From Peptococcaceae bacterium BICA1-7 (GTDB lineage Bacteria; Bacillota; Desulfotomaculia; Desulfotomaculales; Desulfocucumaceae), in the NCBI GenBank assembly GCA_000802095.1, contig JUEB01000026.1:248001-312000 (forward strand): a DNA stretch of 64,000 nucleotides, read 5' to 3'. Of this stretch, positions 1 through 64,000 are shown in pieces. Positions within the stretch are counted from its first letter, which is position 1. Every line of letters starts with the position of its first letter. A program made the translations under genes and the position numbers. The notes under the pieces were generated by a model. The model made no database searches. It saw only the letters and a program-made list of their open reading frames with translations, and had not been told where the DNA came from.

Positions 1-547
1 GATCTATCCACTGGGTTATTTTTTCTGTCTCAATCGGTGACAACGGCCTGCCGAATTCCTTTTCAAAACTTTTATAGCACCGTGTAACCATTTCTTTTTT
101 GACAGGCTTCTGGCCATCCAGCTTGCTTCCGGCCCTTTCTATCTCCTTGGCCCTTGAGCAGGCCCAGTAGTCGGAAAGCTTTTCCATAAGAGGTTCGAAG
201 TCATAGCCTGTAATAACATCATCACTGGCCACATCATAATACAAATTTTCTGCAATCACTTTTTTTTCCAAGAGAGATTTAATATTTTTTTCAATTTCTT
301 CATGGGTTGAAGAAAGACACTCCGCCAGCGCATCGGTGGCCGGAAGCAGGTTCTTTTCATGGCATGAGTATCTGTAAATCTGTATCAGGGTCATCATTTC
401 ACTGTCGGTTATATTCATGAATTTATAATACTTCAAAAGTATACTGGGAACATTTACCGATCCGGACATCCACAGATCGGTCCCAAAAGCGGCGGCAATA
501 TTCCCCTGTCTGTATTTTTTTACCGTACTGCCAATCTTTGAGAACAT
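1..547 (-). CDS. DnaD-domain replication/primosome-like protein, 3' end beyond window
   Basis: My translation of the minus strand from ATG 547 gives an open frame of 182 codons to base 1 with no stop, so the C-terminus lies outside the window. The start reads MFSKIGSTVKKYRQG. An N-terminal winged-helix-like half is followed near residue 160 by FEKEFGRPLSPIETEKI, the typical opening of the DnaB_2/DnaD C-terminal domain. DnaD proteins help load the replicative helicase or occur in phage replication modules; nothing phage-like is visible here, so a chromosomal DnaD-like protein is most likely. A sigma-A-like promoter lies just upstream. The family call is fairly safe, the exact role is not. Confidence 0.75.
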   Translation of the reverse strand, partial: MFSKIGSTVKKYRQGNIAAAFGTDLWMSGSVNVPSILLKYYKFMNITDSEMMTLIQIYRYSCHEKNLLPATDALAECLSSTHEEIEKNIKSLLEKKVIAENLYYDVASDDVITGYDFEPLMEKLSDYWACSRAKEIERAGSKLDGQKPVKKEMVTRCYKSFEKEFGRPLSPIETEKITQWID

Positions 548-576
548 AATATACCCCCGCCCTAAAATGTACTTTT

Positions 577-605
577 ATTCTATGGCACTGCCGGCTGTTT
601 GTCCA
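577..605 (-). promoter_or_regulatory. Sigma-A-type promoter of the dnaD-like gene
   Basis: On the minus strand TGGACA is separated by 17 bases from TAGAAT, about 30 bases upstream of the ATG at 547. Both hexamers are one mismatch from consensus. Confidence 0.55.
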
Positions 606-700
606 GTATAAAAAGCCTTTACAGCCACTATTTTCTAAAGCTGAAAGCCCCGTAAAACATCATTTTTCAGTGCTCCCAAAAATATAAAACGACTGGACAA

Positions 701-1234
701 TTACTTTATTTCAGCACCCAGAACTTCGGCCATCTGCCTGAGGGCCCAGTGATGCGCCTCCTCATCGAAGGAGGCCACCCCTTCCCTGTAAACCACTACG
801 TGATAGTCCCTGTTGCAAAGCTCTTCTACTGTATACAAAACGCATATATTGGTACAGAGCCCCACCACCTCTACGGTCTCAGGCTTCAAATCAAGCATTA
901 TCTGGTTTAAGTTGGTTTTGAAAAAGCCGCTGAACCTGCTTTTGGGCACCCTTATAGCAAAGGAATACTCTTCCACCAGTAATTTTATATCATCTATAAT
1001 GGCCGCCCCCTCGGAACCATATATACAGTGCGGGGGGAATTTTTTAAACTCCAGGTCCCGGGTATCATGGGCGTCTGTAATAAATATAACAGGAAGTTTA
1101 AGAGATATGAACTCACTGACCTTGTCCACCACAAAAGGAATAATACTGTCAGCGGAGCTTCCGCAGTACAGCGCCCCATCTTTTTTTGCAAAGTCGTTTA
1201 GCATATCAACCACTATTAAAACCCGTTTATTCAC
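701..1234 (-). CDS. Isochorismatase/nicotinamidase-family cysteine hydrolase
   Basis: A 177-residue cysteine hydrolase. The family triad is visible: Asp in VVDMLNDF, Lys in PKSRFSGFF and the nucleophile Cys in GLCTNICV. The DAHD segment matches the usual metal-binding stretch. Family members hydrolyse nicotinamide, isochorismate or related amides and vinyl ethers; the substrate cannot be told from sequence. I chose the GTG at 1234 because GGAGGAAGG stands 7 bases before it; a longer frame to 1285 would overlap the upstream HAD gene, whose stop is at 1260. It follows the HAD gene by about 25 bases and is probably co-transcribed. Confidence 0.8.
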   Translation of the reverse strand: MNKRVLIVVDMLNDFAKKDGALYCGSSADSIIPFVVDKVSEFISLKLPVIFITDAHDTRDLEFKKFPPHCIYGSEGAAIIDDIKLLVEEYSFAIRVPKSRFSGFFKTNLNQIMLDLKPETVEVVGLCTNICVLYTVEELCNRDYHVVVYREGVASFDEEAHHWALRQMAEVLGAEIK

Positions 1235-1259
1235 TTTAATACCTTCCTCCCAGTCAAAT

Positions 1260-1967
1260 TTACACAGCCATATTGATTTTCCCAAGATAGCGGGGAATCA
1301 TCCGAAGTGATTTCAGAGTCACGAATTCCCCAATGGGATCTTCATTTTCATAATGCCAGGTATACCTGTTAGGAATGTAAATACAGTTAAAGCCCGCCCT
1401 TAGTCCGGGGTTTATTTCAGATTTAATGCTGTTTCCCACAATCCAAGAGGAACTGTTGTCCAGGCCATGAGAGCCGGCTATTTTTTTGTATTCTTCTGGT
1501 GTTTTGTCTCTTAATACAAAAATATCGTCAAATAGCTCCTTCAGGCCGCTGTCTTTTATTCTCTGCCACTGCACAGTGGGGTCTCCCTTGGTGGCCAGCA
1601 GTATATGAAAATCTCCCCGCAGACTCTCCAGCACCTCTATAGCTCCTGGAACAATATCAGGCCTCTGCTCAAAAACCCACCAACCTATCCTCTCTACCTC
1701 TTTACACTTTTCCGGGTCCCCGCTGATGCCCTTTCTGCTGCAAAAGTGCCTGTATGTCTGCACCATGGCCTGGGGGAAGCATTCTTTCATGTATCCGCCC
1801 ATTTTTTTTACATTCTCTATATCATTCCTGTCAAGTGTTTCCAGAACCTCAGCTGCGGGAAAATCCAGGCTCTTCATAAAGGAAGTGAATCTCTCCCTGG
1901 ATATTTCAAAATGCACGGTGGTTTCCACCAGTGTATCATCAAAGTCAAAAATAATACCTTTCTTCAT
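1260..1967 (-). CDS. HAD-superfamily hydrolase
   Basis: A 235-residue HAD phosphatase-like protein. Motif I is DFDDTLVET near the N-terminus, motif II is LLATKGD, and a motif III Lys lies in RDKTPEE. Motif IV is unusual: VGNSIKSEI has Asn and Glu where many HADs have two Asp, though related subfamilies share this form. Likely a phosphatase of small phosphorylated metabolites; substrate unknown. It precedes the cysteine hydrolase gene in a probable two-gene operon. Confidence 0.75.
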   Translation of the reverse strand: MKKGIIFDFDDTLVETTVHFEISRERFTSFMKSLDFPAAEVLETLDRNDIENVKKMGGYMKECFPQAMVQTYRHFCSRKGISGDPEKCKEVERIGWWVFEQRPDIVPGAIEVLESLRGDFHILLATKGDPTVQWQRIKDSGLKELFDDIFVLRDKTPEEYKKIAGSHGLDNSSSWIVGNSIKSEINPGLRAGFNCIYIPNRYTWHYENEDPIGEFVTLKSLRMIPRYLGKINMAV

Positions 1968-2060
1968 ATTATAAACCCCGCTTTCATAACCTCCGGGCTC
2001 TCAGAAAATATTATATCCCCATACCATCAGTATACCAACCCCCAAATGAGTGTAACAATT

Positions 2061-2182
2061 TTCACAATTCACCTGTCAGCAATCAGTATTACGCCGCCCA
2101 GACGGTAAATAATCGGTCCCTGGGGAGGACTACATTTTCTTCTTTATGGCTTATAACTGACAGCTGATGGCTGACAACTAAC
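2061..2182. repeat. Low-complexity TGACAGCTGATGGCTGA-type intergenic sequence
   Basis: The 265-base gap between the HAD and YbjQ genes holds short degenerate repeats (CTGTCAGCAATCAG, then ACTGACAGCTGATGGCTGACAAC). No open frame with a ribosome site is seen. Such TGACAGCTGA strings are common non-coding repeats in Clostridia; whether this is a family member needs a genome search. Confidence 0.35.
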
Positions 2183-2184
2183 AA

Positions 2185-2208
2185 CAAAAAACCGCCCCTG
2201 GGGGCGGT
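2185..2208 (-). terminator. Intrinsic terminator of the ybjQ gene
   Basis: ACCGCCCC/GGGGCGGT form a perfect 8-bp stem with a two-base loop. Read on the minus strand it is followed by TTTTTTGTTG, 25 bases after the ybjQ stop codon. Confidence 0.85.
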
Positions 2209-2232
2209 GGTATGGTTTAAAATCCTTTTTTA

Positions 2233-2547
2233 TTAGTCAAGCACCACGGCAGTTCCACTGGTGGTCACCATCAGCATTCCCTCTCTGACCACCTCGTAGT
2301 CAATGTCAATGCCCACAACTGCCTCCGCACCCATTTTTCTGGCCTGGGAGCCCATTTCATCCAGGGCTATCTGCCTGGCCTGGGCAAGCTTTTGCTCATA
2401 GGCCCCTGACCTTCCCCCTACAATATCTGTTATGCTGGCAAATAGATCTCTTACTATATTTGCACCCATAATTGCCTCTCCGCATACAATACCCAGGTAT
2501 TTTGAAATGGGTCTTCCCTCAATAGCCGGAGTTGTTGTTAACAGCAT
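2233..2547 (-). CDS. ybjQ: YbjQ/UPF0145 family heavy-metal-binding-domain protein
   Basis: A 104-residue protein starting [13 protein letters not shown], with the hallmark segments [12 protein letters not shown] and [10 protein letters not shown]. This is the YbjQ (UPF0145) family of small oligomeric proteins with no firm biochemical role. The start at 2547 is preceded by AGGGGGG at the right spacing; an in-frame ATG at 2604 would add 19 residues not usual in the family. It is monocistronic with a strong terminator. Confidence 0.85.
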
Positions 2548-2692
2548 AGCTTTCCCCCCTGTACCAATTTTGCACCCGATTAACCGGGTGATTCTAAACA
2601 TCATTATTATAGTATCCTGATTTAAATTTTAAAACCAAAATATTTCTTTATTAAATATATATTGTGGCCCTTTTTGTTTATTTTGGTTAATC

Positions 2693-2722
2693 TTGCTAAG
2701 AACGGCCATATTATGGTATAAT
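2693..2722 (+). promoter_or_regulatory. Sigma-A-type promoter of gapA
   Basis: TTGCTA and TATAAT are separated by 18 bases. The implied transcript has a leader of about 155 nt before the gapA ATG at 2886; I found no known riboswitch in it. Confidence 0.6.
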
Positions 2723-2876
2723 TCTCACATTCCTTGTATGACCGTGCAAAATATACCGTCTTTATTAACTCATACAATATCGTTGTGCTGTTATTTTAGA
2801 CTGAAAGGGGCAGACTATTTATATAATCTTTATTAAAATGGCGCTGCAACATTAATATACATGGCAAAAGGAGTGA

Positions 2877-3893
<1,017 letters not shown>

Positions 3894-3921
3894 GTATACA
3901 TATAATATTTGATTTTATGCG

Positions 3922-3956
3922 GTGCTCCGGTTTTAACCGGGGCATTTCTTTGTTTT
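3922..3956 (+). terminator. Intrinsic terminator of gapA
   Basis: GCTCCGGTT and AACCGGGGC pair (one G-U) with a TT loop, followed by ATTTCTTTGTTTT. Confidence 0.8.
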
Positions 3957-4018
3957 GTATTGCAACTTACCAGTCTCTTGAAAGAATATAGTCTATTTTT
4001 ATTGTCAATGGATTATAC

Positions 4019-4459
4019 CTATTTTATGCCTGATTGAATTGTGCTCAGAATATGCCACAGATTCTTGCGGAAGTTTGTATTATCCCCCACTGACCTTTTT
4101 GAAGGTCCCTTTGTTTTACCCCCGCCCCTGCGGACCCTTGCCTTTACATCCCGCTCCTCCAACAAAAAATCTATTGTTTCAATTCTATAAACCTTTCCCC
4201 AGGGGGATATTGCCGCCGCTCCCTTGGCCAGGGCCAGCGCAGCCAGCCCGTAGTCCTGGGTGACCACCACATCTCCACTGGAAGCTAGATTGGCTATCTT
4301 CATATCAGCTTCCTGGGAGCCGTTTCCCACTGTTATATGATTGGTCCCGCAGTTTATCTGGTGGTTAAAGCTGGCCACTGTCCAGAGCTCCGCAGAGAAT
4401 CTTTCCTTGGCGTCCAGACAGGTTGCCAGCACCTCCCTGGGTGCTGAGTCAGCATCCAC
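4019..4459 (-). CDS. YaiI/YqxD family (DUF188) protein
   Basis: A 146-residue or slightly longer protein of the UPF0178/DUF188 family. The family usually begins with a strand of the form RIxVDADACP. Here the codons before GTG 4459 read L-R-I-I, then VDADSAPRE, so translation may begin at a non-canonical CTG at 4471, which has AGGGG about 9 bases upstream. The central TQDYGLAALALAKGA, the PIN-like aspartate region, and the C-terminal KGPSKRSVGDNTNF are typical. Function is not established. It follows the small coiled-coil gene at 4529-4690. Confidence 0.75.
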   Translation of the reverse strand: MDADSAPREVLATCLDAKERFSAELWTVASFNHQINCGTNHITVGNGSQEADMKIANLASSGDVVVTQDYGLAALALAKGAAAISPWGKVYRIETIDFLLEERDVKARVRRGGGKTKGPSKRSVGDNTNFRKNLWHILSTIQSGIK

Positions 4460-4528
4460 AATTATTCTCAGTATCCTAATCCCCTGCCTTTCTCTTACAT
4501 GGAGGCAGACCCGCCATCTCCTCTGAAG

Positions 4529-4690
4529 CTATATTACTGTCTGCTTTCCTTTTCCATTGCTCTTAAGCCGGGCCAGCTCTTCTTCAAGCTCCTCCAGCTC
4601 GTCTATCATACCGGGCTTTACCGAGTGGGCAGGCATTCTATTTTTAAGGTCATTTATTTTTTTCTCCAACTCCTTAATTTTTTTGATCAC
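4529..4690 (-). CDS. Small conserved-looking coiled-coil protein
   Basis: My translation from GTG 4690 gives 53 residues: a basic helix (IKKIKELEKKINDLKNR), a short linker MPAHSVKPGM, then an acidic helix ELEELEEELARLK. GGGGGTG stands 7 bases before the GTG and a good promoter lies upstream. Similar short proteins with a PAHS-x-KP linker occur in Clostridia, as far as I recall, with no known function. It probably forms a helical hairpin. Coding support comes from the ribosome site, promoter, composition and operon position. Confidence 0.65.
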   Translation of the reverse strand: MIKKIKELEKKINDLKNRMPAHSVKPGMIDELEELEEELARLKSNGKGKQTVI

Positions 4691-4753
4691 AGTATTTCAC
4701 CCCCGCAGCAGGAAATCGATTGTATTTTTAGAAGATTAATGTACCACTGCTTT

Positions 4754-4782
4754 ATTATAATACATCTAAAAAATAGCTTCAA
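4754..4782 (-). promoter_or_regulatory. Sigma-A-type promoter of the small coiled-coil/YqxD operon
   Basis: On the minus strand TTGAAG and TATAAT are separated by exactly 17 bases, some 65 bases upstream of the GTG at 4690. Confidence 0.65.
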
Positions 4783-4806
4783 TTTTTCAGGGGGGGTCCT
4801 TTTCAT

Positions 4807-5277
4807 ATGATTGAAATACAAATCCCCGGCCTGGACAGAATTACTCTGCAGCACATTGTACTGGACTTTAACGGCACTTTGGCAGCCGACGGGGAGCTGC
4901 TTTCCGGAGTCGCCGGCAGACTTAACATACTTTCCCGGGATCTTGGCGTACATATACTCACCGCAGACACCTTCGGCACTGTAAAAGATGCCTGCCGCCC
5001 CATAAACGGCACTGTAACAATACTTCCCCCGGCGGCCGGGGCTACTGAAAAGGCCTCCTTTGTGCGCAGGCTTGGGGAAACAGGCGTGGTGGCGGTTGGC
5101 AATGGCGCCAACGACCGCCTGATGCTGAGCACCGCTGCCCTGGGTATACTTGTAATGGGTGTCGAGGGCTCTTCCCCGCAGGCACTGGCTGCCGCAGACA
5201 TTTTGGTGGGGAATATAAACGATGCCCTTGACCTGCTGCTTAATACCAAAAGAATTGTTGCCACCCTTAGGCTTTAA
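4807..5277 (+). CDS. Soluble P-type-ATPase-like HAD protein
   Basis: A 156-residue HAD-fold protein of the soluble P-type ATPase-like group (COG4087). Motif I is LDFNGTLA, where Asn replaces the second Asp as in P-type ATPases (DKTGT-like). A later VGNGANDRLML is the GDGxND-like motif IV, and VEGSSPQALAAADI resembles the hinge that follows it in Cu/Zn ATPases. There is no membrane domain. Role unknown; phosphatase or regulatory activity has been proposed for the family. It is divergent from the small coiled-coil gene and precedes a tiny membrane protein gene. Confidence 0.75.
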   Translation: MIEIQIPGLDRITLQHIVLDFNGTLAADGELLSGVAGRLNILSRDLGVHILTADTFGTVKDACRPINGTVTILPPAAGATEKASFVRRLGETGVVAVGNGANDRLMLSTAALGILVMGVEGSSPQALAAADILVGNINDALDLLLNTKRIVATLRL

Positions 5278-5302
5278 AACTTTTTAGCAGGAGGTTATAT
5301 TA

Positions 5303-5467
5303 TTGAGCAGAGGCTTTCTGCCATCAACAATAACGATGGCCCTCTCGGTAGGCGTTTATTACCTATGGTCAGTTTATTTGCAAAGAAATGACAATATAGG
5401 CATCGCACTGGGCGTAATCACAGCAATTCTATCCTCGGCTTTTTTTGCCAGACTCAAAAAAAGGTAA
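5303..5467 (+). CDS. Small predicted membrane protein
   Basis: My translation from TTG 5303 gives 54 residues with two hydrophobic stretches (TMALSVGVYYLWSVYL and IGIALGVITAILSSAFFA) and a basic end RLKKR. AGGAGG precedes the TTG with 7-8 bases of spacing. It starts about 25 bases after the HAD gene, so the two are probably co-transcribed. I do not recognise a family. A repeat of family A begins within 10 bases of its stop codon. Confidence 0.55.
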   Translation: MSRGFLPSTITMALSVGVYYLWSVYLQRNDNIGIALGVITAILSSAFFARLKKR

Positions 5468-5473
5468 TAATAA

Positions 5474-5570
5474 GGAATGGGGACACACCTGCTGAAGTCC
5501 GGGTAATACTTTTGAGTCAGGAATGTCCCCGATCGTTACTATTTGGGGGTCAGAGGAATGTCCCCGATCG
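5474..5570 (+). repeat. Dispersed repeat family A, copy 1
   Basis: The unit reads GGAATGGGGACACACCTGCT, about 30 variable bases, CAGGAATGTCCCCGATCG, about 20 variable bases, then GAGGAATGTCCCCGATCG. The same order of blocks is found inverted at 31041-31160 and 33538-33698. It begins 7 bases after a stop codon. Confidence 0.85.
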
Positions 5571-5706
5571 TTACTTATAAGAATAGGTAAAAAAGGGTAA
5601 ACCGTAAATAAGTTCATTTAAGTAATTTCTTTGCTCTATAAATACTCAATTCCTTTAAAAAGGACAATGAAATTTCTTAACCTTATCAAATTTAGTGAGG
5701 TGTAAA

Positions 5707-6501
5707 ATGCCGGACCCAAGGCCCATCGGAGTTTTTGACTCAGGAGTGGGGGGACTTTCAGTTTTATTGGAAATAAGACGTCTCCTCCCGGAAGAGAATT
5801 TTATCTATTACGCAGATTCAGCATACTGCCCCTACGGGCTCAAGTCTCCCCCGGAGATAGTGTCCCGCTCTTTTAATATTTGCGATTTTCTTATTTCCAG
5901 TGGGTCCAAAATTATTGTTGTGGCCTGTAATACCGCATCTGTGGCTGGTCTGGACATATACCGGCAAAGATACAGTATCCCTCTGGTGGGGATGGAGCCT
6001 GCCGTTAAACCTGCCACTGCAGCCACCAGAAACGGTAGGATAGGCGTGCTGGCCACCGGGGTCACCTTATCAGGAAACCGATTCTCTTCCCTGCTGGAAA
6101 GATATCAAAATGGTTCCGAGGTGTATTCCCAGCCCTGTCCGGGGCTGGTGGAATTGGTTGAAATGGGTCGCAGCGACTCTCCCGAAACAATTGACCTTCT
6201 AAAGAAATATATAGACCCTCTACTTGAAAAGGAAGTGGATACTATAGTGCTTGGCTGCACCCACTACCCTTTTCTAAAAGAAACAGTGCAGTCGGTTGCC
6301 GGCCCCGGCATAACAATAATAGACACCGGAGAAGCGGTAGCCCGGCAGGTCAAAAGGGTAATTGAAAAGCATGGCCTGGAAGGCCCCAGTGGCCAAATAG
6401 GAACTGAAACATTCCACACCAGCGGCAGCGCCGGGGATGTGCACCCGGTTATAAAAAAGCTCTGGGGAGGGTCTCCCCAGGTTTTGCACACCCCCCTCTG
6501 A
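5707..6501 (+). CDS. murI: Glutamate racemase
   Basis: A 264-residue cofactor-independent racemase that converts L- to D-glutamate for peptidoglycan. The N-terminal FDSGVGGLSV carries the family Asp-Ser. The two catalytic cysteines are in VACNTAS and LGCTHYPF. Length is normal. I chose ATG 5707, preceded by GAGGTG; a GTG at 5695 would add four residues. It is a single gene, upstream of the diguanylate cyclase gene. Confidence 0.95.
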   Translation: MPDPRPIGVFDSGVGGLSVLLEIRRLLPEENFIYYADSAYCPYGLKSPPEIVSRSFNICDFLISSGSKIIVVACNTASVAGLDIYRQRYSIPLVGMEPAVKPATAATRNGRIGVLATGVTLSGNRFSSLLERYQNGSEVYSQPCPGLVELVEMGRSDSPETIDLLKKYIDPLLEKEVDTIVLGCTHYPFLKETVQSVAGPGITIIDTGEAVARQVKRVIEKHGLEGPSGQIGTETFHTSGSAGDVHPVIKKLWGGSPQVLHTPL

Positions 6502-6667
6502 AACATTTTGCATTAATGGGGCTCTTCACACCTACCCCTGTCAATCACTTTTTCTATCCATCACTCTCCCTATCTAAGCTGATTCAATTTTTTTTTAAAC
6601 ACTTATATATTTAGATAGGTATTAAGTCGATAAATATCGAAATAAATAATTCTGGAGAGTGATTATT

Positions 6668-8980
6668 GTGCTTTCAGATAAAAAGATGTTTATTCCGGTA
6701 TTTCTATGTGTTGCTTTTCTATTGGCAGCCGCTCTTTTCTATGCTATTCCCAGGGTTAAAGAGCACTACCTTTCGTCCGGGCAGATAACTATTACCTCTG
6801 ATACTGCAGCACGGTATGGCAGTTACCTGGCCTGTGCATCCACAGTGCTTTATGACCTGGCCGCCAGCCCTTCAATTGTAAGCCAGAATTCCCCCGGGGC
6901 GTCTACAGGTCTATCCCTTCAGGTAAAAGATAACAGCACCTACTTTTCTGATTTTTTCCTCTTTGACAGCAGTGGGGAGCTGGCTGGGGCTTCAGGAAAC
7001 AGAAGAGTTCTTCCTTTAAACACCCCTCTTTCCGGCGCTGCCTCAGGGGTTCCTTTCCCTGTAATGCTAACCGAGTTATCCGGTGTAAATTTTCCCGCTG
7101 TCATTGTTCCAGTTAAATATAATTACGGACAGACTCCATTGTGGCTGGCCGGGTCCCTGGATACAAAGTTTCTTCATGAATTATCTCCAGGCTACCTGTC
7201 AGGAAAAGATTTGTCCGTTTATATTGCTGACAGGGACGGAAATATTGCCGCCCTATCCCCTGTTCAGAATCAAAAGGATATATCAGGCGCTGTCAGAACC
7301 CATCTTTCCACCCCGTCAGTTTCAGCGGTCAAACAAAAATTAAGCGGGGGAGTAATATTTACATCTACATTAATTGGTGAAACAGGCTGGTCAGTGGTCA
7401 GCCTTCGTAACCGGGGGTCGGTATTAACAGATTTGAGGGGTGAACTATTAATAATTGCCCTGGTTATGATTATTCTGTCTGCCGGTATGCTGATGGTTTA
7501 CTTATACTATATAAGAATTCTGGTAAAGCCGGTTAATCAGTTTATAGATCACCTCAGCCGGCGCTTTGAGATTGAGGGAAAGAACGCGCTGGAGGACATC
7601 ACCAGGCAGGTAGAGGCAATATACGGCAACATGAACCTGGCGGAGAGCATACCTATAGGCATTATGGTTGTAGACCTGGAGGGTGTAATAAAATTCTTTA
7701 ACCGTGAGGCCGGTGAGATAACCGGTCATGCGCCGTCAAACGTTATAGGCAGGCCCATGATTAAATATTTCCCCAATAATTACCATAGCTATACTATGGA
7801 GTGCATGCAGACCGGCCGGGAATGCCTTGGGCTCAGAAATATTATCAAATCAGGAAGCTTTTTTAAGGAGCTATTGCTTAACATAAGTCCTATCTTAACC
7901 AATAACTCGGTGTCCGGAGCGGTGGCCACATTCCAGGACGTTACTCCTCAGCGCAAGATGATTGAGGTTCACGCAGCCTATTCTCTGGCCAGGGATCTGG
8001 TGTCCCAGAAAGACCTCGACTCCACGGTGAAAGTAATTTCCCGGGCGGCCTCAGAGATGGTGGAGATCGAGCACACTGCAGTTTTTCTGGCCGATAGCGA
8101 AGGAAAGTTTATGATCACCTCCTGGCACGGCATTCCGGAAGAATACGTAGAAAAATACAATTCTTCCCCCTATAGTGTTGACAGCCCCGAGATAATTGAG
8201 TTATACCGCAACAAAACACCGCTTATTCACGGCGATGTACGAAACAAGCACAATCTCAAGGCCATGCTGATAATACCTGAAGTGCTTTCTTTTTATTCCT
8301 TCCCTGTGGTATACGAGGGCAAGACCATTGGGCTGGTCAACCTGTACAGCCCGGAAAAAAATAAACTTTCCAGGGATAAGATATACCTTATTCAAACCCT
8401 CTCGGGGCAGGTAAACACTGCTATAATAAATTTTTACGAATTTCAGAAAATGCGTTTACTGGCATCCATAGACGGTCTTACAGGGCTATTTAATAAAAAA
8501 TATTTTCTTGAAAACCTGGCCGAGGAGATTAAACATGCTTCCGCCAAGTATCCCCTGTCACTGTCCATGCTGGATTTGGACCATTTTAAAAATGTAAATG
8601 ACACTTATGGCCACCAGGCCGGAGATCAGGTACTGAAGGAAATAGCCTCTGTGATGAGCAGATCACTGAGGGAAACAGACAGCATATGCCGCTTCGGTGG
8701 TGAGGAGATTGCCATATCCATGCCCGGCACCTCCAAAACAGATGCCTTTGAACTGATCGACTCCATACGCAAAAAGATATCAAACACCCCGGTTTATCAG
8801 ACAGACGATGGACCACTTTTTATTACCATATCCGGTGGTGTGGCCACTTATCCGGAAGATGGCTCTACACTGGAAGAACTGGTATTGAACAGTGATTCAG
8901 CGCTATACTCCTCCAAAAAGGACGGGCGCAATCTTGTAACCGGATACCAACCGTCCAATAACCGTGCCATACGGCAGTAA
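6668..8980 (+). CDS. Membrane-bound sensor diguanylate cyclase (Cache-like, PAS, GAF, GGDEF)
   Basis: About 770 residues. A transmembrane helix near residues 10-30 and another near 262-286 bracket an extracytoplasmic Cache-like sensor. A PAS domain (about 320-430), a GAF domain (about 445-600) and a GGDEF domain follow. The active loop is RFGGEEI, and RETD five residues before it is a complete inhibitory I-site. It should make cyclic di-GMP, with product feedback, in response to an external ligand. I prefer GTG 6668, with GGAGAG upstream; GTG 6659 is possible. No EAL domain or partner gene is adjacent, and the effector is unknown. Confidence 0.9.
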   Translation: MLSDKKMFIPVFLCVAFLLAAALFYAIPRVKEHYLSSGQITITSDTAARYGSYLACASTVLYDLAASPSIVSQNSPGASTGLSLQVKDNSTYFSDFFLFDSSGELAGASGNRRVLPLNTPLSGAASGVPFPVMLTELSGVNFPAVIVPVKYNYGQTPLWLAGSLDTKFLHELSPGYLSGKDLSVYIADRDGNIAALSPVQNQKDISGAVRTHLSTPSVSAVKQKLSGGVIFTSTLIGETGWSVVSLRNRGSVLTDLRGELLIIALVMIILSAGMLMVYLYYIRILVKPVNQFIDHLSRRFEIEGKNALEDITRQVEAIYGNMNLAESIPIGIMVVDLEGVIKFFNREAGEITGHAPSNVIGRPMIKYFPNNYHSYTMECMQTGRECLGLRNIIKSGSFFKELLLNISPILTNNSVSGAVATFQDVTPQRKMIEVHAAYSLARDLVSQKDLDSTVKVISRAASEMVEIEHTAVFLADSEGKFMITSWHGIPEEYVEKYNSSPYSVDSPEIIELYRNKTPLIHGDVRNKHNLKAMLIIPEVLSFYSFPVVYEGKTIGLVNLYSPEKNKLSRDKIYLIQTLSGQVNTAIINFYEFQKMRLLASIDGLTGLFNKKYFLENLAEEIKHASAKYPLSLSMLDLDHFKNVNDTYGHQAGDQVLKEIASVMSRSLRETDSICRFGGEEIAISMPGTSKTDAFELIDSIRKKISNTPVYQTDDGPLFITISGGVATYPEDGSTLEELVLNSDSALYSSKKDGRNLVTGYQPSNNRAIRQ

Positions 8981-9176
8981 TCCGTTATTAATCTTCATCA
9001 TTGCTATTTTCCCATCAATGCCTCTGTGATGCCTTATACCTTCTTTGAATTTTTCCTTTCTTTCTAAATATTTTATCTAATTCTTGTAAATATTTTCGCT
9101 ATAATTAATAATAATTTTTAATTTTAAAATTATACTGATAATGGGACAATATTTTTGTGTTAATTCAAATAAATAC
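8981..9176. other. AT-rich intergenic region before hdrCBA
   Basis: This very AT-rich stretch has no open frame with a ribosome site and no T-tract hairpin after the cyclase gene. The hdrC promoter follows it directly. Confidence 0.5.
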
Positions 9177-9205
9177 TTGACACGCGAGGATATTAATCTT
9201 AAAAT
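9177..9205 (+). promoter_or_regulatory. Strong sigma-A-type promoter of hdrCBA
   Basis: A perfect TTGACA is followed by 17 bases and TAAAAT. The leader to hdrC is about 230 nt and AT-rich; no recognised riboswitch is visible. Confidence 0.75.
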
Positions 9206-9439
9206 TTATTGAGCATATAATGCTGTAATTTTCTTTGCGCTACTTAACAAGTGAAAGCAGAATTAAAATGAAATATAGACCAAAACTTTCTTCTCTCCCA
9301 AATTCACCAGGTATTTACCTTAGTACTGTATATTGCTTGTTTTAATTTAACTATAGTTCATAAAAATCAATTTTTTATAAGTACATATAAGATATTTGAA
9401 TATACCAATTGTGCAATAATGTACTCAAGGAGAGTTTTT

Positions 9440-10012
9440 ATGGAAAATTTATTTGGCAGCAAGCCTTTTATCGAGGAGGTCAAGCTTAAGAGCCACCAGC
9501 CGGTGGACCTTTGCTACCAATGCCAGAAGTGCGCCTCGGGCTGTTCCCTTTTACGCTATGCTGATTATACTCCAAATCAGATTCTCCGCCTCGTTCAGCT
9601 TGGACAGAAGAGCAAGGTGCTGGAAAGCTCCATGATCTGGCTGTGCACCGGCTGTGAGATATGTGGCGCCAGGTGTCCCAACGGCATAAAAATGGCCGAG
9701 GTCATGGATGCCCTAAAGGAAATAGCCATAGCCGAAAATATTATCAAGGAGCAGAATATACAGACTTTTAATGAAGTCTTTCTTGGCACTGTCAAATCCA
9801 GGGGCAGAATACACGAGCTTGCCATGATGTCGGTGTATAAGCTGAAATCAAAGGACCTCTTCTCTGACACTGACCTCGGTTTAAAGCTATTCCTTAAAGG
9901 AAAGTTGCCCCTTCTTGGTAAAAAAATAAAGGCCAGAAAGCAGATAAGAGAAATATTCAGCCGAAGCATAGATAAAAAAAGGCGCGAAAATTTTGACAGA
10001 TGTCATGTTTAA
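9440..10012 (+). CDS. hdrC: Heterodisulfide reductase subunit C
   Basis: A 190-residue iron-sulfur subunit with two [4Fe-4S] motifs, CYQCQKCASGC and CTGCEICGARCP. HdrC passes electrons between HdrA and the HdrB active site. I use ATG 9440 because AAGGAGAG lies 5-6 bases before it; the ATG at 9419 lies upstream of that site. It is the first gene of hdrCBA, about 25 bases before hdrB. The C-terminus is basic (GKKIKARKQIR). Confidence 0.92.
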   Translation: MENLFGSKPFIEEVKLKSHQPVDLCYQCQKCASGCSLLRYADYTPNQILRLVQLGQKSKVLESSMIWLCTGCEICGARCPNGIKMAEVMDALKEIAIAENIIKEQNIQTFNEVFLGTVKSRGRIHELAMMSVYKLKSKDLFSDTDLGLKLFLKGKLPLLGKKIKARKQIREIFSRSIDKKRRENFDRCHV

Positions 10013-10036
10013 TTCTGAAAGAGAGGGGAATTATCC

Positions 10037-10888
10037 TTGGACCTTTCATACTACCCCGGGTGTTCATTGGAGTCCAGCGCCAAGGAATTCGACCATTCGG
10101 CAATGGCGGTGGGCCGGGCGCTGGGAATAAATTTCATTGAGCTGAAAGACTGGTCATGCTGTGGCGCAACTTCCGCCCACGGCACCAATCACCTGCTGGC
10201 GGCAGCCCTTCCCACCAGGAACTTGGACATTGCCCAGGAAGCCGGGCTGGACCTGGCCATACCCTGCGCAGCGTGCTATAGCAGGCTTAAAAGGGCGGAT
10301 TATATACTAAGAAACAACCAGTGCCAGAGTAAAGAGCTGGAAGGGATTGTTGACTTCAAGTACAGCGGTAAAATAAAGGTCATGTCTCTTTTGGAAACCT
10401 TCAGCACCAGGATTGAACCCAAAGAAATTACCCAGCTTATCAAAAAGCCCCTGGAGGGTCTGAAAGTAGCCTGCTATTATGGCTGCCTACTGGTAAGACC
10501 ACCGGAGGTGACCTGCTTTGATAACCCTGAAAACCCTCAGTCGATGGATAAGCTTATGAAGCTAACCGGGGCTGAGCCAGTCCGGTGGTCATACAAAACT
10601 GACTGCTGCGGGGCCAATTTAAGCCTTACAGCCAGTCAGACAGTTGTAAAGATGGTGACCAGGCTTCTGGATATGGCTGAGGAGGCCGGCGCCCAGGCGC
10701 TGGTAACAGCCTGCCCCCTATGCCAGATGAACCTCGAATCCAGAAGAGGCAGCAGGACCAATATGCCGGTATTTTTCTTTACAGAGCTGCTGGGACTGGC
10801 CATGGGCATACAGGATAGCAGCAAATGGTTTGCCAAACATATCGTGGACCCCTTCCCACTTTTAAGATCTTTGTCGCTGGCCAAGTGA
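10037..10888 (+). CDS. hdrB: Heterodisulfide reductase subunit B
   Basis: A 283-residue protein with two complete CCG domains: YYPGC..WSCCGA..CAACYS and YYGC..TDCCGA..CPLCQ. In methanogen HdrB such pairs bind two non-cubane [4Fe-4S] clusters that cleave a disulfide. In a bacterium without coenzyme M and B the natural disulfide is unknown; DsrC-like thiols or another acceptor are candidates. TTG start at 10037 after GAGAGGGG. It is the only HdrB in the window with both CCG motifs intact, so it may also serve the nearby HdrA2/HdrA3 units. Confidence 0.92.
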   Translation: MDLSYYPGCSLESSAKEFDHSAMAVGRALGINFIELKDWSCCGATSAHGTNHLLAAALPTRNLDIAQEAGLDLAIPCAACYSRLKRADYILRNNQCQSKELEGIVDFKYSGKIKVMSLLETFSTRIEPKEITQLIKKPLEGLKVACYYGCLLVRPPEVTCFDNPENPQSMDKLMKLTGAEPVRWSYKTDCCGANLSLTASQTVVKMVTRLLDMAEEAGAQALVTACPLCQMNLESRRGSRTNMPVFFFTELLGLAMGIQDSSKWFAKHIVDPFPLLRSLSLAK

Positions 10889-10911
10889 CCAGCCTGGATG
10901 GAGGTTAGGCG

Positions 10912-13900
10912 TTGAATAACAATAATCAGGAAAAAGGAAAAATGGTAGGCGCCGTTATGGTGGTAGGGGCTGGAATAAGCGGCATGCAGTCAGCCCTTGA
11001 TCTGGCTGAAATGGGCTATAAGGTGTATATAGTAGAGAAAACACCGGCCATTGGCGGCCGTATGCCTATGCTGGACAAAACCTTCCCCACCAACGACTGC
11101 TCTATGTGCATACTTTCTCCCAAACTGGTGGAGTGCGGCAGACACCGCAATATAGAAGTCATCACCATGTCTGAGGTGGTTGAATTTAAAGGTGACCCGG
11201 GAAACTACCAGGTTACTGTTAAAAAGAACCCCCGCTATGTGGATGCCACCAAATGCCTGGGCTGCGGCAGTTGCGCCGAAAAATGCCCGGTCAAGGTCGA
11301 GGATGACTTTAACCAGAAAATGGGCAAGCGCAAGTCAATATATAAACTTTATCCCCAGGCCTTCCCCAATGCCTATGTTATTGACGGCAGTAAGTGCTTA
11401 AAGCTTAAAAACCCCAAAGCCTGCGGGAAATGTATCGATGCCTGTCCCGTGGATGCAATTGACCATGACATGAAGGAAGAGTTCGTTAATATTAATGTCG
11501 GGGCTGTAATAGTGTGTTCCGGCTATGACCTTTTTGACGCTGAGCTAAGGGGTGAATACGGTTATGGTGTATATCCCAACGTACTCACAAGCCTGCAGTT
11601 TGAGCGTATGCTGAGCGCCTCCGGCCCATTCCAGGGTCATGTGCAGAGGCCATCAGACGGTGGCGAGGTAAAAAAGGTTGCCTTCATACAGTGTGTAGGC
11701 TCCAGGGACATAGCCAAAAATCAGGGCTACTGCTCCTCGGTATGCTGCATGTACGCCACCAAGGAGGCTGTAATCGCCAAAGAGCACGTTCCCGGACTGG
11801 AGACAGCCATATTCTGTATGGATGTGCGGGCCTTTGGCAAGGATTTTGAAAAATACTACAACCGTGCCAAAGATAATTACAATGTGCGCTACATCAAGAG
11901 CATGATTTCTTCTGTAAAAGAAAACCCCGCCAATAATAATCTGAGGCTTCAGTACAGAACACCGGGCGGAGAAATACTGGAGGAAGAATTTGATATAGTG
12001 GTGCTGTCGGTTGGCTTAAAGCCCACCAGGGAGCTGGCGGAACTGTCCCGGATAATGGACATTCCCCTTAACCACTATAACTTCTGCGACTTAAAGCCCC
12101 TCTCCGGAGTTGAGAGCATGAAGCCAGGCATATACCTGGCCGGAGTTTCCAGCGGACCAAAGGACATCCCTGAAACAGTGATGCAGGCCAGCGCAGCCGC
12201 AGGTGACTGCTCATCTTTCCTGGCCCCTGAGCGCAACACCCTGGTAAGTGAAAGAGTTTTTCCAGATCAGGTAGATGTCCTGGGACAGGATCCCCGCATA
12301 GGAGTTTTTGTTTGCCACTGCGGCATCAACATAGGCAGCGTTGTAAATGTGCCCTCGGTGGTGGAGTTTGCCAAGGGACTTCCCAACGTTGTATACGCCC
12401 AGGAGGGCCTTTATGTGTGTTCCCAGGACAGCCAGTCCACCATGAGAGATCTTATAAAGGAGCACAACCTTAACAGGATAGTGGTGGCCTCCTGCAGTCC
12501 CCGTACGCACAAGCCTCTATTTCAGGAGACCATGCGGGATGCCGGACTAAATAAACATTTATTCGAAATGGCCAACATAAGAGACCAGTGCTCCTGGGTA
12601 CACCAGACAGATCATGACAGGGCCACCGAAAAGGCCAAGGACCTGGTGAAGATGTCCATTTACAAAGCCTCCACCCTGTCCCCCATCACATCCATTGTTG
12701 TGGAGGTTAACCCTGCCTGCATGGTTATAGGCGGTGGGGTATCCGGTATGAGCGCTGCCCTGAACCTGGCCGGCCAGGGCTACCGTGTTCACCTGGTGGA
12801 GTCCTCCGACAGCCTGGGCGGACTGGCCCGCCGGATAACTGAAGGCTTTAGGGGCGAGAACATTCAGTCCTATATCAGCGGGCTGATTGAAAAGGTAAAC
12901 AGCCAATCACTAATCACTGTCCATCGTAACTGCCAGGTAAATGAGGTTTCCGGCTACGTGGGCAACTTTAACACTGTACTCTCCAACGGAACAAAAATAG
13001 ATCACGGGGCTACCATAATAGCCACCGGGGGCGATGAGCTAATCCCCACAGAATACCTTTATGGTGAAAATCCCCGGGTGCTTACCCAGATGGAAATGGA
13101 CGAGGCCATATCCTCCGGTGACTCCCGTATAGCAGCCGCCAAAAATATTGTGATGATTCAGTGCGTGGGCTCAAGGGATGACCAACGCCCATACTGCAGC
13201 AGGATTTGCTGCACAAAGACCATGAAGCTGGCCCTGAAAGTCAAGGATCTTAACCCCTCTGCCAATGTGATAGTGCTATATAGGGATATAAGAACCTATG
13301 GCTTCTATGAGGACCTGTACCGCGAGGCCCGGTCCAGGGGCGTGTTCTTCATCCGCTACGAAAAGGACCAAAAGCCGCTTGTACAGAGTGGGCAGAATAC
13401 AGTTAATGTAACGGTTACCGACCATATATTAAATGAAAAGATTGAACTGGAGGCCGACCTTCTTGTTTTGGCCGCCGCTACTGTGCCGGCCAAAACCAAC
13501 GAAAAGCTTTCTCAGTTGTTTAAGGTCCCCTTAAACCCGGACAGTTTCTTCCTGGAGGCCCACATGAAGCTGAGGCCGGTGGACTTCTCCTCGGAAGGAG
13601 TATTCATGTGCGGGCTGGCACACGGCCCCAAGGGACTGGATGGCTCTATTTCACAGGGTAAGGCTGCCGGGGGCAGAGCAGCCACCGTGCTGGGCCGCAA
13701 AACTCTTGAGTCAAAAGGAATAACTGCGGTAGTGGACCCGGATAAGTGCGCTGCCTGTCTTACCTGCGTAAGGCTATGCCCCTTCAATGCCCCCAGGATA
13801 AAACCAGGCACCCATAAGGCTGAAATAGAGGCAGTTATTTGCCAGGGGTGCGGCTCCTGCGCCGGGGAGTGCCCCAACAAGGCCATCAGGCTTCAGGGCT

Positions 13901-13953
13901 ACTCCGATGAGCAGTACAATGCCGCCCTAAACGGTCTTTTTGATAACTGTTAA
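10912..13953 (+). CDS. hdrA: Long-form heterodisulfide reductase subunit A (HdrA1)
   Basis: A 1013-residue long HdrA. Residues about 1-460 form an N-terminal HdrA-like half with an FAD fold (VVGAGISGMQSA), NDCSMCILSPK, and ferredoxin motifs (CLGCGSCAEKCP, CGKCIDACP). The canonical HdrA follows: GVFVCHCGINIGS, SCSPRTHKPLF, a second FAD fold (VIGGGVSGMSAA), and two C-terminal clusters (CAACLTCVRLCP, CQGCGSCAGECP). HdrA is the flavin-bifurcating subunit. TTG start after GGAGG. It closes hdrCBA and converges on metF. It resembles HdrA3 closely and lacks the insertion of HdrA2. Confidence 0.93.
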   Translation: MNNNNQEKGKMVGAVMVVGAGISGMQSALDLAEMGYKVYIVEKTPAIGGRMPMLDKTFPTNDCSMCILSPKLVECGRHRNIEVITMSEVVEFKGDPGNYQVTVKKNPRYVDATKCLGCGSCAEKCPVKVEDDFNQKMGKRKSIYKLYPQAFPNAYVIDGSKCLKLKNPKACGKCIDACPVDAIDHDMKEEFVNINVGAVIVCSGYDLFDAELRGEYGYGVYPNVLTSLQFERMLSASGPFQGHVQRPSDGGEVKKVAFIQCVGSRDIAKNQGYCSSVCCMYATKEAVIAKEHVPGLETAIFCMDVRAFGKDFEKYYNRAKDNYNVRYIKSMISSVKENPANNNLRLQYRTPGGEILEEEFDIVVLSVGLKPTRELAELSRIMDIPLNHYNFCDLKPLSGVESMKPGIYLAGVSSGPKDIPETVMQASAAAGDCSSFLAPERNTLVSERVFPDQVDVLGQDPRIGVFVCHCGINIGSVVNVPSVVEFAKGLPNVVYAQEGLYVCSQDSQSTMRDLIKEHNLNRIVVASCSPRTHKPLFQETMRDAGLNKHLFEMANIRDQCSWVHQTDHDRATEKAKDLVKMSIYKASTLSPITSIVVEVNPACMVIGGGVSGMSAALNLAGQGYRVHLVESSDSLGGLARRITEGFRGENIQSYISGLIEKVNSQSLITVHRNCQVNEVSGYVGNFNTVLSNGTKIDHGATIIATGGDELIPTEYLYGENPRVLTQMEMDEAISSGDSRIAAAKNIVMIQCVGSRDDQRPYCSRICCTKTMKLALKVKDLNPSANVIVLYRDIRTYGFYEDLYREARSRGVFFIRYEKDQKPLVQSGQNTVNVTVTDHILNEKIELEADLLVLAAATVPAKTNEKLSQLFKVPLNPDSFFLEAHMKLRPVDFSSEGVFMCGLAHGPKGLDGSISQGKAAGGRAATVLGRKTLESKGITAVVDPDKCAACLTCVRLCPFNAPRIKPGTHKAEIEAVICQGCGSCAGECPNKAIRLQGYSDEQYNAALNGLFDNC

Positions 13954-13961
13954 TATTATTT

Positions 13962-13997
13962 AAAAAAAACCGTGCACTAAAAAGCACGGTTTTTTTA
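13962..13997. terminator. Bidirectional terminator after hdrA1
   Basis: AAACCGTGC and GCACGGTTT form a 9-bp stem with loop ACTAAAAA, preceded by an A-run and followed by TTTTTTT, so it can work in both directions. Confidence 0.9.
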
Positions 13998-14059
13998 ATT
14001 AAAGGTACTTTTTAAAATATATTCTCCAGCCGAAAATTAGCATTTGCCCATAATGGGCA

Positions 14060-14096
14060 AAAAAAGGAGTGGAAAGTTACTTCCACTCCCTTTTTT
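14060..14096. terminator. Terminator of the hdr-flx-met operon
   Basis: GGAGTGGAA and TTCCACTCC form a perfect 9-bp stem with A- and T-runs on both sides, about 20 bases after the metF stop codon. It works for the minus-strand operon and as a second stop for hdrCBA. Confidence 0.9.
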
Positions 14097-14116
14097 GCAC
14101 TTGAATACGGTAGCTT

Positions 14117-15058
14117 TTATTCCAGTTCCGAGGGATCCACCTGGGGCCTGGGATACAGTCCGGAGCGCTCCACTATTTCTGGAACAATCTCCTCCCAGGC
14201 GATGGCCATTACGTGCACACCGTGCACTCCCTTAATTTTTTCCCTGACATATTTGATTTGCTCAATGCAGAGGTCCACGCCCTCTTTCTTGGGATCTTCA
14301 GCAGACTTGAGGCGCTCCACTATTGAATCAGGAACGATCATGCCGGAAACGTTGCTCTGCATATATTTGGCGCCCCTCCAGCTCTTCAGCGGGGTTAGCC
14401 CGGCCAGTATGTGCACCCTCTGGTCTATTCCCCTTTCCCGTACCTTCTCCATAAAGCGCTCAAAGCGCTCCATGTCGAAAATGCACTGGGTCTGGATAAA
14501 CTGCGCGCCGGCCTCTACCTTTTTCTCCAGGCGGTCTATCCTGTATTCAAAGGGGTCGGCAAAGGGGTTGGCCACAGCTCCGATAAAGAATCTGGGCTCG
14601 CACTCCTTTATCTCCTCTCCGGAGAAGAACACCTTGTCGTCTCTCATCCTGCGCAGTGCCTGTATAAGCTGCATGGAGTCCACATCATAGACGTTCTTGG
14701 AGGTGGGGTGGTTGCCGAATTTCTGATGGTCGCCGGAAAGGCACAGCATGTTGCGCATGCCCAGGCAATAAGCTCCCAGTATATCAGCCTGCATGGCTAT
14801 GCGGTTCCTGTCCCGGCAGGTCATCTGAACGATGGGCTCAATGCCCGCCCCCAGCACATGCACTCCGGTGGCTATGCTGGAAATCCGCACGATGGCAGTC
14901 TGGCAGTCAGTTATATTGGTAGCGTCCACATAGTCCTTCATCATATGGGCATGGTGCTTGACACCTTCAACAGAGGCGTGCTTGGGCGGTCCTATTTCGG
15001 CTGTTACGGCAAATTGGCCGCTGTCCAGTATCTTATGCAGCTTGCTTAAATATTTCAC
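14117..15058 (-). CDS. metF: Methylenetetrahydrofolate reductase catalytic subunit
   Basis: A 313-residue TIM-barrel flavoprotein that interconverts methylene- and methyl-tetrahydrofolate, the last step of the methyl branch. Family segments include VTAEIGPPK near the N-terminus, NITDCQTA, NMLCLSGDHQ, GAVANPFADPFE and FIQTQCIFD. It overlaps metV by 4 bases and ends the ten-gene operon. In Moorella thermoacetica MetF works with MetV, HdrA, MvhD and RnfC2; here HdrA2, MvhD and MetV are directly upstream but no RnfC-like gene is seen. The electron donor or acceptor is inferred to run through the Hdr/Flx proteins. Confidence 0.95.
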   Translation of the reverse strand: MKYLSKLHKILDSGQFAVTAEIGPPKHASVEGVKHHAHMMKDYVDATNITDCQTAIVRISSIATGVHVLGAGIEPIVQMTCRDRNRIAMQADILGAYCLGMRNMLCLSGDHQKFGNHPTSKNVYDVDSMQLIQALRRMRDDKVFFSGEEIKECEPRFFIGAVANPFADPFEYRIDRLEKKVEAGAQFIQTQCIFDMERFERFMEKVRERGIDQRVHILAGLTPLKSWRGAKYMQSNVSGMIVPDSIVERLKSAEDPKKEGVDLCIEQIKYVREKIKGVHGVHVMAIAWEEIVPEIVERSGLYPRPQVDPSELE

Positions 15059-15726
15059 CCTATCATCACATCCTCCCTGACGGCTTTACGGGGCCCTCCG
15101 TCCCTGGACTTGGACCAGTCTTTGGGCGGCTGTATTTCCATCAGTTTATCCAGTTTTCCAAGAGCTTTCATCTTGTCGTAAATGAGCTGCCAGGCGCAGT
15201 CCACATCCTTGCTGATCTCGCATTTGCCGTACTGTGATCCGCCGCAGGGGCCGTTTAAAATACTCTTGGAGCAGCGGATTATAGGGCATATGCCTCCTGT
15301 CTTGTGGAGAATACACTCCCCGCAGAGGCCGCATTTTTCCACCCACTCGCCGTGTACGGTGGAGCCGCCGATGAACTTTGTGTCCAGGGCCGGTATCACC
15401 CATTTGTCGGTGTACCTTTCGGCCATATACTGCACCCCGACCCCGCAGGCCAGGGAAATAACAGCATCAACATCCTTAACCATTTCATCCATGGGCGGGA
15501 TGTATTCCGGATCACACTGTCTGGTGGCGGTATAGGTTATAGTCTGCAGCGGCTTTCCTTCCACTTCCCTCATCATACGGAGGGATGAGGCCATTATTTC
15601 GGTTTCCTTTTCGCCTCCGGCCAGGCATACGGTAACGCACCCGGCGCAGCCGACCAGCATTACCTTATTGCACTCGCTGATTAGAGCCGCTATATCCTTT
15701 AATGGTTTTTGCTGAGCTATAATCAT
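15055..15726 (-). CDS. metV: MetV, zinc/iron-sulfur partner of MetF
   Basis: A 223-residue protein of the MTHFR C-terminal (MetV) family. A Cys-rich N-terminal motif CAGCVTVC is followed by CGLCGECILHKTGGICP, then CSKSILNGPCGGS near residues 165-180. MetV recruits MetF to its electron-transfer partners and carries a [4Fe-4S] cluster in characterised complexes. Its start overlaps the mvhD stop by 4 bases and its stop overlaps metF by 4 bases, so the three are translationally coupled. Confidence 0.92.
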   Translation of the reverse strand: MIIAQQKPLKDIAALISECNKVMLVGCAGCVTVCLAGGEKETEIMASSLRMMREVEGKPLQTITYTATRQCDPEYIPPMDEMVKDVDAVISLACGVGVQYMAERYTDKWVIPALDTKFIGGSTVHGEWVEKCGLCGECILHKTGGICPIIRCSKSILNGPCGGSQYGKCEISKDVDCAWQLIYDKMKALGKLDKLMEIQPPKDWSKSRDGGPRKAVREDVMIG

Positions 15727-16181
15727 TTAGTTTCACCTTCTTTCGAGCATCCGCAGCAGCCGTTCCCTGAACGGGCTTTATTAAGTGGACTTGGCCCCAG
15801 TTCCTTTATCTTGGCGGCCATCTCATTGGCAATTTGGGCGAAACGCGCTCCCTGGGCAGAGGACAGGTTATACATCTCCAGCCTCTCTCCCCCGATGCCT
15901 ATTTCATCCAGAACCTTTTTCACTGCATTGACTCTTTTTCTGGCACGGATATTCCCCTTGAGGAAGTGGCAGTCACCCTCCATGCAGCCGGCCACGTAAA
16001 CACCGTCTGCGCCCTCCTCGAAGGCGTTTAACAGCACCCTGTGGTCAACGTTGCCTGTACATGTCATTTCAACTATTCTTATATTGGTTGAATACTGAAG
16101 TCTCATCGAACCTGCCAGGTCCGCAGCGGAATACGCTCAGTAGTGGCAGCAAAAGGCTATTATTTTAGGTTCAAACTCCAT
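15723..16181 (-). CDS. mvhD: MvhD-family electron-transfer subunit, predicted selenoprotein (MvhD1)
   Basis: From ATG 16181 the minus strand reads MEFEPKIIAFCCHY, an in-frame TGA at 16137-16139, then AYSAADLAGSMRLQYSTNIR and on without a break to the stop at 15723: 152 residues if TGA is selenocysteine. The TGA falls exactly on the third Cys of the family motif, which the paralog FlxD writes as LCNWCSY. A hairpin with a bulged U follows at 16108-16121. The family's second motif GCMEGDCH keeps its Cys. MvhD proteins hold a [2Fe-2S] cluster and feed electrons to HdrA. The start overlaps the hdrA2 stop by 11 bases. Gene callers would start at ATG 16106 and lose 25 residues. Confidence 0.85.
16108..16121 (-). 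promoter_or_regulatory. Possible SECIS hairpin of mvhD1
   Basis: Beginning 16 nt after the UGA, GACCU pairs with AGGUUC through a bulged U around loop GGC. The distance fits bacterial SECIS elements, but the stem is short and I could not fold it computationally. Confidence 0.5.
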
Positions 16182-19100
16182 CTGCTACACCTCCCTTAAA
16201 AAGGCCATGCACCATATTCATGTATATTTTATCATTGTAGCTCTGCAGTGTTATGGCCTTGTTCGGACACTCTCCGGCACAGGTTCCACAGCCCTGACAC
16301 ATCACCGCTTCAATTTCAGCCAGGTAGCTCTTTATTTTGGGCGCGTTATAGGGACACAGCCTCACACAGGTCAGGCAGGCGGCGCACTTATTCTTATCCA
16401 CCACAGCCACCACTCCGTGGGACTCCAGCTTGGACTTGGACAGCACCGTGGATGCCCTGCCGGCAGCCGCCCTGGCCTGGGCAATGTTCTCATCTATTGT
16501 TTTGGGGCCGTGGGCCAGCCCGGCCATATAGATACCCTCAGAGGCAAAGTCCACCGGCCGAAGCTTCATATGGGCCTCCAGGAAGAACCCTTCCTCGTTT
16601 ATGGAAATCTTGAAGATCTCATTCATCCTCTTGCTGTCCGGAGGCGACAGAATTGCCGCGGCCAGTCCCAGCAGGTCAGCCTCTATGGACAACGGCTGCC
16701 CCAGCACATGGTCTCTTACGGTAACCATTAGCTTTCCACCGGTCTCTTCCACAACCGGCTTCTGGTCAACGCTGTAGCGGATGAAAATAACCCCTTTGCG
16801 CCTGGCCTCGGTGTAAAGGTCCTCAAAGAAACCATAGGTCCTGATGTCCCTGTATAGTATGAAAACATTGGCGTCAGGATTTTTTTCCTTTACCTCCAGG
16901 GCCAGTTTCACCGATTTGGTGCAGCATACCCTGCTGCAGTAATTCCTGTCTGGCTCCCTGGATCCAACGCACTGAATCAATACTATATTTTTGGCGCTGC
17001 TAATCCTGGCGTCCCCTTTTTCAATGGCCTCAGCCATCTCCAGTTGGGTCATAACCCGGTCGCTTTGCCCGTACAGGTATTCAGTAGGTTTGTATTCCGC
17101 ACCGCCTATGGCCACTATGACTATGCCATGCTGCACCTCGCTGCCGTTGGTCAGGGTGGTTACAAAGTTGCCCAGGAAACCCTTACTTTCCTGAACCTCA
17201 GTGCCTGTATACAGTTCGATATTGCTGTTTTCCCTTACCTTTGCCTCCAGGCCCCTTAGATAGGCCTGCACATCCTCACCATTTAGTCCAATGCTGATGC
17301 GTGAAGCTAGCCCACCCAGGCTGTCTGATTTCTCCACCAGGTGCACCTTAAAGCCCTGTTCGGCCAGAGAGAGGGCGCTGTTCATTCCTGCCACGCCACC
17401 GCCTATAACCAGAGCGGACTTGGTAACACCCACCGGCTCCTGGTGAATCTCCTTCAAGAGGGCTGCCTTGGCTACCACCATCTTAACCAGGTCCTTGGCC
17501 TTTTCTGTGGCCCTGACCGGGTCGTTCTGGTGTACCCAGGAGCATTGGTCCCTTATATTGGCCATTTCAAACAGGTATCTGTTTAGTCCGGCCTCCATCA
17601 TGGTCTCCTGGAAAAGGGGTTTGTGAGTCCTTGGGCTGCAGGAGGCCACTACCACCCTGTTCAGCTTCTGCTCCTCGATAATCTGCCTTATGTTGGCCTG
17701 ACTGTCCTGGGAGCAAACATACAGGTATTCTCCGGCATAAACAACGTTAGGCAGCGTTTTGGCCATCTCCACCACTTCAGGAACCTTTACCGTGCTACCA
17801 ATATTGATCCCGCAGTGGCATACAAAAACGCCTATTCTTGGCTCTTCGTCACCTACATGCCTCTCCGGAGGGTATACTTTCTCCTTCACCAGAGTTCCCC
17901 TGGCATCGGCCAGAAGGCTCTGGGTCGCCCCGGCGGCCGCGCTGGCCTGCATTACTGTTTCTGGAATATCCTTGGGACCTGAGAATGCCCCGGCCACAAA
18001 CACACCCGGCTGGTTGGTTTCCACCCCGGTCAGCTCCAGGGGCTCCGAGAATCCGTATTTATTAAGGTCTACACCCAGTTTCTGGCCCAGATCCCTGACA
18101 CTCTGGGAAATCTGCATGCCCACCGAAAGAATCACCATGTCAAATTCCTCGGTTTGTATATTGCCATCCTCGTCAGAGTATCTGATGATCAGGTTTTTAC
18201 TGTCATCTTCTTTCTGTTCAATAGCATAGATTCTTGACCGTACGAATCTGACGTCTTTTTCTTCCCTGGCCCTGTCATAGTATTTTTCAAAGTTCTTGCC
18301 GTAGGTTCTCATATCCATAAAGAATATGGTGGTGTCCAGAGGCTTGGAGCTGTGCTCTTTGGCAATAACCGCCTCTTTAATGGCATACATGCAGCATACC
18401 GATGAGCAGTAGCCGTGCTCAACCCTGGTGTTTCTGGATCCCACGCACTGTATCCAGGCAATTTTCTCAGGCTCCTTGTGGTCGAAGGGCCTTACCATAT
18501 GTCCCTGGAACGGTCCGGAGGCGCTTAAGACTCTCTCAAACTCAAGGCTGGTCAGCACGTTGGGGTACTTGCCATAGCCGTAGTACTCCAGATCCTTGGA
18601 ATTGTATTTCTCAAAGCCCGGGGTCAGTATAATGGACCCCACATTTATTTCTACTTCCTCATCCTGCATATCGTGCTTTATGGCGTCCGCCAGGCAGGCC
18701 TTTTCGCACTCCAGGCACTCAGAGCAGACTCCGCAGTTAAGGCAGCGCTCGGCTTCCTTCATGGCCTGCTCCCTGGTCATACCATCGGAAACCTCCATGA
18801 ATGACCTGGCCCTTACGTCGGCATCGACATGGGAGGGGTGCTGAAGTTCCACCTTGGGGATATCGTCCTCTTCAAACCTGAAGGGGGCTATTTCCTCTTC
18901 AGAAACTCCAAATTTCCTGTCTGTCTTAAGGTCCCTGCCCAGCAGGTAAAGGTCAATGGACTCTGCAGCCGTCTTACCGGCAGCAACAGCCTCTATAACT
19001 GTTTTGGGACCGGTCATGGCATCACCGCCGGCGAATACTCCCGGCATAGACGTGGCCAGTGTATCGGGATCAGCCGTTATAACACTGCCGCGGCCGGTGG

Positions 19101-20616
19101 CCAGTCCGCTGCCCTCCAGTGAAGAGGCGTCGGGCTGCTGGCCAATGGCCATAATTACATTGTCAACATCTATAAAGAACTCGCTACCCTCTACCGCCAC
19201 AGGACGCCGCCTGCCGCTTGAATCGGGCTCTCCAAGCTGGTTCTGAAGACACTCTATGCGGGTAACCTTGCCATTCTCACCGAGAAAAGCCTTGGGGCTG
19301 GTCAGCATGGTAAATACCACGCCCTCTTCCCTAGCCTCAGTTATTTCCTCGGGAAGGGCGGTTATCTCGCCCTCGGTGCGGCGGTACACTATGTGCACCG
19401 ACTCTGCGCCAAGCCTTAAAGCAGTTCTGGCACAGTCCATGGCGGTATTGCCGCCACCGATGACAGCAACTTTTTTGCCCAGTTGGACCTTTTCACCCAG
19501 GGCGATATTCCGCAGGAAAGGCACACCATGCATTACGCCGTCCAGGTCTTCTCCCGGAACGTTCAGCCCGGTGCCCTTATGCGCCCCTATGGCCAGGAAC
19601 ACAGCAGAATAGCCGCTGTCCATCAATCCCTGAACCGTTATATCGCTGCCCAGCCGGGTGTTGTATTTAATCTCAACCCCCAGTTTGGTGATCAGGTCAA
19701 TCTCCAGGTCCACCCACTTTTTAGGCAGCCTGTACTCCGGTATACCCACCCGCATCATGCCGCCGCCCACCGGCAGGGCCTCAAATACGGTAACCCCGTA
19801 CCCTCTTTTGGCCAGTTGGTAGGCTGCCGAAAGTCCGGCGGGGCCGGCGCCTATAACAGCTACCCGCTTGCCGTTGGCTTCCGCTATTTCCGGAAGAGGA
19901 AGTTCATCCAGATTATTATAAGCGTAATCAGAGGCGACACGTTTTAGCTGCATTATGTTTACCGGATCATCCACCGATCCCCGGTGGCACTTGGTCTGAC
20001 AGGGATGGGTGCACACCCTTCCGCAGGCTGCCGGAAAGGGATTGTCACGATATACCATCTGCCAGGCCTCGGTAAACTTGCCCTTTTTAATGAGCTGTGT
20101 ATAGCCCTGGGCATTTACCCCCGCAGGGCACGCCGCCCTGCAGGGGGGAGTGCCCGCCTTTTCAATCACAAAAGCATTCGGAAAAGCCTGTGCATAAGGC
20201 TTGTAGGTGGCTTTGCGCTTGCCCAGCCCCTGGTTGAACTCACTTTTTACCTCTACCGGACAGGCATTGGCGCACTCACTACAGCCCTTGCACTTATCTA
20301 CATCTATATAGCGGGACCTTTGCTTAATTTTTACCTTAAAGTTACCCGGACCACCCTGCACATCCATTACATCCGAACAGGTGTAGGTTTGAACATTCAG
20401 GTGCCTGCCGCACTCCACCAGCTTCGGAGAAAGTATGCACATAGAACAGTCATTGGTGGGGAAAGTTTTGTCCAGCATGGGCATAGTCCCGCCTATGGCC
20501 GGAGTGTTTTCCACCAGGTATACGTAGTAGCCGGATTCGGCCAGATCCAGTGAGGCCTGGATGCCGGCTATGCCTGCACCCACCACCATTACTGCCCCGA
20601 CTTTATCAGAACTCAT
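16171..20616 (-). CDS. HdrA with an inserted GltD/NfnB-like NAD(P)H dehydrogenase module (HdrA2)
   Basis: A 1481-residue long HdrA. Outside residues about 155-640 it aligns block for block with HdrA1 and HdrA3: FAD fold, NDCSMCILSPK, CKGCSECANACP, GVFVCHCGINIGS, VIGGGVAGMNSA, and C-terminal CAACLTCVRLCP and CQGCGTCAGECP. The insertion is a full glutamate-synthase-small-subunit-like module: CRAACPAGVNAQ and CGRVCTHPCQTKC (Fe-S), VIGAGPAGLSAA (FAD), VIGGGNTAMDCARTA (NAD(P)H), and VFAGGDAMTGP. It replaces the linker before the second ferredoxin motif, itself changed to CLNCGVCSECLECEKAC. Removing it leaves about 1000 residues, the paralog length. It should let HdrA exchange electrons directly with a pyridine nucleotide. 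Cofactor preference is unknown. Confidence 0.92.
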   Translation of the reverse strand: MSSDKVGAVMVVGAGIAGIQASLDLAESGYYVYLVENTPAIGGTMPMLDKTFPTNDCSMCILSPKLVECGRHLNVQTYTCSDVMDVQGGPGNFKVKIKQRSRYIDVDKCKGCSECANACPVEVKSEFNQGLGKRKATYKPYAQAFPNAFVIEKAGTPPCRAACPAGVNAQGYTQLIKKGKFTEAWQMVYRDNPFPAACGRVCTHPCQTKCHRGSVDDPVNIMQLKRVASDYAYNNLDELPLPEIAEANGKRVAVIGAGPAGLSAAYQLAKRGYGVTVFEALPVGGGMMRVGIPEYRLPKKWVDLEIDLITKLGVEIKYNTRLGSDITVQGLMDSGYSAVFLAIGAHKGTGLNVPGEDLDGVMHGVPFLRNIALGEKVQLGKKVAVIGGGNTAMDCARTALRLGAESVHIVYRRTEGEITALPEEITEAREEGVVFTMLTSPKAFLGENGKVTRIECLQNQLGEPDSSGRRRPVAVEGSEFFIDVDNVIMAIGQQPDASSLEGSGLATGRGSVITADPDTLATSMPGVFAGGDAMTGPKTVIEAVAAGKTAAESIDLYLLGRDLKTDRKFGVSEEEIAPFRFEEDDIPKVELQHPSHVDADVRARSFMEVSDGMTREQAMKEAERCLNCGVCSECLECEKACLADAIKHDMQDEEVEINVGSIILTPGFEKYNSKDLEYYGYGKYPNVLTSLEFERVLSASGPFQGHMVRPFDHKEPEKIAWIQCVGSRNTRVEHGYCSSVCCMYAIKEAVIAKEHSSKPLDTTIFFMDMRTYGKNFEKYYDRAREEKDVRFVRSRIYAIEQKEDDSKNLIIRYSDEDGNIQTEEFDMVILSVGMQISQSVRDLGQKLGVDLNKYGFSEPLELTGVETNQPGVFVAGAFSGPKDIPETVMQASAAAGATQSLLADARGTLVKEKVYPPERHVGDEEPRIGVFVCHCGINIGSTVKVPEVVEMAKTLPNVVYAGEYLYVCSQDSQANIRQIIEEQKLNRVVVASCSPRTHKPLFQETMMEAGLNRYLFEMANIRDQCSWVHQNDPVRATEKAKDLVKMVVAKAALLKEIHQEPVGVTKSALVIGGGVAGMNSALSLAEQGFKVHLVEKSDSLGGLASRISIGLNGEDVQAYLRGLEAKVRENSNIELYTGTEVQESKGFLGNFVTTLTNGSEVQHGIVIVAIGGAEYKPTEYLYGQSDRVMTQLEMAEAIEKGDARISSAKNIVLIQCVGSREPDRNYCSRVCCTKSVKLALEVKEKNPDANVFILYRDIRTYGFFEDLYTEARRKGVIFIRYSVDQKPVVEETGGKLMVTVRDHVLGQPLSIEADLLGLAAAILSPPDSKRMNEIFKISINEEGFFLEAHMKLRPVDFASEGIYMAGLAHGPKTIDENIAQARAAAGRASTVLSKSKLESHGVVAVVDKNKCAACLTCVRLCPYNAPKIKSYLAEIEAVMCQGCGTCAGECPNKAITLQSYNDKIYMNMVHGLFKGGVADGV

Positions 20617-20679
20617 AAAACATCACTTCCACTTCTTTAATGGAACTAAGAGGCTTTCTACCGGTTCTTATTGTACGCC

Positions 20680-21903
20680 TTATTCTTTTTCAGGCATTAT
20701 GAGCGCCCTCTCCATCAGAGTGCACATGTGCATGTTTTTTGATTTTCCCTTGGTGTCCGGATACCATTTGTTCAGGTCGTTAAACTGGTCAATACAGTTG
20801 TGACAGGGCACCAGTACAATCTGAGCACCGGTGGCCATGACCTGATCCACCTTGCGCTTCCCTTTAGCCTTACGCTTTTCATTATATTCCGGCATGGCCA
20901 TTCCGCCGCCGCCGGCTCCGCAGCAGTAGTTCATCTTTCCGTTGGGGTTCATGTCCACGAAATTCTTTACAAAGCTCTTCAGCAGCTCCCTGGGCTCTTC
21001 CCATACACCTTCCTTACGGGCGGTGTTACAGGGGTCGTGGTAGGTGACTACCTCGGTGATGGCATCCGGGTCCAGCTTTAAAGAGCCGTCCTTTACCAGT
21101 TCGTTGAGCAAAGACAGTATATGCCGGATGGGGAATTCCTTGCCCTTCCAGAATGTTCTGTAGCCCCAGCGCATCGACCGGAAGGCGTGCCCGCACTCGG
21201 TTACAATAAATTGCTCGCAACCCAAACGGTCAAACTCTTCCCAGATGGGCATGGATATTTCCACAAAATCATCATTCTGGCCGGTAAACAGAGCGATGTT
21301 GGTGGCGTCCCAGCGTTTTGTGCTGATAGTGTAGTCAATGCCTGCAGCATAGAAAATCTTCAGCGTGGTCTGCAGCTCATTGGCATAGATTTTAATGTCC
21401 CGGGCGTTGAAGCCGTAGAAGTACTTGGCGCCTTTCTTATCCAGGGGAATGGTGAAGTCCGGATCTCCCAGTTCTTCCCTCATCTCATCCTGAATCCACT
21501 CGATGGTCTCATCGTAGTCTTCCTGGCTTACATTCATCTGGTTGCCGGACTCAATATGCTCCCGGGCAATAGTCTGCAGATAGCCGGGTATCTTGTCCTT
21601 TTCAAAGGTTCCGCGCAGAGTCCTTACCACCACGGCCACATTTATTCCCATGGGGCACTCAACCGTGCAGCGCTCGCACATGGTGCAGTACCAGAGATAT
21701 GGGTCCTGTAAGGCTTCTTCCATGCCCAGGTTTAATTTGCGCAGAAATTTGCGGGGGTCCTGGCTCTCATGCACGTCTGAGTACGGGCAGCCGGCGGTGC
21801 ACATGCCGCAGGCCAGACACTGTGAAAAGTCATAGTTTTTCAGCAGTCCGGCCACTCTCTCCCTGAAATTGGGATTCAGTTGTGTTGACTGAATAGTTTC
21901 CAT
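20680..21903 (-). CDS. HdrC-HdrB fusion (HdrD/DsrK-like iron-sulfur protein) with one degenerate CCG domain
   Basis: A 407-residue protein. The N-terminal HdrC part carries CLACGMCTAGCP and CTMCERCTVECP. The C-terminal part holds one complete CCG domain (YHDPCN, YCCGAGGGG, PCHNC). The first CCG domain is degenerate: residues about 160-260 have no CC pair and keep only an isolated TECGHAF. It may therefore bind one non-cubane cluster, like some DsrK/HmeD-type proteins, not two as HdrB does. It lies between flxA and hdrA2 and probably supplies the disulfide- or thiol-facing site of the complex. GGGGAGGAG precedes the ATG. Confidence 0.85.
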   Translation of the reverse strand: METIQSTQLNPNFRERVAGLLKNYDFSQCLACGMCTAGCPYSDVHESQDPRKFLRKLNLGMEEALQDPYLWYCTMCERCTVECPMGINVAVVVRTLRGTFEKDKIPGYLQTIAREHIESGNQMNVSQEDYDETIEWIQDEMREELGDPDFTIPLDKKGAKYFYGFNARDIKIYANELQTTLKIFYAAGIDYTISTKRWDATNIALFTGQNDDFVEISMPIWEEFDRLGCEQFIVTECGHAFRSMRWGYRTFWKGKEFPIRHILSLLNELVKDGSLKLDPDAITEVVTYHDPCNTARKEGVWEEPRELLKSFVKNFVDMNPNGKMNYCCGAGGGGMAMPEYNEKRKAKGKRKVDQVMATGAQIVLVPCHNCIDQFNDLNKWYPDTKGKSKNMHMCTLMERALIMPEKE

Positions 21904-21960
21904 TTAATATGCTCCTCCCCTCAACGGAGTCCCTGCAATTGGGTGTTTATTAATTTAATT

Positions 21961-22012
21961 TGTGCCGGGGAAACGCCCGCCTATTTTGGCGGACAAGCCC
22001 CCGGCAGGCACA
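21961..22012 (-). other. Intercistronic stem-loop between flxA and hdrD-like gene
   Basis: Outer strands TGTGCC/GGCACA and GGGG/CCCC enclose an inner CCGCC/GGCGG hairpin. It starts directly after the flxA stop codon. No T-run follows on the minus strand, so a processing or stability element fits better than a full terminator. Confidence 0.6.
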
Positions 22013-22855
22013 TTAATACTCGTTAGGCAGTTGGTTCAGTTCCGCCCTTGTGAACACGGGGCCGTCTTTGCAGACATATTTGTTCCCCACATTGCAGCGC
22101 CCGCACATGCCGATGCCGCACTTCATTCTGTTCTCCAGAGACATGATCACCTGTTCCGGCTTGAAGCCACAGGCTTCCAGCTCAGGCATGGTGAACTTGA
22201 TCATCACCGGAGGTCCGCAAATTATGGCCACTGAATTGTTGGAACTGGGAGCCACTTCCTTGGTTACCGTCGGAATGAAGCCCACCTTGCCGGTCCAGCC
22301 GTCCGCAGGGCGGTCGATGGTGCATATCAGATCAATATCCGACCTCTTGCTCCATTCATCCCTCTCATCCTTGTAAAGTAGCAGCCCGGGGTTTCTGGCG
22401 CCGTATATTACGGTTATTTTTCCGTAATCACCCCTGTGTTCCGGCTTGAGCATATAGTTTACCAGAGAGCGCAAGGTGGTAAAGGCAAAACCTCCGCCTA
22501 TGATAACTATATCCTTTCCCTTCATCTGCTCCACCGGGTAGTAATTGCCCAGAGGGCCGCGAACTCCAACCATGGTGCCCTCCTCCATGAGGTGCAGGGC
22601 AGTGGAGACCACACCAACCTTGGCCACGGAAAACTTTAAGAATCCGGGCTCGGTGGGGGAAGAGGCTATTCCGAAGGGGGCCTCGCCCTTACCAAAAACG
22701 CATATTTCGGCGAATTGTCCAGGCATATAGGGGAAGCTCTTTTCATCTTCTTCGCTCATAAACTGGAAGGTGAAGGTGTGGATGAGCTTATCCTCGGTTT
22801 CGGTAAAGTTTTTTACCAGCTTCATTGGGAGCGGCAGATATGGATTTCTTTGCAT
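22013..22855 (-). CDS. flxA: FlxA-like FAD/NAD(P)-binding oxidoreductase with [2Fe-2S] centre
   Basis: A 280-residue ferredoxin-NADP reductase-type protein of the sulfhydrogenase gamma/FlxA group. An FAD barrel (MPGQFAEICVFG, FGIASSPTEPG) precedes the nucleotide domain (IVIIGGGFAFTTLRSL, CGPPVMIKF). The C-terminal CGIGMCGRCNVGNKYVC binds a [2Fe-2S] cluster. FlxA is the NADH-oxidising entry of the FlxABCD-HdrABC complex known in sulfate reducers and ethanol metabolisers. Its start overlaps flxB by one base. It gives the operon a pyridine nucleotide site separate from that in HdrA2. Confidence 0.88.
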   Translation of the reverse strand: MQRNPYLPLPMKLVKNFTETEDKLIHTFTFQFMSEEDEKSFPYMPGQFAEICVFGKGEAPFGIASSPTEPGFLKFSVAKVGVVSTALHLMEEGTMVGVRGPLGNYYPVEQMKGKDIVIIGGGFAFTTLRSLVNYMLKPEHRGDYGKITVIYGARNPGLLLYKDERDEWSKRSDIDLICTIDRPADGWTGKVGFIPTVTKEVAPSSNNSVAIICGPPVMIKFTMPELEACGFKPEQVIMSLENRMKCGIGMCGRCNVGNKYVCKDGPVFTRAELNQLPNEY

Positions 22856-23871
22856 TATTTATCCGACCTCGCTTCCGACCCCTGAATATCCGCCAGAATT
22901 TCCCGGATGTCCAGATTTACGGGGCAGTTTTTAATACACCTGCCGCAGCCCACACAAGCTGTGGCGTTGAAATTGTCAACAAAGTACTTGAACTTATGCA
23001 TAACTCTCTGGCGCATGCGCTCTTTTCCGGTAGTCCTTGGGTTGTGCCCGGATCCGTGCAGGGTAAACAGGGGGAACATGCAGGAGTCCCAGTTCCTTAC
23101 CCGGCAGCCGTTGCAGTCCTTGGCCTCATCCACTATATCGAAACAGTGGCAGGTGGGGCAGGAATAGGTGCAGGACCCGCAGCCCAGACACTTCTCATGG
23201 AAGCTCTCCCATATGGTGTCGTAAAAGTTGGCGTCCAGTTTGCCCTTCAGGCCATCGGTATTAACCTTGCAGACCACCACTGCTGCATCCCTGACTTTGG
23301 CGGCAGCGGCCTTCTGCCCTTCACCGGCGGCGGAGAGTCCCATTTTGGACATCAGTTCCCTGCCCTTTTCGCTGACTGCTTCCACCAGGTATTCATCACC
23401 GGTGTCGGTGAGCATAACATCCAGCCCTTTGCTGTCGAAGGGGCCGCCTCCCATGGAGGTGCAGAAGCAGGTGGGGGCGGGTTCGCTGCAGGCCATTCCC
23501 ACCAGCAAAGTGTTAGCCCTTCTGTTCATATAGTACGGGTCTTCGTATTTATCATTTTTAAATACACTGTCCAGCAGAAGAAGGCTTTGGGCATCGCAGG
23601 GGCGCAGTCCGAAAACCACCTTCTTTTTGTTGTCGATACACTCCTCCATTTGGGCTCCACTATAGCTGAAAAGCTTTTCAGACTGAGGGAAAAGGATACC
23701 CTTGGGAGGGATTTTGCTGTTCAAAAATCCGAAATATGCCTCACTGCCTTTGCCAATTTGCTTAAACAGGGAATACGTTCCCTCCTTGACGGGGGCGTAC
23801 ACCTCATACTCGGCAATAAGATTGTCCAGCAGACCGGGCAGAGCGTTTTTTGCTATTATCATCCTTTTCAC
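22855..23871 (-). CDS. flxB: FlxB-like iron-sulfur subunit (sulfhydrogenase beta type)
   Basis: A 338-residue protein. The N-terminal two thirds hold family segments FGLRPCDAQSLLLLD and ACSEPAPTCFCTSMGG. The C-terminus has two ferredoxin motifs, CLGCGSCTYSCPTCHC and CVGCGRCIKNCP. It is related to the beta subunit of sulfhydrogenases and to FlxB, which relay electrons from FlxA. It sits 1-2 bases from both neighbours (flxC and flxA) and is translationally coupled to them. Confidence 0.87.
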   Translation of the reverse strand: MKRMIIAKNALPGLLDNLIAEYEVYAPVKEGTYSLFKQIGKGSEAYFGFLNSKIPPKGILFPQSEKLFSYSGAQMEECIDNKKKVVFGLRPCDAQSLLLLDSVFKNDKYEDPYYMNRRANTLLVGMACSEPAPTCFCTSMGGGPFDSKGLDVMLTDTGDEYLVEAVSEKGRELMSKMGLSAAGEGQKAAAAKVRDAAVVVCKVNTDGLKGKLDANFYDTIWESFHEKCLGCGSCTYSCPTCHCFDIVDEAKDCNGCRVRNWDSCMFPLFTLHGSGHNPRTTGKERMRQRVMHKFKYFVDNFNATACVGCGRCIKNCPVNLDIREILADIQGSEARSDK

Positions 23872-23872
23872 C

Positions 23873-24826
23873 TCACTCCTTCACCAGGAAAGGTTGTGGG
23901 TCGTCAGCCTTGAACTCGGCCAGCGCCGGTTTTTCATCCGGGTTGACGCCGGTTTCATAGCCGAACAACTCCTTGACTTCCTTGACCATTTTCCGGGTCA
24001 TGCCACGCAGGTTGATACCCATGGGGCAGGCCCTGTCACAGGCCCCGCAGTCGGCGCAGCGCCCGGCGCTGTGGAACACCCTTCCGGCCTGGAACATGAT
24101 GTTATCATCAGTGCCGGTGGATTTATTTAACCACGCAGGGGTGGAACAGTCTACAAAGCACTCGGCGCAGTAGCACATGGGGCATGCATTGCGGCAGGCA
24201 TAGCACCTTATGCACTTGGAAAACTCGGCGGCCAGCGCTGCCCTGCGCTCTGCCGGTGAAAGCGCCTCGAAGGCGGCCACATCGGCAAAGTTGTCCTCAG
24301 GCTTGTCGGGCACCGGGTCACCAATCATCATATCGTATATTACCGGGTTCCCGTAGCGGCATACCTTACAGGTATCGTGCGTCAGGTCACCCGTGCCAAC
24401 CTCAATGGTTATCCCATTGGCCTTTAATACCAGGCTGTCGCCCTTTTCTTCAACAGCAACGAGGTCTTTACCCTCCAGGGCGGCATCCACCTTGGCCCGG
24501 TCAATCATTCCCTGGCATGGCACACCGATTATAAACAGGTTATCACGGTCTATCTGGTTTTCATTGATCAGGGCCACTATTGAGCGCACGTCGCAGCCCT
24601 TGGCCACTACGGCCACTCTGTCCTGGCGCTTTCTCAGATAGTTGGCCAGGTTGTTTTCACAAGAGCAGTCCCAGGTCAGTTTGGCAGCGTCCTCGGGCTT
24701 ACGGATAAAGCACGGAGTGCTGCGAAGAGGCAGGCTGCCCTTGGAGAATCCCACCACCAGGTCAACCTTTTTTTCTTCCAGTAATTTCTTGGCAGCGTCC
24801 TGAATCGCTGAAGCTAGCTTTTGCAT
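23873..24826 (-). CDS. flxC: FlxC-like iron-sulfur subunit
   Basis: A 317-residue protein with N-terminal and central segments of the FlxC/F420-dehydrogenase beta-like type (GCDVRSIVALI, VGTGDLTHDTCKVCRYGNP). Ferredoxin motifs follow: CIRCYACRNACPMCYCAECF and CADCGACDRACPMGI. It relays electrons between FlxB and FlxD. I prefer ATG 24826; GTG 24838 is possible. The start overlaps the flxD stop by 13 bases. The end reads PQPFLVKE. Confidence 0.85.
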   Translation of the reverse strand: MQKLASAIQDAAKKLLEEKKVDLVVGFSKGSLPLRSTPCFIRKPEDAAKLTWDCSCENNLANYLRKRQDRVAVVAKGCDVRSIVALINENQIDRDNLFIIGVPCQGMIDRAKVDAALEGKDLVAVEEKGDSLVLKANGITIEVGTGDLTHDTCKVCRYGNPVIYDMMIGDPVPDKPEDNFADVAAFEALSPAERRAALAAEFSKCIRCYACRNACPMCYCAECFVDCSTPAWLNKSTGTDDNIMFQAGRVFHSAGRCADCGACDRACPMGINLRGMTRKMVKEVKELFGYETGVNPDEKPALAEFKADDPQPFLVKE

Positions 24827-25260
24827 CCGCAACAACACCCCGCTTCCTGGCTGGGTACTATCCCTTTATTGGGGCCCAGTTTTTTTACTTTTTCGGTAAC
24901 CTCGCTGACCAGTTCACCGAACCGGCCACCTTCGGCAGCAGACACCCAGGCAAAGTTAACTCTGTCTTCGTCCACCCCGATGTATTCCATCATGCTCTTT
25001 AACAGGGCAAATTTCCTTCTGGCTACCAGGTTGCCACTAACATAGTGGCAGTCTCCGGGGTGTCACCCGGAGGTGAGCACGCCGTCAGCCCCGTTTTTAA
25101 TGGCCGACATGATAAACAGAGGGTTTATCCGGCCGGAGCAAGGTATGCGGATTACACGAATATTGGGGGGGTACTGTATCCGGCTAACACCGGCCAGATC
25201 GGCCCCCGCATAGCTACACCAGTTACATAGAAAAGCGACTATTTTTGGTTCCCATTCCAT
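24814..25260 (-). CDS. flxD: FlxD/MvhD-family subunit, predicted selenoprotein
   Basis: From ATG 25260 the protein reads [19 protein letters not shown] and reaches GADGVLTSG, where TGA occurs at 25063-25065. Reading continues in frame as [17 protein letters not shown] to a TAG at 24814, with a Cys-rich end [10 protein letters not shown]: 148 residues. The TGA replaces the Cys of the conserved SGCHPGDCH motif, the position MvhD1 keeps as GCMEGDCH. A perfect 6-bp hairpin follows at SECIS distance. MvhD/VhuD-type selenoproteins are known in archaea and bacteria. Conventional calling stops at residue 65 and misses the rest. The 22-base gap to hdrA3 and the overlap with flxC place it firmly in the operon. 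Confidence 0.92.
25033..25049 (-). promoter_or_regulatory. SECIS-like hairpin of flxD
   Basis: Thirteen bases after the UGA, GCCACU and AGUGGC form a perfect 6-bp stem with loop AUGUU, which contains the GU typical of bacterial SECIS apical loops. Flanking CCGG/CUGG could extend the stem. Confidence 0.75.
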
Positions 25261-25282
25261 TTACCTATCCCTCCCCCTGTCG

Positions 25283-28200
25283 CTAAAGCGCGTTTATCAT
25301 GGCCATTATCTGTTCGTTGGTGCATCCCTTGACGTTAAGGGCCCCGCAGCGGCAGGAAGAAGCACAGGCTCCGCAGCCCTTACAAAGTGCCTCGTTGACC
25401 ACAGCCACTTTTTCTGTGGGGTCAACAGAAACCGCCTTGGCAGGACATACCGACTCACAGACACCACACCCGGCGCACTTCTTCTTGTTGACAATAGCGC
25501 ATTTTCCTTCAACGTCAATTGCTTCCTTGGCCAGCACTGTGCAGGCCCTGGCCACTGCAGCCTTGGCCTGGGAAATATTTTCTTCCATGTTTTTGGGGCC
25601 ATGGGCCAGACCGCACATAAATACGCCGTCAGTACCGAAATCAACCGGACGGAGCTTTAAGTGAGCCTCCAGGAAGAAGCCCTCCTGGTTCAAAGGAACC
25701 TTGAAGAACTGTGACAGCTTGCTGTTTTCCGACGGCACAATAGCGGCGGCCAGGCCAACCACATCGGCGTCGATGGATACAGGTGCGCCCAGAACATGGT
25801 CGGTAACGGTTACCTTCACTTTATCGCCTGAAGCTTCCACCACCGGCTTGCTGTCAGCCGAATAGCGGATAAAGATGACTCCCTTGCGCCTTGCTTCGGT
25901 ATACATATCCTCATAGAATCCGTAAGTGCGGATGTCTCTGTAGAGAATGAACACATTGGCGTCGGGATTGGTTTCTTTAAGTTTTAGCGCCTGCTTGATT
26001 GACTTGGTACAGCATATACGGCTGCAGTACGGACGTTCCGGCTCCCTTGAGCCGACGCACTGGATGAAAACGATGTTCTTGGCGGCAGCCAGCTTTCCGT
26101 CTGCCAGATCCGATTCCAGCTCCAGAAGTGTCTTCACCTTCTGGTTCTGTCCGTAGAGGTATTCTGTAGGTTTGTATTCATCACCACCGGTGGCGATAAT
26201 AGATACACCGTGCTGAATCTCTTCCCCATTGGACAGCTTGGTGACAAAATTGCCGACAAACCCGTGCACTTCAGCTATTTCAACACCTGTATAAACTTTA
26301 ATCAGCTGGTTATTGTTTATTTTTGCAGCCAGATCAGCCAGATACGCCTGCACATCCTCGCCCTTCATTCCGTAGCGGATGCGGTTGGCAATGCCTCCCA
26401 GGGCACCGGACTTCTCGACCAGACTTACCTTGTAGCCCTGGGCTGCAGCGTTCAGTGCGGCATTCATTCCAGCCACGCCTCCGCCGATAACCAGCACATC
26501 GTGGTTCATGCCCAGGCTCACGCCCTTTAGCGGCTCCAGCAAGGCTGACTTGTACACGGCCATTTTGACCAGGTCCTTGGCCTTTTCTGTGGCCTTTTCA
26601 GGTTCTTTCTGGTGTACCCAGGAGCACTGGTCCCTTATATTGGCCATCTCAAAGAGATTGGGGTTTAAGCCCGCTTCTTTGAGGGTCTCCTGGAACATAG
26701 GCTCGTGTGTCCTGGGGCTGCATGAGGCCACCACAACCCTGTTGAGATTGTATTTTTCTATGGCCTCCTTAATCTGAACGCCTGTATCCTGTGAGCAGGC
26801 ATACATCTTTTCATCTGCAAAGACCACTCCCGGAAGTGTCCTGGCATAATCAACCACCGACGGCACATTCACCACGCTGCCTATATTTATTCCACAGTGG
26901 CAGATGAATACACCGGTGCGGATAATCTCCCCGGCAACATCTTTTTCTGCGGGGTATTCCCTTTTCTTAACCAGGGTGCCCCTGGCTTCTGCCAGTATTA
27001 CAGAGGAGTCGGCGGCTGCCGCGCTGGCCTGCATGACAGTTTCAGGAATGTCCCTGGGGCCGCTGAAGGCGCCTGCCACGTATACCCCGGGCCTGCTGGT
27101 GCCAACACCGGTAAGACTGGGAGGCTCGGCAAAGTTAAACTTGTTCAGCTCAACACCAAGCTTTCCGGCCAGATCAATCATATCCCTGGAGGGCTCCAGT
27201 CCTATGGAAAGCACAACCAGATCGAATTCCTCATTGGTTATGGTCCCGTCTTCATTGGAATAGCGAATGACCAGGTTTCCACTGCCGTCGGCAGTCTCGG
27301 TCACCTCGTATACCCTGGACCGGACAAACTTTACTCCCTGCTCCAGACGGGCCTTGTCATAGTATTTTTCAAACTCCTTGCCGTAGGTCCGCATGTCCAT
27401 GAAGAATATGGTGGTGTCAAGGGCATAGGGTGCGTGCTCCTTGGCGATAACAGCTTCTTTAATGGCATACATGCAGCAGACTGACGAGCAGTAGCCGTGG
27501 TCCAGCTTGCAGTTTCTTGATCCTACGCACTGTATCCAGGCAACCTTTTTCGGCTCCTTGTGGTCCGAGGGACGCACCAGGTGTCCGCCCAGGGGGCCCG
27601 AGGCCGAAAGAATTCTTTCAAATTCAAGGCTGGTAAGCACATTGGGGAACTTACCATAGCCGTAGTAGGACAGCTGCTCCGGCTGGAACGCGTCAAATCC
27701 GGGCACGAGAATAACCGATCCCACTTCAATCTCAATGGTTTTATCTTCCATTGAATGGTCGATGGCATCGGCCTGGCAGGCCTCAAGGCATTTTCCGCAA
27801 GCCTTGGGCTTTTTAATTTTTAAGCACTTTCCCTTGTCGATGGCATAGGCATTGGGATAAGCCTGTGCGTAAAGCTTGTAAATAGCTTTTCTCTTGCCCA
27901 GACCCTGGTTGAATTCATCGTCCACCTTAACCGGACATTCCTCTGCGCAAGAACCGCAGCCTGTGCACTTATCCGGGTCAACAAAACGAGCTTTTTGCTC
28001 TATTGTGGCCTTGAATTTTCCCGGTTCACCCTGCAGATCCACCAATTGTGAAGAAGTCATTATTTCGATGTTCAGGTGGCGTCCGCATTCCACAAGCTTT
28101 GGTGACAGGATGCACATAGAGCAGTCGTTGGTGGGGAATGTCTTGTCCAGCATGGGCATAGTGCCGCCAATGGCAGGTTGCTTTTCCACCAAATAGACGT

Positions 28201-28297
28201 AGTAGCCTGATTCGGCAAGGTCCAGGGATGCCTGGATACCAGCGATACCGGCGCCCAGTACCATTACGGCCCCGACTTTATCGGGTTTTGTTGTCAT
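25283..28297 (-). CDS. Long-form HdrA (HdrA3), first gene of the hdr-flx-met operon
   Basis: A 1004-residue long HdrA built like HdrA1: N-terminal FAD fold (VLGAGIAGIQAS), NDCSMCILSPK, CTGCGSCAEECP and CGKCLEACQADA, then canonical HdrA with GVFICHCGINIGS, SCSPRTHEPMF, a second FAD fold (VIGGGVAGMNAA), and C-terminal CAGCGVCESVCP and CKGCGACASSC. In CGKCLEACQADA a Gln replaces the usual Pro. It is followed by flxD, so it is the likely bifurcating subunit of a FlxABCD-HdrA unit. AGGAGG lies about 16 bases before the ATG, rather far. The leader is long and its promoter is at 28820-28848. Confidence 0.92.
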   Translation of the reverse strand: MTTKPDKVGAVMVLGAGIAGIQASLDLAESGYYVYLVEKQPAIGGTMPMLDKTFPTNDCSMCILSPKLVECGRHLNIEIMTSSQLVDLQGEPGKFKATIEQKARFVDPDKCTGCGSCAEECPVKVDDEFNQGLGKRKAIYKLYAQAYPNAYAIDKGKCLKIKKPKACGKCLEACQADAIDHSMEDKTIEIEVGSVILVPGFDAFQPEQLSYYGYGKFPNVLTSLEFERILSASGPLGGHLVRPSDHKEPKKVAWIQCVGSRNCKLDHGYCSSVCCMYAIKEAVIAKEHAPYALDTTIFFMDMRTYGKEFEKYYDKARLEQGVKFVRSRVYEVTETADGSGNLVIRYSNEDGTITNEEFDLVVLSIGLEPSRDMIDLAGKLGVELNKFNFAEPPSLTGVGTSRPGVYVAGAFSGPRDIPETVMQASAAAADSSVILAEARGTLVKKREYPAEKDVAGEIIRTGVFICHCGINIGSVVNVPSVVDYARTLPGVVFADEKMYACSQDTGVQIKEAIEKYNLNRVVVASCSPRTHEPMFQETLKEAGLNPNLFEMANIRDQCSWVHQKEPEKATEKAKDLVKMAVYKSALLEPLKGVSLGMNHDVLVIGGGVAGMNAALNAAAQGYKVSLVEKSGALGGIANRIRYGMKGEDVQAYLADLAAKINNNQLIKVYTGVEIAEVHGFVGNFVTKLSNGEEIQHGVSIIATGGDEYKPTEYLYGQNQKVKTLLELESDLADGKLAAAKNIVFIQCVGSREPERPYCSRICCTKSIKQALKLKETNPDANVFILYRDIRTYGFYEDMYTEARRKGVIFIRYSADSKPVVEASGDKVKVTVTDHVLGAPVSIDADVVGLAAAIVPSENSKLSQFFKVPLNQEGFFLEAHLKLRPVDFGTDGVFMCGLAHGPKNMEENISQAKAAVARACTVLAKEAIDVEGKCAIVNKKKCAGCGVCESVCPAKAVSVDPTEKVAVVNEALCKGCGACASSCRCGALNVKGCTNEQIMAMINAL

Positions 28298-28812
28298 CTT
28301 TGCATCACATCCGTCCTCCTAGTTTCGGCGACTGGTGATGTACTCCATCAAGCCGCTTAAGAGATTAACCCACTATATGGGCTAATGCCAACTAAAAAAT
28401 ATTAGATAACCAATCCTCACCCTGAGATTATACATACATCCTTACTTTTTCAGCACAGTCATTCCCGTATTCATTTTTCAATCAGACAAATAAACAGTCA
28501 TCCTGGTCATGCATCATTTCTACGGGCTTTTATCAGGGCAGCCGCGCAGCCTCCCCCCTCACCTCCAATGCAGAATACTATTATAATCAGTGTTGCAAAT
28601 AAACTCCCGGCAAACCTGATCACCCAGGAAAGAACTGAAATTACTGTGCAAACATAAAAAAACTGACCGTCATCCTTTCCATAAAAGGCGGGACGGCACT
28701 TGCCTTTTTCCTGGATTATTCTTTTATTCTTTTAACAAAAAACATCAGGCTTTCCGTGATTTTTTATACTGCCTCATCTGCTGTATTACCGTGCCGGGAA
28801 CTACAGACACCT
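28298..28812 (-). promoter_or_regulatory. Long 5' leader of the hdr-flx-met operon with attenuator-like hairpins
   Basis: About 515 nt separate the promoter from the hdrA3 ATG, and no convincing gene lies between. Two hairpins are visible on the minus strand: 28737-28766 (interrupted ATCA/TGAT stem ending in TTTTTT) and 28683-28708 (AAAAGGC/GCCTTTT). I do not recognise a riboswitch class. A frame with one hydrophobic stretch exists near 28540-28640 but lacks a start and ribosome site. Confidence 0.45.
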
Positions 28813-28819
28813 TGTCCCT

Positions 28820-28848
28820 AGTATAATATTTCTCACTTTTGCTGTCAA
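28820..28848 (-). promoter_or_regulatory. Strong sigma-A promoter of the hdr-flx-met operon
   Basis: On the minus strand a perfect TTGACA is followed by 17 bases and TATACT. It separates this operon from the upstream acs operon. Confidence 0.8.
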
Positions 28849-29000
28849 TTCCTTTAAAAATGAGGTTTGAACGGCAAAACTTAAGCTTCTTATTTACTTT
28901 TTTTGTGAGTATTTCTGATGATGTAAATACTATAAAAATATTATTAAATCATAAAAACATTTTAAAAAATTAATAAAATTTACTAAGACATCCTAGCAAT

Positions 29001-29023
29001 GGGCGGCAGTATATCTGCCGCCC
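29001..29023 (-). terminator. Stem-loop after acsE, probable end of the acs operon
   Basis: GGGCGGCAG and CTGCCGCCC form a perfect 9-bp stem with a 5-base loop, 34 bases after the acsE stop. The following bases on the minus strand are ATTGC, with no T-run, so termination may be partial. Confidence 0.55.
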
Positions 29024-29056
29024 TCTTTTATGATTTTAAATTACCTGGCTATACAC

Positions 29057-29851
29057 TTATCTTTGCCTGAATGTTTTCAGGAAGGAGTCACAGTAAATAT
29101 CCTTATTAAGTAAAAGGTTGGCGGCTGCCACGGCGTCCACCAGTTCCGAATCGTCAACATCAGCAATGGCTGAATCCAGTCCGCAGGCCATGCTCATGAT
29201 CAGGAAGGTTCTATTGATCAGGTGGCGGTTGGTGCAGCGCTGTGAAGCGTTGGAAAGCCCCATGGTGGTTCTTACTCCGGGAGCCAGAGCCTTAATCTGG
29301 CGAATGGCTTCCAGCACCTCGACACCGTGTTCCTGGGCAACGTTGCAGGGCAGCATCAGGGGGTCAATATACAGATCTTCCATGGGAATTCCGTGTGCGT
29401 CGGCATTAACTACTATTTCCATGGCCAGGGCAGCGCGGTCGGCAGCGCTCTTGGGAACTCCGGACTCATTCATGGCCAGACCAATAATGGCGGCATTATA
29501 CTTTGCTGCCATGGGGAGGTAAAGATCCATTTTCCACTGGTCGGCATGGGTGGAGTTAATCATTACCTTGCCGTGTTTGTTGGCTGCGCAGCCGGCTTCA
29601 ATAGCATCGGGGTTGGTGGAGTCAACGCAGCAGGGCAGTATTGAGGCTTCATTACATATATTAACCAGCCACTCCATCACTGCAGGCTGATCCTTGGCCT
29701 CAACAGTAGGGCCTGTGTTTACATCAAGATAGTGCGCGCCGGACTCCTGCTGACGCTTGGCCCAATGCCTGATGGGCTCGGGATCCTTGTTCAGAATGCC
29801 CTCGCGGATATCTTTAAACATACCGTTAATCCGTTCGCCAATAAGGATCAT
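29057..29851 (-). CDS. acsE: Methyltetrahydrofolate:corrinoid/iron-sulfur protein methyltransferase
   Basis: A 264-residue TIM-barrel pterin methyltransferase that moves the methyl group between methyl-tetrahydrofolate and the cobalt of the corrinoid/iron-sulfur protein. It begins MILIGERINGMF as in characterised AcsE. Conserved segments are DVNTGPTVE, CVDSTNPDAIEAG, MINSTH and GLSNASQ. GAAGGAGG precedes ATG 29851; an in-frame start at 29884 would add 11 residues that include the ribosome site. It is last in the acs operon, 158 bases after acsD. Confidence 0.95.
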   Translation of the reverse strand: MILIGERINGMFKDIREGILNKDPEPIRHWAKRQQESGAHYLDVNTGPTVEAKDQPAVMEWLVNICNEASILPCCVDSTNPDAIEAGCAANKHGKVMINSTHADQWKMDLYLPMAAKYNAAIIGLAMNESGVPKSAADRAALAMEIVVNADAHGIPMEDLYIDPLMLPCNVAQEHGVEVLEAIRQIKALAPGVRTTMGLSNASQRCTNRHLINRTFLIMSMACGLDSAIADVDDSELVDAVAAANLLLNKDIYCDSFLKTFRQR

Positions 29852-29899
29852 ATCATTAGCCTCCTTCTTATTCCTCTTGGGCATTAATCCTATAATTTA

Positions 29900-29984
29900 G
29901 AATTCAGGAGTCAGTTTTAACATATCCAGAGTTATTTGGTTTTCCTAAGCCAATCTGGATTTGTGTATTCTGACTCCTGCATTC
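29900..29984. repeat. Short inverted repeat between acsD and acsE
   Basis: GAATTCAGGAGTCAG and CTGACTCCTGCATTC are inverted copies with one mismatch, about 55 bases apart. An inner pair, ATCCAGA and TCTGGAT, adds to the hairpin. It resembles a small non-autonomous repeat or an intercistronic RNA hairpin. Confidence 0.55.
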
Positions 29985-30009
29985 CGGCAGTTACTCATTC
30001 AATTAAGGA

Positions 30010-30960
30010 TTAATATTTTACAGGCTCCATCATTTTAGCCACATGAGCATTGAATTGTTTCATTGAATCAGGGTGACGAAGTACAAAAATAGCTCCGCTG
30101 GCCTGGGCAAAGGTGGTGGCGGTCATAACTTCCCACAGAATTGCCCGGCGGGCCTGATCGCCCCACTCAGGTGTTTCATCCCTGGAAGCTTTGGCTTCCT
30201 TGGCTTTCCAGGCTTCCTGCCCTACAAAGCAGACAACCGGCATGGCCAGCATTTTGTCGCCGGTAAGAGCTCCCAGGCGGGAACGTTCCATAATGGAATA
30301 GGCATACTCAATACCGTATCCAAGAGCTCCTACCAGAGGGTCGATAGCGATCCTGTTGGCCGCCAGTCCCATTTCAGTAATGAGAATGTTAAGCTGCTTG
30401 GCCAGGTTGATGTCCAGCGGACTGGAAGCTATTATGGAATGTCCGTTCACCATGCAGGCAGCGGTCATTGTTTTGTAGTTATTGGGAGTGGCGCAGCCTA
30501 AAAGGGCAACCTTTCCAGCAAGAGCTTCGCCAACTGCAGGCATTATTTCAGCATCTTTTTCCTCAACGCCGCAACCAACTACTATCATGGGAACACTGAT
30601 GGCATCCGCCACTGCCTTGGCAGTTTTGGCGCAATCTTCTGGGCTGGCGTTTTTGTTGTCGGGGTGGGCGCTGTTAAGCCTCAGGCATACCAGATCCGCT
30701 CCATATTCCACACACTTCTTGGCCCAAGCCACTGGATCTCCCAGCACTCCGGCATAGGCTTCTTTTAAAATATCGGGCCACTCAGCAGGCTCCATATCGC
30801 ATACTTCCAGCGCTACAACAGGGCGATTGGGCATGTCACCTTCAAAAAACAGGAAGGGCAGCGTGCCGTCTCCGCCGACTTTTATAGCATTGGGCTCTGC
30901 ACCCAGGACCAGCTCGTTGACCTTACTGGTCCATCTTTCCTTAGCTATCGTTACAGCCAT
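30010..30960 (-). CDS. acsD: CODH/ACS delta subunit (corrinoid protein small subunit)
   Basis: A 316-residue protein, the small subunit of the corrinoid/iron-sulfur protein, with normal length and a TIM-barrel fold. Recognisable parts are NAIKVGGDGTLPFLFFEGD near the N-terminus, RLNSAHPD, IDPLVGALGYGIEY and the end HVAKMMEPVKY. With AcsC it carries the methyl-cobalt intermediate between AcsE and AcsB. AAGGAGCGGGAG precedes the ATG. It is separated from cooC by 202 bases that contain repeat family A. Confidence 0.95.
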   Translation of the reverse strand: MAVTIAKERWTSKVNELVLGAEPNAIKVGGDGTLPFLFFEGDMPNRPVVALEVCDMEPAEWPDILKEAYAGVLGDPVAWAKKCVEYGADLVCLRLNSAHPDNKNASPEDCAKTAKAVADAISVPMIVVGCGVEEKDAEIMPAVGEALAGKVALLGCATPNNYKTMTAACMVNGHSIIASSPLDINLAKQLNILITEMGLAANRIAIDPLVGALGYGIEYAYSIMERSRLGALTGDKMLAMPVVCFVGQEAWKAKEAKASRDETPEWGDQARRAILWEVMTATTFAQASGAIFVLRHPDSMKQFNAHVAKMMEPVKY

Positions 30961-31040
30961 TACTCCCGCTCCTTTCAGTATTTGAGCATATTTTAACGGA
31001 TTTATACCGATCTAGAACCATTACTGTACAAAAACAATCC

Positions 31041-31160
31041 CGATCGGGGACATTCCTCCGACCTTCAAAGACATTTCAAGTCGGGGACATTCCTGTCCTC
31101 AAAGAAATACCTACACTTCAGCAGGTGTGTCCCCATTCCTTGTTTGTTGTGTCCCCATTC
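31041..31160 (-). repeat. Dispersed repeat family A, copy 2 (cooC-acsD gap)
   Basis: Read on the minus strand it begins 1-2 bases after the cooC stop codon and gives CGGAATGGGGACACAAC, then a second GGAATGGGGACACACCTGCT, CAGGAATGTCCCCGA, and GGAGGAATGTCCCCGATCG. It lies inside the acs operon, between two co-oriented genes. Confidence 0.85.
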
Positions 31161-31162
31161 CG

Positions 31163-31921
31163 CTAGATGATGCCGGCATTTTTCACAATCTGGCTTACAG
31201 CCGCCACCACCGGGGAATTATCAGGTAGTGTAGACAAAGGCTTACTCCTCAGGTCATAGTCCCTGACCTGATCGTCAAGGGGAATAGCTCCCACCAGCTC
31301 CAGGCCGGTGCGATCAATCTCCTCTTTTAAAGCCTCTATGGTTCCTTCAGTAACCTTACTTACTACAAGATACATCTTTTTTATATCCAGTCCCAGTGAG
31401 TCAACCAATTCCTTTACTCTTCCGGCCGACCTTATACCCCTGGCGCTGGAGTCGCTGCCAACCAGAAGCACGTCCACGTTCTGAGTAGTCCTGCGGCTTA
31501 AGTGCTCCAGCCCGGCCTCATTATCCATGACCACGTAGGGATAATTCTTGCTAAGGTCCTGCATGAATCCCCGTACCAGGTTGTTGGCGTAACAGTAACA
31601 CCCTGCCCCTTCCGGACCGCCCATAACCAACAGATCCACATCGTCCCCCTCGGCCAAAGACTGGTGGACCTTGTAGGCAACATACTGGTCCTTGGTCATA
31701 CCGGCCGGCAGCGGCTCAATGTTCCTGTTAATACGGTTAAGCAATTCAGAAATGGTTTCCTCAACTTTTATGCCTATAGCCTCGTGTAAATTGGCATTGG
31801 CATCGGCATCCACTGCCAGGACGGGGCCTTTGCCGGCTTTATTAATCTGTCTGATCAGGAGTGCTGCCAGAGTTGTTTTTCCGGTTCCTCCCTTTCCTGC
31901 AATAGCCACTGTAAAAGCCAT
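31163..31921 (-). CDS. cooC: CooC/AcsF-type nickel-insertion ATPase
   Basis: A 252-residue MinD-like ATPase. The deviant Walker A is GKGGTGKTT, Walker B lies in YVVMDNEAG, and CYCYANN carries the CxC metal-binding motif of CooC. Such proteins deliver nickel to CODH or ACS. It lies between acsC and acsD, as in acetogen clusters; a second CooC gene heads the operon at 38054-38821, so one may serve AcsA and the other AcsB. Confidence 0.92.
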   Translation of the reverse strand: MAFTVAIAGKGGTGKTTLAALLIRQINKAGKGPVLAVDADANANLHEAIGIKVEETISELLNRINRNIEPLPAGMTKDQYVAYKVHQSLAEGDDVDLLVMGGPEGAGCYCYANNLVRGFMQDLSKNYPYVVMDNEAGLEHLSRRTTQNVDVLLVGSDSSARGIRSAGRVKELVDSLGLDIKKMYLVVSKVTEGTIEALKEEIDRTGLELVGAIPLDDQVRDYDLRSKPLSTLPDNSPVVAAVSQIVKNAGII

Positions 31922-32084
31922 TTTTACACATCCCTTCGATAAATGTTACTTCATATAAAGTGGTTACGGTGCTGCAATTACCGAGGGCACTGGCTAAAGG
32001 CCTGCACATCACCGCGACTGGTATAATTATTGCCCGAATCCTGTTCTATCATGCCCGGCAATAAAGGGCTCTTAAAACCTGCTG

Positions 32085-33419
32085 TTACAGCCAACGCTGT
32101 TTCAGGAAAGAAGCAATACCTGCGGACTCACGCGGTCCCACCAGCACTTCCCAGTTGGAAAGCTCCTGCAGTTTGCCGCTCAGCACTGCCACGCCGCCAG
32201 GTATGATTACCTTGCGATGTTTTACCTTATCGGCAATACCTGAGGTTTGCAACAGTTCAGTTATTTTTTCCGGTGTGAACTTGCCGGCTGCCCAGCCTGT
32301 CATAACCGAGATGCCGTCTGTGTCCACGGGCAGAATATAGCCGGGAACCCTTGAAGACTCGACATCGCCCGCTACGCAGAAATAGGTAAGTGAGAAGTTG
32401 GTGGTGATATATACCGGCGAATTGTCGTTTACATTGCCGACTTCGTATATTTTGGACTCCACCGCAATTGGTTTTTGCGGGTCGGTGTATACATTCAGAC
32501 GCAGAGTAACCAGCGGCAGTACATCCGCAGGATCCGCGCTGTCAATTACCACTATGGCAGCATACTTGGCGATATATACTCCGGCGTCAACCACTGCCTG
32601 GAAGGCATCCTTGTTGTCAGCAACGGCAATGGCGGGGTACCCGAAGGGACGGAATTTCTTGAGAGCCTGGCGGCGAAGCTGGGTCTGGTCGGCCAGAACC
32701 TTGTTTACTTCCCTGGCGCCGGAATCAAGAATAATCTGTTTATGGCCCATGCCTACCACTTTTTCCACCAGGGCGGCAAGTTCGTTCAGGTCAGCTCCCT
32801 TTACAACCATGGGAACATCAAATTTCTTGGCCAGATTGGTCATTGCTTCCACATTAGCTGCATTGGCGCAGCACACCAGAGGTTTCTTGGCGGCAACGAT
32901 TTCCAGCGCCTTCTCAATGGCGGCGGGATCTTCACTCATGAGCACCAGCGGGAAAACTGACTTGGCGTCAGCCGCTTTTACAGCCTCGGCAAATTTGCCG
33001 GCATCATTGGAGCAGTTGCCTACTGCCACCAGGTTCACTTTGTGGGTCTGGCCCACCCGGTCAAATACCAGTTTGTTGATCTGTTCTACCTTGGCGGTGA
33101 TTTCATCGGCGCTCATGGTGTCACATACTGACACGGCAATGCCGGTCATGTGTTCGAAGCGCTTGTCATGCCTGAAAAGAACAGTTTCATTACCCAGTTC
33201 TAAAGCATTTTCACCCGTGCCTATTTTAACCAGGGCAATGGGGGGAGCCGAGGCGGAATCCAGCGCCTCTTTCGCTGCATCGCTTACGTGCGGGCACTGA
33301 TCCAGACTGGCCTTTCCACCGGCAAGCGCCATGGCGAAAGCCAGGCAGGTGGGCTGACCGCAATCCTTGCAGTTGGTTTTGGGCAGTTGCTTAAAAATTT
33401 CTAAACCTGTTAAACCCAT
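32085..33419 (-). CDS. acsC: CODH/ACS gamma subunit (corrinoid protein large subunit)
   Basis: A 444-residue protein. The N-terminal CKDCGQPTCLAFA and the following CPHVS bind the low-potential [4Fe-4S] cluster that reactivates cobalt. A TIM barrel and the C-terminal corrinoid-binding domain follow (VIIPGGVAVLSGKLQE). It accepts the methyl group from AcsE and donates it to AcsB. AAAGGAG precedes the ATG. It follows acsB after 277 bases that hold a large hairpin and repeat family A. Confidence 0.95.
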   Translation of the reverse strand: MGLTGLEIFKQLPKTNCKDCGQPTCLAFAMALAGGKASLDQCPHVSDAAKEALDSASAPPIALVKIGTGENALELGNETVLFRHDKRFEHMTGIAVSVCDTMSADEITAKVEQINKLVFDRVGQTHKVNLVAVGNCSNDAGKFAEAVKAADAKSVFPLVLMSEDPAAIEKALEIVAAKKPLVCCANAANVEAMTNLAKKFDVPMVVKGADLNELAALVEKVVGMGHKQIILDSGAREVNKVLADQTQLRRQALKKFRPFGYPAIAVADNKDAFQAVVDAGVYIAKYAAIVVIDSADPADVLPLVTLRLNVYTDPQKPIAVESKIYEVGNVNDNSPVYITTNFSLTYFCVAGDVESSRVPGYILPVDTDGISVMTGWAAGKFTPEKITELLQTSGIADKVKHRKVIIPGGVAVLSGKLQELSNWEVLVGPRESAGIASFLKQRWL

Positions 33420-33469
33420 TCTCCGTACTCCTTTCTTATCGGTTGATTTCTAAATTTCAAAATACTATC

Positions 33470-33505
33470 CGGAAGGTGCCCGGATACCATCCGGGCGACC
33501 TTCCG
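33470..33505 (-). other. Very stable hairpin in the acsB-acsC gap
   Basis: CGGAAGGT-GCCCGGAT pairs with ATCCGGGC-G-ACCTTCCG: about 16 bp with one bulged G and loop ACC. No T-run follows on the minus strand. It stands about 50 bases before acsC. Confidence 0.75.
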
Positions 33506-33537
33506 AATCATTCATCTGCTTATTAATTTCCCATTTG

Positions 33538-33698
33538 GCACATTCCTGTTCATCTCAAAGACATTCCTCCGACACTCGGAGCCATTACACATCGGCCATA
33601 TCCAAGACTGGATCATTACCGATAAAGCTACCCCGATCGGGGACATTCCTGTCCCCAGAGGAATACCCCAGCTTTAGCAGGTGTGTCCCCTTTCCGCT
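33538..33698 (-). repeat. Dispersed repeat family A, copy 3 (acsB-acsC gap)
   Basis: Read on the minus strand it starts directly after the acsB stop with CGGAAAGGGGACACACCTGCT, then GGGGACAGGAATGTCCCCGATCGG, then weaker blocks to 33538 (CGGAGGAATGTC). Confidence 0.8.
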
Positions 33699-35898
33699 AA
33701 AGAAGCGGGTCCATGGTCAGAGCAGGGTGCCCCTTCTCTTCCAGGAAGCTCATTATTTCATCTCCGGAGGTACCGATGGACTCGTCGGCAATCTTGTCTA
33801 CGAATTCCTTGCCAAGGCCTGCATTTTCAGCAGCTTCTTCCAGCAGTGGGCGAAGCTCTTCTTTCAGTGCCTTGGGCAACCATACCAGGCGTCCCAGTCC
33901 GCCATCGGCAGGCACGAACTTGCGGGAGCCCAGGTAGGACTTACCGCAGCCCATGAAGCCGGGCATTTGGGCGCCGGCGCCAATGGTTCCGGCCAGGGTG
34001 GAGAAGCTCATACCGGAGGGGGTCATTCCGCTGTGCTCGCGGTTAACCACCATAAAGCCGTTGCACTCGGGCACCATGGCCAGTATGCACTCAAAGCAGC
34101 CGCAGGAGGTCATCGGGAATTCCATAATGGTGTAGAAGTTGACGTTGGTGATGTTCCTCTGCGAGTTATTGAAGCAAAACTCGTTGAAGGACTCCCACTG
34201 TCCCTTAACTTCATCCAGGGTTCCCTGTTTGGGGATAGGCTGGTTGGCTCCGTGAGGATTAATCTCAAAGGCAGCCTTGGCGTCCAGCCAGCTAACCGCA
34301 CCGCAAAGACCTACGCGCTCCGGAGCCACCACGCAGACGTGGGTGGGGGCGAAGGACTGACACAGGGTGCAGGAGTAGAAGGTGTCCACTTTCTCGTCCT
34401 GCAGTTCCTTGAGCCTGTCATCGCGCTTCTGATAGTAGCTGCGTGCAACATCGCGCATCGCAAGCACTTTTTCCTCATCGGTGTACAGTGTAATCTGAAC
34501 CCGGTCCACAATGGCCGAGAATTCAGTTTTGAACTTTGCGTAAAGAATCTTGCCTATATCCTTCATGCGGAAGCCCTTGCCATAGGCATCCTTGGATATA
34601 CGCACCCAGTTGATATCCCTCTGGGCCACGTGCCACAGACCTTCGCCGTAGTTGGTGAAGTAGTGGATGCGGCGCTCCAAGACAGGCTCGAAGTCTTCCT
34701 GCATCTTGCGGCCGTAGACGTCTACAACAATACCTATGGGCAGCCTGCTGCCAGGCTCCAGGCCGTCAATGTCAGGCCCGACCAAATCAACCTTGCCGTC
34801 TTCGATCTCATCCTCGCCCACCATACGCACCAGCTCAAAGCCGGGGGTCTTTTGTCCGCCGAATTCCACGAACATGTCCTTCTTGCGGATGGACTCACCC
34901 TCGAAGGCAGGACCCACGGTGATGGGAACATCAATGTCGATGGCGGTGATTTTTATGCCGCGGACCTCAAGGCAGGTCTGCACAATCTTGTCATAGTCGG
35001 GCTGGGATACGAACCAGTCCTTAATTTGCTTGTCCTCGGGCAGCTCCTGGTCGGTGATGACCGGGAAGCCCACGTTGATGGCGCCCATGCAGGCGGCATC
35101 CTTAACCATGTCATGCTCGCCCAGATACAGTATGAAGGCCAGCACACGGCGCTGCTGGTAGTCCCTCTGGGCGTCGTAGTCGCCGGGCTTAATGCCGCCG
35201 AACATCATGCCGGCCCGCAGGGCGAAGTTGGCAGCGTGCACCACCTGGGTAAAGTTGCCCAGGGGGAAAGCGATGTAGTCAACACCCAGCTTTACGTTCT
35301 CTTCCAGCAGCTGCTCAATGATCTCGTCGCACAGGAAGAGCATCAGGCCTTTGGCCATGAAGCTGTCCACCAGTTTTTTGGCGGCTTTGCTGTCCTTGGC
35401 GCGGCCTACTATTACAGCCTCTCCGGGGATTGTCCAGTCCACCAGCTTGGTGCCGTACATACGAACGATGGGGTCTCCCAGGAAACCGGTCCAGGGAGGG
35501 GTGTGCAGCGGGTTCTCCGGAGTGTTGCGCAGATAGCGCACTGCCTCGATTATCTCAGCAGCATACCAGGTGGCCTCGCCGCCCTTGATGGAATTTTTGA
35601 AGTCTCTATAGTCTTCCTTAACAGACGCCCTCATGCGGTTCAGTATGGGCACCAGATCTCCAAGTTTTGTGGTTTCCTCTCCGCTCAGGCAGCGGATTAC
35701 GGGCAGGTGATAGGCACAGTCCGGATATGCAACCGGCTGGTCCGGGCCAAAGTCCCGGATAGCCTGGCTCAACAGTATTTCAGCATAGCTCAGGGCGGTG
35801 ATGGTACCATTATATGCGGATTTGAACAGCGCCTTGGGCTCTTTGCCCGGTTCAATTACGCCTTCAAATATCTGATCGAAGTTTATCTGCTCAGACAA
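33697..35898 (-). CDS. acsB: Acetyl-CoA synthase (CODH/ACS alpha/beta catalytic subunit)
   Basis: A 733-residue bacterial-length ACS, including the N-terminal domain that contacts CODH. It joins methyl, CO and CoA into acetyl-CoA at the Ni-Ni-[4Fe-4S] A-cluster, or runs in reverse. The cluster cysteines are visible: CTLCQSFAPTHVC, then RVGLCGAVSW, and SCGCFECI. The start is TTG 35898 after GGAGGAG. It follows acsA by 27 bases. The ACS reaction direction in this organism cannot be read from sequence; the nearby acetate permease allows either. Confidence 0.97.
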   Translation of the reverse strand: MSEQINFDQIFEGVIEPGKEPKALFKSAYNGTITALSYAEILLSQAIRDFGPDQPVAYPDCAYHLPVIRCLSGEETTKLGDLVPILNRMRASVKEDYRDFKNSIKGGEATWYAAEIIEAVRYLRNTPENPLHTPPWTGFLGDPIVRMYGTKLVDWTIPGEAVIVGRAKDSKAAKKLVDSFMAKGLMLFLCDEIIEQLLEENVKLGVDYIAFPLGNFTQVVHAANFALRAGMMFGGIKPGDYDAQRDYQQRRVLAFILYLGEHDMVKDAACMGAINVGFPVITDQELPEDKQIKDWFVSQPDYDKIVQTCLEVRGIKITAIDIDVPITVGPAFEGESIRKKDMFVEFGGQKTPGFELVRMVGEDEIEDGKVDLVGPDIDGLEPGSRLPIGIVVDVYGRKMQEDFEPVLERRIHYFTNYGEGLWHVAQRDINWVRISKDAYGKGFRMKDIGKILYAKFKTEFSAIVDRVQITLYTDEEKVLAMRDVARSYYQKRDDRLKELQDEKVDTFYSCTLCQSFAPTHVCVVAPERVGLCGAVSWLDAKAAFEINPHGANQPIPKQGTLDEVKGQWESFNEFCFNNSQRNITNVNFYTIMEFPMTSCGCFECILAMVPECNGFMVVNREHSGMTPSGMSFSTLAGTIGAGAQMPGFMGCGKSYLGSRKFVPADGGLGRLVWLPKALKEELRPLLEEAAENAGLGKEFVDKIADESIGTSGDEIMSFLEEKGHPALTMDPLL

Positions 35899-35925
35899 TA
35901 TGGTCTCCTCCTTTCAAACTGAGAA

Positions 35926-37941
35926 TTAGTAACCCTGACAAAGGGCGGCTTCCAGGTCATCAGCGGTCTTCAAGTGGACACCGAGCTTCCAGGTGCGGTA
36001 TTCCAGCGCGCTAAGCATCTTCTTGGCAGCCAGGGCGGGATCCATTTCGAAGATGAAGTATCCGCCGTAAACATCGCCGGCAACCTGGGTGACTATGGAG
36101 TAAATAAGGTCGCTGCCTTCCAGAGGAGGCATTGCGCCAACGTGCACCGGCATGCCCATGGCCACACACCAGCAGCCGATGGAGACGGCCTTGCCGCTCA
36201 TGGCCTCAGGCGCCGAGGCTACCCAGGGAACCTTCGGTGTGTCAACACCCAGCTCATTTGCCATATCCATCAAGAGGTCCGAGCAGCGGGTATTGTCCAC
36301 GCAGGAACCCATGTGGAATATGGGAGGCAGAGGGGTGCTCAGGCTGGACTTCTCGCTGAGCCTGGCCAGGAACTTCTTCAGGCCGGGGCCTGCTTTTTCC
36401 ACAGCCTCGGGGGACAGGAGTCCCATCTTGGCGCAGCCCTGCATTACGCAGCCTGTGCCGATAACAAAGACGTCATTTTTGATCAGCTCTTCGGCAATGG
36501 TCAGATGGCTGTCATCCTGGGGCCTCTTCAGGTTGTTGCAGCCGGCCAGCAGCGCCACACCTTTTATTTCCCCTGCCACTATGGCATCGGTAAGGGCCTT
36601 GACAGGCTTCTCGGGGCTTACCGAACTAAACAGGTCGTACAGGGCCTCAAGGCTCCAGCCTGCCACAACCTTATTGACAACCTTGGGAATGTGCACTTTT
36701 TGCGGGTCTCTCAGTTTGAAAGCGTCTATAGCAAGTCGAACAGCGGTTTTGGCGTTGTTCAGGGCATTGGTGGTCTGGAAGTCTAAATGATAGGAGCCGG
36801 GAATCTTTACAATGGGCGAAGTGGTAACTATTCTAGTATGGAAGCACTCTGCCGCAGTGCGGATGGCCGGCATAATGCACTGCACGTCCACCACCATGGC
36901 GTCAATGGCGCCGGTGGCGATGGCATATTCCTGGGAAGCAAAGGAAGTTACCAGGGGAACACCGTGGCGCATGAGCACCTCATTACCGGTGCAGCAGATG
37001 CCCATCAGCTTGACTCCCTTGGCTCCTGCAGCCTTGGCCTCTCCTTCCAGCTCCTTGGCGGCCTGGACGATAATCTCGGAGAGAATGGGGTTGTGGCCAT
37101 GCAGCACCAGGTTTACACTGTCAGGGTCGATAACACCAAAGTTGGCCTCGCTAACTACAGGCTTGGGTGTTCCAAAAATGATGTCGGACAGGTCTGTGCC
37201 GACGTGCATCCCCACATAGTCGCCCAGGGCAACCCGCAGGGCGGCGAATATGATATTGACCGGGTCGTTGTCCATGCCCACATGGGCCTGGGTGACCAGC
37301 TCGGAGATAACATTGTAGATACCGCTGGGCATAATGTCGTGGGTGCGGAATTTCTCAATCCGTCCCTTGGTGGCGGTGGTGTTAACCCAGGTTGACTCGC
37401 CGAATCCCTTCAGGCGGCTGTATTCTTCCAGTGCGGCCTTGGCCACATCGTGGGCTATTTCCATATCGCTGCGGCCTTCGGTGGCAACGCCTATTCTCTT
37501 GGCTACCTTGTACAGTTTGGCCGGGTCTTTGATACCATAGTCCGGAGCATGGCCCTCGGAGGCCTCGTAAAGGGTATGGGCCATATGGCTGGCGTGCTCA
37601 CTGTGGGAAGCCGCGCCGGTGAGAAGCATAAGTCCGGTGCTGCGGGCTGCGATTGTCCAGTGAGAGGCGCCGCAGATACCCTTGCTGCCGGGACCCTCAT
37701 CAGCTTTAATGCGGCAGGGGCCCATCATGCAGAAACGGCAGCAGATGCCTTTATAGCCGAATTGACACTGGGGCTGCTGTGCCACCGCCCGGTCAAAGGC
37801 TGTAATCATGCCCCGCTCCTTGGCGATGTCGATCATCTCAAGGACGCCGGGGTCAACTGTGCGTTTAACAGACTTCGGATCGACAACTCTGGGTGCCGCC
37901 GAAGGCCTGCAGGTATGATTGGGATCACTAAACCTTGGCAT
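35926..37941 (-). CDS. acsA: Carbon monoxide dehydrogenase catalytic subunit
   Basis: A 671-residue Ni-CODH that interconverts CO2 and CO. The N-terminal CQFGYKGICCRFCMMGPCRI carries the B- and D-cluster cysteines. C-cluster ligand regions are HMGSCVDNTRC, LAGCNN and GTGCVMQGC. AAGGAGG stands before the ATG. It follows cooC2 and precedes acsB in the operon. Confidence 0.97.
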   Translation of the reverse strand: MPRFSDPNHTCRPSAAPRVVDPKSVKRTVDPGVLEMIDIAKERGMITAFDRAVAQQPQCQFGYKGICCRFCMMGPCRIKADEGPGSKGICGASHWTIAARSTGLMLLTGAASHSEHASHMAHTLYEASEGHAPDYGIKDPAKLYKVAKRIGVATEGRSDMEIAHDVAKAALEEYSRLKGFGESTWVNTTATKGRIEKFRTHDIMPSGIYNVISELVTQAHVGMDNDPVNIIFAALRVALGDYVGMHVGTDLSDIIFGTPKPVVSEANFGVIDPDSVNLVLHGHNPILSEIIVQAAKELEGEAKAAGAKGVKLMGICCTGNEVLMRHGVPLVTSFASQEYAIATGAIDAMVVDVQCIMPAIRTAAECFHTRIVTTSPIVKIPGSYHLDFQTTNALNNAKTAVRLAIDAFKLRDPQKVHIPKVVNKVVAGWSLEALYDLFSSVSPEKPVKALTDAIVAGEIKGVALLAGCNNLKRPQDDSHLTIAEELIKNDVFVIGTGCVMQGCAKMGLLSPEAVEKAGPGLKKFLARLSEKSSLSTPLPPIFHMGSCVDNTRCSDLLMDMANELGVDTPKVPWVASAPEAMSGKAVSIGCWCVAMGMPVHVGAMPPLEGSDLIYSIVTQVAGDVYGGYFIFEMDPALAAKKMLSALEYRTWKLGVHLKTADDLEAALCQGY

Positions 37942-38053
37942 TTTTTAACCTCCTTAAGTAGAAAATTCAAAAACTAACCGGTCAAATAATCAGACGGTCA
38001 ATATTCTTTTGTAAACCGTCTTTAGAAAATCTGACCCCCCTCCCATTCTCCGC

Positions 38054-38821
38054 TTAAAAACCACCTACCTCTCCCAAAATCTTTTCCCGGACATCCCTCA
38101 TCCCTTCCAGCAAATCAAGCGCTGCCTTCGGAGACTCAGGGTCCATGGAGTTTTCCCATATGTCATTGTTAAAACTGATAAAACCCAGCACCTCTCCGGG
38201 CTGGAAACTTTTTTCTATAAATTCTCTCTCTTTTTCAGAACGTATTTTGTTGCCCACTATCCTGATACGTTCTATACCCAATTCAGATGCCATCTTTTTA
38301 ACATTGACGGCGGTATTGACGCTGTTGCGGCTGGGTTCCACCACCACCAGCATCATGTCCACGCCTCTGGAGGTACCCCTGGACAGATGTTCTATACCTG
38401 CCCCCATGTCCATAATGACAACCTCGTTCTTATCCAGCAGGAGCAAAGAAACTAAAGCCTGAAGAAAGGTGTTTTCCCTGCAGTAACACTGGGATCCTCC
38501 CTTTTTAATATCCCCCATGCGCATAAACATGATATTCCCGTGCCTATAGCTGAATTCTTCAAGCACTTGATCGTCAATGGTGGGATTAAGAGCATAGAAG
38601 GCACCGCCCCCGCTCACCGATCTGATCTGCTCACCCATCTCAACCACCGGCTTTATGTGGGCAGACATTTTGGCGGGGATACCTATTGCCGCCGCAAGGC
38701 AGGCATCAGGATCCCCGTCAATTGCATAAACGGTTTGATGAGTTTCCGAAAATGATTTGATCAGGGCCGAGGCAATGGTTGTCTTGCCAACTCCGCCTTT
38801 TCCTGAAACAGCTATTTTCAC
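38054..38821 (-). CDS. cooC: CooC-type nickel-insertion ATPase (CooC2)
   Basis: A 255-residue paralog of the cooC product at 31163-31921. It begins MKIAVSGKGGVGKTT (deviant Walker A), and has the CxC motif in SQCYCREN and Walker B in VVIMDMGAG. I use GTG 38821, with GGGGTGAT upstream; GTG 38830 adds three residues. It heads the acs operon, 112 bases before acsA. Direct placement before acsA suggests nickel loading of CODH. Confidence 0.92.
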   Translation of the reverse strand: MKIAVSGKGGVGKTTIASALIKSFSETHQTVYAIDGDPDACLAAAIGIPAKMSAHIKPVVEMGEQIRSVSGGGAFYALNPTIDDQVLEEFSYRHGNIMFMRMGDIKKGGSQCYCRENTFLQALVSLLLLDKNEVVIMDMGAGIEHLSRGTSRGVDMMLVVVEPSRNSVNTAVNVKKMASELGIERIRIVGNKIRSEKEREFIEKSFQPGEVLGFISFNNDIWENSMDPESPKAALDLLEGMRDVREKILGEVGGF

Positions 38822-38830
38822 GTAAATCAC

Positions 38831-39092
38831 CCCGATTTGTATTAAATTAGTTATTGCGAATCGCTGCAGCGTGAAAAAGCAAAAAGAATGGACAAAGTCT
38901 ACCTTTCTACAAGTAAGAGAAAAATTCCTCCTCTTTATTTATTCTTAAGTTTATAAAATTTTGATTAAGATTTCGACGATATAAAGGGAAAATCCTTTTC
39001 TCAAAAAAATATTTTGAACCTATGCAAATAAAGTTCAAAATAATCTCAATAAATAAAAATATTTTAAAGCCGGATACACCTCCCCGGTGCCT
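38831..39092 (-). promoter_or_regulatory. Region upstream of the acs operon with an inverted repeat
   Basis: This 262-base AT-rich gap must hold the acs operon promoter, but I found no hexamer pair I trust. ATTTTGAAC (39011-39019) and GTTCAAAAT (39033-39041) form a perfect 9-bp inverted repeat, followed on the minus strand by ATTTTTTTG. That is either a weak terminator for the gene at 39093-40241 or an operator. Confidence 0.45.
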
Positions 39093-40241
39093 TTAGGTAA
39101 AGAAAAGAAATCTTTTTTTAAGTATTCTGTATTCAGCCACCAGTGCGGCTATAAACAGTATACCCCCAAGCAGGCCTAAAACTTTCATGACGGTAATAAT
39201 TGTGCTTAGCTGGCTTATCTTATTGTCTCTCTGGGCTATCTGGTCCTCCACCGACTGTTTGTCCCTGGTTATCCTGGCCTTTTCCTCCTGTACCATTATT
39301 TTTTCATTTTCTATCCTGGCCCTCTCTTCTATTAAATCAGCGTATGCATAGCTTAAATCATTAATCCTTTTCTGCTGCATAAAAGTTTCGGTCCTGTCCG
39401 GTCCTGCCTTTAAGGCATTCCACATAACCAACCCCCTGGCGTTGGGCATATTAATGCCATACAGGTACCCCAGCGTAGGGGCCAGATCCTTCAGGCACAC
39501 CGGGGGAAGTTTTGTACCGGCAAGAAAGTCTATTCCTTTTATGATCATGGGGGGCTTTCCTGTGGTTCCTGTCACTACCAGCAGGCTTTCTTCGTAGACT
39601 CCATTTATATGAAGCTGCTTAAATAGCCTCCCCACCTCGTTGTCTGCCGCAGTCACTGACTCAAGGTAGGCTCTGGAGGTGGTGCCGGTCAGGGCCTTTT
39701 CCTTTCCGGGGCCAGCCAGGACGACCACTGTTAAGAATAGTTTATCATCTTTTATTACCTCAACCGCCCTGTCCACCACTTCACTGTCATCTTTGAAGGG
39801 CCCCGTCAGTTTATGGCTGATTCCTTCCGCGGCCCGTGAAAACCTGCCAGTACCATCTACAAGAGCTGTCTTGACACCTTTTTTTTCAAGGCTGGTCAGA
39901 AGGGTGCCCCCCAGGGGACCTCCGGCGCTGCTTTCCACTGGCAGGTCAACTCCACTTAGAAGTGAATAAAACCTGGACTCCGGACTGTCAGGAGGCATTA
40001 CACCCACCCTGTCGGCCATAGCTCCGGCCAGGCCAAGCCCGCTAATATTAGGCGTCACACCGGTACTTACAGATTCAGCCTGCAGTCCATCAACAACTAT
40101 TAAAATCAGCTGCCGGGATACCCGGGGCGGGTCGGCATTTTGTTCATCCGCCCCCTGGGGCTGGGCCGCGGCCTCTGCAGACAGGCCCACTGCCAAAAAC
40201 AGCAGTATAAAAATCCATTTTATTTCTTTTATGAAAGCCAC
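39093..40241 (-). CDS. Secreted, membrane-anchored alkaline-phosphatase-fold protein
   Basis: A 382-residue protein. A signal peptide (IKWIFILLFLAVGLSAEAAA) is followed by an alkaline-phosphatase/sulfatase-like fold: ILIVVDGLQAESV, VTPNISGLGLAG, PDSPESRFYSLLSG and LKDLAPTLGYLYGINMPNARG. A coiled coil of about 60 residues (YADLIEERARIENEKI) and a C-terminal transmembrane helix (VLGLLGGILFIAALVAEY) follow. The nucleophile Thr/Ser expected after VVDG is not clear, and the usual metal site DHG is replaced by GTTGKP, so activity is doubtful. It may be an inactive envelope protein. Unlinked in function to the acs genes. Confidence 0.65.
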   Translation of the reverse strand: MAFIKEIKWIFILLFLAVGLSAEAAAQPQGADEQNADPPRVSRQLILIVVDGLQAESVSTGVTPNISGLGLAGAMADRVGVMPPDSPESRFYSLLSGVDLPVESSAGGPLGGTLLTSLEKKGVKTALVDGTGRFSRAAEGISHKLTGPFKDDSEVVDRAVEVIKDDKLFLTVVVLAGPGKEKALTGTTSRAYLESVTAADNEVGRLFKQLHINGVYEESLLVVTGTTGKPPMIIKGIDFLAGTKLPPVCLKDLAPTLGYLYGINMPNARGLVMWNALKAGPDRTETFMQQKRINDLSYAYADLIEERARIENEKIMVQEEKARITRDKQSVEDQIAQRDNKISQLSTIITVMKVLGLLGGILFIAALVAEYRILKKRFLFFT

Positions 40242-40394
40242 ATCATCACCTCCCCATTATTTACTATTAATACTATAATGTGGAGGACTCTCATTTATTA
40301 CCGATTTCATCATTAATTTATTATTAATGTATATAAATGCACAGCTTCCGGTAATAATAGTACCACTCCGCTTTGGTGAGTTCTATCTCTCCCG

Positions 40395-40422
40395 GTCCAG
40401 CCAACAAGCTGGACATTTTTTT
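40395..40422 (+). terminator. Intrinsic terminator on the plus strand with no gene upstream
   Basis: GTCCAGC and GCTGGAC form a 7-bp stem with loop CAACAA and are followed by ATTTTTTTG. Upstream on this strand lies only a 150-base gap with a TATAAT at 40274-40279. Confidence 0.75.
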
Positions 40423-40427
40423 GTTTC

Positions 40428-40456
40428 TTGCCAGGGCCATTTGGTTCTGGTATAAT
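40428..40456 (+). promoter_or_regulatory. Promoter of tRNA-Pro
   Basis: TTGCCA and TATAAT are separated by 17 bases and lie 15 bases before the tRNA. Confidence 0.75.
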
Positions 40457-40471
40457 TGTGTCTGCGGCTAA

Positions 40472-40546
40472 CGGGATGTAGCGCAGTTTGGCTAGCGCGC
40501 CTGCCTTGGGAGCAGGAGGCCGGGGGTTCAAATCCCTCCATCCCGA
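40472..40546 (+). tRNA. tRNA-Pro (anticodon TGG)
   Basis: A complete cloverleaf. The acceptor stem CGGGATG pairs with CATCCCG, the anticodon arm is CCTGC-CTTGGGA-GCAGG with anticodon TGG, and the T arm holds GGTTCAAATCC. The discriminator A is followed by an encoded CCA (40547-40549). Confidence 0.95.
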
Positions 40547-40586
40547 CCAGCATAACAGCAGCGTAACTCTGATTAATTAAAATTAC

Positions 40587-40617
40587 AAAAACCCTGCAAA
40601 AAATAGCAGGGTTTTCT
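40587..40617 (+). terminator. Terminator of tRNA-Pro
   Basis: AAAACCCTGC and GCAGGGTTTT form a 10-bp stem, followed by CTTCATTTTTG. Confidence 0.8.
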
Positions 40618-40695
40618 TCATTTTTGTATTATACTTAAGAGACATACCGCCTGTCAGGGTGAGTATTACTCTATACACCTTGAAGGGAAAATAAA

Positions 40696-41865
40696 TTGTT
40701 GTCAGAACAGGCAAGGCCCAGGCAGGGCGGCACAATACTGAAGGTTTTTATCTTTTTTTACTTTTCCAGCGTGGGGCTGTTTCTTCCCTATCTTCCCCTG
40801 GTATTTAGGGGCATGGGCCTCACCAGCTGGCAGATAGGTATACTTTTTTCGCTGGGGCCACTGGTTACTGTTGCCGTGCAGCCACTGTGGGGCTATATCA
40901 GTGATCGCTTTAAAACAGTTAAAAGAATAATTATCGGCCAGCTGACTGTAATAACTTCTCTTTCACTATTTGTTTTTCATATATCATCCTTTGAACTTCT
41001 TCTGTCGGCTATTTTTTTATTTAATGTTTTTTGCTTTCCAATAATTCCTCTTACCGACAGCCTGACCCTGGCCACGGCCAGCAAAGCCGGTCGTCATTAC
41101 GGAAAATTCAGACTCTGGGGCTCCCTGGGGTTTGCCTTAAGCGCGCTGCTTTTTGGCTTTTTCTTCAGGAGCCATGGGCTGGAAGCCTTTTCACTCTGCT
41201 ATTTCATCCTTCTTTTTCTCTGCCTGATCATAAGCTTTTTCCTCGGTGATGCCAGTTACATAGGAAGAAAGGCAAATGCTTCAGATATAAAGCAGCTTTT
41301 AACAAACCGCCGGATAATAGTCTTTTTACTGCTAACAGCTCTCCTCAGTTCATCAAACAGGGCCAATGACTCCTTTATGGGCATCTTCATCAGGCAGATG
41401 GGCGGGGGATCTGAAATAGTTGGCTACGCCTGGACAGTGGCAGCTTTAAGTGAGGTCCCGGTGATGATCATCTGCGGCTCTCTCTTTGCCAGATTTTCAG
41501 AGCTAAGGCTCCTTTCTGCGGCAGCCCTCGTATTCTTCATACGCTGGGCACTTTTCTTTACCGTAACCGATCCCAGGCTGGTTGTGCCCATCCAGCTGGT
41601 ACACGGGGTATCCTTCGGCCTGTTGTTCCTCTGTTCGGTCAGTTATATCACCAGAATGGTTCCGGACCGGCTCAGATCCAGCGGCCAGGGTCTGCTCTCG
41701 GCTTTTATTGGCGGTATAGCCGGGATAGTCGGGTCCACCCTTGGAGGCGTGATTATGTCCAGCCTGGGCCCCAGATATCTGTATGCTTCCTGCGCCGCTA
41801 TAGCTCTGGCTGCCTTCTTTTTCTACCTGCACCTGGACAGGGTGGCATCAAGATCAGTTAAATAG
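40696..41865 (+). CDS. MFS transporter (LacY/MFS_1-like)
   Basis: A 389-residue, 12-helix major facilitator. It opens with FIFFYFSSVGLFLPYLPLVF and has the loop motif GYISDRFKTVKR between helices 2 and 3. The second half repeats the pattern (GLLFLCSVSYITRMVPDRLR). It belongs to the MFS_1-like/nucleoside or phenylpropionate permease group; substrate unknown. TTG start at 40696 (or 40699) after GAAGGG. It is single and follows tRNA-Pro. Confidence 0.8.
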   Translation: MLSEQARPRQGGTILKVFIFFYFSSVGLFLPYLPLVFRGMGLTSWQIGILFSLGPLVTVAVQPLWGYISDRFKTVKRIIIGQLTVITSLSLFVFHISSFELLLSAIFLFNVFCFPIIPLTDSLTLATASKAGRHYGKFRLWGSLGFALSALLFGFFFRSHGLEAFSLCYFILLFLCLIISFFLGDASYIGRKANASDIKQLLTNRRIIVFLLLTALLSSSNRANDSFMGIFIRQMGGGSEIVGYAWTVAALSEVPVMIICGSLFARFSELRLLSAAALVFFIRWALFFTVTDPRLVVPIQLVHGVSFGLLFLCSVSYITRMVPDRLRSSGQGLLSAFIGGIAGIVGSTLGGVIMSSLGPRYLYASCAAIALAAFFFYLHLDRVASRSVK

Positions 41866-41905
41866 ATAGCCATTGCCGGCATAGATTTGGATTACACTTA
41901 TATTG

Positions 41906-42787
41906 CTATTCAAACAGCTCTGTACTGAAATACTTTTCTCCACTGTCAGGGAAAATGACCACTATGTTGCCTCTCTCCACCTTTTTACTGTAGCATATAG
42001 CTCCCCATAGGGCAGCCCCGGAGGAAATCCCGGCGGTAATGCCCTCCCTTACATATAAGCTCCTGGCCAGAACGAAGGCCTCATCATCAGGCACATCCAG
42101 CTTGCAGTCAATTATGGAGTCATCATAAATAGGAGGCTTGTAGGCCACCATGTTTCTCAGTCCCTGAATCCTTGTACCCGGTGAGGGCTCAACCCCCACT
42201 ATATGAATGTCCGGATTATAAGCTTTAAGCCTTTTCCCGGCTCCGGTCAGGGTGCCCCCGGTGCCGACACCGGCCACAAAGGCTGTTATTCCGGGCACAT
42301 CCTCTATTATCTCACTCCCGGTGGTTTCAAAATGGGCCCTTGGATTGGCCGGGTTGGCGAATTGATCAGGCATGAAATAATTCTGGTCCTCCTGTGCCAT
42401 TTTCCGTGCCACCTCAATAGACCCGTTGGTCCCTTTTGCCGCTTCAGTAAGTATTACTCCGGCCCCGTAAGCCTTCAAGAGCTTAACTCTTTCCACGCTG
42501 GCGTTTTCAGGCATCACCGCAATAAACCTGTATCCCTTTACAGCCGATATCATAGCCAGGGCTATGCCGGTGTTTCCGCTGGTGGCCTCGATTATAACCC
42601 TCCCGGCCCCCAAACGGCCTTCCCTCTCGGCAGTTTCCAGCAGATACCGGGCCGTCCTGTCCTTTACCGACCCGCCCGGGTTATAGCCCTCCAGCTTGGC
42701 GTAGATCTTTACATGGGCACTTCCGTACGTTTTAAGCTGTACGACCGGCGTGCCTCCTATTGTCTCTAAAATATTGCCAAATAACAT
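41906..42787 (-). CDS. cysK: Cysteine synthase (O-acetylserine sulfhydrylase), PLP-dependent
   Basis: A 293-residue fold-type II PLP enzyme that makes cysteine from O-acetylserine and sulfide. The PLP lysine is in GGSVKDRTAR, the substrate loop is EATSGNTGIALAM, and the phosphate loop GVGTGGTLTG is intact. It is slightly shorter than usual, so CysM is also possible. It has its own promoter. With the homocysteine operon at 49 kb it shows direct sulfide assimilation. Confidence 0.92.
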   Translation of the reverse strand: MLFGNILETIGGTPVVQLKTYGSAHVKIYAKLEGYNPGGSVKDRTARYLLETAEREGRLGAGRVIIEATSGNTGIALAMISAVKGYRFIAVMPENASVERVKLLKAYGAGVILTEAAKGTNGSIEVARKMAQEDQNYFMPDQFANPANPRAHFETTGSEIIEDVPGITAFVAGVGTGGTLTGAGKRLKAYNPDIHIVGVEPSPGTRIQGLRNMVAYKPPIYDDSIIDCKLDVPDDEAFVLARSLYVREGITAGISSGAALWGAICYSKKVERGNIVVIFPDSGEKYFSTELFE

Positions 42788-42819
42788 ACTTAAAACCTTT
42801 TCCCTTCATATTGACTGAT

Positions 42820-42848
42820 TATCTAATTGCATAAAAACAATTTCTCAA
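42820..42848 (-). promoter_or_regulatory. Sigma-A-type promoter of the cysteine synthase gene
   Basis: On the minus strand TTGAGA and TAGATA are 17 bases apart, about 35 bases before the ATG. Confidence 0.5.
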
Positions 42849-42910
42849 TAAAACATACACCCTCATTTAACAAAAGTAAACATCCGGAATGGCACAATGG
42901 CTATTATTTA

Positions 42911-43930
42911 TTATTTTCCAAAGGGACAGTGGGGGTATCCGCACTCCGGGCAGCCCGCACAAAGGCCCCCATGTCCCATTTGGGCAAAATCCCCCCTGCT
43001 TAATGACTCACCGGCCAGCACCCGGGGCAGCACCAGGTCAAAAACAGTAATTTTGAAAAACATAGCGCAGGCCGGCAGCCCCATCACCGGTACCCCTTCG
43101 AGATAGGCCATCATGAACATGGAGCCGGGAAGAACAGGGACTCCGTAAACAACTACTTGCGCACCGGACTCCCGTATGGCAGAGGGGGTCACATCGTCCG
43201 GGTCCACCGACATCCCTCCGGTAATCAGAACCAGACCGGCCCCTTTACCGATCATCTCCCTTATCTTATTCCTTATCTGATCGACTTGGTCGGGAAGTAC
43301 CTCCTGAAAAACTACTTCGCAGCCGTAGCCGGTTAATTTCTCTTTCAATACCGGGCTGAAACGATCTTCTATCCTGCCGTGATACACCTCATTACCGGTT
43401 GTTATCAGCCCCACCTTTAGTGGCCTTATTTCTTTTACCTCCAGCAGGGGCCCCTGAAGGCGGCACAGCTGCTCGGCCTGATCTATTTTCCCCTTATCAA
43501 TAATCAGAGGTATTACCCTTGTGCCCGCAAGAATCTTTCCCTCTTCAACCACACTGTTATTGTGCAAAGTGGACAGTATCACCTGATTTATGCTGTTTAA
43601 CAGGGTCAGTCCCTTAATGTCAACCTTCAAGAGACCCCTGTGAAGGGCTAGAAAATTAACCTTACCCTCCACCGGATCACTGCAGGCTATTCCTTTACCC
43701 TTCACGGCCCTGGCAATTCTATTTGCGGCTTCATTTTCATGGAGGCTGTGCGGCGGGCAATCCCATATATAAATATGATCCTTTCCCAGTTCAAGCAAGG
43801 GCTTAACATCCTCCGGCCTGATCACATGTCCTTTTCTAAAGGCAGGACCCTTAAACTCCCCGGGCACTATCCTGGTTATATCATGGCAGAGCACTTTTCC
43901 CACCGCATCCTGAACCTTAATTTTTCGCAA
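42911..43930 (-). CDS. MoeA/MogA-like molybdopterin-binding protein
   Basis: A 339-residue protein of the molybdopterin-binding family found with selenium-dependent hydroxylase genes. It has a MoeA-type N-terminal region (VGKVLCHDITRI), a MoCF-fold domain (GLITTGNEVYHGRI, LVLITGGMSVDPDDVT), and a Cys-rich tail CAGCPECGYPHC that may hold a metal. It probably takes part in maturing the molybdenum cofactor of selenium-dependent hydroxylases. It overlaps yqeB by 14 bases and ends the four-gene cluster. Confidence 0.85.
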   Translation of the reverse strand: MRKIKVQDAVGKVLCHDITRIVPGEFKGPAFRKGHVIRPEDVKPLLELGKDHIYIWDCPPHSLHENEAANRIARAVKGKGIACSDPVEGKVNFLALHRGLLKVDIKGLTLLNSINQVILSTLHNNSVVEEGKILAGTRVIPLIIDKGKIDQAEQLCRLQGPLLEVKEIRPLKVGLITTGNEVYHGRIEDRFSPVLKEKLTGYGCEVVFQEVLPDQVDQIRNKIREMIGKGAGLVLITGGMSVDPDDVTPSAIRESGAQVVVYGVPVLPGSMFMMAYLEGVPVMGLPACAMFFKITVFDLVLPRVLAGESLSRGDFAQMGHGGLCAGCPECGYPHCPFGK

Positions 43931-44792
43931 AAAGACTTCCTCCTTTTAGGTGGGCCTCAAGACTTTTTTCATCTGGGGGAGTGCCTCTTCCACCCATGTA
44001 CACCGCAGTCAGCCACATTACGGCCTCAACCACACCCCCGGCCACGGCCCTGGACTTGTCTGAAATTGTAAAGCAGTTTTCTCTGCGGCAGCGTGGGTCT
44101 ATATCTCCCACTTTCATCCCTTCCACCGCCTCTAGCCCGCTCTTTAAAAGTCCCCTGACAACCCCGGACAAAGGCGCTACCAGGTTGCGTCCCCCTACTG
44201 TGCCGATTATATCACCTTTTTCCACCGGGTCTCCTATATCCTTAAATGTGGTCATTATGCCCTTCCCCGGCGAGCGGATCACCCTTTCCACGCCATAGCC
44301 CCCAATTTTCCCAGGCGCTCCAGTGTTGGTGGCGGCTGATCCACTTAAAATAACCCTTCCCAGATCATGGCCACGGCATGTCTCCACCACTGCGTGAACA
44401 TCCTCCCCCGCCGTGAAGCCTGGGCCCAGGCCAATAACCACCGGGGCCTCATCAATTGCCGTACCAAGGTTTCTCTTGGCCATAACGGCATCCACCACCA
44501 CGTCCGGCCTTAATTGCCCTATAGAAAGCCACAGCGGATCAATTATTACAGGCACCCTTCCAGAGTTTGCCGCCTCTACCGCCTTTTCCGGATCATGGGT
44601 AAACACCGCGGTTACTCCATCAACCGTATGGACTCCGCTGTATACCGCCTGTGCAAAGCAAACGGCCCTTCTTATAGAGTCAGGATCCGGCTTTTCCAGC
44701 ATGATTACCCGAAAGCCGCATCTGAAAAGCCTGTGCGCAGTACCCGTAGCCAGGTCTCCCGCTCCTTTTATAATGACCAGCTTTTTCTTCAC
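43917..44792 (-). CDS. yqeB: Selenium-dependent molybdenum hydroxylase system protein YqeB (EF2563 type)
   Basis: A 291-residue protein with a Rossmann-like start IIKGAGDLATGTAHRLF and family segments SGVHTVDGV, VIGLGPGFTAGEDVH, GSAATNTGAPG and DIIGTVGG. YqeB is a marker of the selenium-dependent molybdenum hydroxylase trait; it is thought to act in handling the labile selenium of the cofactor. Its start overlaps the end of mocA by 4 bases. Confidence 0.92.
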   Translation of the reverse strand: MKKKLVIIKGAGDLATGTAHRLFRCGFRVIMLEKPDPDSIRRAVCFAQAVYSGVHTVDGVTAVFTHDPEKAVEAANSGRVPVIIDPLWLSIGQLRPDVVVDAVMAKRNLGTAIDEAPVVIGLGPGFTAGEDVHAVVETCRGHDLGRVILSGSAATNTGAPGKIGGYGVERVIRSPGKGIMTTFKDIGDPVEKGDIIGTVGGRNLVAPLSGVVRGLLKSGLEAVEGMKVGDIDPRCRRENCFTISDKSRAVAGGVVEAVMWLTAVYMGGRGTPPDEKSLEAHLKGGSLFAKN

Positions 44793-45385
44793 TCTCCGGC
44801 GCCCCCTTCCCCTCCTGACAGCCTGCGGTAGTCCTCCCAGGTGTCTATGTCGATAAGCACCCCGGGATCATTCACATCAACCCTGTTCAGCAGTCCGGGA
44901 TGCAATTCTATTATCCCCCTGGCCCCCTGATCCCCCTGTATTTCATCTGCACACTGAAGGAGACTGTTCTCAAAAAGAACAGGATTACCCCTTACCCCGT
45001 TATAAAAAGGAGCTGCTATGCCACCTTTTTCCTTAAAGCTATCCACCAGCAGCCTGATGGTTTCCACCTTCACCAGTGGCTGGTCGCCAAGAACAAACAG
45101 AACCCCCCTGGCCCGACGTTCCACCAATTCCAGCCCGGCCCTTACAGAGGTGGACTGACCTTTGGCATAATTCTTGTTTACCGCCAGCTTCACCGCCAGC
45201 CCTTCCAGCGATCTCGCTGCCTGTATGGCCTCATTCCCTAAAACCACTATAATTTCATCCACCGGCGCTTTTATTGTATTCTCCACAACCACCCTCAGCA
45301 TAGGCTTTCCATTATAGTCCATCAGCTGCTTGGGTATGCCCATTCGTTTAGACATCCCGGCCGCCAATATTACAGCAGAGATCAA
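44789..45385 (-). CDS. mocA: Molybdenum cofactor cytidylyltransferase (MocA-like)
   Basis: A 198-residue nucleotidyltransferase. The GT-A-type opening VILAAGMSKRMGIPKQL binds the nucleotide, and LFVLGDQPLV carries the metal-binding Asp. It converts Mo-molybdopterin to the cytosine dinucleotide cofactor used by xanthine-dehydrogenase-type hydroxylases. It overlaps both neighbours by 4 bases (yqeC and yqeB). Confidence 0.92.
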   Translation of the reverse strand: MISAVILAAGMSKRMGIPKQLMDYNGKPMLRVVVENTIKAPVDEIIVVLGNEAIQAARSLEGLAVKLAVNKNYAKGQSTSVRAGLELVERRARGVLFVLGDQPLVKVETIRLLVDSFKEKGGIAAPFYNGVRGNPVLFENSLLQCADEIQGDQGARGIIELHPGLLNRVDVNDPGVLIDIDTWEDYRRLSGGEGGAGE

Positions 45386-46134
45386 AATAAGGCCACCTCC
45401 CTGACCGGGTCTTTTTCCTGCGCAGCCCCCATTACAATGCGATGTATCCCCTGTTCCCCCAGAATGGCTGCTATTACCCCGGCCATCAAAAGGTCATTTT
45501 CATCCTGCACCTTATTTAAAAATGGTATCCACCTGCTGCCGGAGGAGATATTTTTCCTGTATCCTTCCGGGTGCAGCAGTATACCTGCAACCATCTGGGG
45601 TGTGACAATTTCTCCGGCCGCCGGCCCCAAGAGACGGGCAACCTCTTCCGCCCGGTGCACGTACCTTGAGTGAAAAGGTTTTCCCAGGCAGTCCATCCCC
45701 ATCACCGGAATAACCAGAGTGCACCCCCCGGGTATAACCGGCTCGCCCCTGCAGGGCCCCTTAAAGGGTCTCCCGGCCGCCCCATCGGCCTCCACCAGCA
45801 CTAAATCAAACCCTGCCCCGGTGAAACCTCCTGACAGTTCCGGAGTTAAACCAATAAGCTTGTTCCCTTCAATCCCGGCCCCGGCCACCACCAGCAGGGA
45901 CTGCCCCAGCGCATTTTTGGCCTCCTCCAGCACTTTAACGCCTGGTGCACAAACAACGGGAAGGCCTGATTTTTCACCGGGGTGGTATATCCTGGTGGTG
46001 GTGGTAATAACAGTCTTAAGGCCTCTTTCAACAGCCTCTTTTCCCAGGGCAAACATGGTGGACGTTTTGCCTCCTGCACCCACCAGGGCTACCACATCTC
46101 CTTTTTTTACATGAAAGGCATCGAACAGATCCAT
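45382..46134 (-). CDS. yqeC: Putative selenium cofactor biosynthesis protein YqeC
   Basis: A 250-residue P-loop protein with VALVGAGGKTSTMF as nucleotide-binding motif, TTTTRIYHP, VLVEADGAAGRP and IPVMGMDCLG. YqeC is specific to selenium-dependent molybdenum hydroxylase gene sets. It is first in yqeC-mocA-yqeB-moeA-like. The hydroxylase structural genes themselves are not in the window. Confidence 0.9.
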   Translation of the reverse strand: MDLFDAFHVKKGDVVALVGAGGKTSTMFALGKEAVERGLKTVITTTTRIYHPGEKSGLPVVCAPGVKVLEEAKNALGQSLLVVAGAGIEGNKLIGLTPELSGGFTGAGFDLVLVEADGAAGRPFKGPCRGEPVIPGGCTLVIPVMGMDCLGKPFHSRYVHRAEEVARLLGPAAGEIVTPQMVAGILLHPEGYRKNISSGSRWIPFLNKVQDENDLLMAGVIAAILGEQGIHRIVMGAAQEKDPVREVALF

Positions 46135-46186
46135 ATAGGCACTCCACAGGTAAATTTAATCAGTGTAAATATGCAACAAATACCTC

Positions 46187-46214
46187 AAAAGCCGGCCTAT
46201 GGCCGACTTTTTTT
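46187..46214 (-). terminator. Terminator after the GNAT gene
   Basis: AAAAGCCGGCC and GGCCGACTTTT pair with one mismatch around loop TAT. A- and T-runs flank it on both sides. Confidence 0.7.
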
Positions 46215-46236
46215 TAAAGTTCCTTTTATTCTTTTT

Positions 46237-47265
46237 CTATATCAATTTCTCCATGTGCACCCACATCTGGTATGATCCATCGGCCTTGTACACCGGCACT
46301 TTCCTGACTATTTTAAAACCCCCACGCTGATAGCAGCTGACGGCCCTCTGGTTGGACTCCCTTACTGATACCCACAGAAAATTAAGGTCCAGGTCCTTTT
46401 TGGCTATTTTCATCATCTCACTTATAGCCCTGCTGCCTATTCCCATTCCCCACAGGTGCGGCTCTCCTATAAGCAGCCCCAGTTCGGCAGTGGCCGTTCT
46501 CTGTGATATTTTTTCCACCCAGACCGCTCCAATTTTCCTTGAGCCGTGCTGTATCAGCTTAAGGTAATACTCATCCGACTGTCCTTTGGCAATGCTGAAA
46601 TTCTTGGGACGAACATTGGTCTGAAACATGTTGGTGTCCATATTGCCCATCCACTGCTCCCACAGCACCGCATCCCCCGGGGTATAGTCGATGATCTCAA
46701 TCATCTGGGCACTGGAATTGCCTTTTTCATCAATAGCCATAAACTCTTTAAACATTGTGGACTCTCTTCCGTTAACCACAAGATCCCGTACCCTGTTGTC
46801 CAGTCTCTGGTCGGAAAGCAATGATCCGGAAGGGTATATTACAAACCAGCCGGGGTTTTCCATTACCCTTACCTTCAAGACGGCGTTCTCCTGGCCATCT
46901 GCGCAGAAGACTTTCTTACCCCGGTCCTCCGGTCCTAAAACGCCATCATAATTTATTCTTATAAAGTTATGAATGGGACGGTTGGGAAATCTGGCCACCA
47001 CCATCCGTAAAGGCAGCCCCACCCGTATGGCGGCCCTGGTCTTGAGATCCACCAACGCCATGGTGGACCCCTCCATGACTATTCCATCAAGCTTTTTTAA
47101 GGATTTGCCCGAGGGGATTACCGAATATAGGGACAGGCCTGCCCCTGTCATTTTCTTAAGTATGCCCACCGTTACAGAACGGTCACTCATCTCGGCCACT
47201 ATATCGGTATACCCTGGGAAAAGATCCCCTATTAAGCAATTAAAACCCTGAACATCACCGCTCAT
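46237..47265 (-). CDS. Protein with C-terminal GNAT acetyltransferase domain and unrecognised N-terminal half
   Basis: A 342-residue protein. Residues about 195-342 are a GNAT fold (acetyl-CoA loop LWGMGIGSRAISEM, then NQRAVSCYQRGGFKIV). The N-terminal 190 residues are rich in strands (RAAIRVGLPLRMVVARF, FIRINYDGVLG) and I do not recognise them; PilZ-like domains came to mind but the key Arg and (D/N)xSxxG motifs are not convincing. It may acetylate a protein or metabolite under control of the N-terminal domain. Confidence 0.65.
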   Translation of the reverse strand: MSGDVQGFNCLIGDLFPGYTDIVAEMSDRSVTVGILKKMTGAGLSLYSVIPSGKSLKKLDGIVMEGSTMALVDLKTRAAIRVGLPLRMVVARFPNRPIHNFIRINYDGVLGPEDRGKKVFCADGQENAVLKVRVMENPGWFVIYPSGSLLSDQRLDNRVRDLVVNGRESTMFKEFMAIDEKGNSSAQMIEIIDYTPGDAVLWEQWMGNMDTNMFQTNVRPKNFSIAKGQSDEYYLKLIQHGSRKIGAVWVEKISQRTATAELGLLIGEPHLWGMGIGSRAISEMMKIAKKDLDLNFLWVSVRESNQRAVSCYQRGGFKIVRKVPVYKADGSYQMWVHMEKLI

Positions 47266-47353
47266 ATCAGGCCTCCAAGCACAGAGGTTTTCAGGTACTT
47301 TATCATAAATCAGTCAATTTCTCAATAAATGTTGAATATTTAATTTTTACTGT

Positions 47354-48004
47354 TTATGTTTTGGTTTCGAAACCCTTTAACTTCTCATTGCTTCCTATTA
47401 CAATCAGCACATCACCCTCTTCCAGCACCTGCCTGGCACCGGGAGAAATTATTATATCTTTTCCCCTGCGGATAGCCAGCAGAGTAACACCGTACCTCTT
47501 TCTGAGGCTTGAATCCTGCAGCGTACAGCCAGCCAATTCTTCCGGGGTGAGCAACTCCACCAGGCTGTAGTCGGGAGACAGGTTAATCTGATCTATTATG
47601 TTCTTGGATACCAGGCTTCTGGCCACCCGCTCCCCCATATCCCTTTCAGGAAAGACCACTATATCGGCTCCTATTTTCTCCAGCACCTTTCCCTGCAGCT
47701 CCGTAGAGGCCTTGGCCACAACCTTTTTAATTCCCATCTCCTTTAGCATCAGGGTAACCAGTATATTGGACTGTATGTCATGCCCTATGGCCACCACAAC
47801 AATGTCAAAATTCCTCACCCCCAGGGCCTTCAGGGAATGATCCTCCAGTGCGTTGGCCTGAACCGCATGCGTTACGCTGTCTACAAGGCTTTCCACCTTG
47901 TTTTCATCAGCATCAATGGCCAATACCTCGTGGCCCATTTGGGTCAGCGTTTTGGCCAGGCTCGATCCGAAGCGGCCTAGCCCGATAACGGCAATCTGTT
48001 TCAT
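47354..48004 (-). CDS. ktrA: KtrA/TrkA-type potassium transport regulatory protein
   Basis: A 216-residue RCK protein. The N-terminal NAD-binding domain (IAVIGLGRFGSSLAKTL, then acidic AIDADENKV) is followed by a TrkA-C ligand domain from about residue 135 (LAGCTLQDSSLRKRYGV). It forms the cytoplasmic gating ring of Ktr/Trk potassium uptake systems. The membrane subunit KtrB is not adjacent. Confidence 0.9.
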   Translation of the reverse strand: MKQIAVIGLGRFGSSLAKTLTQMGHEVLAIDADENKVESLVDSVTHAVQANALEDHSLKALGVRNFDIVVVAIGHDIQSNILVTLMLKEMGIKKVVAKASTELQGKVLEKIGADIVVFPERDMGERVARSLVSKNIIDQINLSPDYSLVELLTPEELAGCTLQDSSLRKRYGVTLLAIRRGKDIIISPGARQVLEEGDVLIVIGSNEKLKGFETKT

Positions 48005-48230
48005 CTTACCTTACCCCGCTAAGGGAAATTTTTCTGTACCTATTATTCTAACAGCTATTTTCCTCCCTATGGAGCACAATTATTCATTACATGGCTGAAT
48101 CTTCCTGGAGTGCCGGATGACATAAATCATGTTATATATACTTATTCTGATAAAAATAAATTTCGGACTGGCACTTTTCCCTGTCTGGGGAATATGATAT
48201 AAGGCATTTTATTTTAAGGGAGGGATAGTA

Positions 48231-48929
48231 TTGCTGCCAGGACTATTTACTATGGCAGTGCTTTCATTGCTAAACGGCCTTTCCCTGCTTATATCCTACG
48301 TGGCCAACAACAGTTTTCCACAGCCTCTTAATGAGAAGGAGGAAAATCATTACATTGAACTGGCTATCAAAGGAGACGACTCGGCGAAAAAAACGCTGGT
48401 GGAGCGCAACTTAAGACTGGTGGCTCATATAATCAAAAAATATGACGGTGAAGATTTTGACGACCTGGTTTCCATCGGCACCATAGGTCTTATTAAGGCC
48501 GTCAACACTTATAACCCGGGAAAAGCTACACGTTTGGCCACATACGCTTCCAGGTGTATTGAGAATGAGATTCTCATGTATTACCGGTCCCGAAAGAAAT
48601 TGCGTTCCGAACTATCAATATTTGAGCCCATCGGCAGCGACAAGGATGGTAACGAGCTCAGCTTCATTGATGTGCTGGGCACCGACCCGGAAACCGTCAT
48701 AGACACAGTTTCTGGCAGATTTGAAAATGAAAGGCTCTGGAGTAAGCTGGATAACCTTAATATTCAGGAAAAAAGAGTACTGATACTGCGCTATGGACTA
48801 AAGGGAGGTCTTAGCTTCACCCAGCGTGAAATAGCCAAAAAATTGGGTATTTCAAGGTCTTATGTTTCCAGAATTGAAAAAAAAGCTATCAACCGTCTTT
48901 TTGACCAGTTTGCCGTAGAAGGCTTATAG
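48231..48929 (+). CDS. sigK: RNA polymerase sporulation sigma factor SigK
   Basis: A 232-residue sigma-70 family factor for late mother-cell sporulation genes. The hydrophobic pro-sequence (LFTMAVLSLLNGLSLLISYV) precedes region 2 (NLRLVAHIIKKY, SIGTIGLIKAV) and region 4 (FTQREIAKKLGISRSYVSRIEKKA). The gene is intact, so no skin-type interruption is present. TTG start at 48231 after GGGAGGG. It shows that the organism belongs to a spore-forming lineage. Confidence 0.95.
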   Translation: MLPGLFTMAVLSLLNGLSLLISYVANNSFPQPLNEKEENHYIELAIKGDDSAKKTLVERNLRLVAHIIKKYDGEDFDDLVSIGTIGLIKAVNTYNPGKATRLATYASRCIENEILMYYRSRKKLRSELSIFEPIGSDKDGNELSFIDVLGTDPETVIDTVSGRFENERLWSKLDNLNIQEKRVLILRYGLKGGLSFTQREIAKKLGISRSYVSRIEKKAINRLFDQFAVEGL

Positions 48930-48942
48930 GCACTGCTTTCAG

Positions 48943-49142
48943 GTCAGGAGACAGCTTAAGGGTAATACTTCAGGTCGGGAGACAGGAGACAGGAGATTTG
49001 CAGGTAATTCTTATGGGTCAGCTAATAAGAAACCATAAAGGCTGGGCATACATACCTCCTGTCTCCTGTCTCCTGACAGTAAGAAATATCTGTAAGCAGT
49101 CTACCGACAGAAGGAAATGCCTGCAAGCAGTCTCCTGACAGT
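48943..49142. repeat. Dispersed repeat family B, copy 1
   Basis: Blocks of GGTCAGGAGACAGC and GTCGGGAGACAGGAGACAGG are mirrored by CTCCTGTCTCCTGTCTCCTG at 49056-49077, and followed by AGCAGTCTCCTGACAG blocks. The 22-base arms at 48974-48995 and 49056-49077 differ at one position. It begins 14 bases after the sigK stop. No gene is seen in 48930-49220. Confidence 0.8.
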
Positions 49143-49220
49143 AGTTTCCTTCAGTATAATCAATACATTGACAATCGACTGAGCAACTGCTATACTTATT
49201 TTCAATTAAAAATTCAATAA

Positions 49221-49352
49221 GTGCTCTTATCCGGAGTGGTGGAGGGACTGGCCCAATGAAACCCGGCAACCAGCTCTGCGGCGTCAAAAAAGTGCGGCAG
49301 CAGCATGGTGCTAATTCCTGCAGAAGAAATTCTTCTGAAAGATAAGAGGTGA
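49221..49352 (+). ncRNA. SAM-I riboswitch (S box)
   Basis: CTCTTATC at 49224 pairs with GATAAGAG at 49341 as helix P1. The core shows the S-box signatures GGTGGAGGGACTGGCCC, GAAACCCGGCAACC and GGTGCTAATTCCTGC. When bound by S-adenosylmethionine it should cause termination before the homocysteine operon. Confidence 0.95.
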
Positions 49353-49364
49353 GCAGGATTATGC

Positions 49365-49397
49365 ATGCCTCTTCTGGAAAGAAGGGGCATTTGTGTT
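49365..49397 (+). terminator. Expression-platform terminator of the SAM riboswitch
   Basis: ATGCCTCTTC pairs with GAAGGGGCAT (with G-U pairs), followed by TTGTGTT. It stands 15 bases after P1 of the riboswitch and 50 bases before the gene. Confidence 0.7.
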
Positions 49398-49442
49398 AAT
49401 CTGCGCACGGGATTTAGAGCACTGGTGGAGGGGACTGGAATA

Positions 49443-50630
49443 ATGTTAAGAAGCTATTCTGAAATCAACCAAAAAATCAAATCTGGCAAGGCGGTCGTCA
49501 TGTCTGCCGACGAGTTTATCTCTCTGGTGGAAGAAAATGGACTTTCTGCAGCCGCCAAAAAAGTTGACGTGGTTACCACAGGTACCTTTGCCCCCATGTG
49601 TTCCTCCGGCGCCTTCCTTAGTTTTGGTCATAGCGCACCCCGCATGCGTATGCAGAAAGCATGGCTGAACGGGGTCTCCGCCTACGCCGGGATAGCAGCA
49701 GTGGATGCCTACATCGGCGCCACAGAACTTCCGGAGGATGACCCTTTAAACAGCAATTATCCCGGAGAGTTCAGATATGGCGGCGGTCATGTGATAGAAG
49801 ACCTGGTAGCCCGCAAAACAGTGTCCTTAAAGGCAACCAGCTATGGCACGGACTGCTACCCCAGAAAGTCCATTGAAACTGTAATAACCATCGACCAGAT
49901 TAATGAGGCAACCCTGTTCAACCCCAGAAACGCATATCAGAACTATAACTGCGCGGTTAATTTAAGCGACAGGACCATATACACCTATATGGGCATGCTT
50001 AAGCCCAGGCTGGGCAATGCCCACTATTCTACCTCCGGGCAGCTTAGCCCTTTGCTTAAAGACCCGCATTTTAAGACCATAGGCATTGGCACCAGAATTT
50101 TTCTGGGTGGGGGAACCGGCTATGTGGCCTGGCACGGAACTCAGCACTTTCCCTCAATCCAGGAGCCGGAGGGCAAATGCCTGGGCCCGGCAGGAGGCAC
50201 CCTGGCAGTAATCGGGGACCTCAAGCAGATGTCGCCCAGGTGGCTTAAGGGAGTTAGCTTTACAGGCTACGGAGCATCCCTGGCGGTGGGCATTGGAATA
50301 CCCATTCCCCTTCTGAGTGAGGAAATTGCTCATTATGCGGCCGCTACAGACCGGGACCTTTACGCTCCTGTGGTAGACTACAGCGACGCCTACCCCGGAC
50401 GTAAGCCAGGCTGCCTGACCCATGTAAGCTATGCTGATCTTAAGTCCGGTAAAATCACGGTGCAGGGAAAAGAAATCCCTACCGCCCCGCTTTCCGGCTA
50501 TCCCAAGGCCAGGGAAATAGCTTTAATATTAAAAGAGAGGATTTCCAACGGCGACTTCCTGCTTACCGAGCCGGTTCAACTTCTTCCCTCACCCGCCGAC
50601 GGGCGTGCGGGAAATGTTTTAAACGGCTAA
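49443..50630 (+). CDS. Homocysteine biosynthesis protein (COG1900/DUF39)
   Basis: A 395-residue DUF39 protein with family segments TTGTFAPMCSSGAFLSFGH, PRMRMQKAWLNGVSAY and IGTRIFLGGGTGYVAWHGTQH. In methanogens this family, with NIL-ferredoxin and UPF0280 partners, makes homocysteine from aspartate semialdehyde and sulfide. The start is ATG 49443, after GGAGGGG; the frame is open back to 49365 but that would run through the riboswitch terminator. The SAM riboswitch upstream supports a role in methionine supply. Confidence 0.92.
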   Translation: MLRSYSEINQKIKSGKAVVMSADEFISLVEENGLSAAAKKVDVVTTGTFAPMCSSGAFLSFGHSAPRMRMQKAWLNGVSAYAGIAAVDAYIGATELPEDDPLNSNYPGEFRYGGGHVIEDLVARKTVSLKATSYGTDCYPRKSIETVITIDQINEATLFNPRNAYQNYNCAVNLSDRTIYTYMGMLKPRLGNAHYSTSGQLSPLLKDPHFKTIGIGTRIFLGGGTGYVAWHGTQHFPSIQEPEGKCLGPAGGTLAVIGDLKQMSPRWLKGVSFTGYGASLAVGIGIPIPLLSEEIAHYAAATDRDLYAPVVDYSDAYPGRKPGCLTHVSYADLKSGKITVQGKEIPTAPLSGYPKAREIALILKERISNGDFLLTEPVQLLPSPADGRAGNVLNG

Positions 50631-50680
50631 AATCATGGAATGCATAAGAGGAAATAATATATTAAGGGAGTGAGCCTTTC

Positions 50681-51082
50681 GTGTCACCCAAAAAAATAGT
50701 GCTCAGATTTGGACCCGACATCTCGGAAGAGCCCATTATATACCGGCTCGTTAAAGATTACGACCTTCTTATAAATATTGTAAAGGCAAACGTCAACCCG
50801 CAAAAAGAGGGCACAATGGTTCTTGATTTAACAGGAGATCAGATTGAAGGCGGCATGAATTACCTGCGGGAAAAGGGAGTGCAGGTTCAGGCGCTTTCTC
50901 AGGAAATAGTAAGGAATGAAGACAGGTGCACAATGTGCGGGGTGTGCACAGCTATCTGCCCCACCGGCGCCCTCTTTATGGAAAGGCCGGCCATGGAGGT
51001 GTATTTTGATGGCGATAAATGCGTGGTCTGCCAGCTATGTCTTAAAATATGCCCTGTCAGGGCCATGGAGGTAAGGTTGTAA
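50681..51082 (+). CDS. NIL-domain protein with two [4Fe-4S] clusters
   Basis: A 133-residue protein. The N-terminal NIL domain (ISEEPIIYRLVKDYDLLINI) is followed by ferredoxin motifs CTMCGVCTAICP and CVVCQLCLKICP. It is the electron-transfer partner of COG1900 proteins in homocysteine synthesis, like MA1822 of Methanosarcina. It lies 50 bases after the DUF39 gene and abuts the UPF0280 gene. Confidence 0.9.
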   Translation: MSPKKIVLRFGPDISEEPIIYRLVKDYDLLINIVKANVNPQKEGTMVLDLTGDQIEGGMNYLREKGVQVQALSQEIVRNEDRCTMCGVCTAICPTGALFMERPAMEVYFDGDKCVVCQLCLKICPVRAMEVRL

Positions 51083-51823
51083 TTGGACAGCCCGGAAAGG
51101 GATTACCGCCTGCTGCACCAGGAGGAAGACCTGGTTCACTTCAGGGTTGCAGTTAAGGAAACAGATCTTGATATTGGTGTCAGAAAGGAAAGGCACAGCC
51201 GGAAATTAGAAGAAATTGCAGAGAAACTGGTAGTTTCATACCGGAATCAGTTGGAAAAATATATTGAAATTGATCCTGGCTTCCATAAATCCCATGTTCC
51301 TTATATAGTAAAACCTGATGCCCCGGCCATAGCCTCAGCCATGGCCGGGGCCGCCAGGTCCGCAGGGGTGGGGCCCATGGCGGCTGTGGCCGGAGCTATA
51401 TCTGAAGCCGTTGGCAAGGGTCTTTTAAAGCACTCCAGGGATGTAATAGTTGAAAACGGCGGTGACATTTTCCTGAAAACAGGACGGGTTAGAAGAATAG
51501 GTGTTTACGCCGGAAAATCGCCTCTTAGCTACCGTGTTGCCCTGGAAATCTGTCCCGGGGACACTCCCATGGGCATCTGCACCTCTTCGGGAACGGTAGG
51601 TCACTCACTCAGCCTGGGGTGCGCCGACGCGGTGGTAATTGTTTCACCCTCAACACCTCTGGCCGACGCGGTGGCCACCGCCACCGGTAATATTGTCAGA
51701 TCGGAAAAAGACCTGGAAATGGCTGTAGACCATGCCCTATCCGTGCCAGGAATAACTGGAGCCCTGGTGATACTTGGAAAATCTCTGGCGGTAAAGGGAA
51801 GGATTAAGCTGGTTCCGCTGTGA
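51083..51823 (+). CDS. UPF0280/ApbE-like protein (COG2122)
   Basis: A 246-residue UPF0280 protein with segments AGAARSAGVGPMAAVAGAI, VIVENGGDIFLK and CTSSGTVGHSLSLGCADA. The family is related to ApbE and is genetically linked to homocysteine biosynthesis in methanogens. TTG 51083 starts directly at the stop of the NIL-ferredoxin gene. It completes the SAM-regulated three-gene operon. Confidence 0.88.
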   Translation: MDSPERDYRLLHQEEDLVHFRVAVKETDLDIGVRKERHSRKLEEIAEKLVVSYRNQLEKYIEIDPGFHKSHVPYIVKPDAPAIASAMAGAARSAGVGPMAAVAGAISEAVGKGLLKHSRDVIVENGGDIFLKTGRVRRIGVYAGKSPLSYRVALEICPGDTPMGICTSSGTVGHSLSLGCADAVVIVSPSTPLADAVATATGNIVRSEKDLEMAVDHALSVPGITGALVILGKSLAVKGRIKLVPL

Positions 51824-51840
51824 CAGGCTTATGTCCAGAG

Positions 51841-53766
51841 TTATTTAGCCAGCCACAGAAGGGTATAGGTGGACCCGGTAAGCTTTTGCAGACGGGATAC
51901 CCCGGTAAAGGCCCCTTTTAATATCTCACGCTCCTGCTTTCCCAGGAGGGAGGGGTTGATATAATTATCAGCCTTATCACCCCTTTTTACCTTCTTCAGA
52001 TTCTCCCTTATCCTAAACATCATGAGTGTTTCATAGGCAGCCTCCACAAAATCGGCCTCGTCATTTTTCATGCCTCCCCTTTTTCTAAGCTCGGACAGCC
52101 TTATAAAGGTATTGGTGTCGGCAATGCCGCTCTTTAAGGAAAAAATTCTTAAACAATTAACAATATGGACCGAGGCCGCAGTTTTCAGATTGATTTCATC
52201 TTTGTGGGGACCTGACTTTTCAGTGGAAAAGCCTCCCCATATATTTACCGGAACCCTGGCGGAAAGGTCGTCCTGGGCCAAATAGTGAGAAACAGCGGCA
52301 GACTGGCAGTACAATTTGACTATTTTCTTCCATAATGTGTCGGCCAGCCTTTTTTCTCCGTATACCGCCCTGAAATCAAGAAGAATGGTGAGCTGCCTGA
52401 GCAACACGGGATCTTTGGCGCTTTCTATCCACTGCCGGGCGGTTTGCTCCCACTCACCCAGTGACCTGCACCACTGCAGGTTTGAGGCCATGACATTTCC
52501 CGGGCATTTGGCGAAGCCGCACCTGTCAAGTCCCTCGTTAACCAGTATGGCCAGCTTTAAAAAATATTCCCTTATTTTATCATTTCCTATGCTGTCCTCA
52601 TCTCTGAAGATAATCATGTTGTCCTGGTCTGTGCGGGAAGTTTGCTCCTGCCTGCCTGCACTTCCCATATTGGCCCAGCAGTATTCCACAGGCGGCCCAC
52701 CAAATCCGCGGCTGACCATCTCTTCCTCGCAAAGCTGGATAACCTTCCTGGTAAGCCTTTCGTGAAATTCTGAGATAATCATCAATATTTCAGGCACCGG
52801 GGCCTTCTCGGCCACCAGCGCGTTAAGCAGGCTATCCACCTCGACGCCTATGGAGGATAGCCCCTCAATGTCCTGCTGGGACTCAATGTCATGCACCAGT
52901 GTAAGAGTTCCGGTGCTCCTTGCCTTCACCAGGTCGGCCACAGTAACTATTCCAGCCAGCCTTCCTCTTCTGATTACCGCCAGCTGTTTGGTCCGGTGCT
53001 TTGAAATTGCCAGCACAGCCTCGGCATAGAATGCCTCAGAGGGGATGGTCACAACCTTTTTATTCATCAGCTCTCCGGCAGTCAGTTTGAGAAACCCGGT
53101 GACAGAACGGGCTAAAATTTTATTTACCAGATCGGCATTGCTGATAACACCAATGGGACTGTTTTGGTCATTCACCACCATTACCGCGCTTATATTTTTC
53201 TTTTCCATGATGCCGGCCACTTCAACCACTGTATCGGCTATGCCGCAGGTAATCACCGGAGTAGACATTATATCGCTTATACGTTTCCTGAAAAGGGGCA
53301 CTTCCACCTTACTGTAGGCGTCAAAGGACTGTTCATGTATTATCTCGTCGTAAAGTGAGCGCATTCTTTCCACCAGCACTTCGGCCAGGTACCCGGTGAA
53401 GTCGCTATGCCTTCCCATGAGCTTTTCAACCTCAAGGCCCGGGATGAGAAGGCAGGTTAAATCTTCCTTGGCCCTGACACCTGCTGAGTACTGCCCTCCG
53501 TTAAGCCCGGTTTCCCCAAAAAACTCCTCCACTCCCCTGAATCCCAGTACTGCCTCATCATCCATGTCATTTTTGGCCACAACTTCAGCCGACCCTCTGA
53601 TTATTAAAAAGAGAGTATTTAGACCTTCCTCCCCCTGTCTGAAAACATATGACCCTTTTGGATAAGTCTTTTCTGCTATATCCTTTTCCAGTGAGCCCAG
53701 AACAGCCTCCGGCAAGAGGCTGAACGGTGGGACGGTGTTTAAAACCTCTCTGATATTTTTAGGCAA
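51841..53766 (-). CDS. cNMP-binding/CBS/DUF294 nucleotidyltransferase-like signalling protein
   Basis: A 641-residue cytoplasmic protein. A cyclic-nucleotide-binding fold (about 15-130) is followed by a CBS pair (about 165-290: DIMSTPVITC, ELMNKKVVTIP) and a DUF294 GlnD-like nucleotidyltransferase domain with GSAGRQEQTSRTDQDNM. A DUF294 C-terminal domain ends the protein. Such genes typically accompany actP-type acetate permeases, as here, and may sense energy state to control them. It converges on the UPF0280 gene with only 17 bases between them. Confidence 0.88.
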   Translation of the reverse strand: MPKNIREVLNTVPPFSLLPEAVLGSLEKDIAEKTYPKGSYVFRQGEEGLNTLFLIIRGSAEVVAKNDMDDEAVLGFRGVEEFFGETGLNGGQYSAGVRAKEDLTCLLIPGLEVEKLMGRHSDFTGYLAEVLVERMRSLYDEIIHEQSFDAYSKVEVPLFRKRISDIMSTPVITCGIADTVVEVAGIMEKKNISAVMVVNDQNSPIGVISNADLVNKILARSVTGFLKLTAGELMNKKVVTIPSEAFYAEAVLAISKHRTKQLAVIRRGRLAGIVTVADLVKARSTGTLTLVHDIESQQDIEGLSSIGVEVDSLLNALVAEKAPVPEILMIISEFHERLTRKVIQLCEEEMVSRGFGGPPVEYCWANMGSAGRQEQTSRTDQDNMIIFRDEDSIGNDKIREYFLKLAILVNEGLDRCGFAKCPGNVMASNLQWCRSLGEWEQTARQWIESAKDPVLLRQLTILLDFRAVYGEKRLADTLWKKIVKLYCQSAAVSHYLAQDDLSARVPVNIWGGFSTEKSGPHKDEINLKTAASVHIVNCLRIFSLKSGIADTNTFIRLSELRKRGGMKNDEADFVEAAYETLMMFRIRENLKKVKRGDKADNYINPSLLGKQEREILKGAFTGVSRLQKLTGSTYTLLWLAK

Positions 53767-53828
53767 TTAAAATCCCCTCCCTGGTTACAGAATACCATTT
53801 TTATTAATGAACCGCTAAGGTAATTGAC

Positions 53829-53855
53829 GGGGGCCTGCTTTTATGGCAGGCCCCC
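53829..53855 (-). terminator. Hairpin between actP and the DUF294 gene
   Basis: GGGGGCCTGC and GCAGGCCCCC form a perfect 10-bp stem with a 7-base loop, right after actP. No T-run follows on the minus strand, so read-through into the DUF294 gene is likely. Confidence 0.65.
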
Positions 53856-53880
53856 ATTATTTCACCTATAAAATAAAGAC

Positions 53881-55443
53881 TTACACAACTTCCTTGGAGT
53901 GAATCTTAACCATGAAGTCATTGACATCCGCCGGAACCATTCCATCCAGCTTGGATACAATATAAACTGCCAGGAAGCCCAGAGGAACAGTAAACAGCCC
54001 CGGCACCGGGTACCTGATGGCCTCCGGCACCAGGGAAGGCAGGAAGATGAAATACAGCGAGGATAAGAGACCAACCAGCATACCGGCGATGGCCCCCTTT
54101 TCAGTCATTCCCCGCCACCAAATGCCCAGCACAAATATAGGGGCAAAGGTTGATGCGGCCACATTAAAGGCCAGACCTACCAGCATGCCGATGGCCAGCT
54201 TTTCTACCATCAAACCCAGGGCTCCGTAAAAAATACCGCATAATACTGTTGACCACCTGGCCGCGGACACCTTTTGCTTTTCAGTGGCGTTAGTGTTTAT
54301 AAAGTGGGAGTATATATCGTGCCCCAGAGCACCGGTGCTGGCAATAAAAAGCCCGGACAGGTTTGAGAAGACTGCCGCAAAGGCTCCGGCCACCACTATG
54401 CCCAGAAGCCACTTGCCACCCAGGGCCTCAGCCAGTGTAGGTATAACCATGTTTGTGCCTCCGGTGGTAAAGTTCTTAACTATATGGGGCAGCAGGCCGC
54501 CCTCGACATAAACCGCCCTCCCAACTGTGCCGAGGTAGAGGGCCAGGATAAAGAAAGCCGAGGCTATGCCTATGGCAAAAAGTCCTGAATAGCGGGCTTC
54601 CTTGGCCGAGGGGTTGGTATAGAAGCGGAGCAGTATATGGGGAAGTCCCAGTGTGCCGAATACCAGGCCAAAAAGAATTGATATGGTGGATGGAAGAGTC
54701 TTGAAGAGATATCCTCCAGGCCATTCCCAAACCGGCCCGTTGTGCATAATTGCCTTTCCACTTGCGGCTGCCGCGGCGGTATCCGGTATCGCTCCCTTAA
54801 AGCTCACCAGCAGGTCAAGTATTTTGCCATAATTATGGCCTGCTGCTATGGCTATGGCAAAAAGTATAATAAAGGCGCCAAAACGGATCCATATTTCCAG
54901 CGCCTGGTTGATGGTGGTACCTTTCATGCCTCCCACGCCAACATAGAACACCATTACAATCACGGTGAAAATAACACCGAATTTGTAGGTGGTCCCGAAG
55001 AACATTTTCAGTATGGCTGCAGCCCCCAGTATCTGCGGAGCCGCGTAAAAGCCCGAAATAGCCAGCACCACAATGACTGCCACCAGCCTGGCCCTCTTGC
55101 TGTGAAAGCGCTGGGCCAGAAAGTCAGGCACAGTATAGGCGCCAAACCTTCTCAGCGGCCCGGCCACAAAAACCGTCAGCAGCGTTAGTCCTGCGGAGAA
55201 ACAGAAGGTGTAGAAAATTCCATCATAGCCGAAGGCAAAGGTCAGTCCGGCCAGTCCCAGGAAGGTGGCCGCGGATAGATAATCCCCCGCGATAGCCGAT
55301 CCATTCATCACCCAGCCAAAGCTCCGGCCCGCCACGTAGAAGTTAACAGTACTCCGGGTATATCTCTGGGTGGCGAAGGTAATGGTAATTATTGTTAGCA
55401 GAAGAATAATGGTAAATAAATACTTTGGCTCCATTAGCTCCAT
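53881..55443 (-). CDS. actP: Cation/acetate symporter
   Basis: A 520-residue sodium/solute symporter-family protein with about 13 transmembrane helices. Signature segments are SFGWVMNGSAIAGDYLSAATFLG near the N-terminus, GLVFGTLGLPHILLRFYT in the middle and FNVAASTFAPIFVLGIWW near the end. Members carry acetate, and sometimes propionate or pyruvate, with sodium. It starts directly at the end of the DUF485 gene. With three acyl-CoA synthetase genes nearby it shows uptake and activation of short carboxylic acids. Confidence 0.93.
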   Translation of the reverse strand: MELMEPKYLFTIILLLTIITITFATQRYTRSTVNFYVAGRSFGWVMNGSAIAGDYLSAATFLGLAGLTFAFGYDGIFYTFCFSAGLTLLTVFVAGPLRRFGAYTVPDFLAQRFHSKRARLVAVIVVLAISGFYAAPQILGAAAILKMFFGTTYKFGVIFTVIVMVFYVGVGGMKGTTINQALEIWIRFGAFIILFAIAIAAGHNYGKILDLLVSFKGAIPDTAAAAASGKAIMHNGPVWEWPGGYLFKTLPSTISILFGLVFGTLGLPHILLRFYTNPSAKEARYSGLFAIGIASAFFILALYLGTVGRAVYVEGGLLPHIVKNFTTGGTNMVIPTLAEALGGKWLLGIVVAGAFAAVFSNLSGLFIASTGALGHDIYSHFINTNATEKQKVSAARWSTVLCGIFYGALGLMVEKLAIGMLVGLAFNVAASTFAPIFVLGIWWRGMTEKGAIAGMLVGLLSSLYFIFLPSLVPEAIRYPVPGLFTVPLGFLAVYIVSKLDGMVPADVNDFMVKIHSKEVV

Positions 55444-55770
55444 TTACATCCCCGCCCCCTCTGATTTTTTTTCTGAAACTTTTTCAGAAATATAAAAGTC
55501 CTTTGTATAGAAATAAACATGCACTGCTGCAATAGCAAAGGCCATGATCATAGCTCCGATGGCAGTCATAAACCAGGTCAGGGACATGCCTCCCCAGATC
55601 CTGGACTTCATTAAGTCAGGAGTCGTAAAGGTAAGTACCGGCACCAGAAACATATAAAACATATAAATTATGAATAGCCACAGGCAGATACTCATTTCCT
55701 TGGACATCCTGTAAGTGGTCATTCTGTCCAAGGGAGGCAAATCCTTGATATTAATTGTATTGTCAGACAT
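55444..55770 (-). CDS. DUF485 membrane protein, partner of ActP
   Basis: A 108-residue protein with two transmembrane helices (LWLFIIYMFYMFLVPVLTF and FMTAIGAMIMAFAIAAVHVY) and the DUF485 layout. It is longer at the N-terminus than YjcH. Genes of this type nearly always stand before actP, here with abutting frames, and the protein likely assists the symporter. AAGGGGTG precedes the ATG. Confidence 0.88.
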   Translation of the reverse strand: MSDNTINIKDLPPLDRMTTYRMSKEMSICLWLFIIYMFYMFLVPVLTFTTPDLMKSRIWGGMSLTWFMTAIGAMIMAFAIAAVHVYFYTKDFYISEKVSEKKSEGAGM

Positions 55771-56101
55771 AAATCCACCCCTTTATATTTTCTTAATATT
55801 CTGACATTAAACCCGATTAAACCTCCTTTCCCTATTTGTTTTGGGATATTAAATTATGTCACTGAATCTCCCTTCAAAAATACCACATCCAATGGTTCAG
55901 CCCGTAGTATATTTTTTTGAATTGCAAATTTTCTGAATTTTCATGTCCCATCTGAGGTCAAACGGATTCTTTTATGGCTGGCCCTCCGGCCAGTTAAAAA
56001 ATTGTTTATTCGGACATCGAAAAGGGTATTTGAGACATCATTAACGACCTTTTGGGGTTTTTAAAAAACACCCGCACATGAAATGAGCCACTTTTATCAT
56101 A
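55771..56101 (-). other. Intergenic region upstream of the DUF485-actP genes
   Basis: The 331 bases hold a CTGGCC/GGCCAG hairpin (55978-55993) and an AAAGGAGG without a following gene beyond a four-codon frame. I found no promoter pair I trust and no sigma-54 site. Confidence 0.4.
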
Positions 56102-56824
56102 TTAAAATTTATATAGCAGCGCATTGCGAATATAACACCTGAGATCAAAAAGTGTGGTTATATTTATCTCTTCAAGCTGCTTCTGGAAGGTTAGAAACAC
56201 ACCGGCTGTAAGCAGCGCGTCTCCCAGAGAAGTATGCCTTCCCTCAGGATAAATCCCCAGGTATGAAAGAATGCTGTCCAGGGTGTGTATTTTTATGTGA
56301 GGGTTTAGAGCCCTTGAGAGTATGACGGTATCAATGAGGAAGTTTTTGATTTTGACACCGTATGGTTTTAGCTTGTAATTAAGAAAGTTTATATCAAAGT
56401 CTATGGAATGTCCTATAATTACACTGTCTCCAATAAATTCCATAAGATCCGCCGCCACAGCGCAGAAACCGCAGGCCCCGGAAACCATTTCATCGGATAT
56501 CCCGGTAAGATCGGCGATAAAGCGCGGAATTTCTCTCCCGGGGTTGACCAGACTGTGAAAGATTGACTGCTCTATCTCCCCCCCCTTTATTCGACATGCC
56601 CCCACCGAGATTACTTCATCCCCTGAGTGGGGCCTCAGCCCCGTAGTCTCGGTATCCAGCACCACCATACTGAGATCCTGCAGCCGCAATTTGTCCTTAA
56701 CCCTTAAATCATTTTTTTTAATCTGGCCCCGGTATTTTCCCAGTAATTCTGCAGCGGGATCTTCATGTGGACAAACCCTTTTAAAGCGGGTTACAGGTAT
56801 TACTTTCCTTATTACCACACACAA
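56102..56824 (-). CDS. DnaQ/PolC-type 3'-5' exonuclease
   Basis: A 240-residue DEDDh exonuclease. Motif Exo I is VLDTETTG, Exo II is HSIDFDINFLN, and Exo III is HTSLGDALLT. The first 50 residues are basic and of unknown role. Such proteins are often found next to DUF294/acetate-permease genes and may act on nucleotides or RNA. The start is a GTG at 56824. Confidence 0.88.
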   Translation of the reverse strand: MCVVIRKVIPVTRFKRVCPHEDPAAELLGKYRGQIKKNDLRVKDKLRLQDLSMVVLDTETTGLRPHSGDEVISVGACRIKGGEIEQSIFHSLVNPGREIPRFIADLTGISDEMVSGACGFCAVAADLMEFIGDSVIIGHSIDFDINFLNYKLKPYGVKIKNFLIDTVILSRALNPHIKIHTLDSILSYLGIYPEGRHTSLGDALLTAGVFLTFQKQLEEINITTLFDLRCYIRNALLYKF

Positions 56825-56915
56825 TTACACCTGCCTTGCGTAAAAGCCGCGTCTTTACCCCTCCCGGGCAGAAGTTACTCTTACTCCGACCACCTCCTAA
56901 AACAGATTTATTAAG

Positions 56916-56951
56916 CCAGTCCCCGGCCGTTTTTGTTCGGCCGGGGACTGG
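56916..56951 (-). terminator. Strong hairpin after the acyl-CoA synthetase gene
   Basis: CCAGTCCCCGGCCG and CGGCCGGGGACTGG form a perfect 14-bp stem with an 8-base loop, 22 bases after the stop at 56974. The minus-strand tail is CTTAATAAAT, not a good T-run. Confidence 0.75.
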
Positions 56952-56973
56952 TTTTACATGATGTCGGCAGATA

Positions 56974-58605
56974 TTATTTTTTACCCCATTCCTTATCGCG
57001 CAGCTCAATCCTTCTTATTTTTCCACTCATAGTTTTGGGAAGAGATTCCACAAATTCAATTTTCCTGGGGTATTTATAAGGAGCAGTCACCTTTTTGACA
57101 TAATCCTGCAGCTCTTTTGCCAGCTTATCGGACGGTTCAAAACCGGGAGCCAGTACTATGAAAGCCTTGACCACCTCGCCTCTGAGTTCATCAGGGCTGG
57201 AAACCACTGCCGATTCGGCCACAGCGTCATGCTCTATGAGAGCGCTTTCCACCTCAAAGGGACCAATCCTGTAGCCAGCGGCCAGTATGACATCGTCCGC
57301 CCGGCCCACGAACCACAGGTAACCGTCTTTATCCTTGTATGCTTTGTCCCCGGTGATGTACCAGTCGCCCCTGTGAGCACTGGCAGTTTTATCGGGATTC
57401 TTCCAGTACTCCCTAAACAGCCCCACCGGCCTGTTGGGCTTCACTTTAACGGCAATATCCCCCTCCTGATTGGGAGGCAGCACATTTCCGTCTTCGTCGA
57501 TGACTTCTATCTCAAAACCAGGGGCAGGCTTGCCCATGGATCCAAAGCGTGGCTCAATACATGGGAAACTACCGGCCAGCAGTACTGTCTCGGTCTGTCC
57601 GTATCCGTCCCGTATGGTAATACCGGTAGCAGCTTTCCAGGTCTCAATAACCTCGGGGTTCAAGGGCTCTCCGGCGCCTACACAGTGCCTAAGAGTTGGA
57701 TATTTATAAGCTTTTAAGTCCTCCAGCACCAGCATCCGGTAGTTGGTGGGAGCCCCACACATGGTGGTGATGGGATATTTGCTCAGTATTTCCAGTGTCT
57801 TCTTGGTGTCAAAACGGGGAGAGTGGTGCACGAAGATAGCAGCTCCCATGCTCCACGGGCCAAATAAGGAACTCCAGGCAGCCTTGGCCCAGCCGGTATC
57901 GCTCAGGTTCCAGTGCAGGTCCTTCTGGGTCAGATCCAGCCAGAACCGGCCGGTTATCTGGTGCCCCATGGGGAAGGAAATATGGGTATGGGCTGTCATT
58001 TTGGGATAGCCAGTGGTTCCTGAGGTGAAGTAGAGTATGGCCAGGTCATCACTGCGGGTTTTAACAGTCTCAAACTGGTCACCGGCTTTTTCAAAAAGCT
58101 CCTGATAATTCTGCCAGCCATCCCGCTTGTCTCCCACAATAATTCTTGTTTTCAACTTGGGACACTGGCCAATAATTTCATCCACCTTGGGAGCTATGGC
58201 GCTGTCGGTTATTATGCAGGCAGCATCGGAGGCCTCAAAGCGAAATTGAAGATCCTTAGCGGTCAGCTGGGTAACCCCGGGGCTTATTATCGCACCCATT
58301 CTGAGGCAGGCTATATTCAGCACCCACCACTCTATCAACCTTGGCAGACTAATAAAAACAACATCGCCTTTTTTTATCCCCTGGCTGGCCAGCATATTGC
58401 AGACCTTGCGGGATTCCTGGCATAACTCAGCAAATGTCTTTTTAACTTCGTTACCGTGGTCATCAATCCACCACATGGCCAAACTTTTGGGATCCTGGGC
58501 CCACTTGTCCAGCATGTCCCCAGCAAAATTGTAGTGTTCCGGCACATCAAATTTAAATTCTTTATATGTCTTGTCGTAGTCAGTCATATTATGCTTTTGA
58601 GTCAT
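56974..58605 (-). CDS. Acyl-CoA synthetase, medium-chain (MACS) type
   Basis: A 543-residue AMP-forming ligase that activates a carboxylic acid to its CoA thioester. Motifs are YFTSGTTGYPK (P-loop), DGYGQTE, GDKAYKDKDGYLWFVGR, and the catalytic Lys in MSGKIRR. The pattern (NLSDTGWAKAAWSS) fits MACS or benzoate-CoA-ligase-like enzymes more than acetyl-CoA synthetase. TAGGAGG precedes the ATG. The substrate is not known; butyrate to medium-chain or aromatic acids are possible. Confidence 0.9.
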   Translation of the reverse strand: MTQKHNMTDYDKTYKEFKFDVPEHYNFAGDMLDKWAQDPKSLAMWWIDDHGNEVKKTFAELCQESRKVCNMLASQGIKKGDVVFISLPRLIEWWVLNIACLRMGAIISPGVTQLTAKDLQFRFEASDAACIITDSAIAPKVDEIIGQCPKLKTRIIVGDKRDGWQNYQELFEKAGDQFETVKTRSDDLAILYFTSGTTGYPKMTAHTHISFPMGHQITGRFWLDLTQKDLHWNLSDTGWAKAAWSSLFGPWSMGAAIFVHHSPRFDTKKTLEILSKYPITTMCGAPTNYRMLVLEDLKAYKYPTLRHCVGAGEPLNPEVIETWKAATGITIRDGYGQTETVLLAGSFPCIEPRFGSMGKPAPGFEIEVIDEDGNVLPPNQEGDIAVKVKPNRPVGLFREYWKNPDKTASAHRGDWYITGDKAYKDKDGYLWFVGRADDVILAAGYRIGPFEVESALIEHDAVAESAVVSSPDELRGEVVKAFIVLAPGFEPSDKLAKELQDYVKKVTAPYKYPRKIEFVESLPKTMSGKIRRIELRDKEWGKK

Positions 58606-58774
58606 GTTATACCTCCTAAGTAGTTAATCAATTTATGCTTATACGTTGCCGCAGGTCCTTTTTCCATCCCCCCCCTGACCAAATATTAATTTTAAACACT
58701 CTCCAAACTGCTAAAAAATGGGGCAGAAAGGAGTGAATAGATAGTCATTTATTACGCCTGGGCGGCAATAAACA

Positions 58775-60436
58775 TCAGGCGTACTCTATCTGGGCATCCT
58801 TTTGTCTGCCCAGTATCTCTGTGGCCTGCTCTCTGAGCTTGTACTTCTGAATCTTGCCGCTGGCAGTGGTGGGAAACTGATCTACAAAGAATATATAGGC
58901 TGGCACCTTGTGCCTAGATATTTTATCCCTGCAGTATTCCTTCAATTCCTCTTCACTGGAAGTCTGCCCCTCCTTTAACTGAATAAAGGCAGCCACCTCT
59001 TCACCGTACTTGGCGCTGGGAATCCCCGCCACCTGAATGTCCTTCACCTTGGGGTTGGTGTAGAGAAATTCTTCAATTTCCCGGGGATATATATTTTCAC
59101 CGCCTCTTATGATCATATCCTTTAGCCTTCCGGTTATCTTACAGTATCCATTTTGATCCATGACCGCCAGGTCGCCTGTGTGCAGCCAGTGATCAGAGTC
59201 AATAGCCGCGGCAGTGGCCTCATTATTGTTGTAGTAGCCATTCATCACATGATATCCTCTGGTGCAAAGCTCCCCCTGGACTCCAGGAGGCAATGTCTCT
59301 CCGGTGGACGGTTCTACAATTTTTACTTCTACATTGGGCAGTGCCCGTCCCACAGTGCTCACCCTTAATTCTATAGGATCATCTGTCCTGGTCATGGTAA
59401 TCCCCGGTGATGACTCGGTCTGCCCGTAAGTTATGCATATTTCCCGGGCTCCCATTTTATCCACCACGGCCTTCATTACCTCTATCGGGCAGGGTGCTCC
59501 GGCCATAATTCCAGTTCTCAGAGAAGAAGTGTCATAGTTGTTTTTACTCATTTCCTCCAACTCGGCAATAAACATTGTGGGCACTCCGTGAACTGCAGTG
59601 CAACGTTCCTTCTCCAACAGTTCCAATACCTTCACGGGCTTAAAGGAAATCACGGGCACCATGGTGGCCCCCACCACCATACAGAGCAGAGTCCCCATCA
59701 CACAGCCAAAGCAGTGGAAAAATGGCACCGGTATGCACAGCCTGTCTTTTTCGGAAAAATTCATACACTGGGCCTGACTGTATGCATTACCAATAATATT
59801 AGTATGAGTAAGCATTACACCTTTGGGAAAACCTGTTGTTCCCGAGGTATACTGCATATTAATAACCTCATCGGGATGCAGTGAGTCTTCTACGGCCTTC
59901 AGCTCATCATCGCCAACCTCTTCGCCCATGGCCATTATGTCATCCCAGCAGAACATGCCTGGCTGTCTGTCCTTGCCCAGGAAAATTACATTTTTAAGAA
60001 GGGGCAGCCGGGGTGACTTCAGTTCCCCTGGAGCGCAATCATTCAGCTCGGGGCAAAGCTTATATATTATGTCAAGGTATTCCCTGCCAACTATTCCCTC
60101 TATAAGTAAAAGTGTCTGCGAATCAGATTGCTTTAGCAGGTACTCCAGCTCAAATAAGCGATAGCTTGTATTAACCGTAACCAGAACTCCGCCCATTTTT
60201 CCGGTAGAAAACTGGCTGATAACCCATTCGGGAACATTATTGGCCCAAATCGATATTTTATCTCCCTTTTTTACTCCAAGCCTTATGAATCCCTTGGCAG
60301 CCCTGTTGCAAACCTGCCTGAACTCCTCATAACTGTACCTGATACCTCGTTCCGAATAGATAAGAGCTTCGTTGCCGGGAAATCTGGAAGCCATTTCGTC
60401 CACCAGACCGCCGATGGTTATTTTTCCTACTTCCAT
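58775..60436 (-). CDS. AMP-forming acyl-CoA synthetase (FadD/AcsM-like)
   Basis: A 553-residue adenylate-forming ligase. The P-loop is YTSGTTGFPKGV, A5 is TYGQTESSPG, A8 is GRLKDMIIRGGENIYP, and the C-terminal Lys is in TASGKIQKY. It differs clearly from the neighbouring MACS gene, so they are not recent duplicates. It lies 52 bases after a small DNA-binding-like gene and downstream of a possible sigma-54 promoter. Confidence 0.9.
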   Translation of the reverse strand: MEVGKITIGGLVDEMASRFPGNEALIYSERGIRYSYEEFRQVCNRAAKGFIRLGVKKGDKISIWANNVPEWVISQFSTGKMGGVLVTVNTSYRLFELEYLLKQSDSQTLLLIEGIVGREYLDIIYKLCPELNDCAPGELKSPRLPLLKNVIFLGKDRQPGMFCWDDIMAMGEEVGDDELKAVEDSLHPDEVINMQYTSGTTGFPKGVMLTHTNIIGNAYSQAQCMNFSEKDRLCIPVPFFHCFGCVMGTLLCMVVGATMVPVISFKPVKVLELLEKERCTAVHGVPTMFIAELEEMSKNNYDTSSLRTGIMAGAPCPIEVMKAVVDKMGAREICITYGQTESSPGITMTRTDDPIELRVSTVGRALPNVEVKIVEPSTGETLPPGVQGELCTRGYHVMNGYYNNNEATAAAIDSDHWLHTGDLAVMDQNGYCKITGRLKDMIIRGGENIYPREIEEFLYTNPKVKDIQVAGIPSAKYGEEVAAFIQLKEGQTSSEEELKEYCRDKISRHKVPAYIFFVDQFPTTASGKIQKYKLREQATEILGRQKDAQIEYA

Positions 60437-60488
60437 CGTTCTGCCTCCTTAAAAAATTTGATCTGTATGGTTATTTGTGTAAATACAC

Positions 60489-60752
60489 TCAGACGCGGCT
60501 AACCGGTTTTTCAAAGAATCCCACGGCCAGGGTGCCCTTTTCCCTTATGATGCGACCTGTTTGTACCAGCTCTTCAACCAGCTGGTCCACTACTCCCAAT
60601 TCCAGGTCAAAATGCTCCGCGATTTCCAGGGAATTATGCCTCCTCTTGCCTACCAGAACCAATATGGCTTCTTTTGTTAAAATTCTTTGATGTCTGTTTG
60701 CCGGCCCATTCCTGGATAAATAGCCCTCTCTCTCCTTCCGGATGCCGCCCAT
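60489..60752 (-). CDS. Small winged-helix-like protein
   Basis: An 87-residue protein. Residues about 30-75 (RILTKEAILVLVG, NSLEIAEHFDLELGVVDQLVEELVQTGRI) look like a winged helix-turn-helix of the FeoC/MarR size class. I chose ATG 60752, with GGAGG 6 bases upstream. The role is unknown; its place before an acyl-CoA synthetase suggests a local regulator. Confidence 0.6.
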   Translation of the reverse strand: MGGIRKEREGYLSRNGPANRHQRILTKEAILVLVGKRRHNSLEIAEHFDLELGVVDQLVEELVQTGRIIREKGTLAVGFFEKPVSRV

Positions 60753-60776
60753 ACGGTACCTCCGCATACAGATCAT

Positions 60777-61077
60777 TTATTTCCCAATTCAGCGGTCTTT
60801 TATATACCAACTCCCGGCCCATTTCATACTATTGCTACTTATTCGAATATTGCAAAATTTATGGCACTTATTAGTGCATCCATGCTAAACGGTATGATTT
60901 GGGCGCTGAATGGTTAAATAATCACCTGAATCAACTTGCGGGTCCATATATTGCTTTCCAGGAAGGTCTTTTTTGTAAACAATAATTTACGCTTTACAGT
61001 GTTTTTGTATTAATTATATACAGTAGACACAATAAAAATATTATTTCTTTAACCCAGCCTCCTTCCTTAATCTTTAT
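60777..61077 (-). other. Gap between the sigma-54 activator gene and the winged-helix gene
   Basis: It is AT-rich with no gene visible. It holds the candidate sigma-54 promoter at 60851-60866 and, next to it, the inverted repeat GCACT-TATT-AGTGC at 60865-60878. Confidence 0.45.
60851..60866 (-). promoter_or_regulatory. Candidate sigma-54 promoter of the acyl-CoA synthetase operon
   Basis: On the minus strand TGCCATAAATTTTGCA matches TGGCAC-N5-TTGCA with two mismatches, one at the important -24 G. The spacing is correct. The gene for a sigma-54 activator is directly upstream. Confidence 0.35.
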
Positions 61078-62517
61078 CTACTGCTCCAGTGATTCAATCC
61101 CCAGTTTGACAATCTTCTTATACAGTCCGGGCCTGGATATCCCCAGCATTTTTGAGGCCTTGGCCTTATTCCCCCGGCAGATTAAAAGCGCCTGTATGAT
61201 TACTGTCTTTTCTGCCCGGGCGATAATTTCATCAATTCCCTGCCCACCGGATAGAGCTGAGACAACAAATCCCACAGGGCCGCTGTCATTTTCCCCTTTT
61301 GGGGAAGCAAGCTTAAGTATCTCGCCGGGAAGGTGGGCAGGCTGAATCATATTTCCGTCCAAAACATTAAATGCTCTTTCGATTACATTTTCAAGCTCTC
61401 TTACATTCCCCGGCCAGGTATGGCTTAAAAGAGCCGTTTCTGTTTTGGATGAAATTCCGGCAACCCTGTACTTGAACACCCTGTTAAACTTTTCAATAAA
61501 ATGTGCTGCCAGAGGAATTACATCCTCCATCCTCTCCCTTAAGGGGGGTATGACTATATTCACCACATTAAGCCTGTAATAAAGATCCTCCCTGAAGGCG
61601 CCGCTTCTAACCAGTTGATCAGTATTAATGTTGGTGGCCGCAATAATCCTGACATTGGATTTTATACTTTCTGACCCGCCCAGCTTTTGTATCTCCCTGT
61701 CCTGTATAAACCGAAGCAGCTTGGACTGTAGGGGCAGTGACAGATCACCTATCTCATCCAGGAAAACTGTGCCATTGTGGGCCAGTTCCAACTTCCCCTT
61801 CCGCCCCCCTTTTTTTGATCCGGTAAAGGATCCCTCCTCATAGCCGAAAAACTCTGACTCCAGCAGACTTTCCGGTATGGCTGCACAGTTTATTTTTACA
61901 AAGGGGCCCTCCCTTCTCAGGCTGGCATCGTGTATGGCCTGGGCAAACAGCTCCTTTCCGGTGCCTGACTCTCCTGTTAACAATATGTTTGAGTCTCTTT
62001 TCGCTACCCTCAGCAGCATTTTTTTCAGATCAGTCATCTGCTGACTTGTCCCTATGATATCGCTGTCAGTGAATTTTACTGTATATAATCCAGTTGCCCC
62101 TGTCCTTTTTCTGCCCCGTGTAACAGAGAGCCCTTCGCCACCTCCGGGTCCGCCTATTATAAAATTTACTCTGGCCAGGGCTCCCGCCACTTTACCCAGA
62201 TTCCTTACTGGTATATAGTCAACAAGGGCGCTGTCGGCTCCGATTGTCTCAATCCTGCCCAGTTCAGGCTCACCGGAGCTGATAACCTCGGCTATCCTGC
62301 GAAAGCAGCGGCAGCTGCGAATTAATGGCAGACCAATAAAGTCAGCCGGCCTCCTGTTAAGAGCTGTGGACAGAGACGGGCTTATCTGGACCACCAGCCC
62401 TTCCCTGTCAACCACCACCACCCCATCGGACAGGCTGTCCAATAAACTATTCCATAAATTTTCGGCTGTCAGTGAGGGATCTTTTTTAACTTCCCTGGAT
62501 TCATCGGGGCAAAGCAA
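61078..62517 (-). CDS. Sigma-54-dependent transcriptional activator (PAS, AAA+, Fis)
   Basis: A 479-residue enhancer-binding protein. A PAS domain (about 20-130, DGVVVVDREGLVV) is followed by the AAA+ domain with Walker A GESGTGKELFAQ and Walker B TVFLDEIGD. The sigma-54 contact loop is GSFTGS, a variant of GAFTGA. The C-terminal Fis-type helix-turn-helix is KASKMLGISRPGLYKKI. There is no receiver domain, so a ligand sensed by PAS probably controls it. Downstream acyl-CoA synthetase genes are likely targets. Confidence 0.92.
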   Translation of the reverse strand: MLCPDESREVKKDPSLTAENLWNSLLDSLSDGVVVVDREGLVVQISPSLSTALNRRPADFIGLPLIRSCRCFRRIAEVISSGEPELGRIETIGADSALVDYIPVRNLGKVAGALARVNFIIGGPGGGEGLSVTRGRKRTGATGLYTVKFTDSDIIGTSQQMTDLKKMLLRVAKRDSNILLTGESGTGKELFAQAIHDASLRREGPFVKINCAAIPESLLESEFFGYEEGSFTGSKKGGRKGKLELAHNGTVFLDEIGDLSLPLQSKLLRFIQDREIQKLGGSESIKSNVRIIAATNINTDQLVRSGAFREDLYYRLNVVNIVIPPLRERMEDVIPLAAHFIEKFNRVFKYRVAGISSKTETALLSHTWPGNVRELENVIERAFNVLDGNMIQPAHLPGEILKLASPKGENDSGPVGFVVSALSGGQGIDEIIARAEKTVIIQALLICRGNKAKASKMLGISRPGLYKKIVKLGIESLEQ

Positions 62518-62980
62518 TTATATCACCGCCGGATTCTTTGTTTTTGACTTAAGGGTAATCCATATGGTCAGAAGACTGCTAAAAGGTATTATTTTCTGTC
62601 AGGAGACAGCTTACGGGTATTGCTTTCTGCCGGGAGACAGTAGAGTTGGCTAAGCATTCCTTATACGACTTAAACTGATATTTTAAAACTACTGTTTTCT
62701 GTCTCCTGACCTGTTGTTCATTCTTTTAAGCAGTCTCCTGACCCGGATTCTATAGCTTATTAGCAGTCTCCTGTCTCCCGACCTGATGGTTCATGCTCTT
62801 TAGCGGTCTCCCGACCTTGGGAATATCTTATGAGCAGTCTCCTGACCGCAGGAAATACTCATAAGCCATCAGGGGGTTATCAAATGCTTCGAACCAAAAT
62901 AGTGTGTACCATATGTTTGTAATGCTTTTTCACAAATAAATCTGGCGGTCCATTTAAGACCGCCAGTAACCTATTAAGCA
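62518..62980. repeat. Dispersed repeat family B, copy 2, in a gene-free gap
   Basis: From about 62595 to 62870 the gap holds TGTCAGGAGACAGCTTACGGGTATTGCTTTCTGCCGGGAGACAG, close to the copy at 48943, and then several AGCAGTCTCCTGACC blocks 35-60 bases apart. Nothing coding is seen. Confidence 0.75.
62942..62966 (-). terminator. Terminator of the partial acyl-CoA synthetase gene
   Basis: CTGGCGGTC and GACCGCCAG form a perfect 9-bp stem, followed on the minus strand by ATTTATTTGTG, 15 bases after the stop codon. Confidence 0.8.
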
Positions 62981-64000
62981 TTAGTTAACCTTCTTATCGA
63001 AGCCCTTCCATTCTTTTTCCCTCAGGCGGTACTTCATTATCTTACCGGTGGAGGTTTTGGGCAGCTCCCCGAATTCAATGTGTTTTGGCACCTTGAACCT
63101 GGCTATTCTTTCCCGGCAGAATTCAATAATCTCACCGGCGGTGGTGCCTGCCCCCTGCTTCAGCACAACAAAGGCCTTGGGCACTTCCCCCCATTTGGGA
63201 TCCGGAACAGCCACCACTGCCACCTCAACAACATCCGGGTGCTGATAGATTACATTTTCCACTTCCACTGTGGATATGTTTTCCCCTCCGCTTATAATAA
63301 TATCCTTCATTCTGTCCTTTATTTCAATGTAGCCGTCAGGGTGTTTTACCGCCAGGTCTCCGCTGTGGAACCAGCCCCCCCGGAAAGCCTCATCTGATTC
63401 CTTGGGCTGCTTGTAGTACCCCAGCATCACATTGTTGCCACGCATAACAATCTCACCCATGGATGCCCCGTCAGCCGGCATCTCGTCCATACTAGACGAG
63501 TCTACCACGGTAACAAATTCAGAGCTTACATACGCAACGCCTTGACGTGCCTTTATAGCAGCCTTCTCATCGGCCCCCAGCCCGTCCCACTCCTTCTGCC
63601 ACTGGCAGATGGTGTGGGGCCCGTACACCTCGGTAAGTCCGTAAACCTGGGTCACAACAGCTCCTATGGACTCCATGTTCTTGATCACGGTAGGGGCTGG
63701 AGGAGCCCCGGCGGTAATCACATTTAGTATTCTCTTCATGTTGCAGTCCCTGGCCCCGGGATAATTGGCCATGGCTATCAATACCGTGGGCGCTGCGCAC
63801 AGGTGTGTAATCTCCTCCAGTTCAACAAGGCGGTATATTTCTTCCGGAACCACTTTTCGCAGGCATACATTGACGCCGCCAATGCCTACCACTGCCCAGG
63901 TAAAACACCACCCGTTGCAGTGAAACATGGGCAGAGTCCAAAGGTAAACCGAGTCAGGAGTCATGCCGTGCTCCATAATTTCACCCACGGCATTGAGATA
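62981..64000 (-). CDS. AMP-forming acyl-CoA synthetase, 5' part beyond window
   Basis: The C-terminal 339 residues of an adenylate-forming ligase. The frame stays open to base 64000; codons before 63988 read LNAVGEIMEHG, matching the interior of this family, so the GTG at 63988 is not the start. Motifs: LPMFHCNGWCFTW, YGLTEVYGPHT, GDLAVKHPDGYIEIKDRMKDIIISGGENIS and STGKIMKYRLREKEW. It resembles fatty-acid or medium-chain synthetases of the AlkK/DMSP-ligase type. It is the third such ligase in 8 kb. Confidence 0.88.
   Translation of the reverse strand, partial: YLNAVGEIMEHGMTPDSVYLWTLPMFHCNGWCFTWAVVGIGGVNVCLRKVVPEEIYRLVELEEITHLCAAPTVLIAMANYPGARDCNMKRILNVITAGAPPAPTVIKNMESIGAVVTQVYGLTEVYGPHTICQWQKEWDGLGADEKAAIKARQGVAYVSSEFVTVVDSSSMDEMPADGASMGEIVMRGNNVMLGYYKQPKESDEAFRGGWFHSGDLAVKHPDGYIEIKDRMKDIIISGGENISTVEVENVIYQHPDVVEVAVVAVPDPKWGEVPKAFVVLKQGAGTTAGEIIEFCRERIARFKVPKHIEFGELPKTSTGKIMKYRLREKEWKGFDKKVN

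Follow-up and report, generated by a model that had tools for sequence, protein, structure and literature searches.

A ten-gene operon of Peptococcaceae bacterium BICA1-7 places FlxABCD-type genes ahead of a type IV methylene-THF reductase core: a candidate coupled system

The electron-carrier coupling of the methylene-THF/methyl-THF step is an open point of Wood–Ljungdahl energetics. In the excerpted accounts of PMC8578096 and PMC8760232, RnfC2 belongs to the type III methylene-THF reductase of Acetobacterium woodii and the Moorella cluster reads metVF-hdrCBA-mvhD; an earlier sequence-only reading of the present locus had attached RnfC2 to Moorella MetFV and is corrected here. As traits of type IV enzymes we used adjacent metV and metF, mvhD and hdrA directly before metV, and hdrB and hdrC within the cluster; biochemically the type is marked by HdrA oxidising NADH and by the lack of a direct NADH-to-methylene-THF reaction. 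Excerpted literature describes the Moorella HdrA as a 1487-aa protein whose TrxR domain is interrupted by GltD, ties the Sporomusa enzyme to the membrane and says of the Moorella enzyme that its second acceptor is unknown. Published Sporomusa pull-downs tie MetF to HdrA, HdrB and MvhD. Sporomusa MetVF was purified without Hdr and could use reduced ferredoxin in vitro, ferredoxin was not reduced by the Moorella complex, and no bifurcation with NADH and ferredoxin was seen in T. phaeum. FlxA–D occur with HdrA in FlxABCD-HdrABC of Desulfovibrio vulgaris and in Dred_0137-48 (hdr locus I) of Desulfotomaculum reducens; FlxABCD-HdrABC systems are characterised by NADH:ferredoxin/disulfide (DsrC) activity. 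The D. reducens locus has been proposed to help feed DsrC (excerpt of PMC4759654), and a work cited in PMC10553843 announces direct contact of Desulfovibrio Flx-Hdr with DsrC in its title.

We analysed a 64,000-nucleotide stretch of contig JUEB01000026.1 (the window). Its minus strand carries, from 28297 to 14117, ten co-directional genes: hdrA1-flxD-flxC-flxB-flxA-hdrCB-hdrA2-mvhD-metV-metF. All ten were found on this strand, in the order given by the sequence-only reading and with the expected families; its placing of MetFV together with Flx and Hdr modules on one likely transcript is supported. Seven of the nine junctions overlap or fall within 25 bases, as had been said of most. Counted as bases between genes, with overlaps negative and the flxD end taken from its TGA read-through, they measure 22 (hdrA1-flxD), −25 (flxD-flxC), 1 (flxC-flxB), −1 (flxB-flxA), 109 (flxA-hdrCB), 63 (hdrCB-hdrA2), −11 (hdrA2-mvhD), −4 (mvhD-metV) and −4 (metV-metF), the loosest two lying on either side of hdrCB, where the two modules meet. 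A T-run stem-loop 3' of metF (14066–14089, minus strand), possibly a shared, bidirectional terminator, agrees with the terminator proposed earlier. The promoter proposed ahead of the run fared less well: the sigma-70-like candidate TTGACA-17-TATACT (28820–28848, minus strand; 11 of 12 consensus bases, a consensus match only), ~520 bases before hdrA1, is just suggestive, since the whole promoter scan gave 14 sites against a shuffle mean of 12.9, no excess. An Rfam scan of the window at gathering cut-offs returned a SAM riboswitch and tRNA only. Upstream, and outside the operon proper, lie ORFs putatively named by reading as the Wood–Ljungdahl genes acsE, acsD, cooC, acsC, acsB and acsA (29057–37941, minus strand), homologues of which keep the same order and strand in relatives. 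Both dsr and Wood–Ljungdahl genes are present in the host genome.

The upstream module begins with HdrA1 (1004 aa; 25283–28297), which has two TrxR/FAD domains and ferredoxin clusters in its first half and C-terminus. It is followed on the same strand by FlxD of the FlpD/MvhD family (148 aa; 24814–25260), the FrhB/FdhB-like Fe-S protein FlxC (321 aa; 23873–24838), the sulfhydrogenase-beta-like Fe-S protein FlxB (338 aa; 22855–23871) and FlxA (280 aa; 22013–22855), an FAD/NAD reductase of sulfhydrogenase-gamma type. The Flx names follow family matches and gene order, no Flx-specific model having been found. FlxA, FlxB, FlxC, FlxD and HdrA are thus all together in one operon, as in FlxABCD-HdrABC systems; what sets this locus apart is hdrA2-mvhD-metV-metF downstream on the same strand and the lack of a separate two-CCG HdrB in the operon. 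The host genome encodes a single close FlxB, the next-best match reaching 35%. Family searches bore out that none of the ten genes encodes a hydrogenase or RnfC; the RnfC models matched just a ferredoxin part of FlxB, well under their cut-offs.

The downstream module, also on the minus strand, opens with HdrA2 (1481 aa; 16171–20616), an HdrL/Moorella-type HdrA whose layout was compared with excerpts of PMC9430772 and PMC2702500. A GltD/NfnB-like FAD and NAD(P)H domain (18748–20157; ~residues 154–623), with no counterpart in HdrA1, is inserted in it. Next come MvhD (152 aa; 16181–15723, correcting an earlier boundary at 16106), MetV (223 aa; 15055–15726; PF12225), for which a sequence search of solved structures gave no match, and the methylene-THF reductase MetF (313 aa; 14117–15058), the only PF02219 match in the genome at E ≤ 0.001. 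The operon thereby contains two HdrA proteins, two MvhD-type proteins and two pyridine-nucleotide sites (FlxA first, the GltD domain of HdrA2 second), all as anticipated. metV and metF are adjacent, and mvhD and hdrA stand directly ahead of metV; with the Moorella HdrA layout and its inserted GltD beside mvhD-metV-metF, HdrA2-MvhD-MetV-MetF can be assigned to the known type IV methylene-THF reductase. A GltD-like domain in HdrA, an adjoining mvhD and selenocysteine in MvhD copies also mark HdrL (an HdrA/glutamate synthase fusion) of Desulfobacterium autotrophicum; in the excerpted description, however, mvhD and dsr genes come after HdrL1, whereas HdrA2 is linked to metVF and has no TGA codon itself.

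As was overlooked in the first reading, flxD and mvhD each contain a single in-frame TGA where cysteine is otherwise conserved: codon 66 of flxD (25063–25065, minus strand), in a GUHPGDC motif, and codon 15 of mvhD (16137–16139, minus strand), in a CxxU motif. Among 124 FlxD/MvhD copies, 58 have an in-frame TGA at position 15 or 66, and nine other stops fall at 138–150. The host genome encodes tRNA-Sec and SelB, and both codons almost certainly encode selenocysteine. Folding for a conventional SECIS hairpin 3' of the TGA gave no decisive signal (z −2.30 for flxD, −0.31 for mvhD).

Between the modules lies hdrCB (407 aa; 20680–21903, minus strand), for which the name HdrC-HdrB fusion stands: an HdrC-type dicluster part is joined to an HdrB-type fold. 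It has one CCG site, not two, and a classical two-CCG HdrB was therefore rejected; the single site is kept in 32/32 homologous copies. In sequence the protein resembles DsrK/TmcB/HmcF and in fold EtfD: the predicted monomer (mean pLDDT 86.7) matched EtfD with Z 25.8 (rmsd 2.6, 368 aligned) and HdrB chains with Z 19.6–20.7. DsrK does not appear among the structural matches listed, which excludes nothing. Convergent with metF on the plus strand is hdrC3-hdrB3-hdrA3 (9419–13953), in which HdrC3 and the two-CCG HdrB3 (9419–10888) are a possible alternative partner; the operon itself has HdrC and HdrB only as the one-CCG fusion, in place of the two-CCG HdrB and separate HdrC of FlxABCD-HdrABC. Fused hdrC-hdrB with mvhD and metVF also occurs in the hdrABC-mvhD-metVF cluster of marine Chloroflexi (DscP3), beside which no Flx is described in the excerpted source. 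The locus shares with type IV of Moorella thermoacetica and Sporomusa ovata metV-metF with mvhD and hdrA, the GltD-inserted HdrA2 layout as in Moorella and an HdrC/HdrB-type gene nearby; it differs by the one-CCG fusion, the added FlxABCD and second HdrA, and the TGA codon in MvhD. As far as sequence comparison goes, the known part is the type IV core HdrA2-MvhD-MetV-MetF and the new part is the FlxABCD-HdrA1-HdrCB unit upstream.

This arrangement is not peculiar to the host genome and is conserved in several families. In the genome search called for earlier, 40 genomes of the order carried metF as well as flxB, and 20 of them had flxB upstream of metF, always 2.7–7.9 kb away on the same strand and across seven families, which is more than chance; cultivated bearers exist, for example Desulfofundulus thermosubterraneus (L083). 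We surveyed 117 metF loci, of which the 87 with at least 7.5 kb upstream were used for the flxB count. flxB lay upstream in 25 of them, representing 24 distinct clusters (L042 and L043 share one genome), and these were 25/47 loci with a MetV-MvhD-HdrA core versus 0/40 without it, at the chosen thresholds and among related, not independent, loci. The gene order persists down to 60–63% MetF identity. Among eight genomes of the host's own family the linkage occurs in four; the exceptions are G002, cut by a contig end, G004 and G005, with metF on cut contigs and no FlxB match, and G006, with no metF match. Loss of metF with retention of Flx in the nearest relative, G002, was rejected, because its contig stops within hdrA2, so that metF may be missing through an assembly cut. 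A search run without a positive control returned no MetV from G002 or G006 either.

We consider it about an even chance (probability roughly 0.5) that the operon encodes an Flx-extended, Hdr-type (type IV) methylene-THF reductase that is reversible and coupled to NAD(P)H and ferredoxin. The sequences themselves show gene content and order, TGA codons where cysteine is expected, conservation and modular variants; that the parts are physically coupled by sharing an HdrA, and also the route of the electrons, bifurcation and direction, are what we infer. MetF would reduce methylene-THF or oxidise methyl-THF, with electrons passing to and from HdrA via MetV and the selenocysteine MvhD. HdrA with paired flavins would form the branch point; NADH electrons would reach the same Hdr hub through FlxABCD with selenocysteine FlxD, a second NAD(P)H entry may be the GltD domain of HdrA2, and HdrCB, which has a disulfide-type site, may act as an Fe-S relay. 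Working reductively, the enzyme would bifurcate NAD(P)H electrons between methylene-THF and ferredoxin; working oxidatively, it would confurcate electrons of methyl-THF and ferredoxin onto NAD(P)+. Besides the Moorella-layout core, the single close FlxB, the linkage statistics and the Sporomusa pull-downs, operons that join Flx to MvhD-MetVF with fewer parts favour coupling, as judged from gene content: L071 has one HdrA, L080 of Sporotomaculum syntrophicum and L047/L081 (one genome) have one HdrA and an HdrC-ferredoxin protein replacing HdrCB (in L080 without a CCG site), and L051 and L060 of family f18 lack HdrCB, with no copy above 45% identity in their genomes. L085 was dropped as an HdrB-less case, an HdrB-like gene preceding flxD at the margin of the retrieved sequence. 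Different arrangements that bring Flx genes close to metVF-hdr occur in MAGs bearing the labels Latescibacteria (L101) and Bacillota (L130, L138, L151). A bolder version, which we regard as rather unlikely, is one soluble machine built on an HdrA1-HdrA2 heterodimeric flavin hub, with FlxABC attached via selenocysteine FlxD on one side, MetVF via selenocysteine MvhD on the other, and GltD adding NADPH.

Several observations weigh against the coupled reductase. Genomes G030, G032 and G041 have one intact HdrA inside the operon but carry other HdrA/HdrL genes elsewhere, which weakens single-HdrA operons as proof of HdrA sharing; 22/47 core loci have MvhD-HdrA-MetVF without upstream flxB; the own-family linkage is just 4/8, partly through cut contigs; and the loose junctions flanking hdrCB, the Hdr-free Sporomusa MetVF and the results on Moorella and T. 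phaeum point the same way. Stand-alone HdrA1-FlxDCBA units occur in f11 genomes (no metF) and f3 (away from metF), with HdrCB adjoining in L161, L162 and L163, so that a single complex from Flx to MetVF is a proposal only. These units resemble Dred_0137-48 and, together with dsrA and two DsrC in the host genome and the presence in G041 of an Flx-type as well as a Moorella-type copy (HdrL-MvhD-MetV-MetF), argue for two separate complexes from one transcript: a Moorella-type HdrA2-MvhD-MetVF and an Flx-HdrA1-HdrCB NADH dehydrogenase for ferredoxin and DsrC, co-regulated and coupled only via NADH and ferredoxin pools. The reductase would then use its own GltD NAD(P)H site, perhaps with HdrCB or the neighbouring HdrC3-HdrB3. 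We hold this to be quite possible, if short of probable, given the operons with one HdrA or without HdrCB and the confinement of flxB to core-bearing loci in the 87-locus survey.

The DsrK-like sequence, EtfD-like fold and invariant single CCG of HdrCB, the dsrA and dsrC genes and the Desulfovibrio contact reported by title also suit a direct sulfur sink, in which methyl-THF electrons (~ −200 mV) would run downhill via MvhD, HdrA and HdrCB to DsrC trisulfide and feed sulfite reduction, Flx adding NADH electrons and bifurcation at methylene-THF being unneeded. The HdrCB-free f18 operons, the CCG-free substitute in L080 and the metVF-mvhD-hdrA core of acetogens such as Sporomusa (L102) make this improbable. 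Finally, the gene order might merely be inherited, meaning only co-expression of Wood–Ljungdahl and redox genes. Much of the linkage may indeed go back to one event, since one clade (bootstrap 90) unites 24 of the 27 Flx tips taken to be metF-linked; yet the linked Flx of families f12 and f9 are not part of it, the order survives at low MetF identity and a similar linkage in another order occurs in another phylum (L101), which leaves this explanation with hardly any credit.

The coupled reductase would give the methylene-THF step a concrete candidate partner: many genomes, including those of some cultivated species, place the same core alongside a complete NADH module. Variants lacking one part or another form a natural series for testing the Flx partner, and two probable selenoproteins are placed at this step. 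Should the HdrA1-HdrA2 hub be true, a single enzyme would balance NADH, NADPH, ferredoxin and methyl-THF in either Wood–Ljungdahl direction. The arrangement thus suggests how carbon metabolism and electron carriers may be linked, in a way that can be tested.

The operon lies on the minus strand (28297–14117) as one co-directional run, hdrA1, flxD, flxC, flxB, flxA, hdrCB, hdrA2, mvhD, metV and metF. All ten genes matched their expected families in the order claimed by the sequence-only reading, and its tight packing was borne out at seven of nine junctions (overlapping or ≤25 bases), with looser gaps of 109 and 63 bases on either side of hdrCB. The promoter and terminator proposed there correspond to candidate elements, a promoter-like site ahead of hdrA1 (28848–28820, minus) and a stem-loop with T run past metF (14089–14066, minus). 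Upstream, this strand also carries genes read from the ORFs as the Wood–Ljungdahl acs genes. The genome holds no PF02219 match other than metF, and it encodes two DsrC copies along with a dsrA above cut-off. On the plus strand, a third Hdr set (hdrC3-hdrB3-hdrA3, 9419–13953) is convergent with metF and includes an HdrB3 with two CCG sites. Opposite-strand HdrA genes end directly past metF in three compared loci (L040, L050, L057), and a full opposite-strand Hdr set does so in L085. Elsewhere in the window, a SAM riboswitch immediately precedes a homocysteine biosynthesis gene (HcyBio, PF01837), the pair spanning 49224–50630 (plus), and genes for a cNMP/CBS/DUF294 protein, a sodium:solute symporter, an exonuclease, three AMP-binding enzymes and a sigma-54 activator (51841–63988, minus) perhaps form an acid uptake and activation island.

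In HdrA2 (1481 aa), the first 150 residues match HdrA1 at 76% and the final 850 at 62%; the two parts are separated by a GltD/NfnB-like domain about 470 residues long. This GltD-in-TrxR layout is shared with the 1487-aa HdrA of Moorella thermoacetica, whose first TrxR domain is split by a GltD domain with sites for FAD and for NAD(P)H (PMC9430772). Judged by sequence, HdrA2, MvhD, MetV and MetF are the known ‘type IV’ methylene-THF reductase, a name given to the Hdr-linked metV-metF-mvhD arrangement (PMC8760232; PMC5861303). RnfC2, initially ascribed to Moorella, belongs instead to the type III enzyme of Acetobacterium woodii (PMC8578096, PMC8760232). The GltD insert recurs in HdrA2 of eight Flx-linked loci with HdrCB, plus L085, occurs in the other HdrA of L042 and L060, and is missing from both HdrA proteins in loci such as L049, L055 and L070.

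HdrCB combines the eight cysteines of an HdrC dicluster with one CCG site, and these are kept in 32/32 homologous copies, among them the overlapping pairs L058/L084 and L042/L043; its first, degenerate CCG repeat retains one cysteine in 31/32. The top family matches, all far under curated cut-offs, are HmcF, TmcB and DsrK, and the structure model matches EtfD with Z 25.8 (rmsd 2.6, 368 aligned) versus 19.6–20.7 for HdrB. The single CCG site, the degenerate repeat and these family and fold matches rule out a textbook HdrB.

The gene-order search that the sequence-only reading called for covered 60 genomes of one order (presumably Desulfotomaculales), including BICA1-7 itself. MetF (E ≤ 1e-30) was found in 48, FlxB (E ≤ 1e-50) in 50 and both in 40, of which 20 carry flxB on the metF strand, 2.7–7.9 kb upstream of that gene. 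The linkage thus recurs in seven families, here under tool-assigned labels (f1, f8, f9, f10, f12, f16, f18), and the arrangement is real and conserved. flxB was not seen upstream of metF in the other 20, contig ends being the cause in at least one (G010). Four of eight genomes in the organism's own family, f1, show the linkage; G002 retains the operon as far as a contig end inside hdrA2, in G004 and G005, which gave no FlxB match, the contig bearing metF breaks off within metV, and G006 gave no metF match. A wider contig search confirmed 579 stretches, and the best 80 were kept; the named bearers among these are Sporotomaculum syntrophicum (L080), Desulfofundulus thermosubterraneus (L083) and Desulfovirgula thermocuniculi (L086), together with MAGs of Desulfoscipio geothermicus (L081, L082; L081 and G032 are one genome), L084 and L085. 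Three of the named bearers fall in Desulfallaceae and Peptococcaceae under NCBI taxonomy. The L085 MAG is labelled Armatimonadetes, its metF matches at 77% and its cluster resembles those of this order; mis-binning or horizontal transfer may account for this.

We then counted flxB within 11 kb upstream of metF against the core, defined as MetV, MvhD and HdrA at ≥35% identity. From 117 metF loci (3 duplicates removed), 30 with <7.5 kb upstream were set aside. flxB was upstream in 25 of the 87 kept, all with the core; as metF loci are related, these are not independent events, and they represent 24 distinct clusters (L042 and L043 are one genome). A further 22 loci had the core and no flxB upstream; the remaining 40, which lack the core at these thresholds, had no upstream flxB either. 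Four of those 40 have Hdr genes of greater divergence together with Flx genes downstream of metF (L130, L138, L151; flxD only in L139). In a midpoint-rooted FlxA+B+C tree of 37 tips, 24 tips treated as metF-linked form one clade (bootstrap 90), sister to 8 stand-alone f3 and f11 tips; L160 was scored as linked although its contig stops ahead of metF, and L166 and L167 as stand-alone despite short contigs. L167 (G010), whose contig runs out just as another HdrA begins, may be linked. Linked tips from f12 (two) and f9 (one) fall outside the main clade, so the linkage is either ancestral with losses or of more than one origin.

Two in-frame TGA codons, absent from the sequence-only reading, were identified: codon 66 of flxD (GUHPGDC motif) and codon 15 of mvhD (CxxU motif; start at 16181). 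Across 124 FlxD/MvhD-family copies (4 duplicate loci removed; labels given by the better-scoring of two queries), 58 in-frame TGAs fall at position 15 or 66, and the 9 other stops (6 TGA, 3 TAG) all lie at 138–150, close to protein ends. FlxD position 66 is TGA in 41/52 and Cys in 11/52; MvhD position 15 is TGA in 16, Cys in 33 and another residue in 21 of the 70 copies aligned there. The genome encodes a tRNA-Sec with TCA anticodon and SelB above cut-off, and folding makes a SECIS hairpin plausible in flxD (z −2.30) and lends it no support in mvhD (z −0.31). Selenocysteine MvhD is already known from methanogens and Desulfobacterium autotrophicum (PMC13188914, PMC2702500), making the probable selenocysteine here a detail rather than the novelty. 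One MvhD copy upstream of metV-metF (L107:7652-8083) has TGA at 66, not 15; the site therefore moves between copies. Besides the FlpD cysteines, both proteins have Cys-rich tails, CCCGC in FlxD (24823–24837, minus) and CCGC in MvhD (15747–15758, minus). A second selenium trait lies close to the operon (42911–46134, minus): yqeB, yqeC, a MocA-type gene (slightly below cut-off) and a molybdopterin-domain gene, likely a maturation set for a selenium-dependent molybdenum hydroxylase.

No paper among the matches listed and the passages covered described Flx beside metVF; the search spanned few subscription journals, so this absence weighs little. Among the matches listed, FlxABCD, MetV and methylene-THF co-occur in PMC9430772, PMC8578096 and PMC13391211, with FlxABCD in reference lists in the passages covered. 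For syntrophic sulfate reducers, Flx-Hdr and metF-HdrABC are mentioned in separate figures (PMC10553843), and HdrABC-Flox of Dehalobacteriia was suggested to feed the Wood–Ljungdahl pathway (PMC10327494). In the genome paper on D. gibsoniae, acs genes are drawn together with metF and genes labelled ‘hyd’, ‘Fe-S’ and ‘up’ (PMC4148979), which may be the same operon, unnamed there.

We infer all electron paths through the operon proteins: MetF would be the folate site, MetV and MvhD would transfer electrons, HdrA would be the flavin branch point, FlxABCD the NADH arm and the GltD domain a second NAD(P)H arm. Sporomusa HdrA, without GltD, oxidizes NADH at 0.5 U/mg, compared with 190 U/mg for what we take to be the GltD-bearing Moorella HdrA (PMC9430772); GltD may therefore be the core's NADH site and Flx a second. 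Sporomusa pull-downs tie MetF to HdrA, HdrB and MvhD, and MetVF was not co-purified with them (PMC9430772). For 2 NADH, methylene-THF and ferredoxin, the standard energy is near −5 kJ/mol (review PMC5861303), placing the reaction close to reversible.

We favor a coupled enzyme, with the Flx NADH arm and MvhD-MetVF on a shared HdrA branch, at a probability of about 0.5. Its nearest rival, two complexes encoded on one transcript, is somewhat less probable and draws on modules that occur apart: MetF gave no match in any of the five f11 genomes, all of which have FlxB, the two inspected carry HdrA1-FlxDCBA, one with HdrCB too (L161), and f3 units sit away from metF (L162, L163, L164). Against separate complexes, the L071 operon has a single HdrA with Flx, HdrCB, MvhD and MetVF, and L080 and L047/L081 have one HdrA, with an HdrC-ferredoxin protein (203–214 aa) replacing HdrCB, although other HdrA or HdrL genes elsewhere in G030 (L071), G032 (L047) and G041 (L042) call for caution. 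The L080 HdrC-ferredoxin protein has no CCG by Pfam, and in L080 and L081 hdrCB and a GltD-bearing HdrA lie about 0.4 kb past metF. The L051 and L060 operons also lack HdrCB, with no copy at >45% identity anywhere in these two f18 genomes. An extra HdrB-type gene precedes flxD in the f8 bearers L055 (with HdrA and HdrC there) and L083, and an HdrB-like gene does so in L085.

The units away from metF in L161, L162 and L163 are tandem copies spaced roughly 8 kb apart that score equally for FlxB, resembling a D. reducens locus with two identical FlxA genes that was proposed to reduce DsrC with another hdr locus (PMC4759654). G041 (L042, L043) has tandem metV-metF copies, a Moorella-type HdrL-MvhD-MetV-MetF beside a Flx-type copy in which only a decayed, stop-containing remnant of hdrA2 persists. 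The coupled reading would make the operon a candidate bifurcating single enzyme, directly testable in cultivated relatives.
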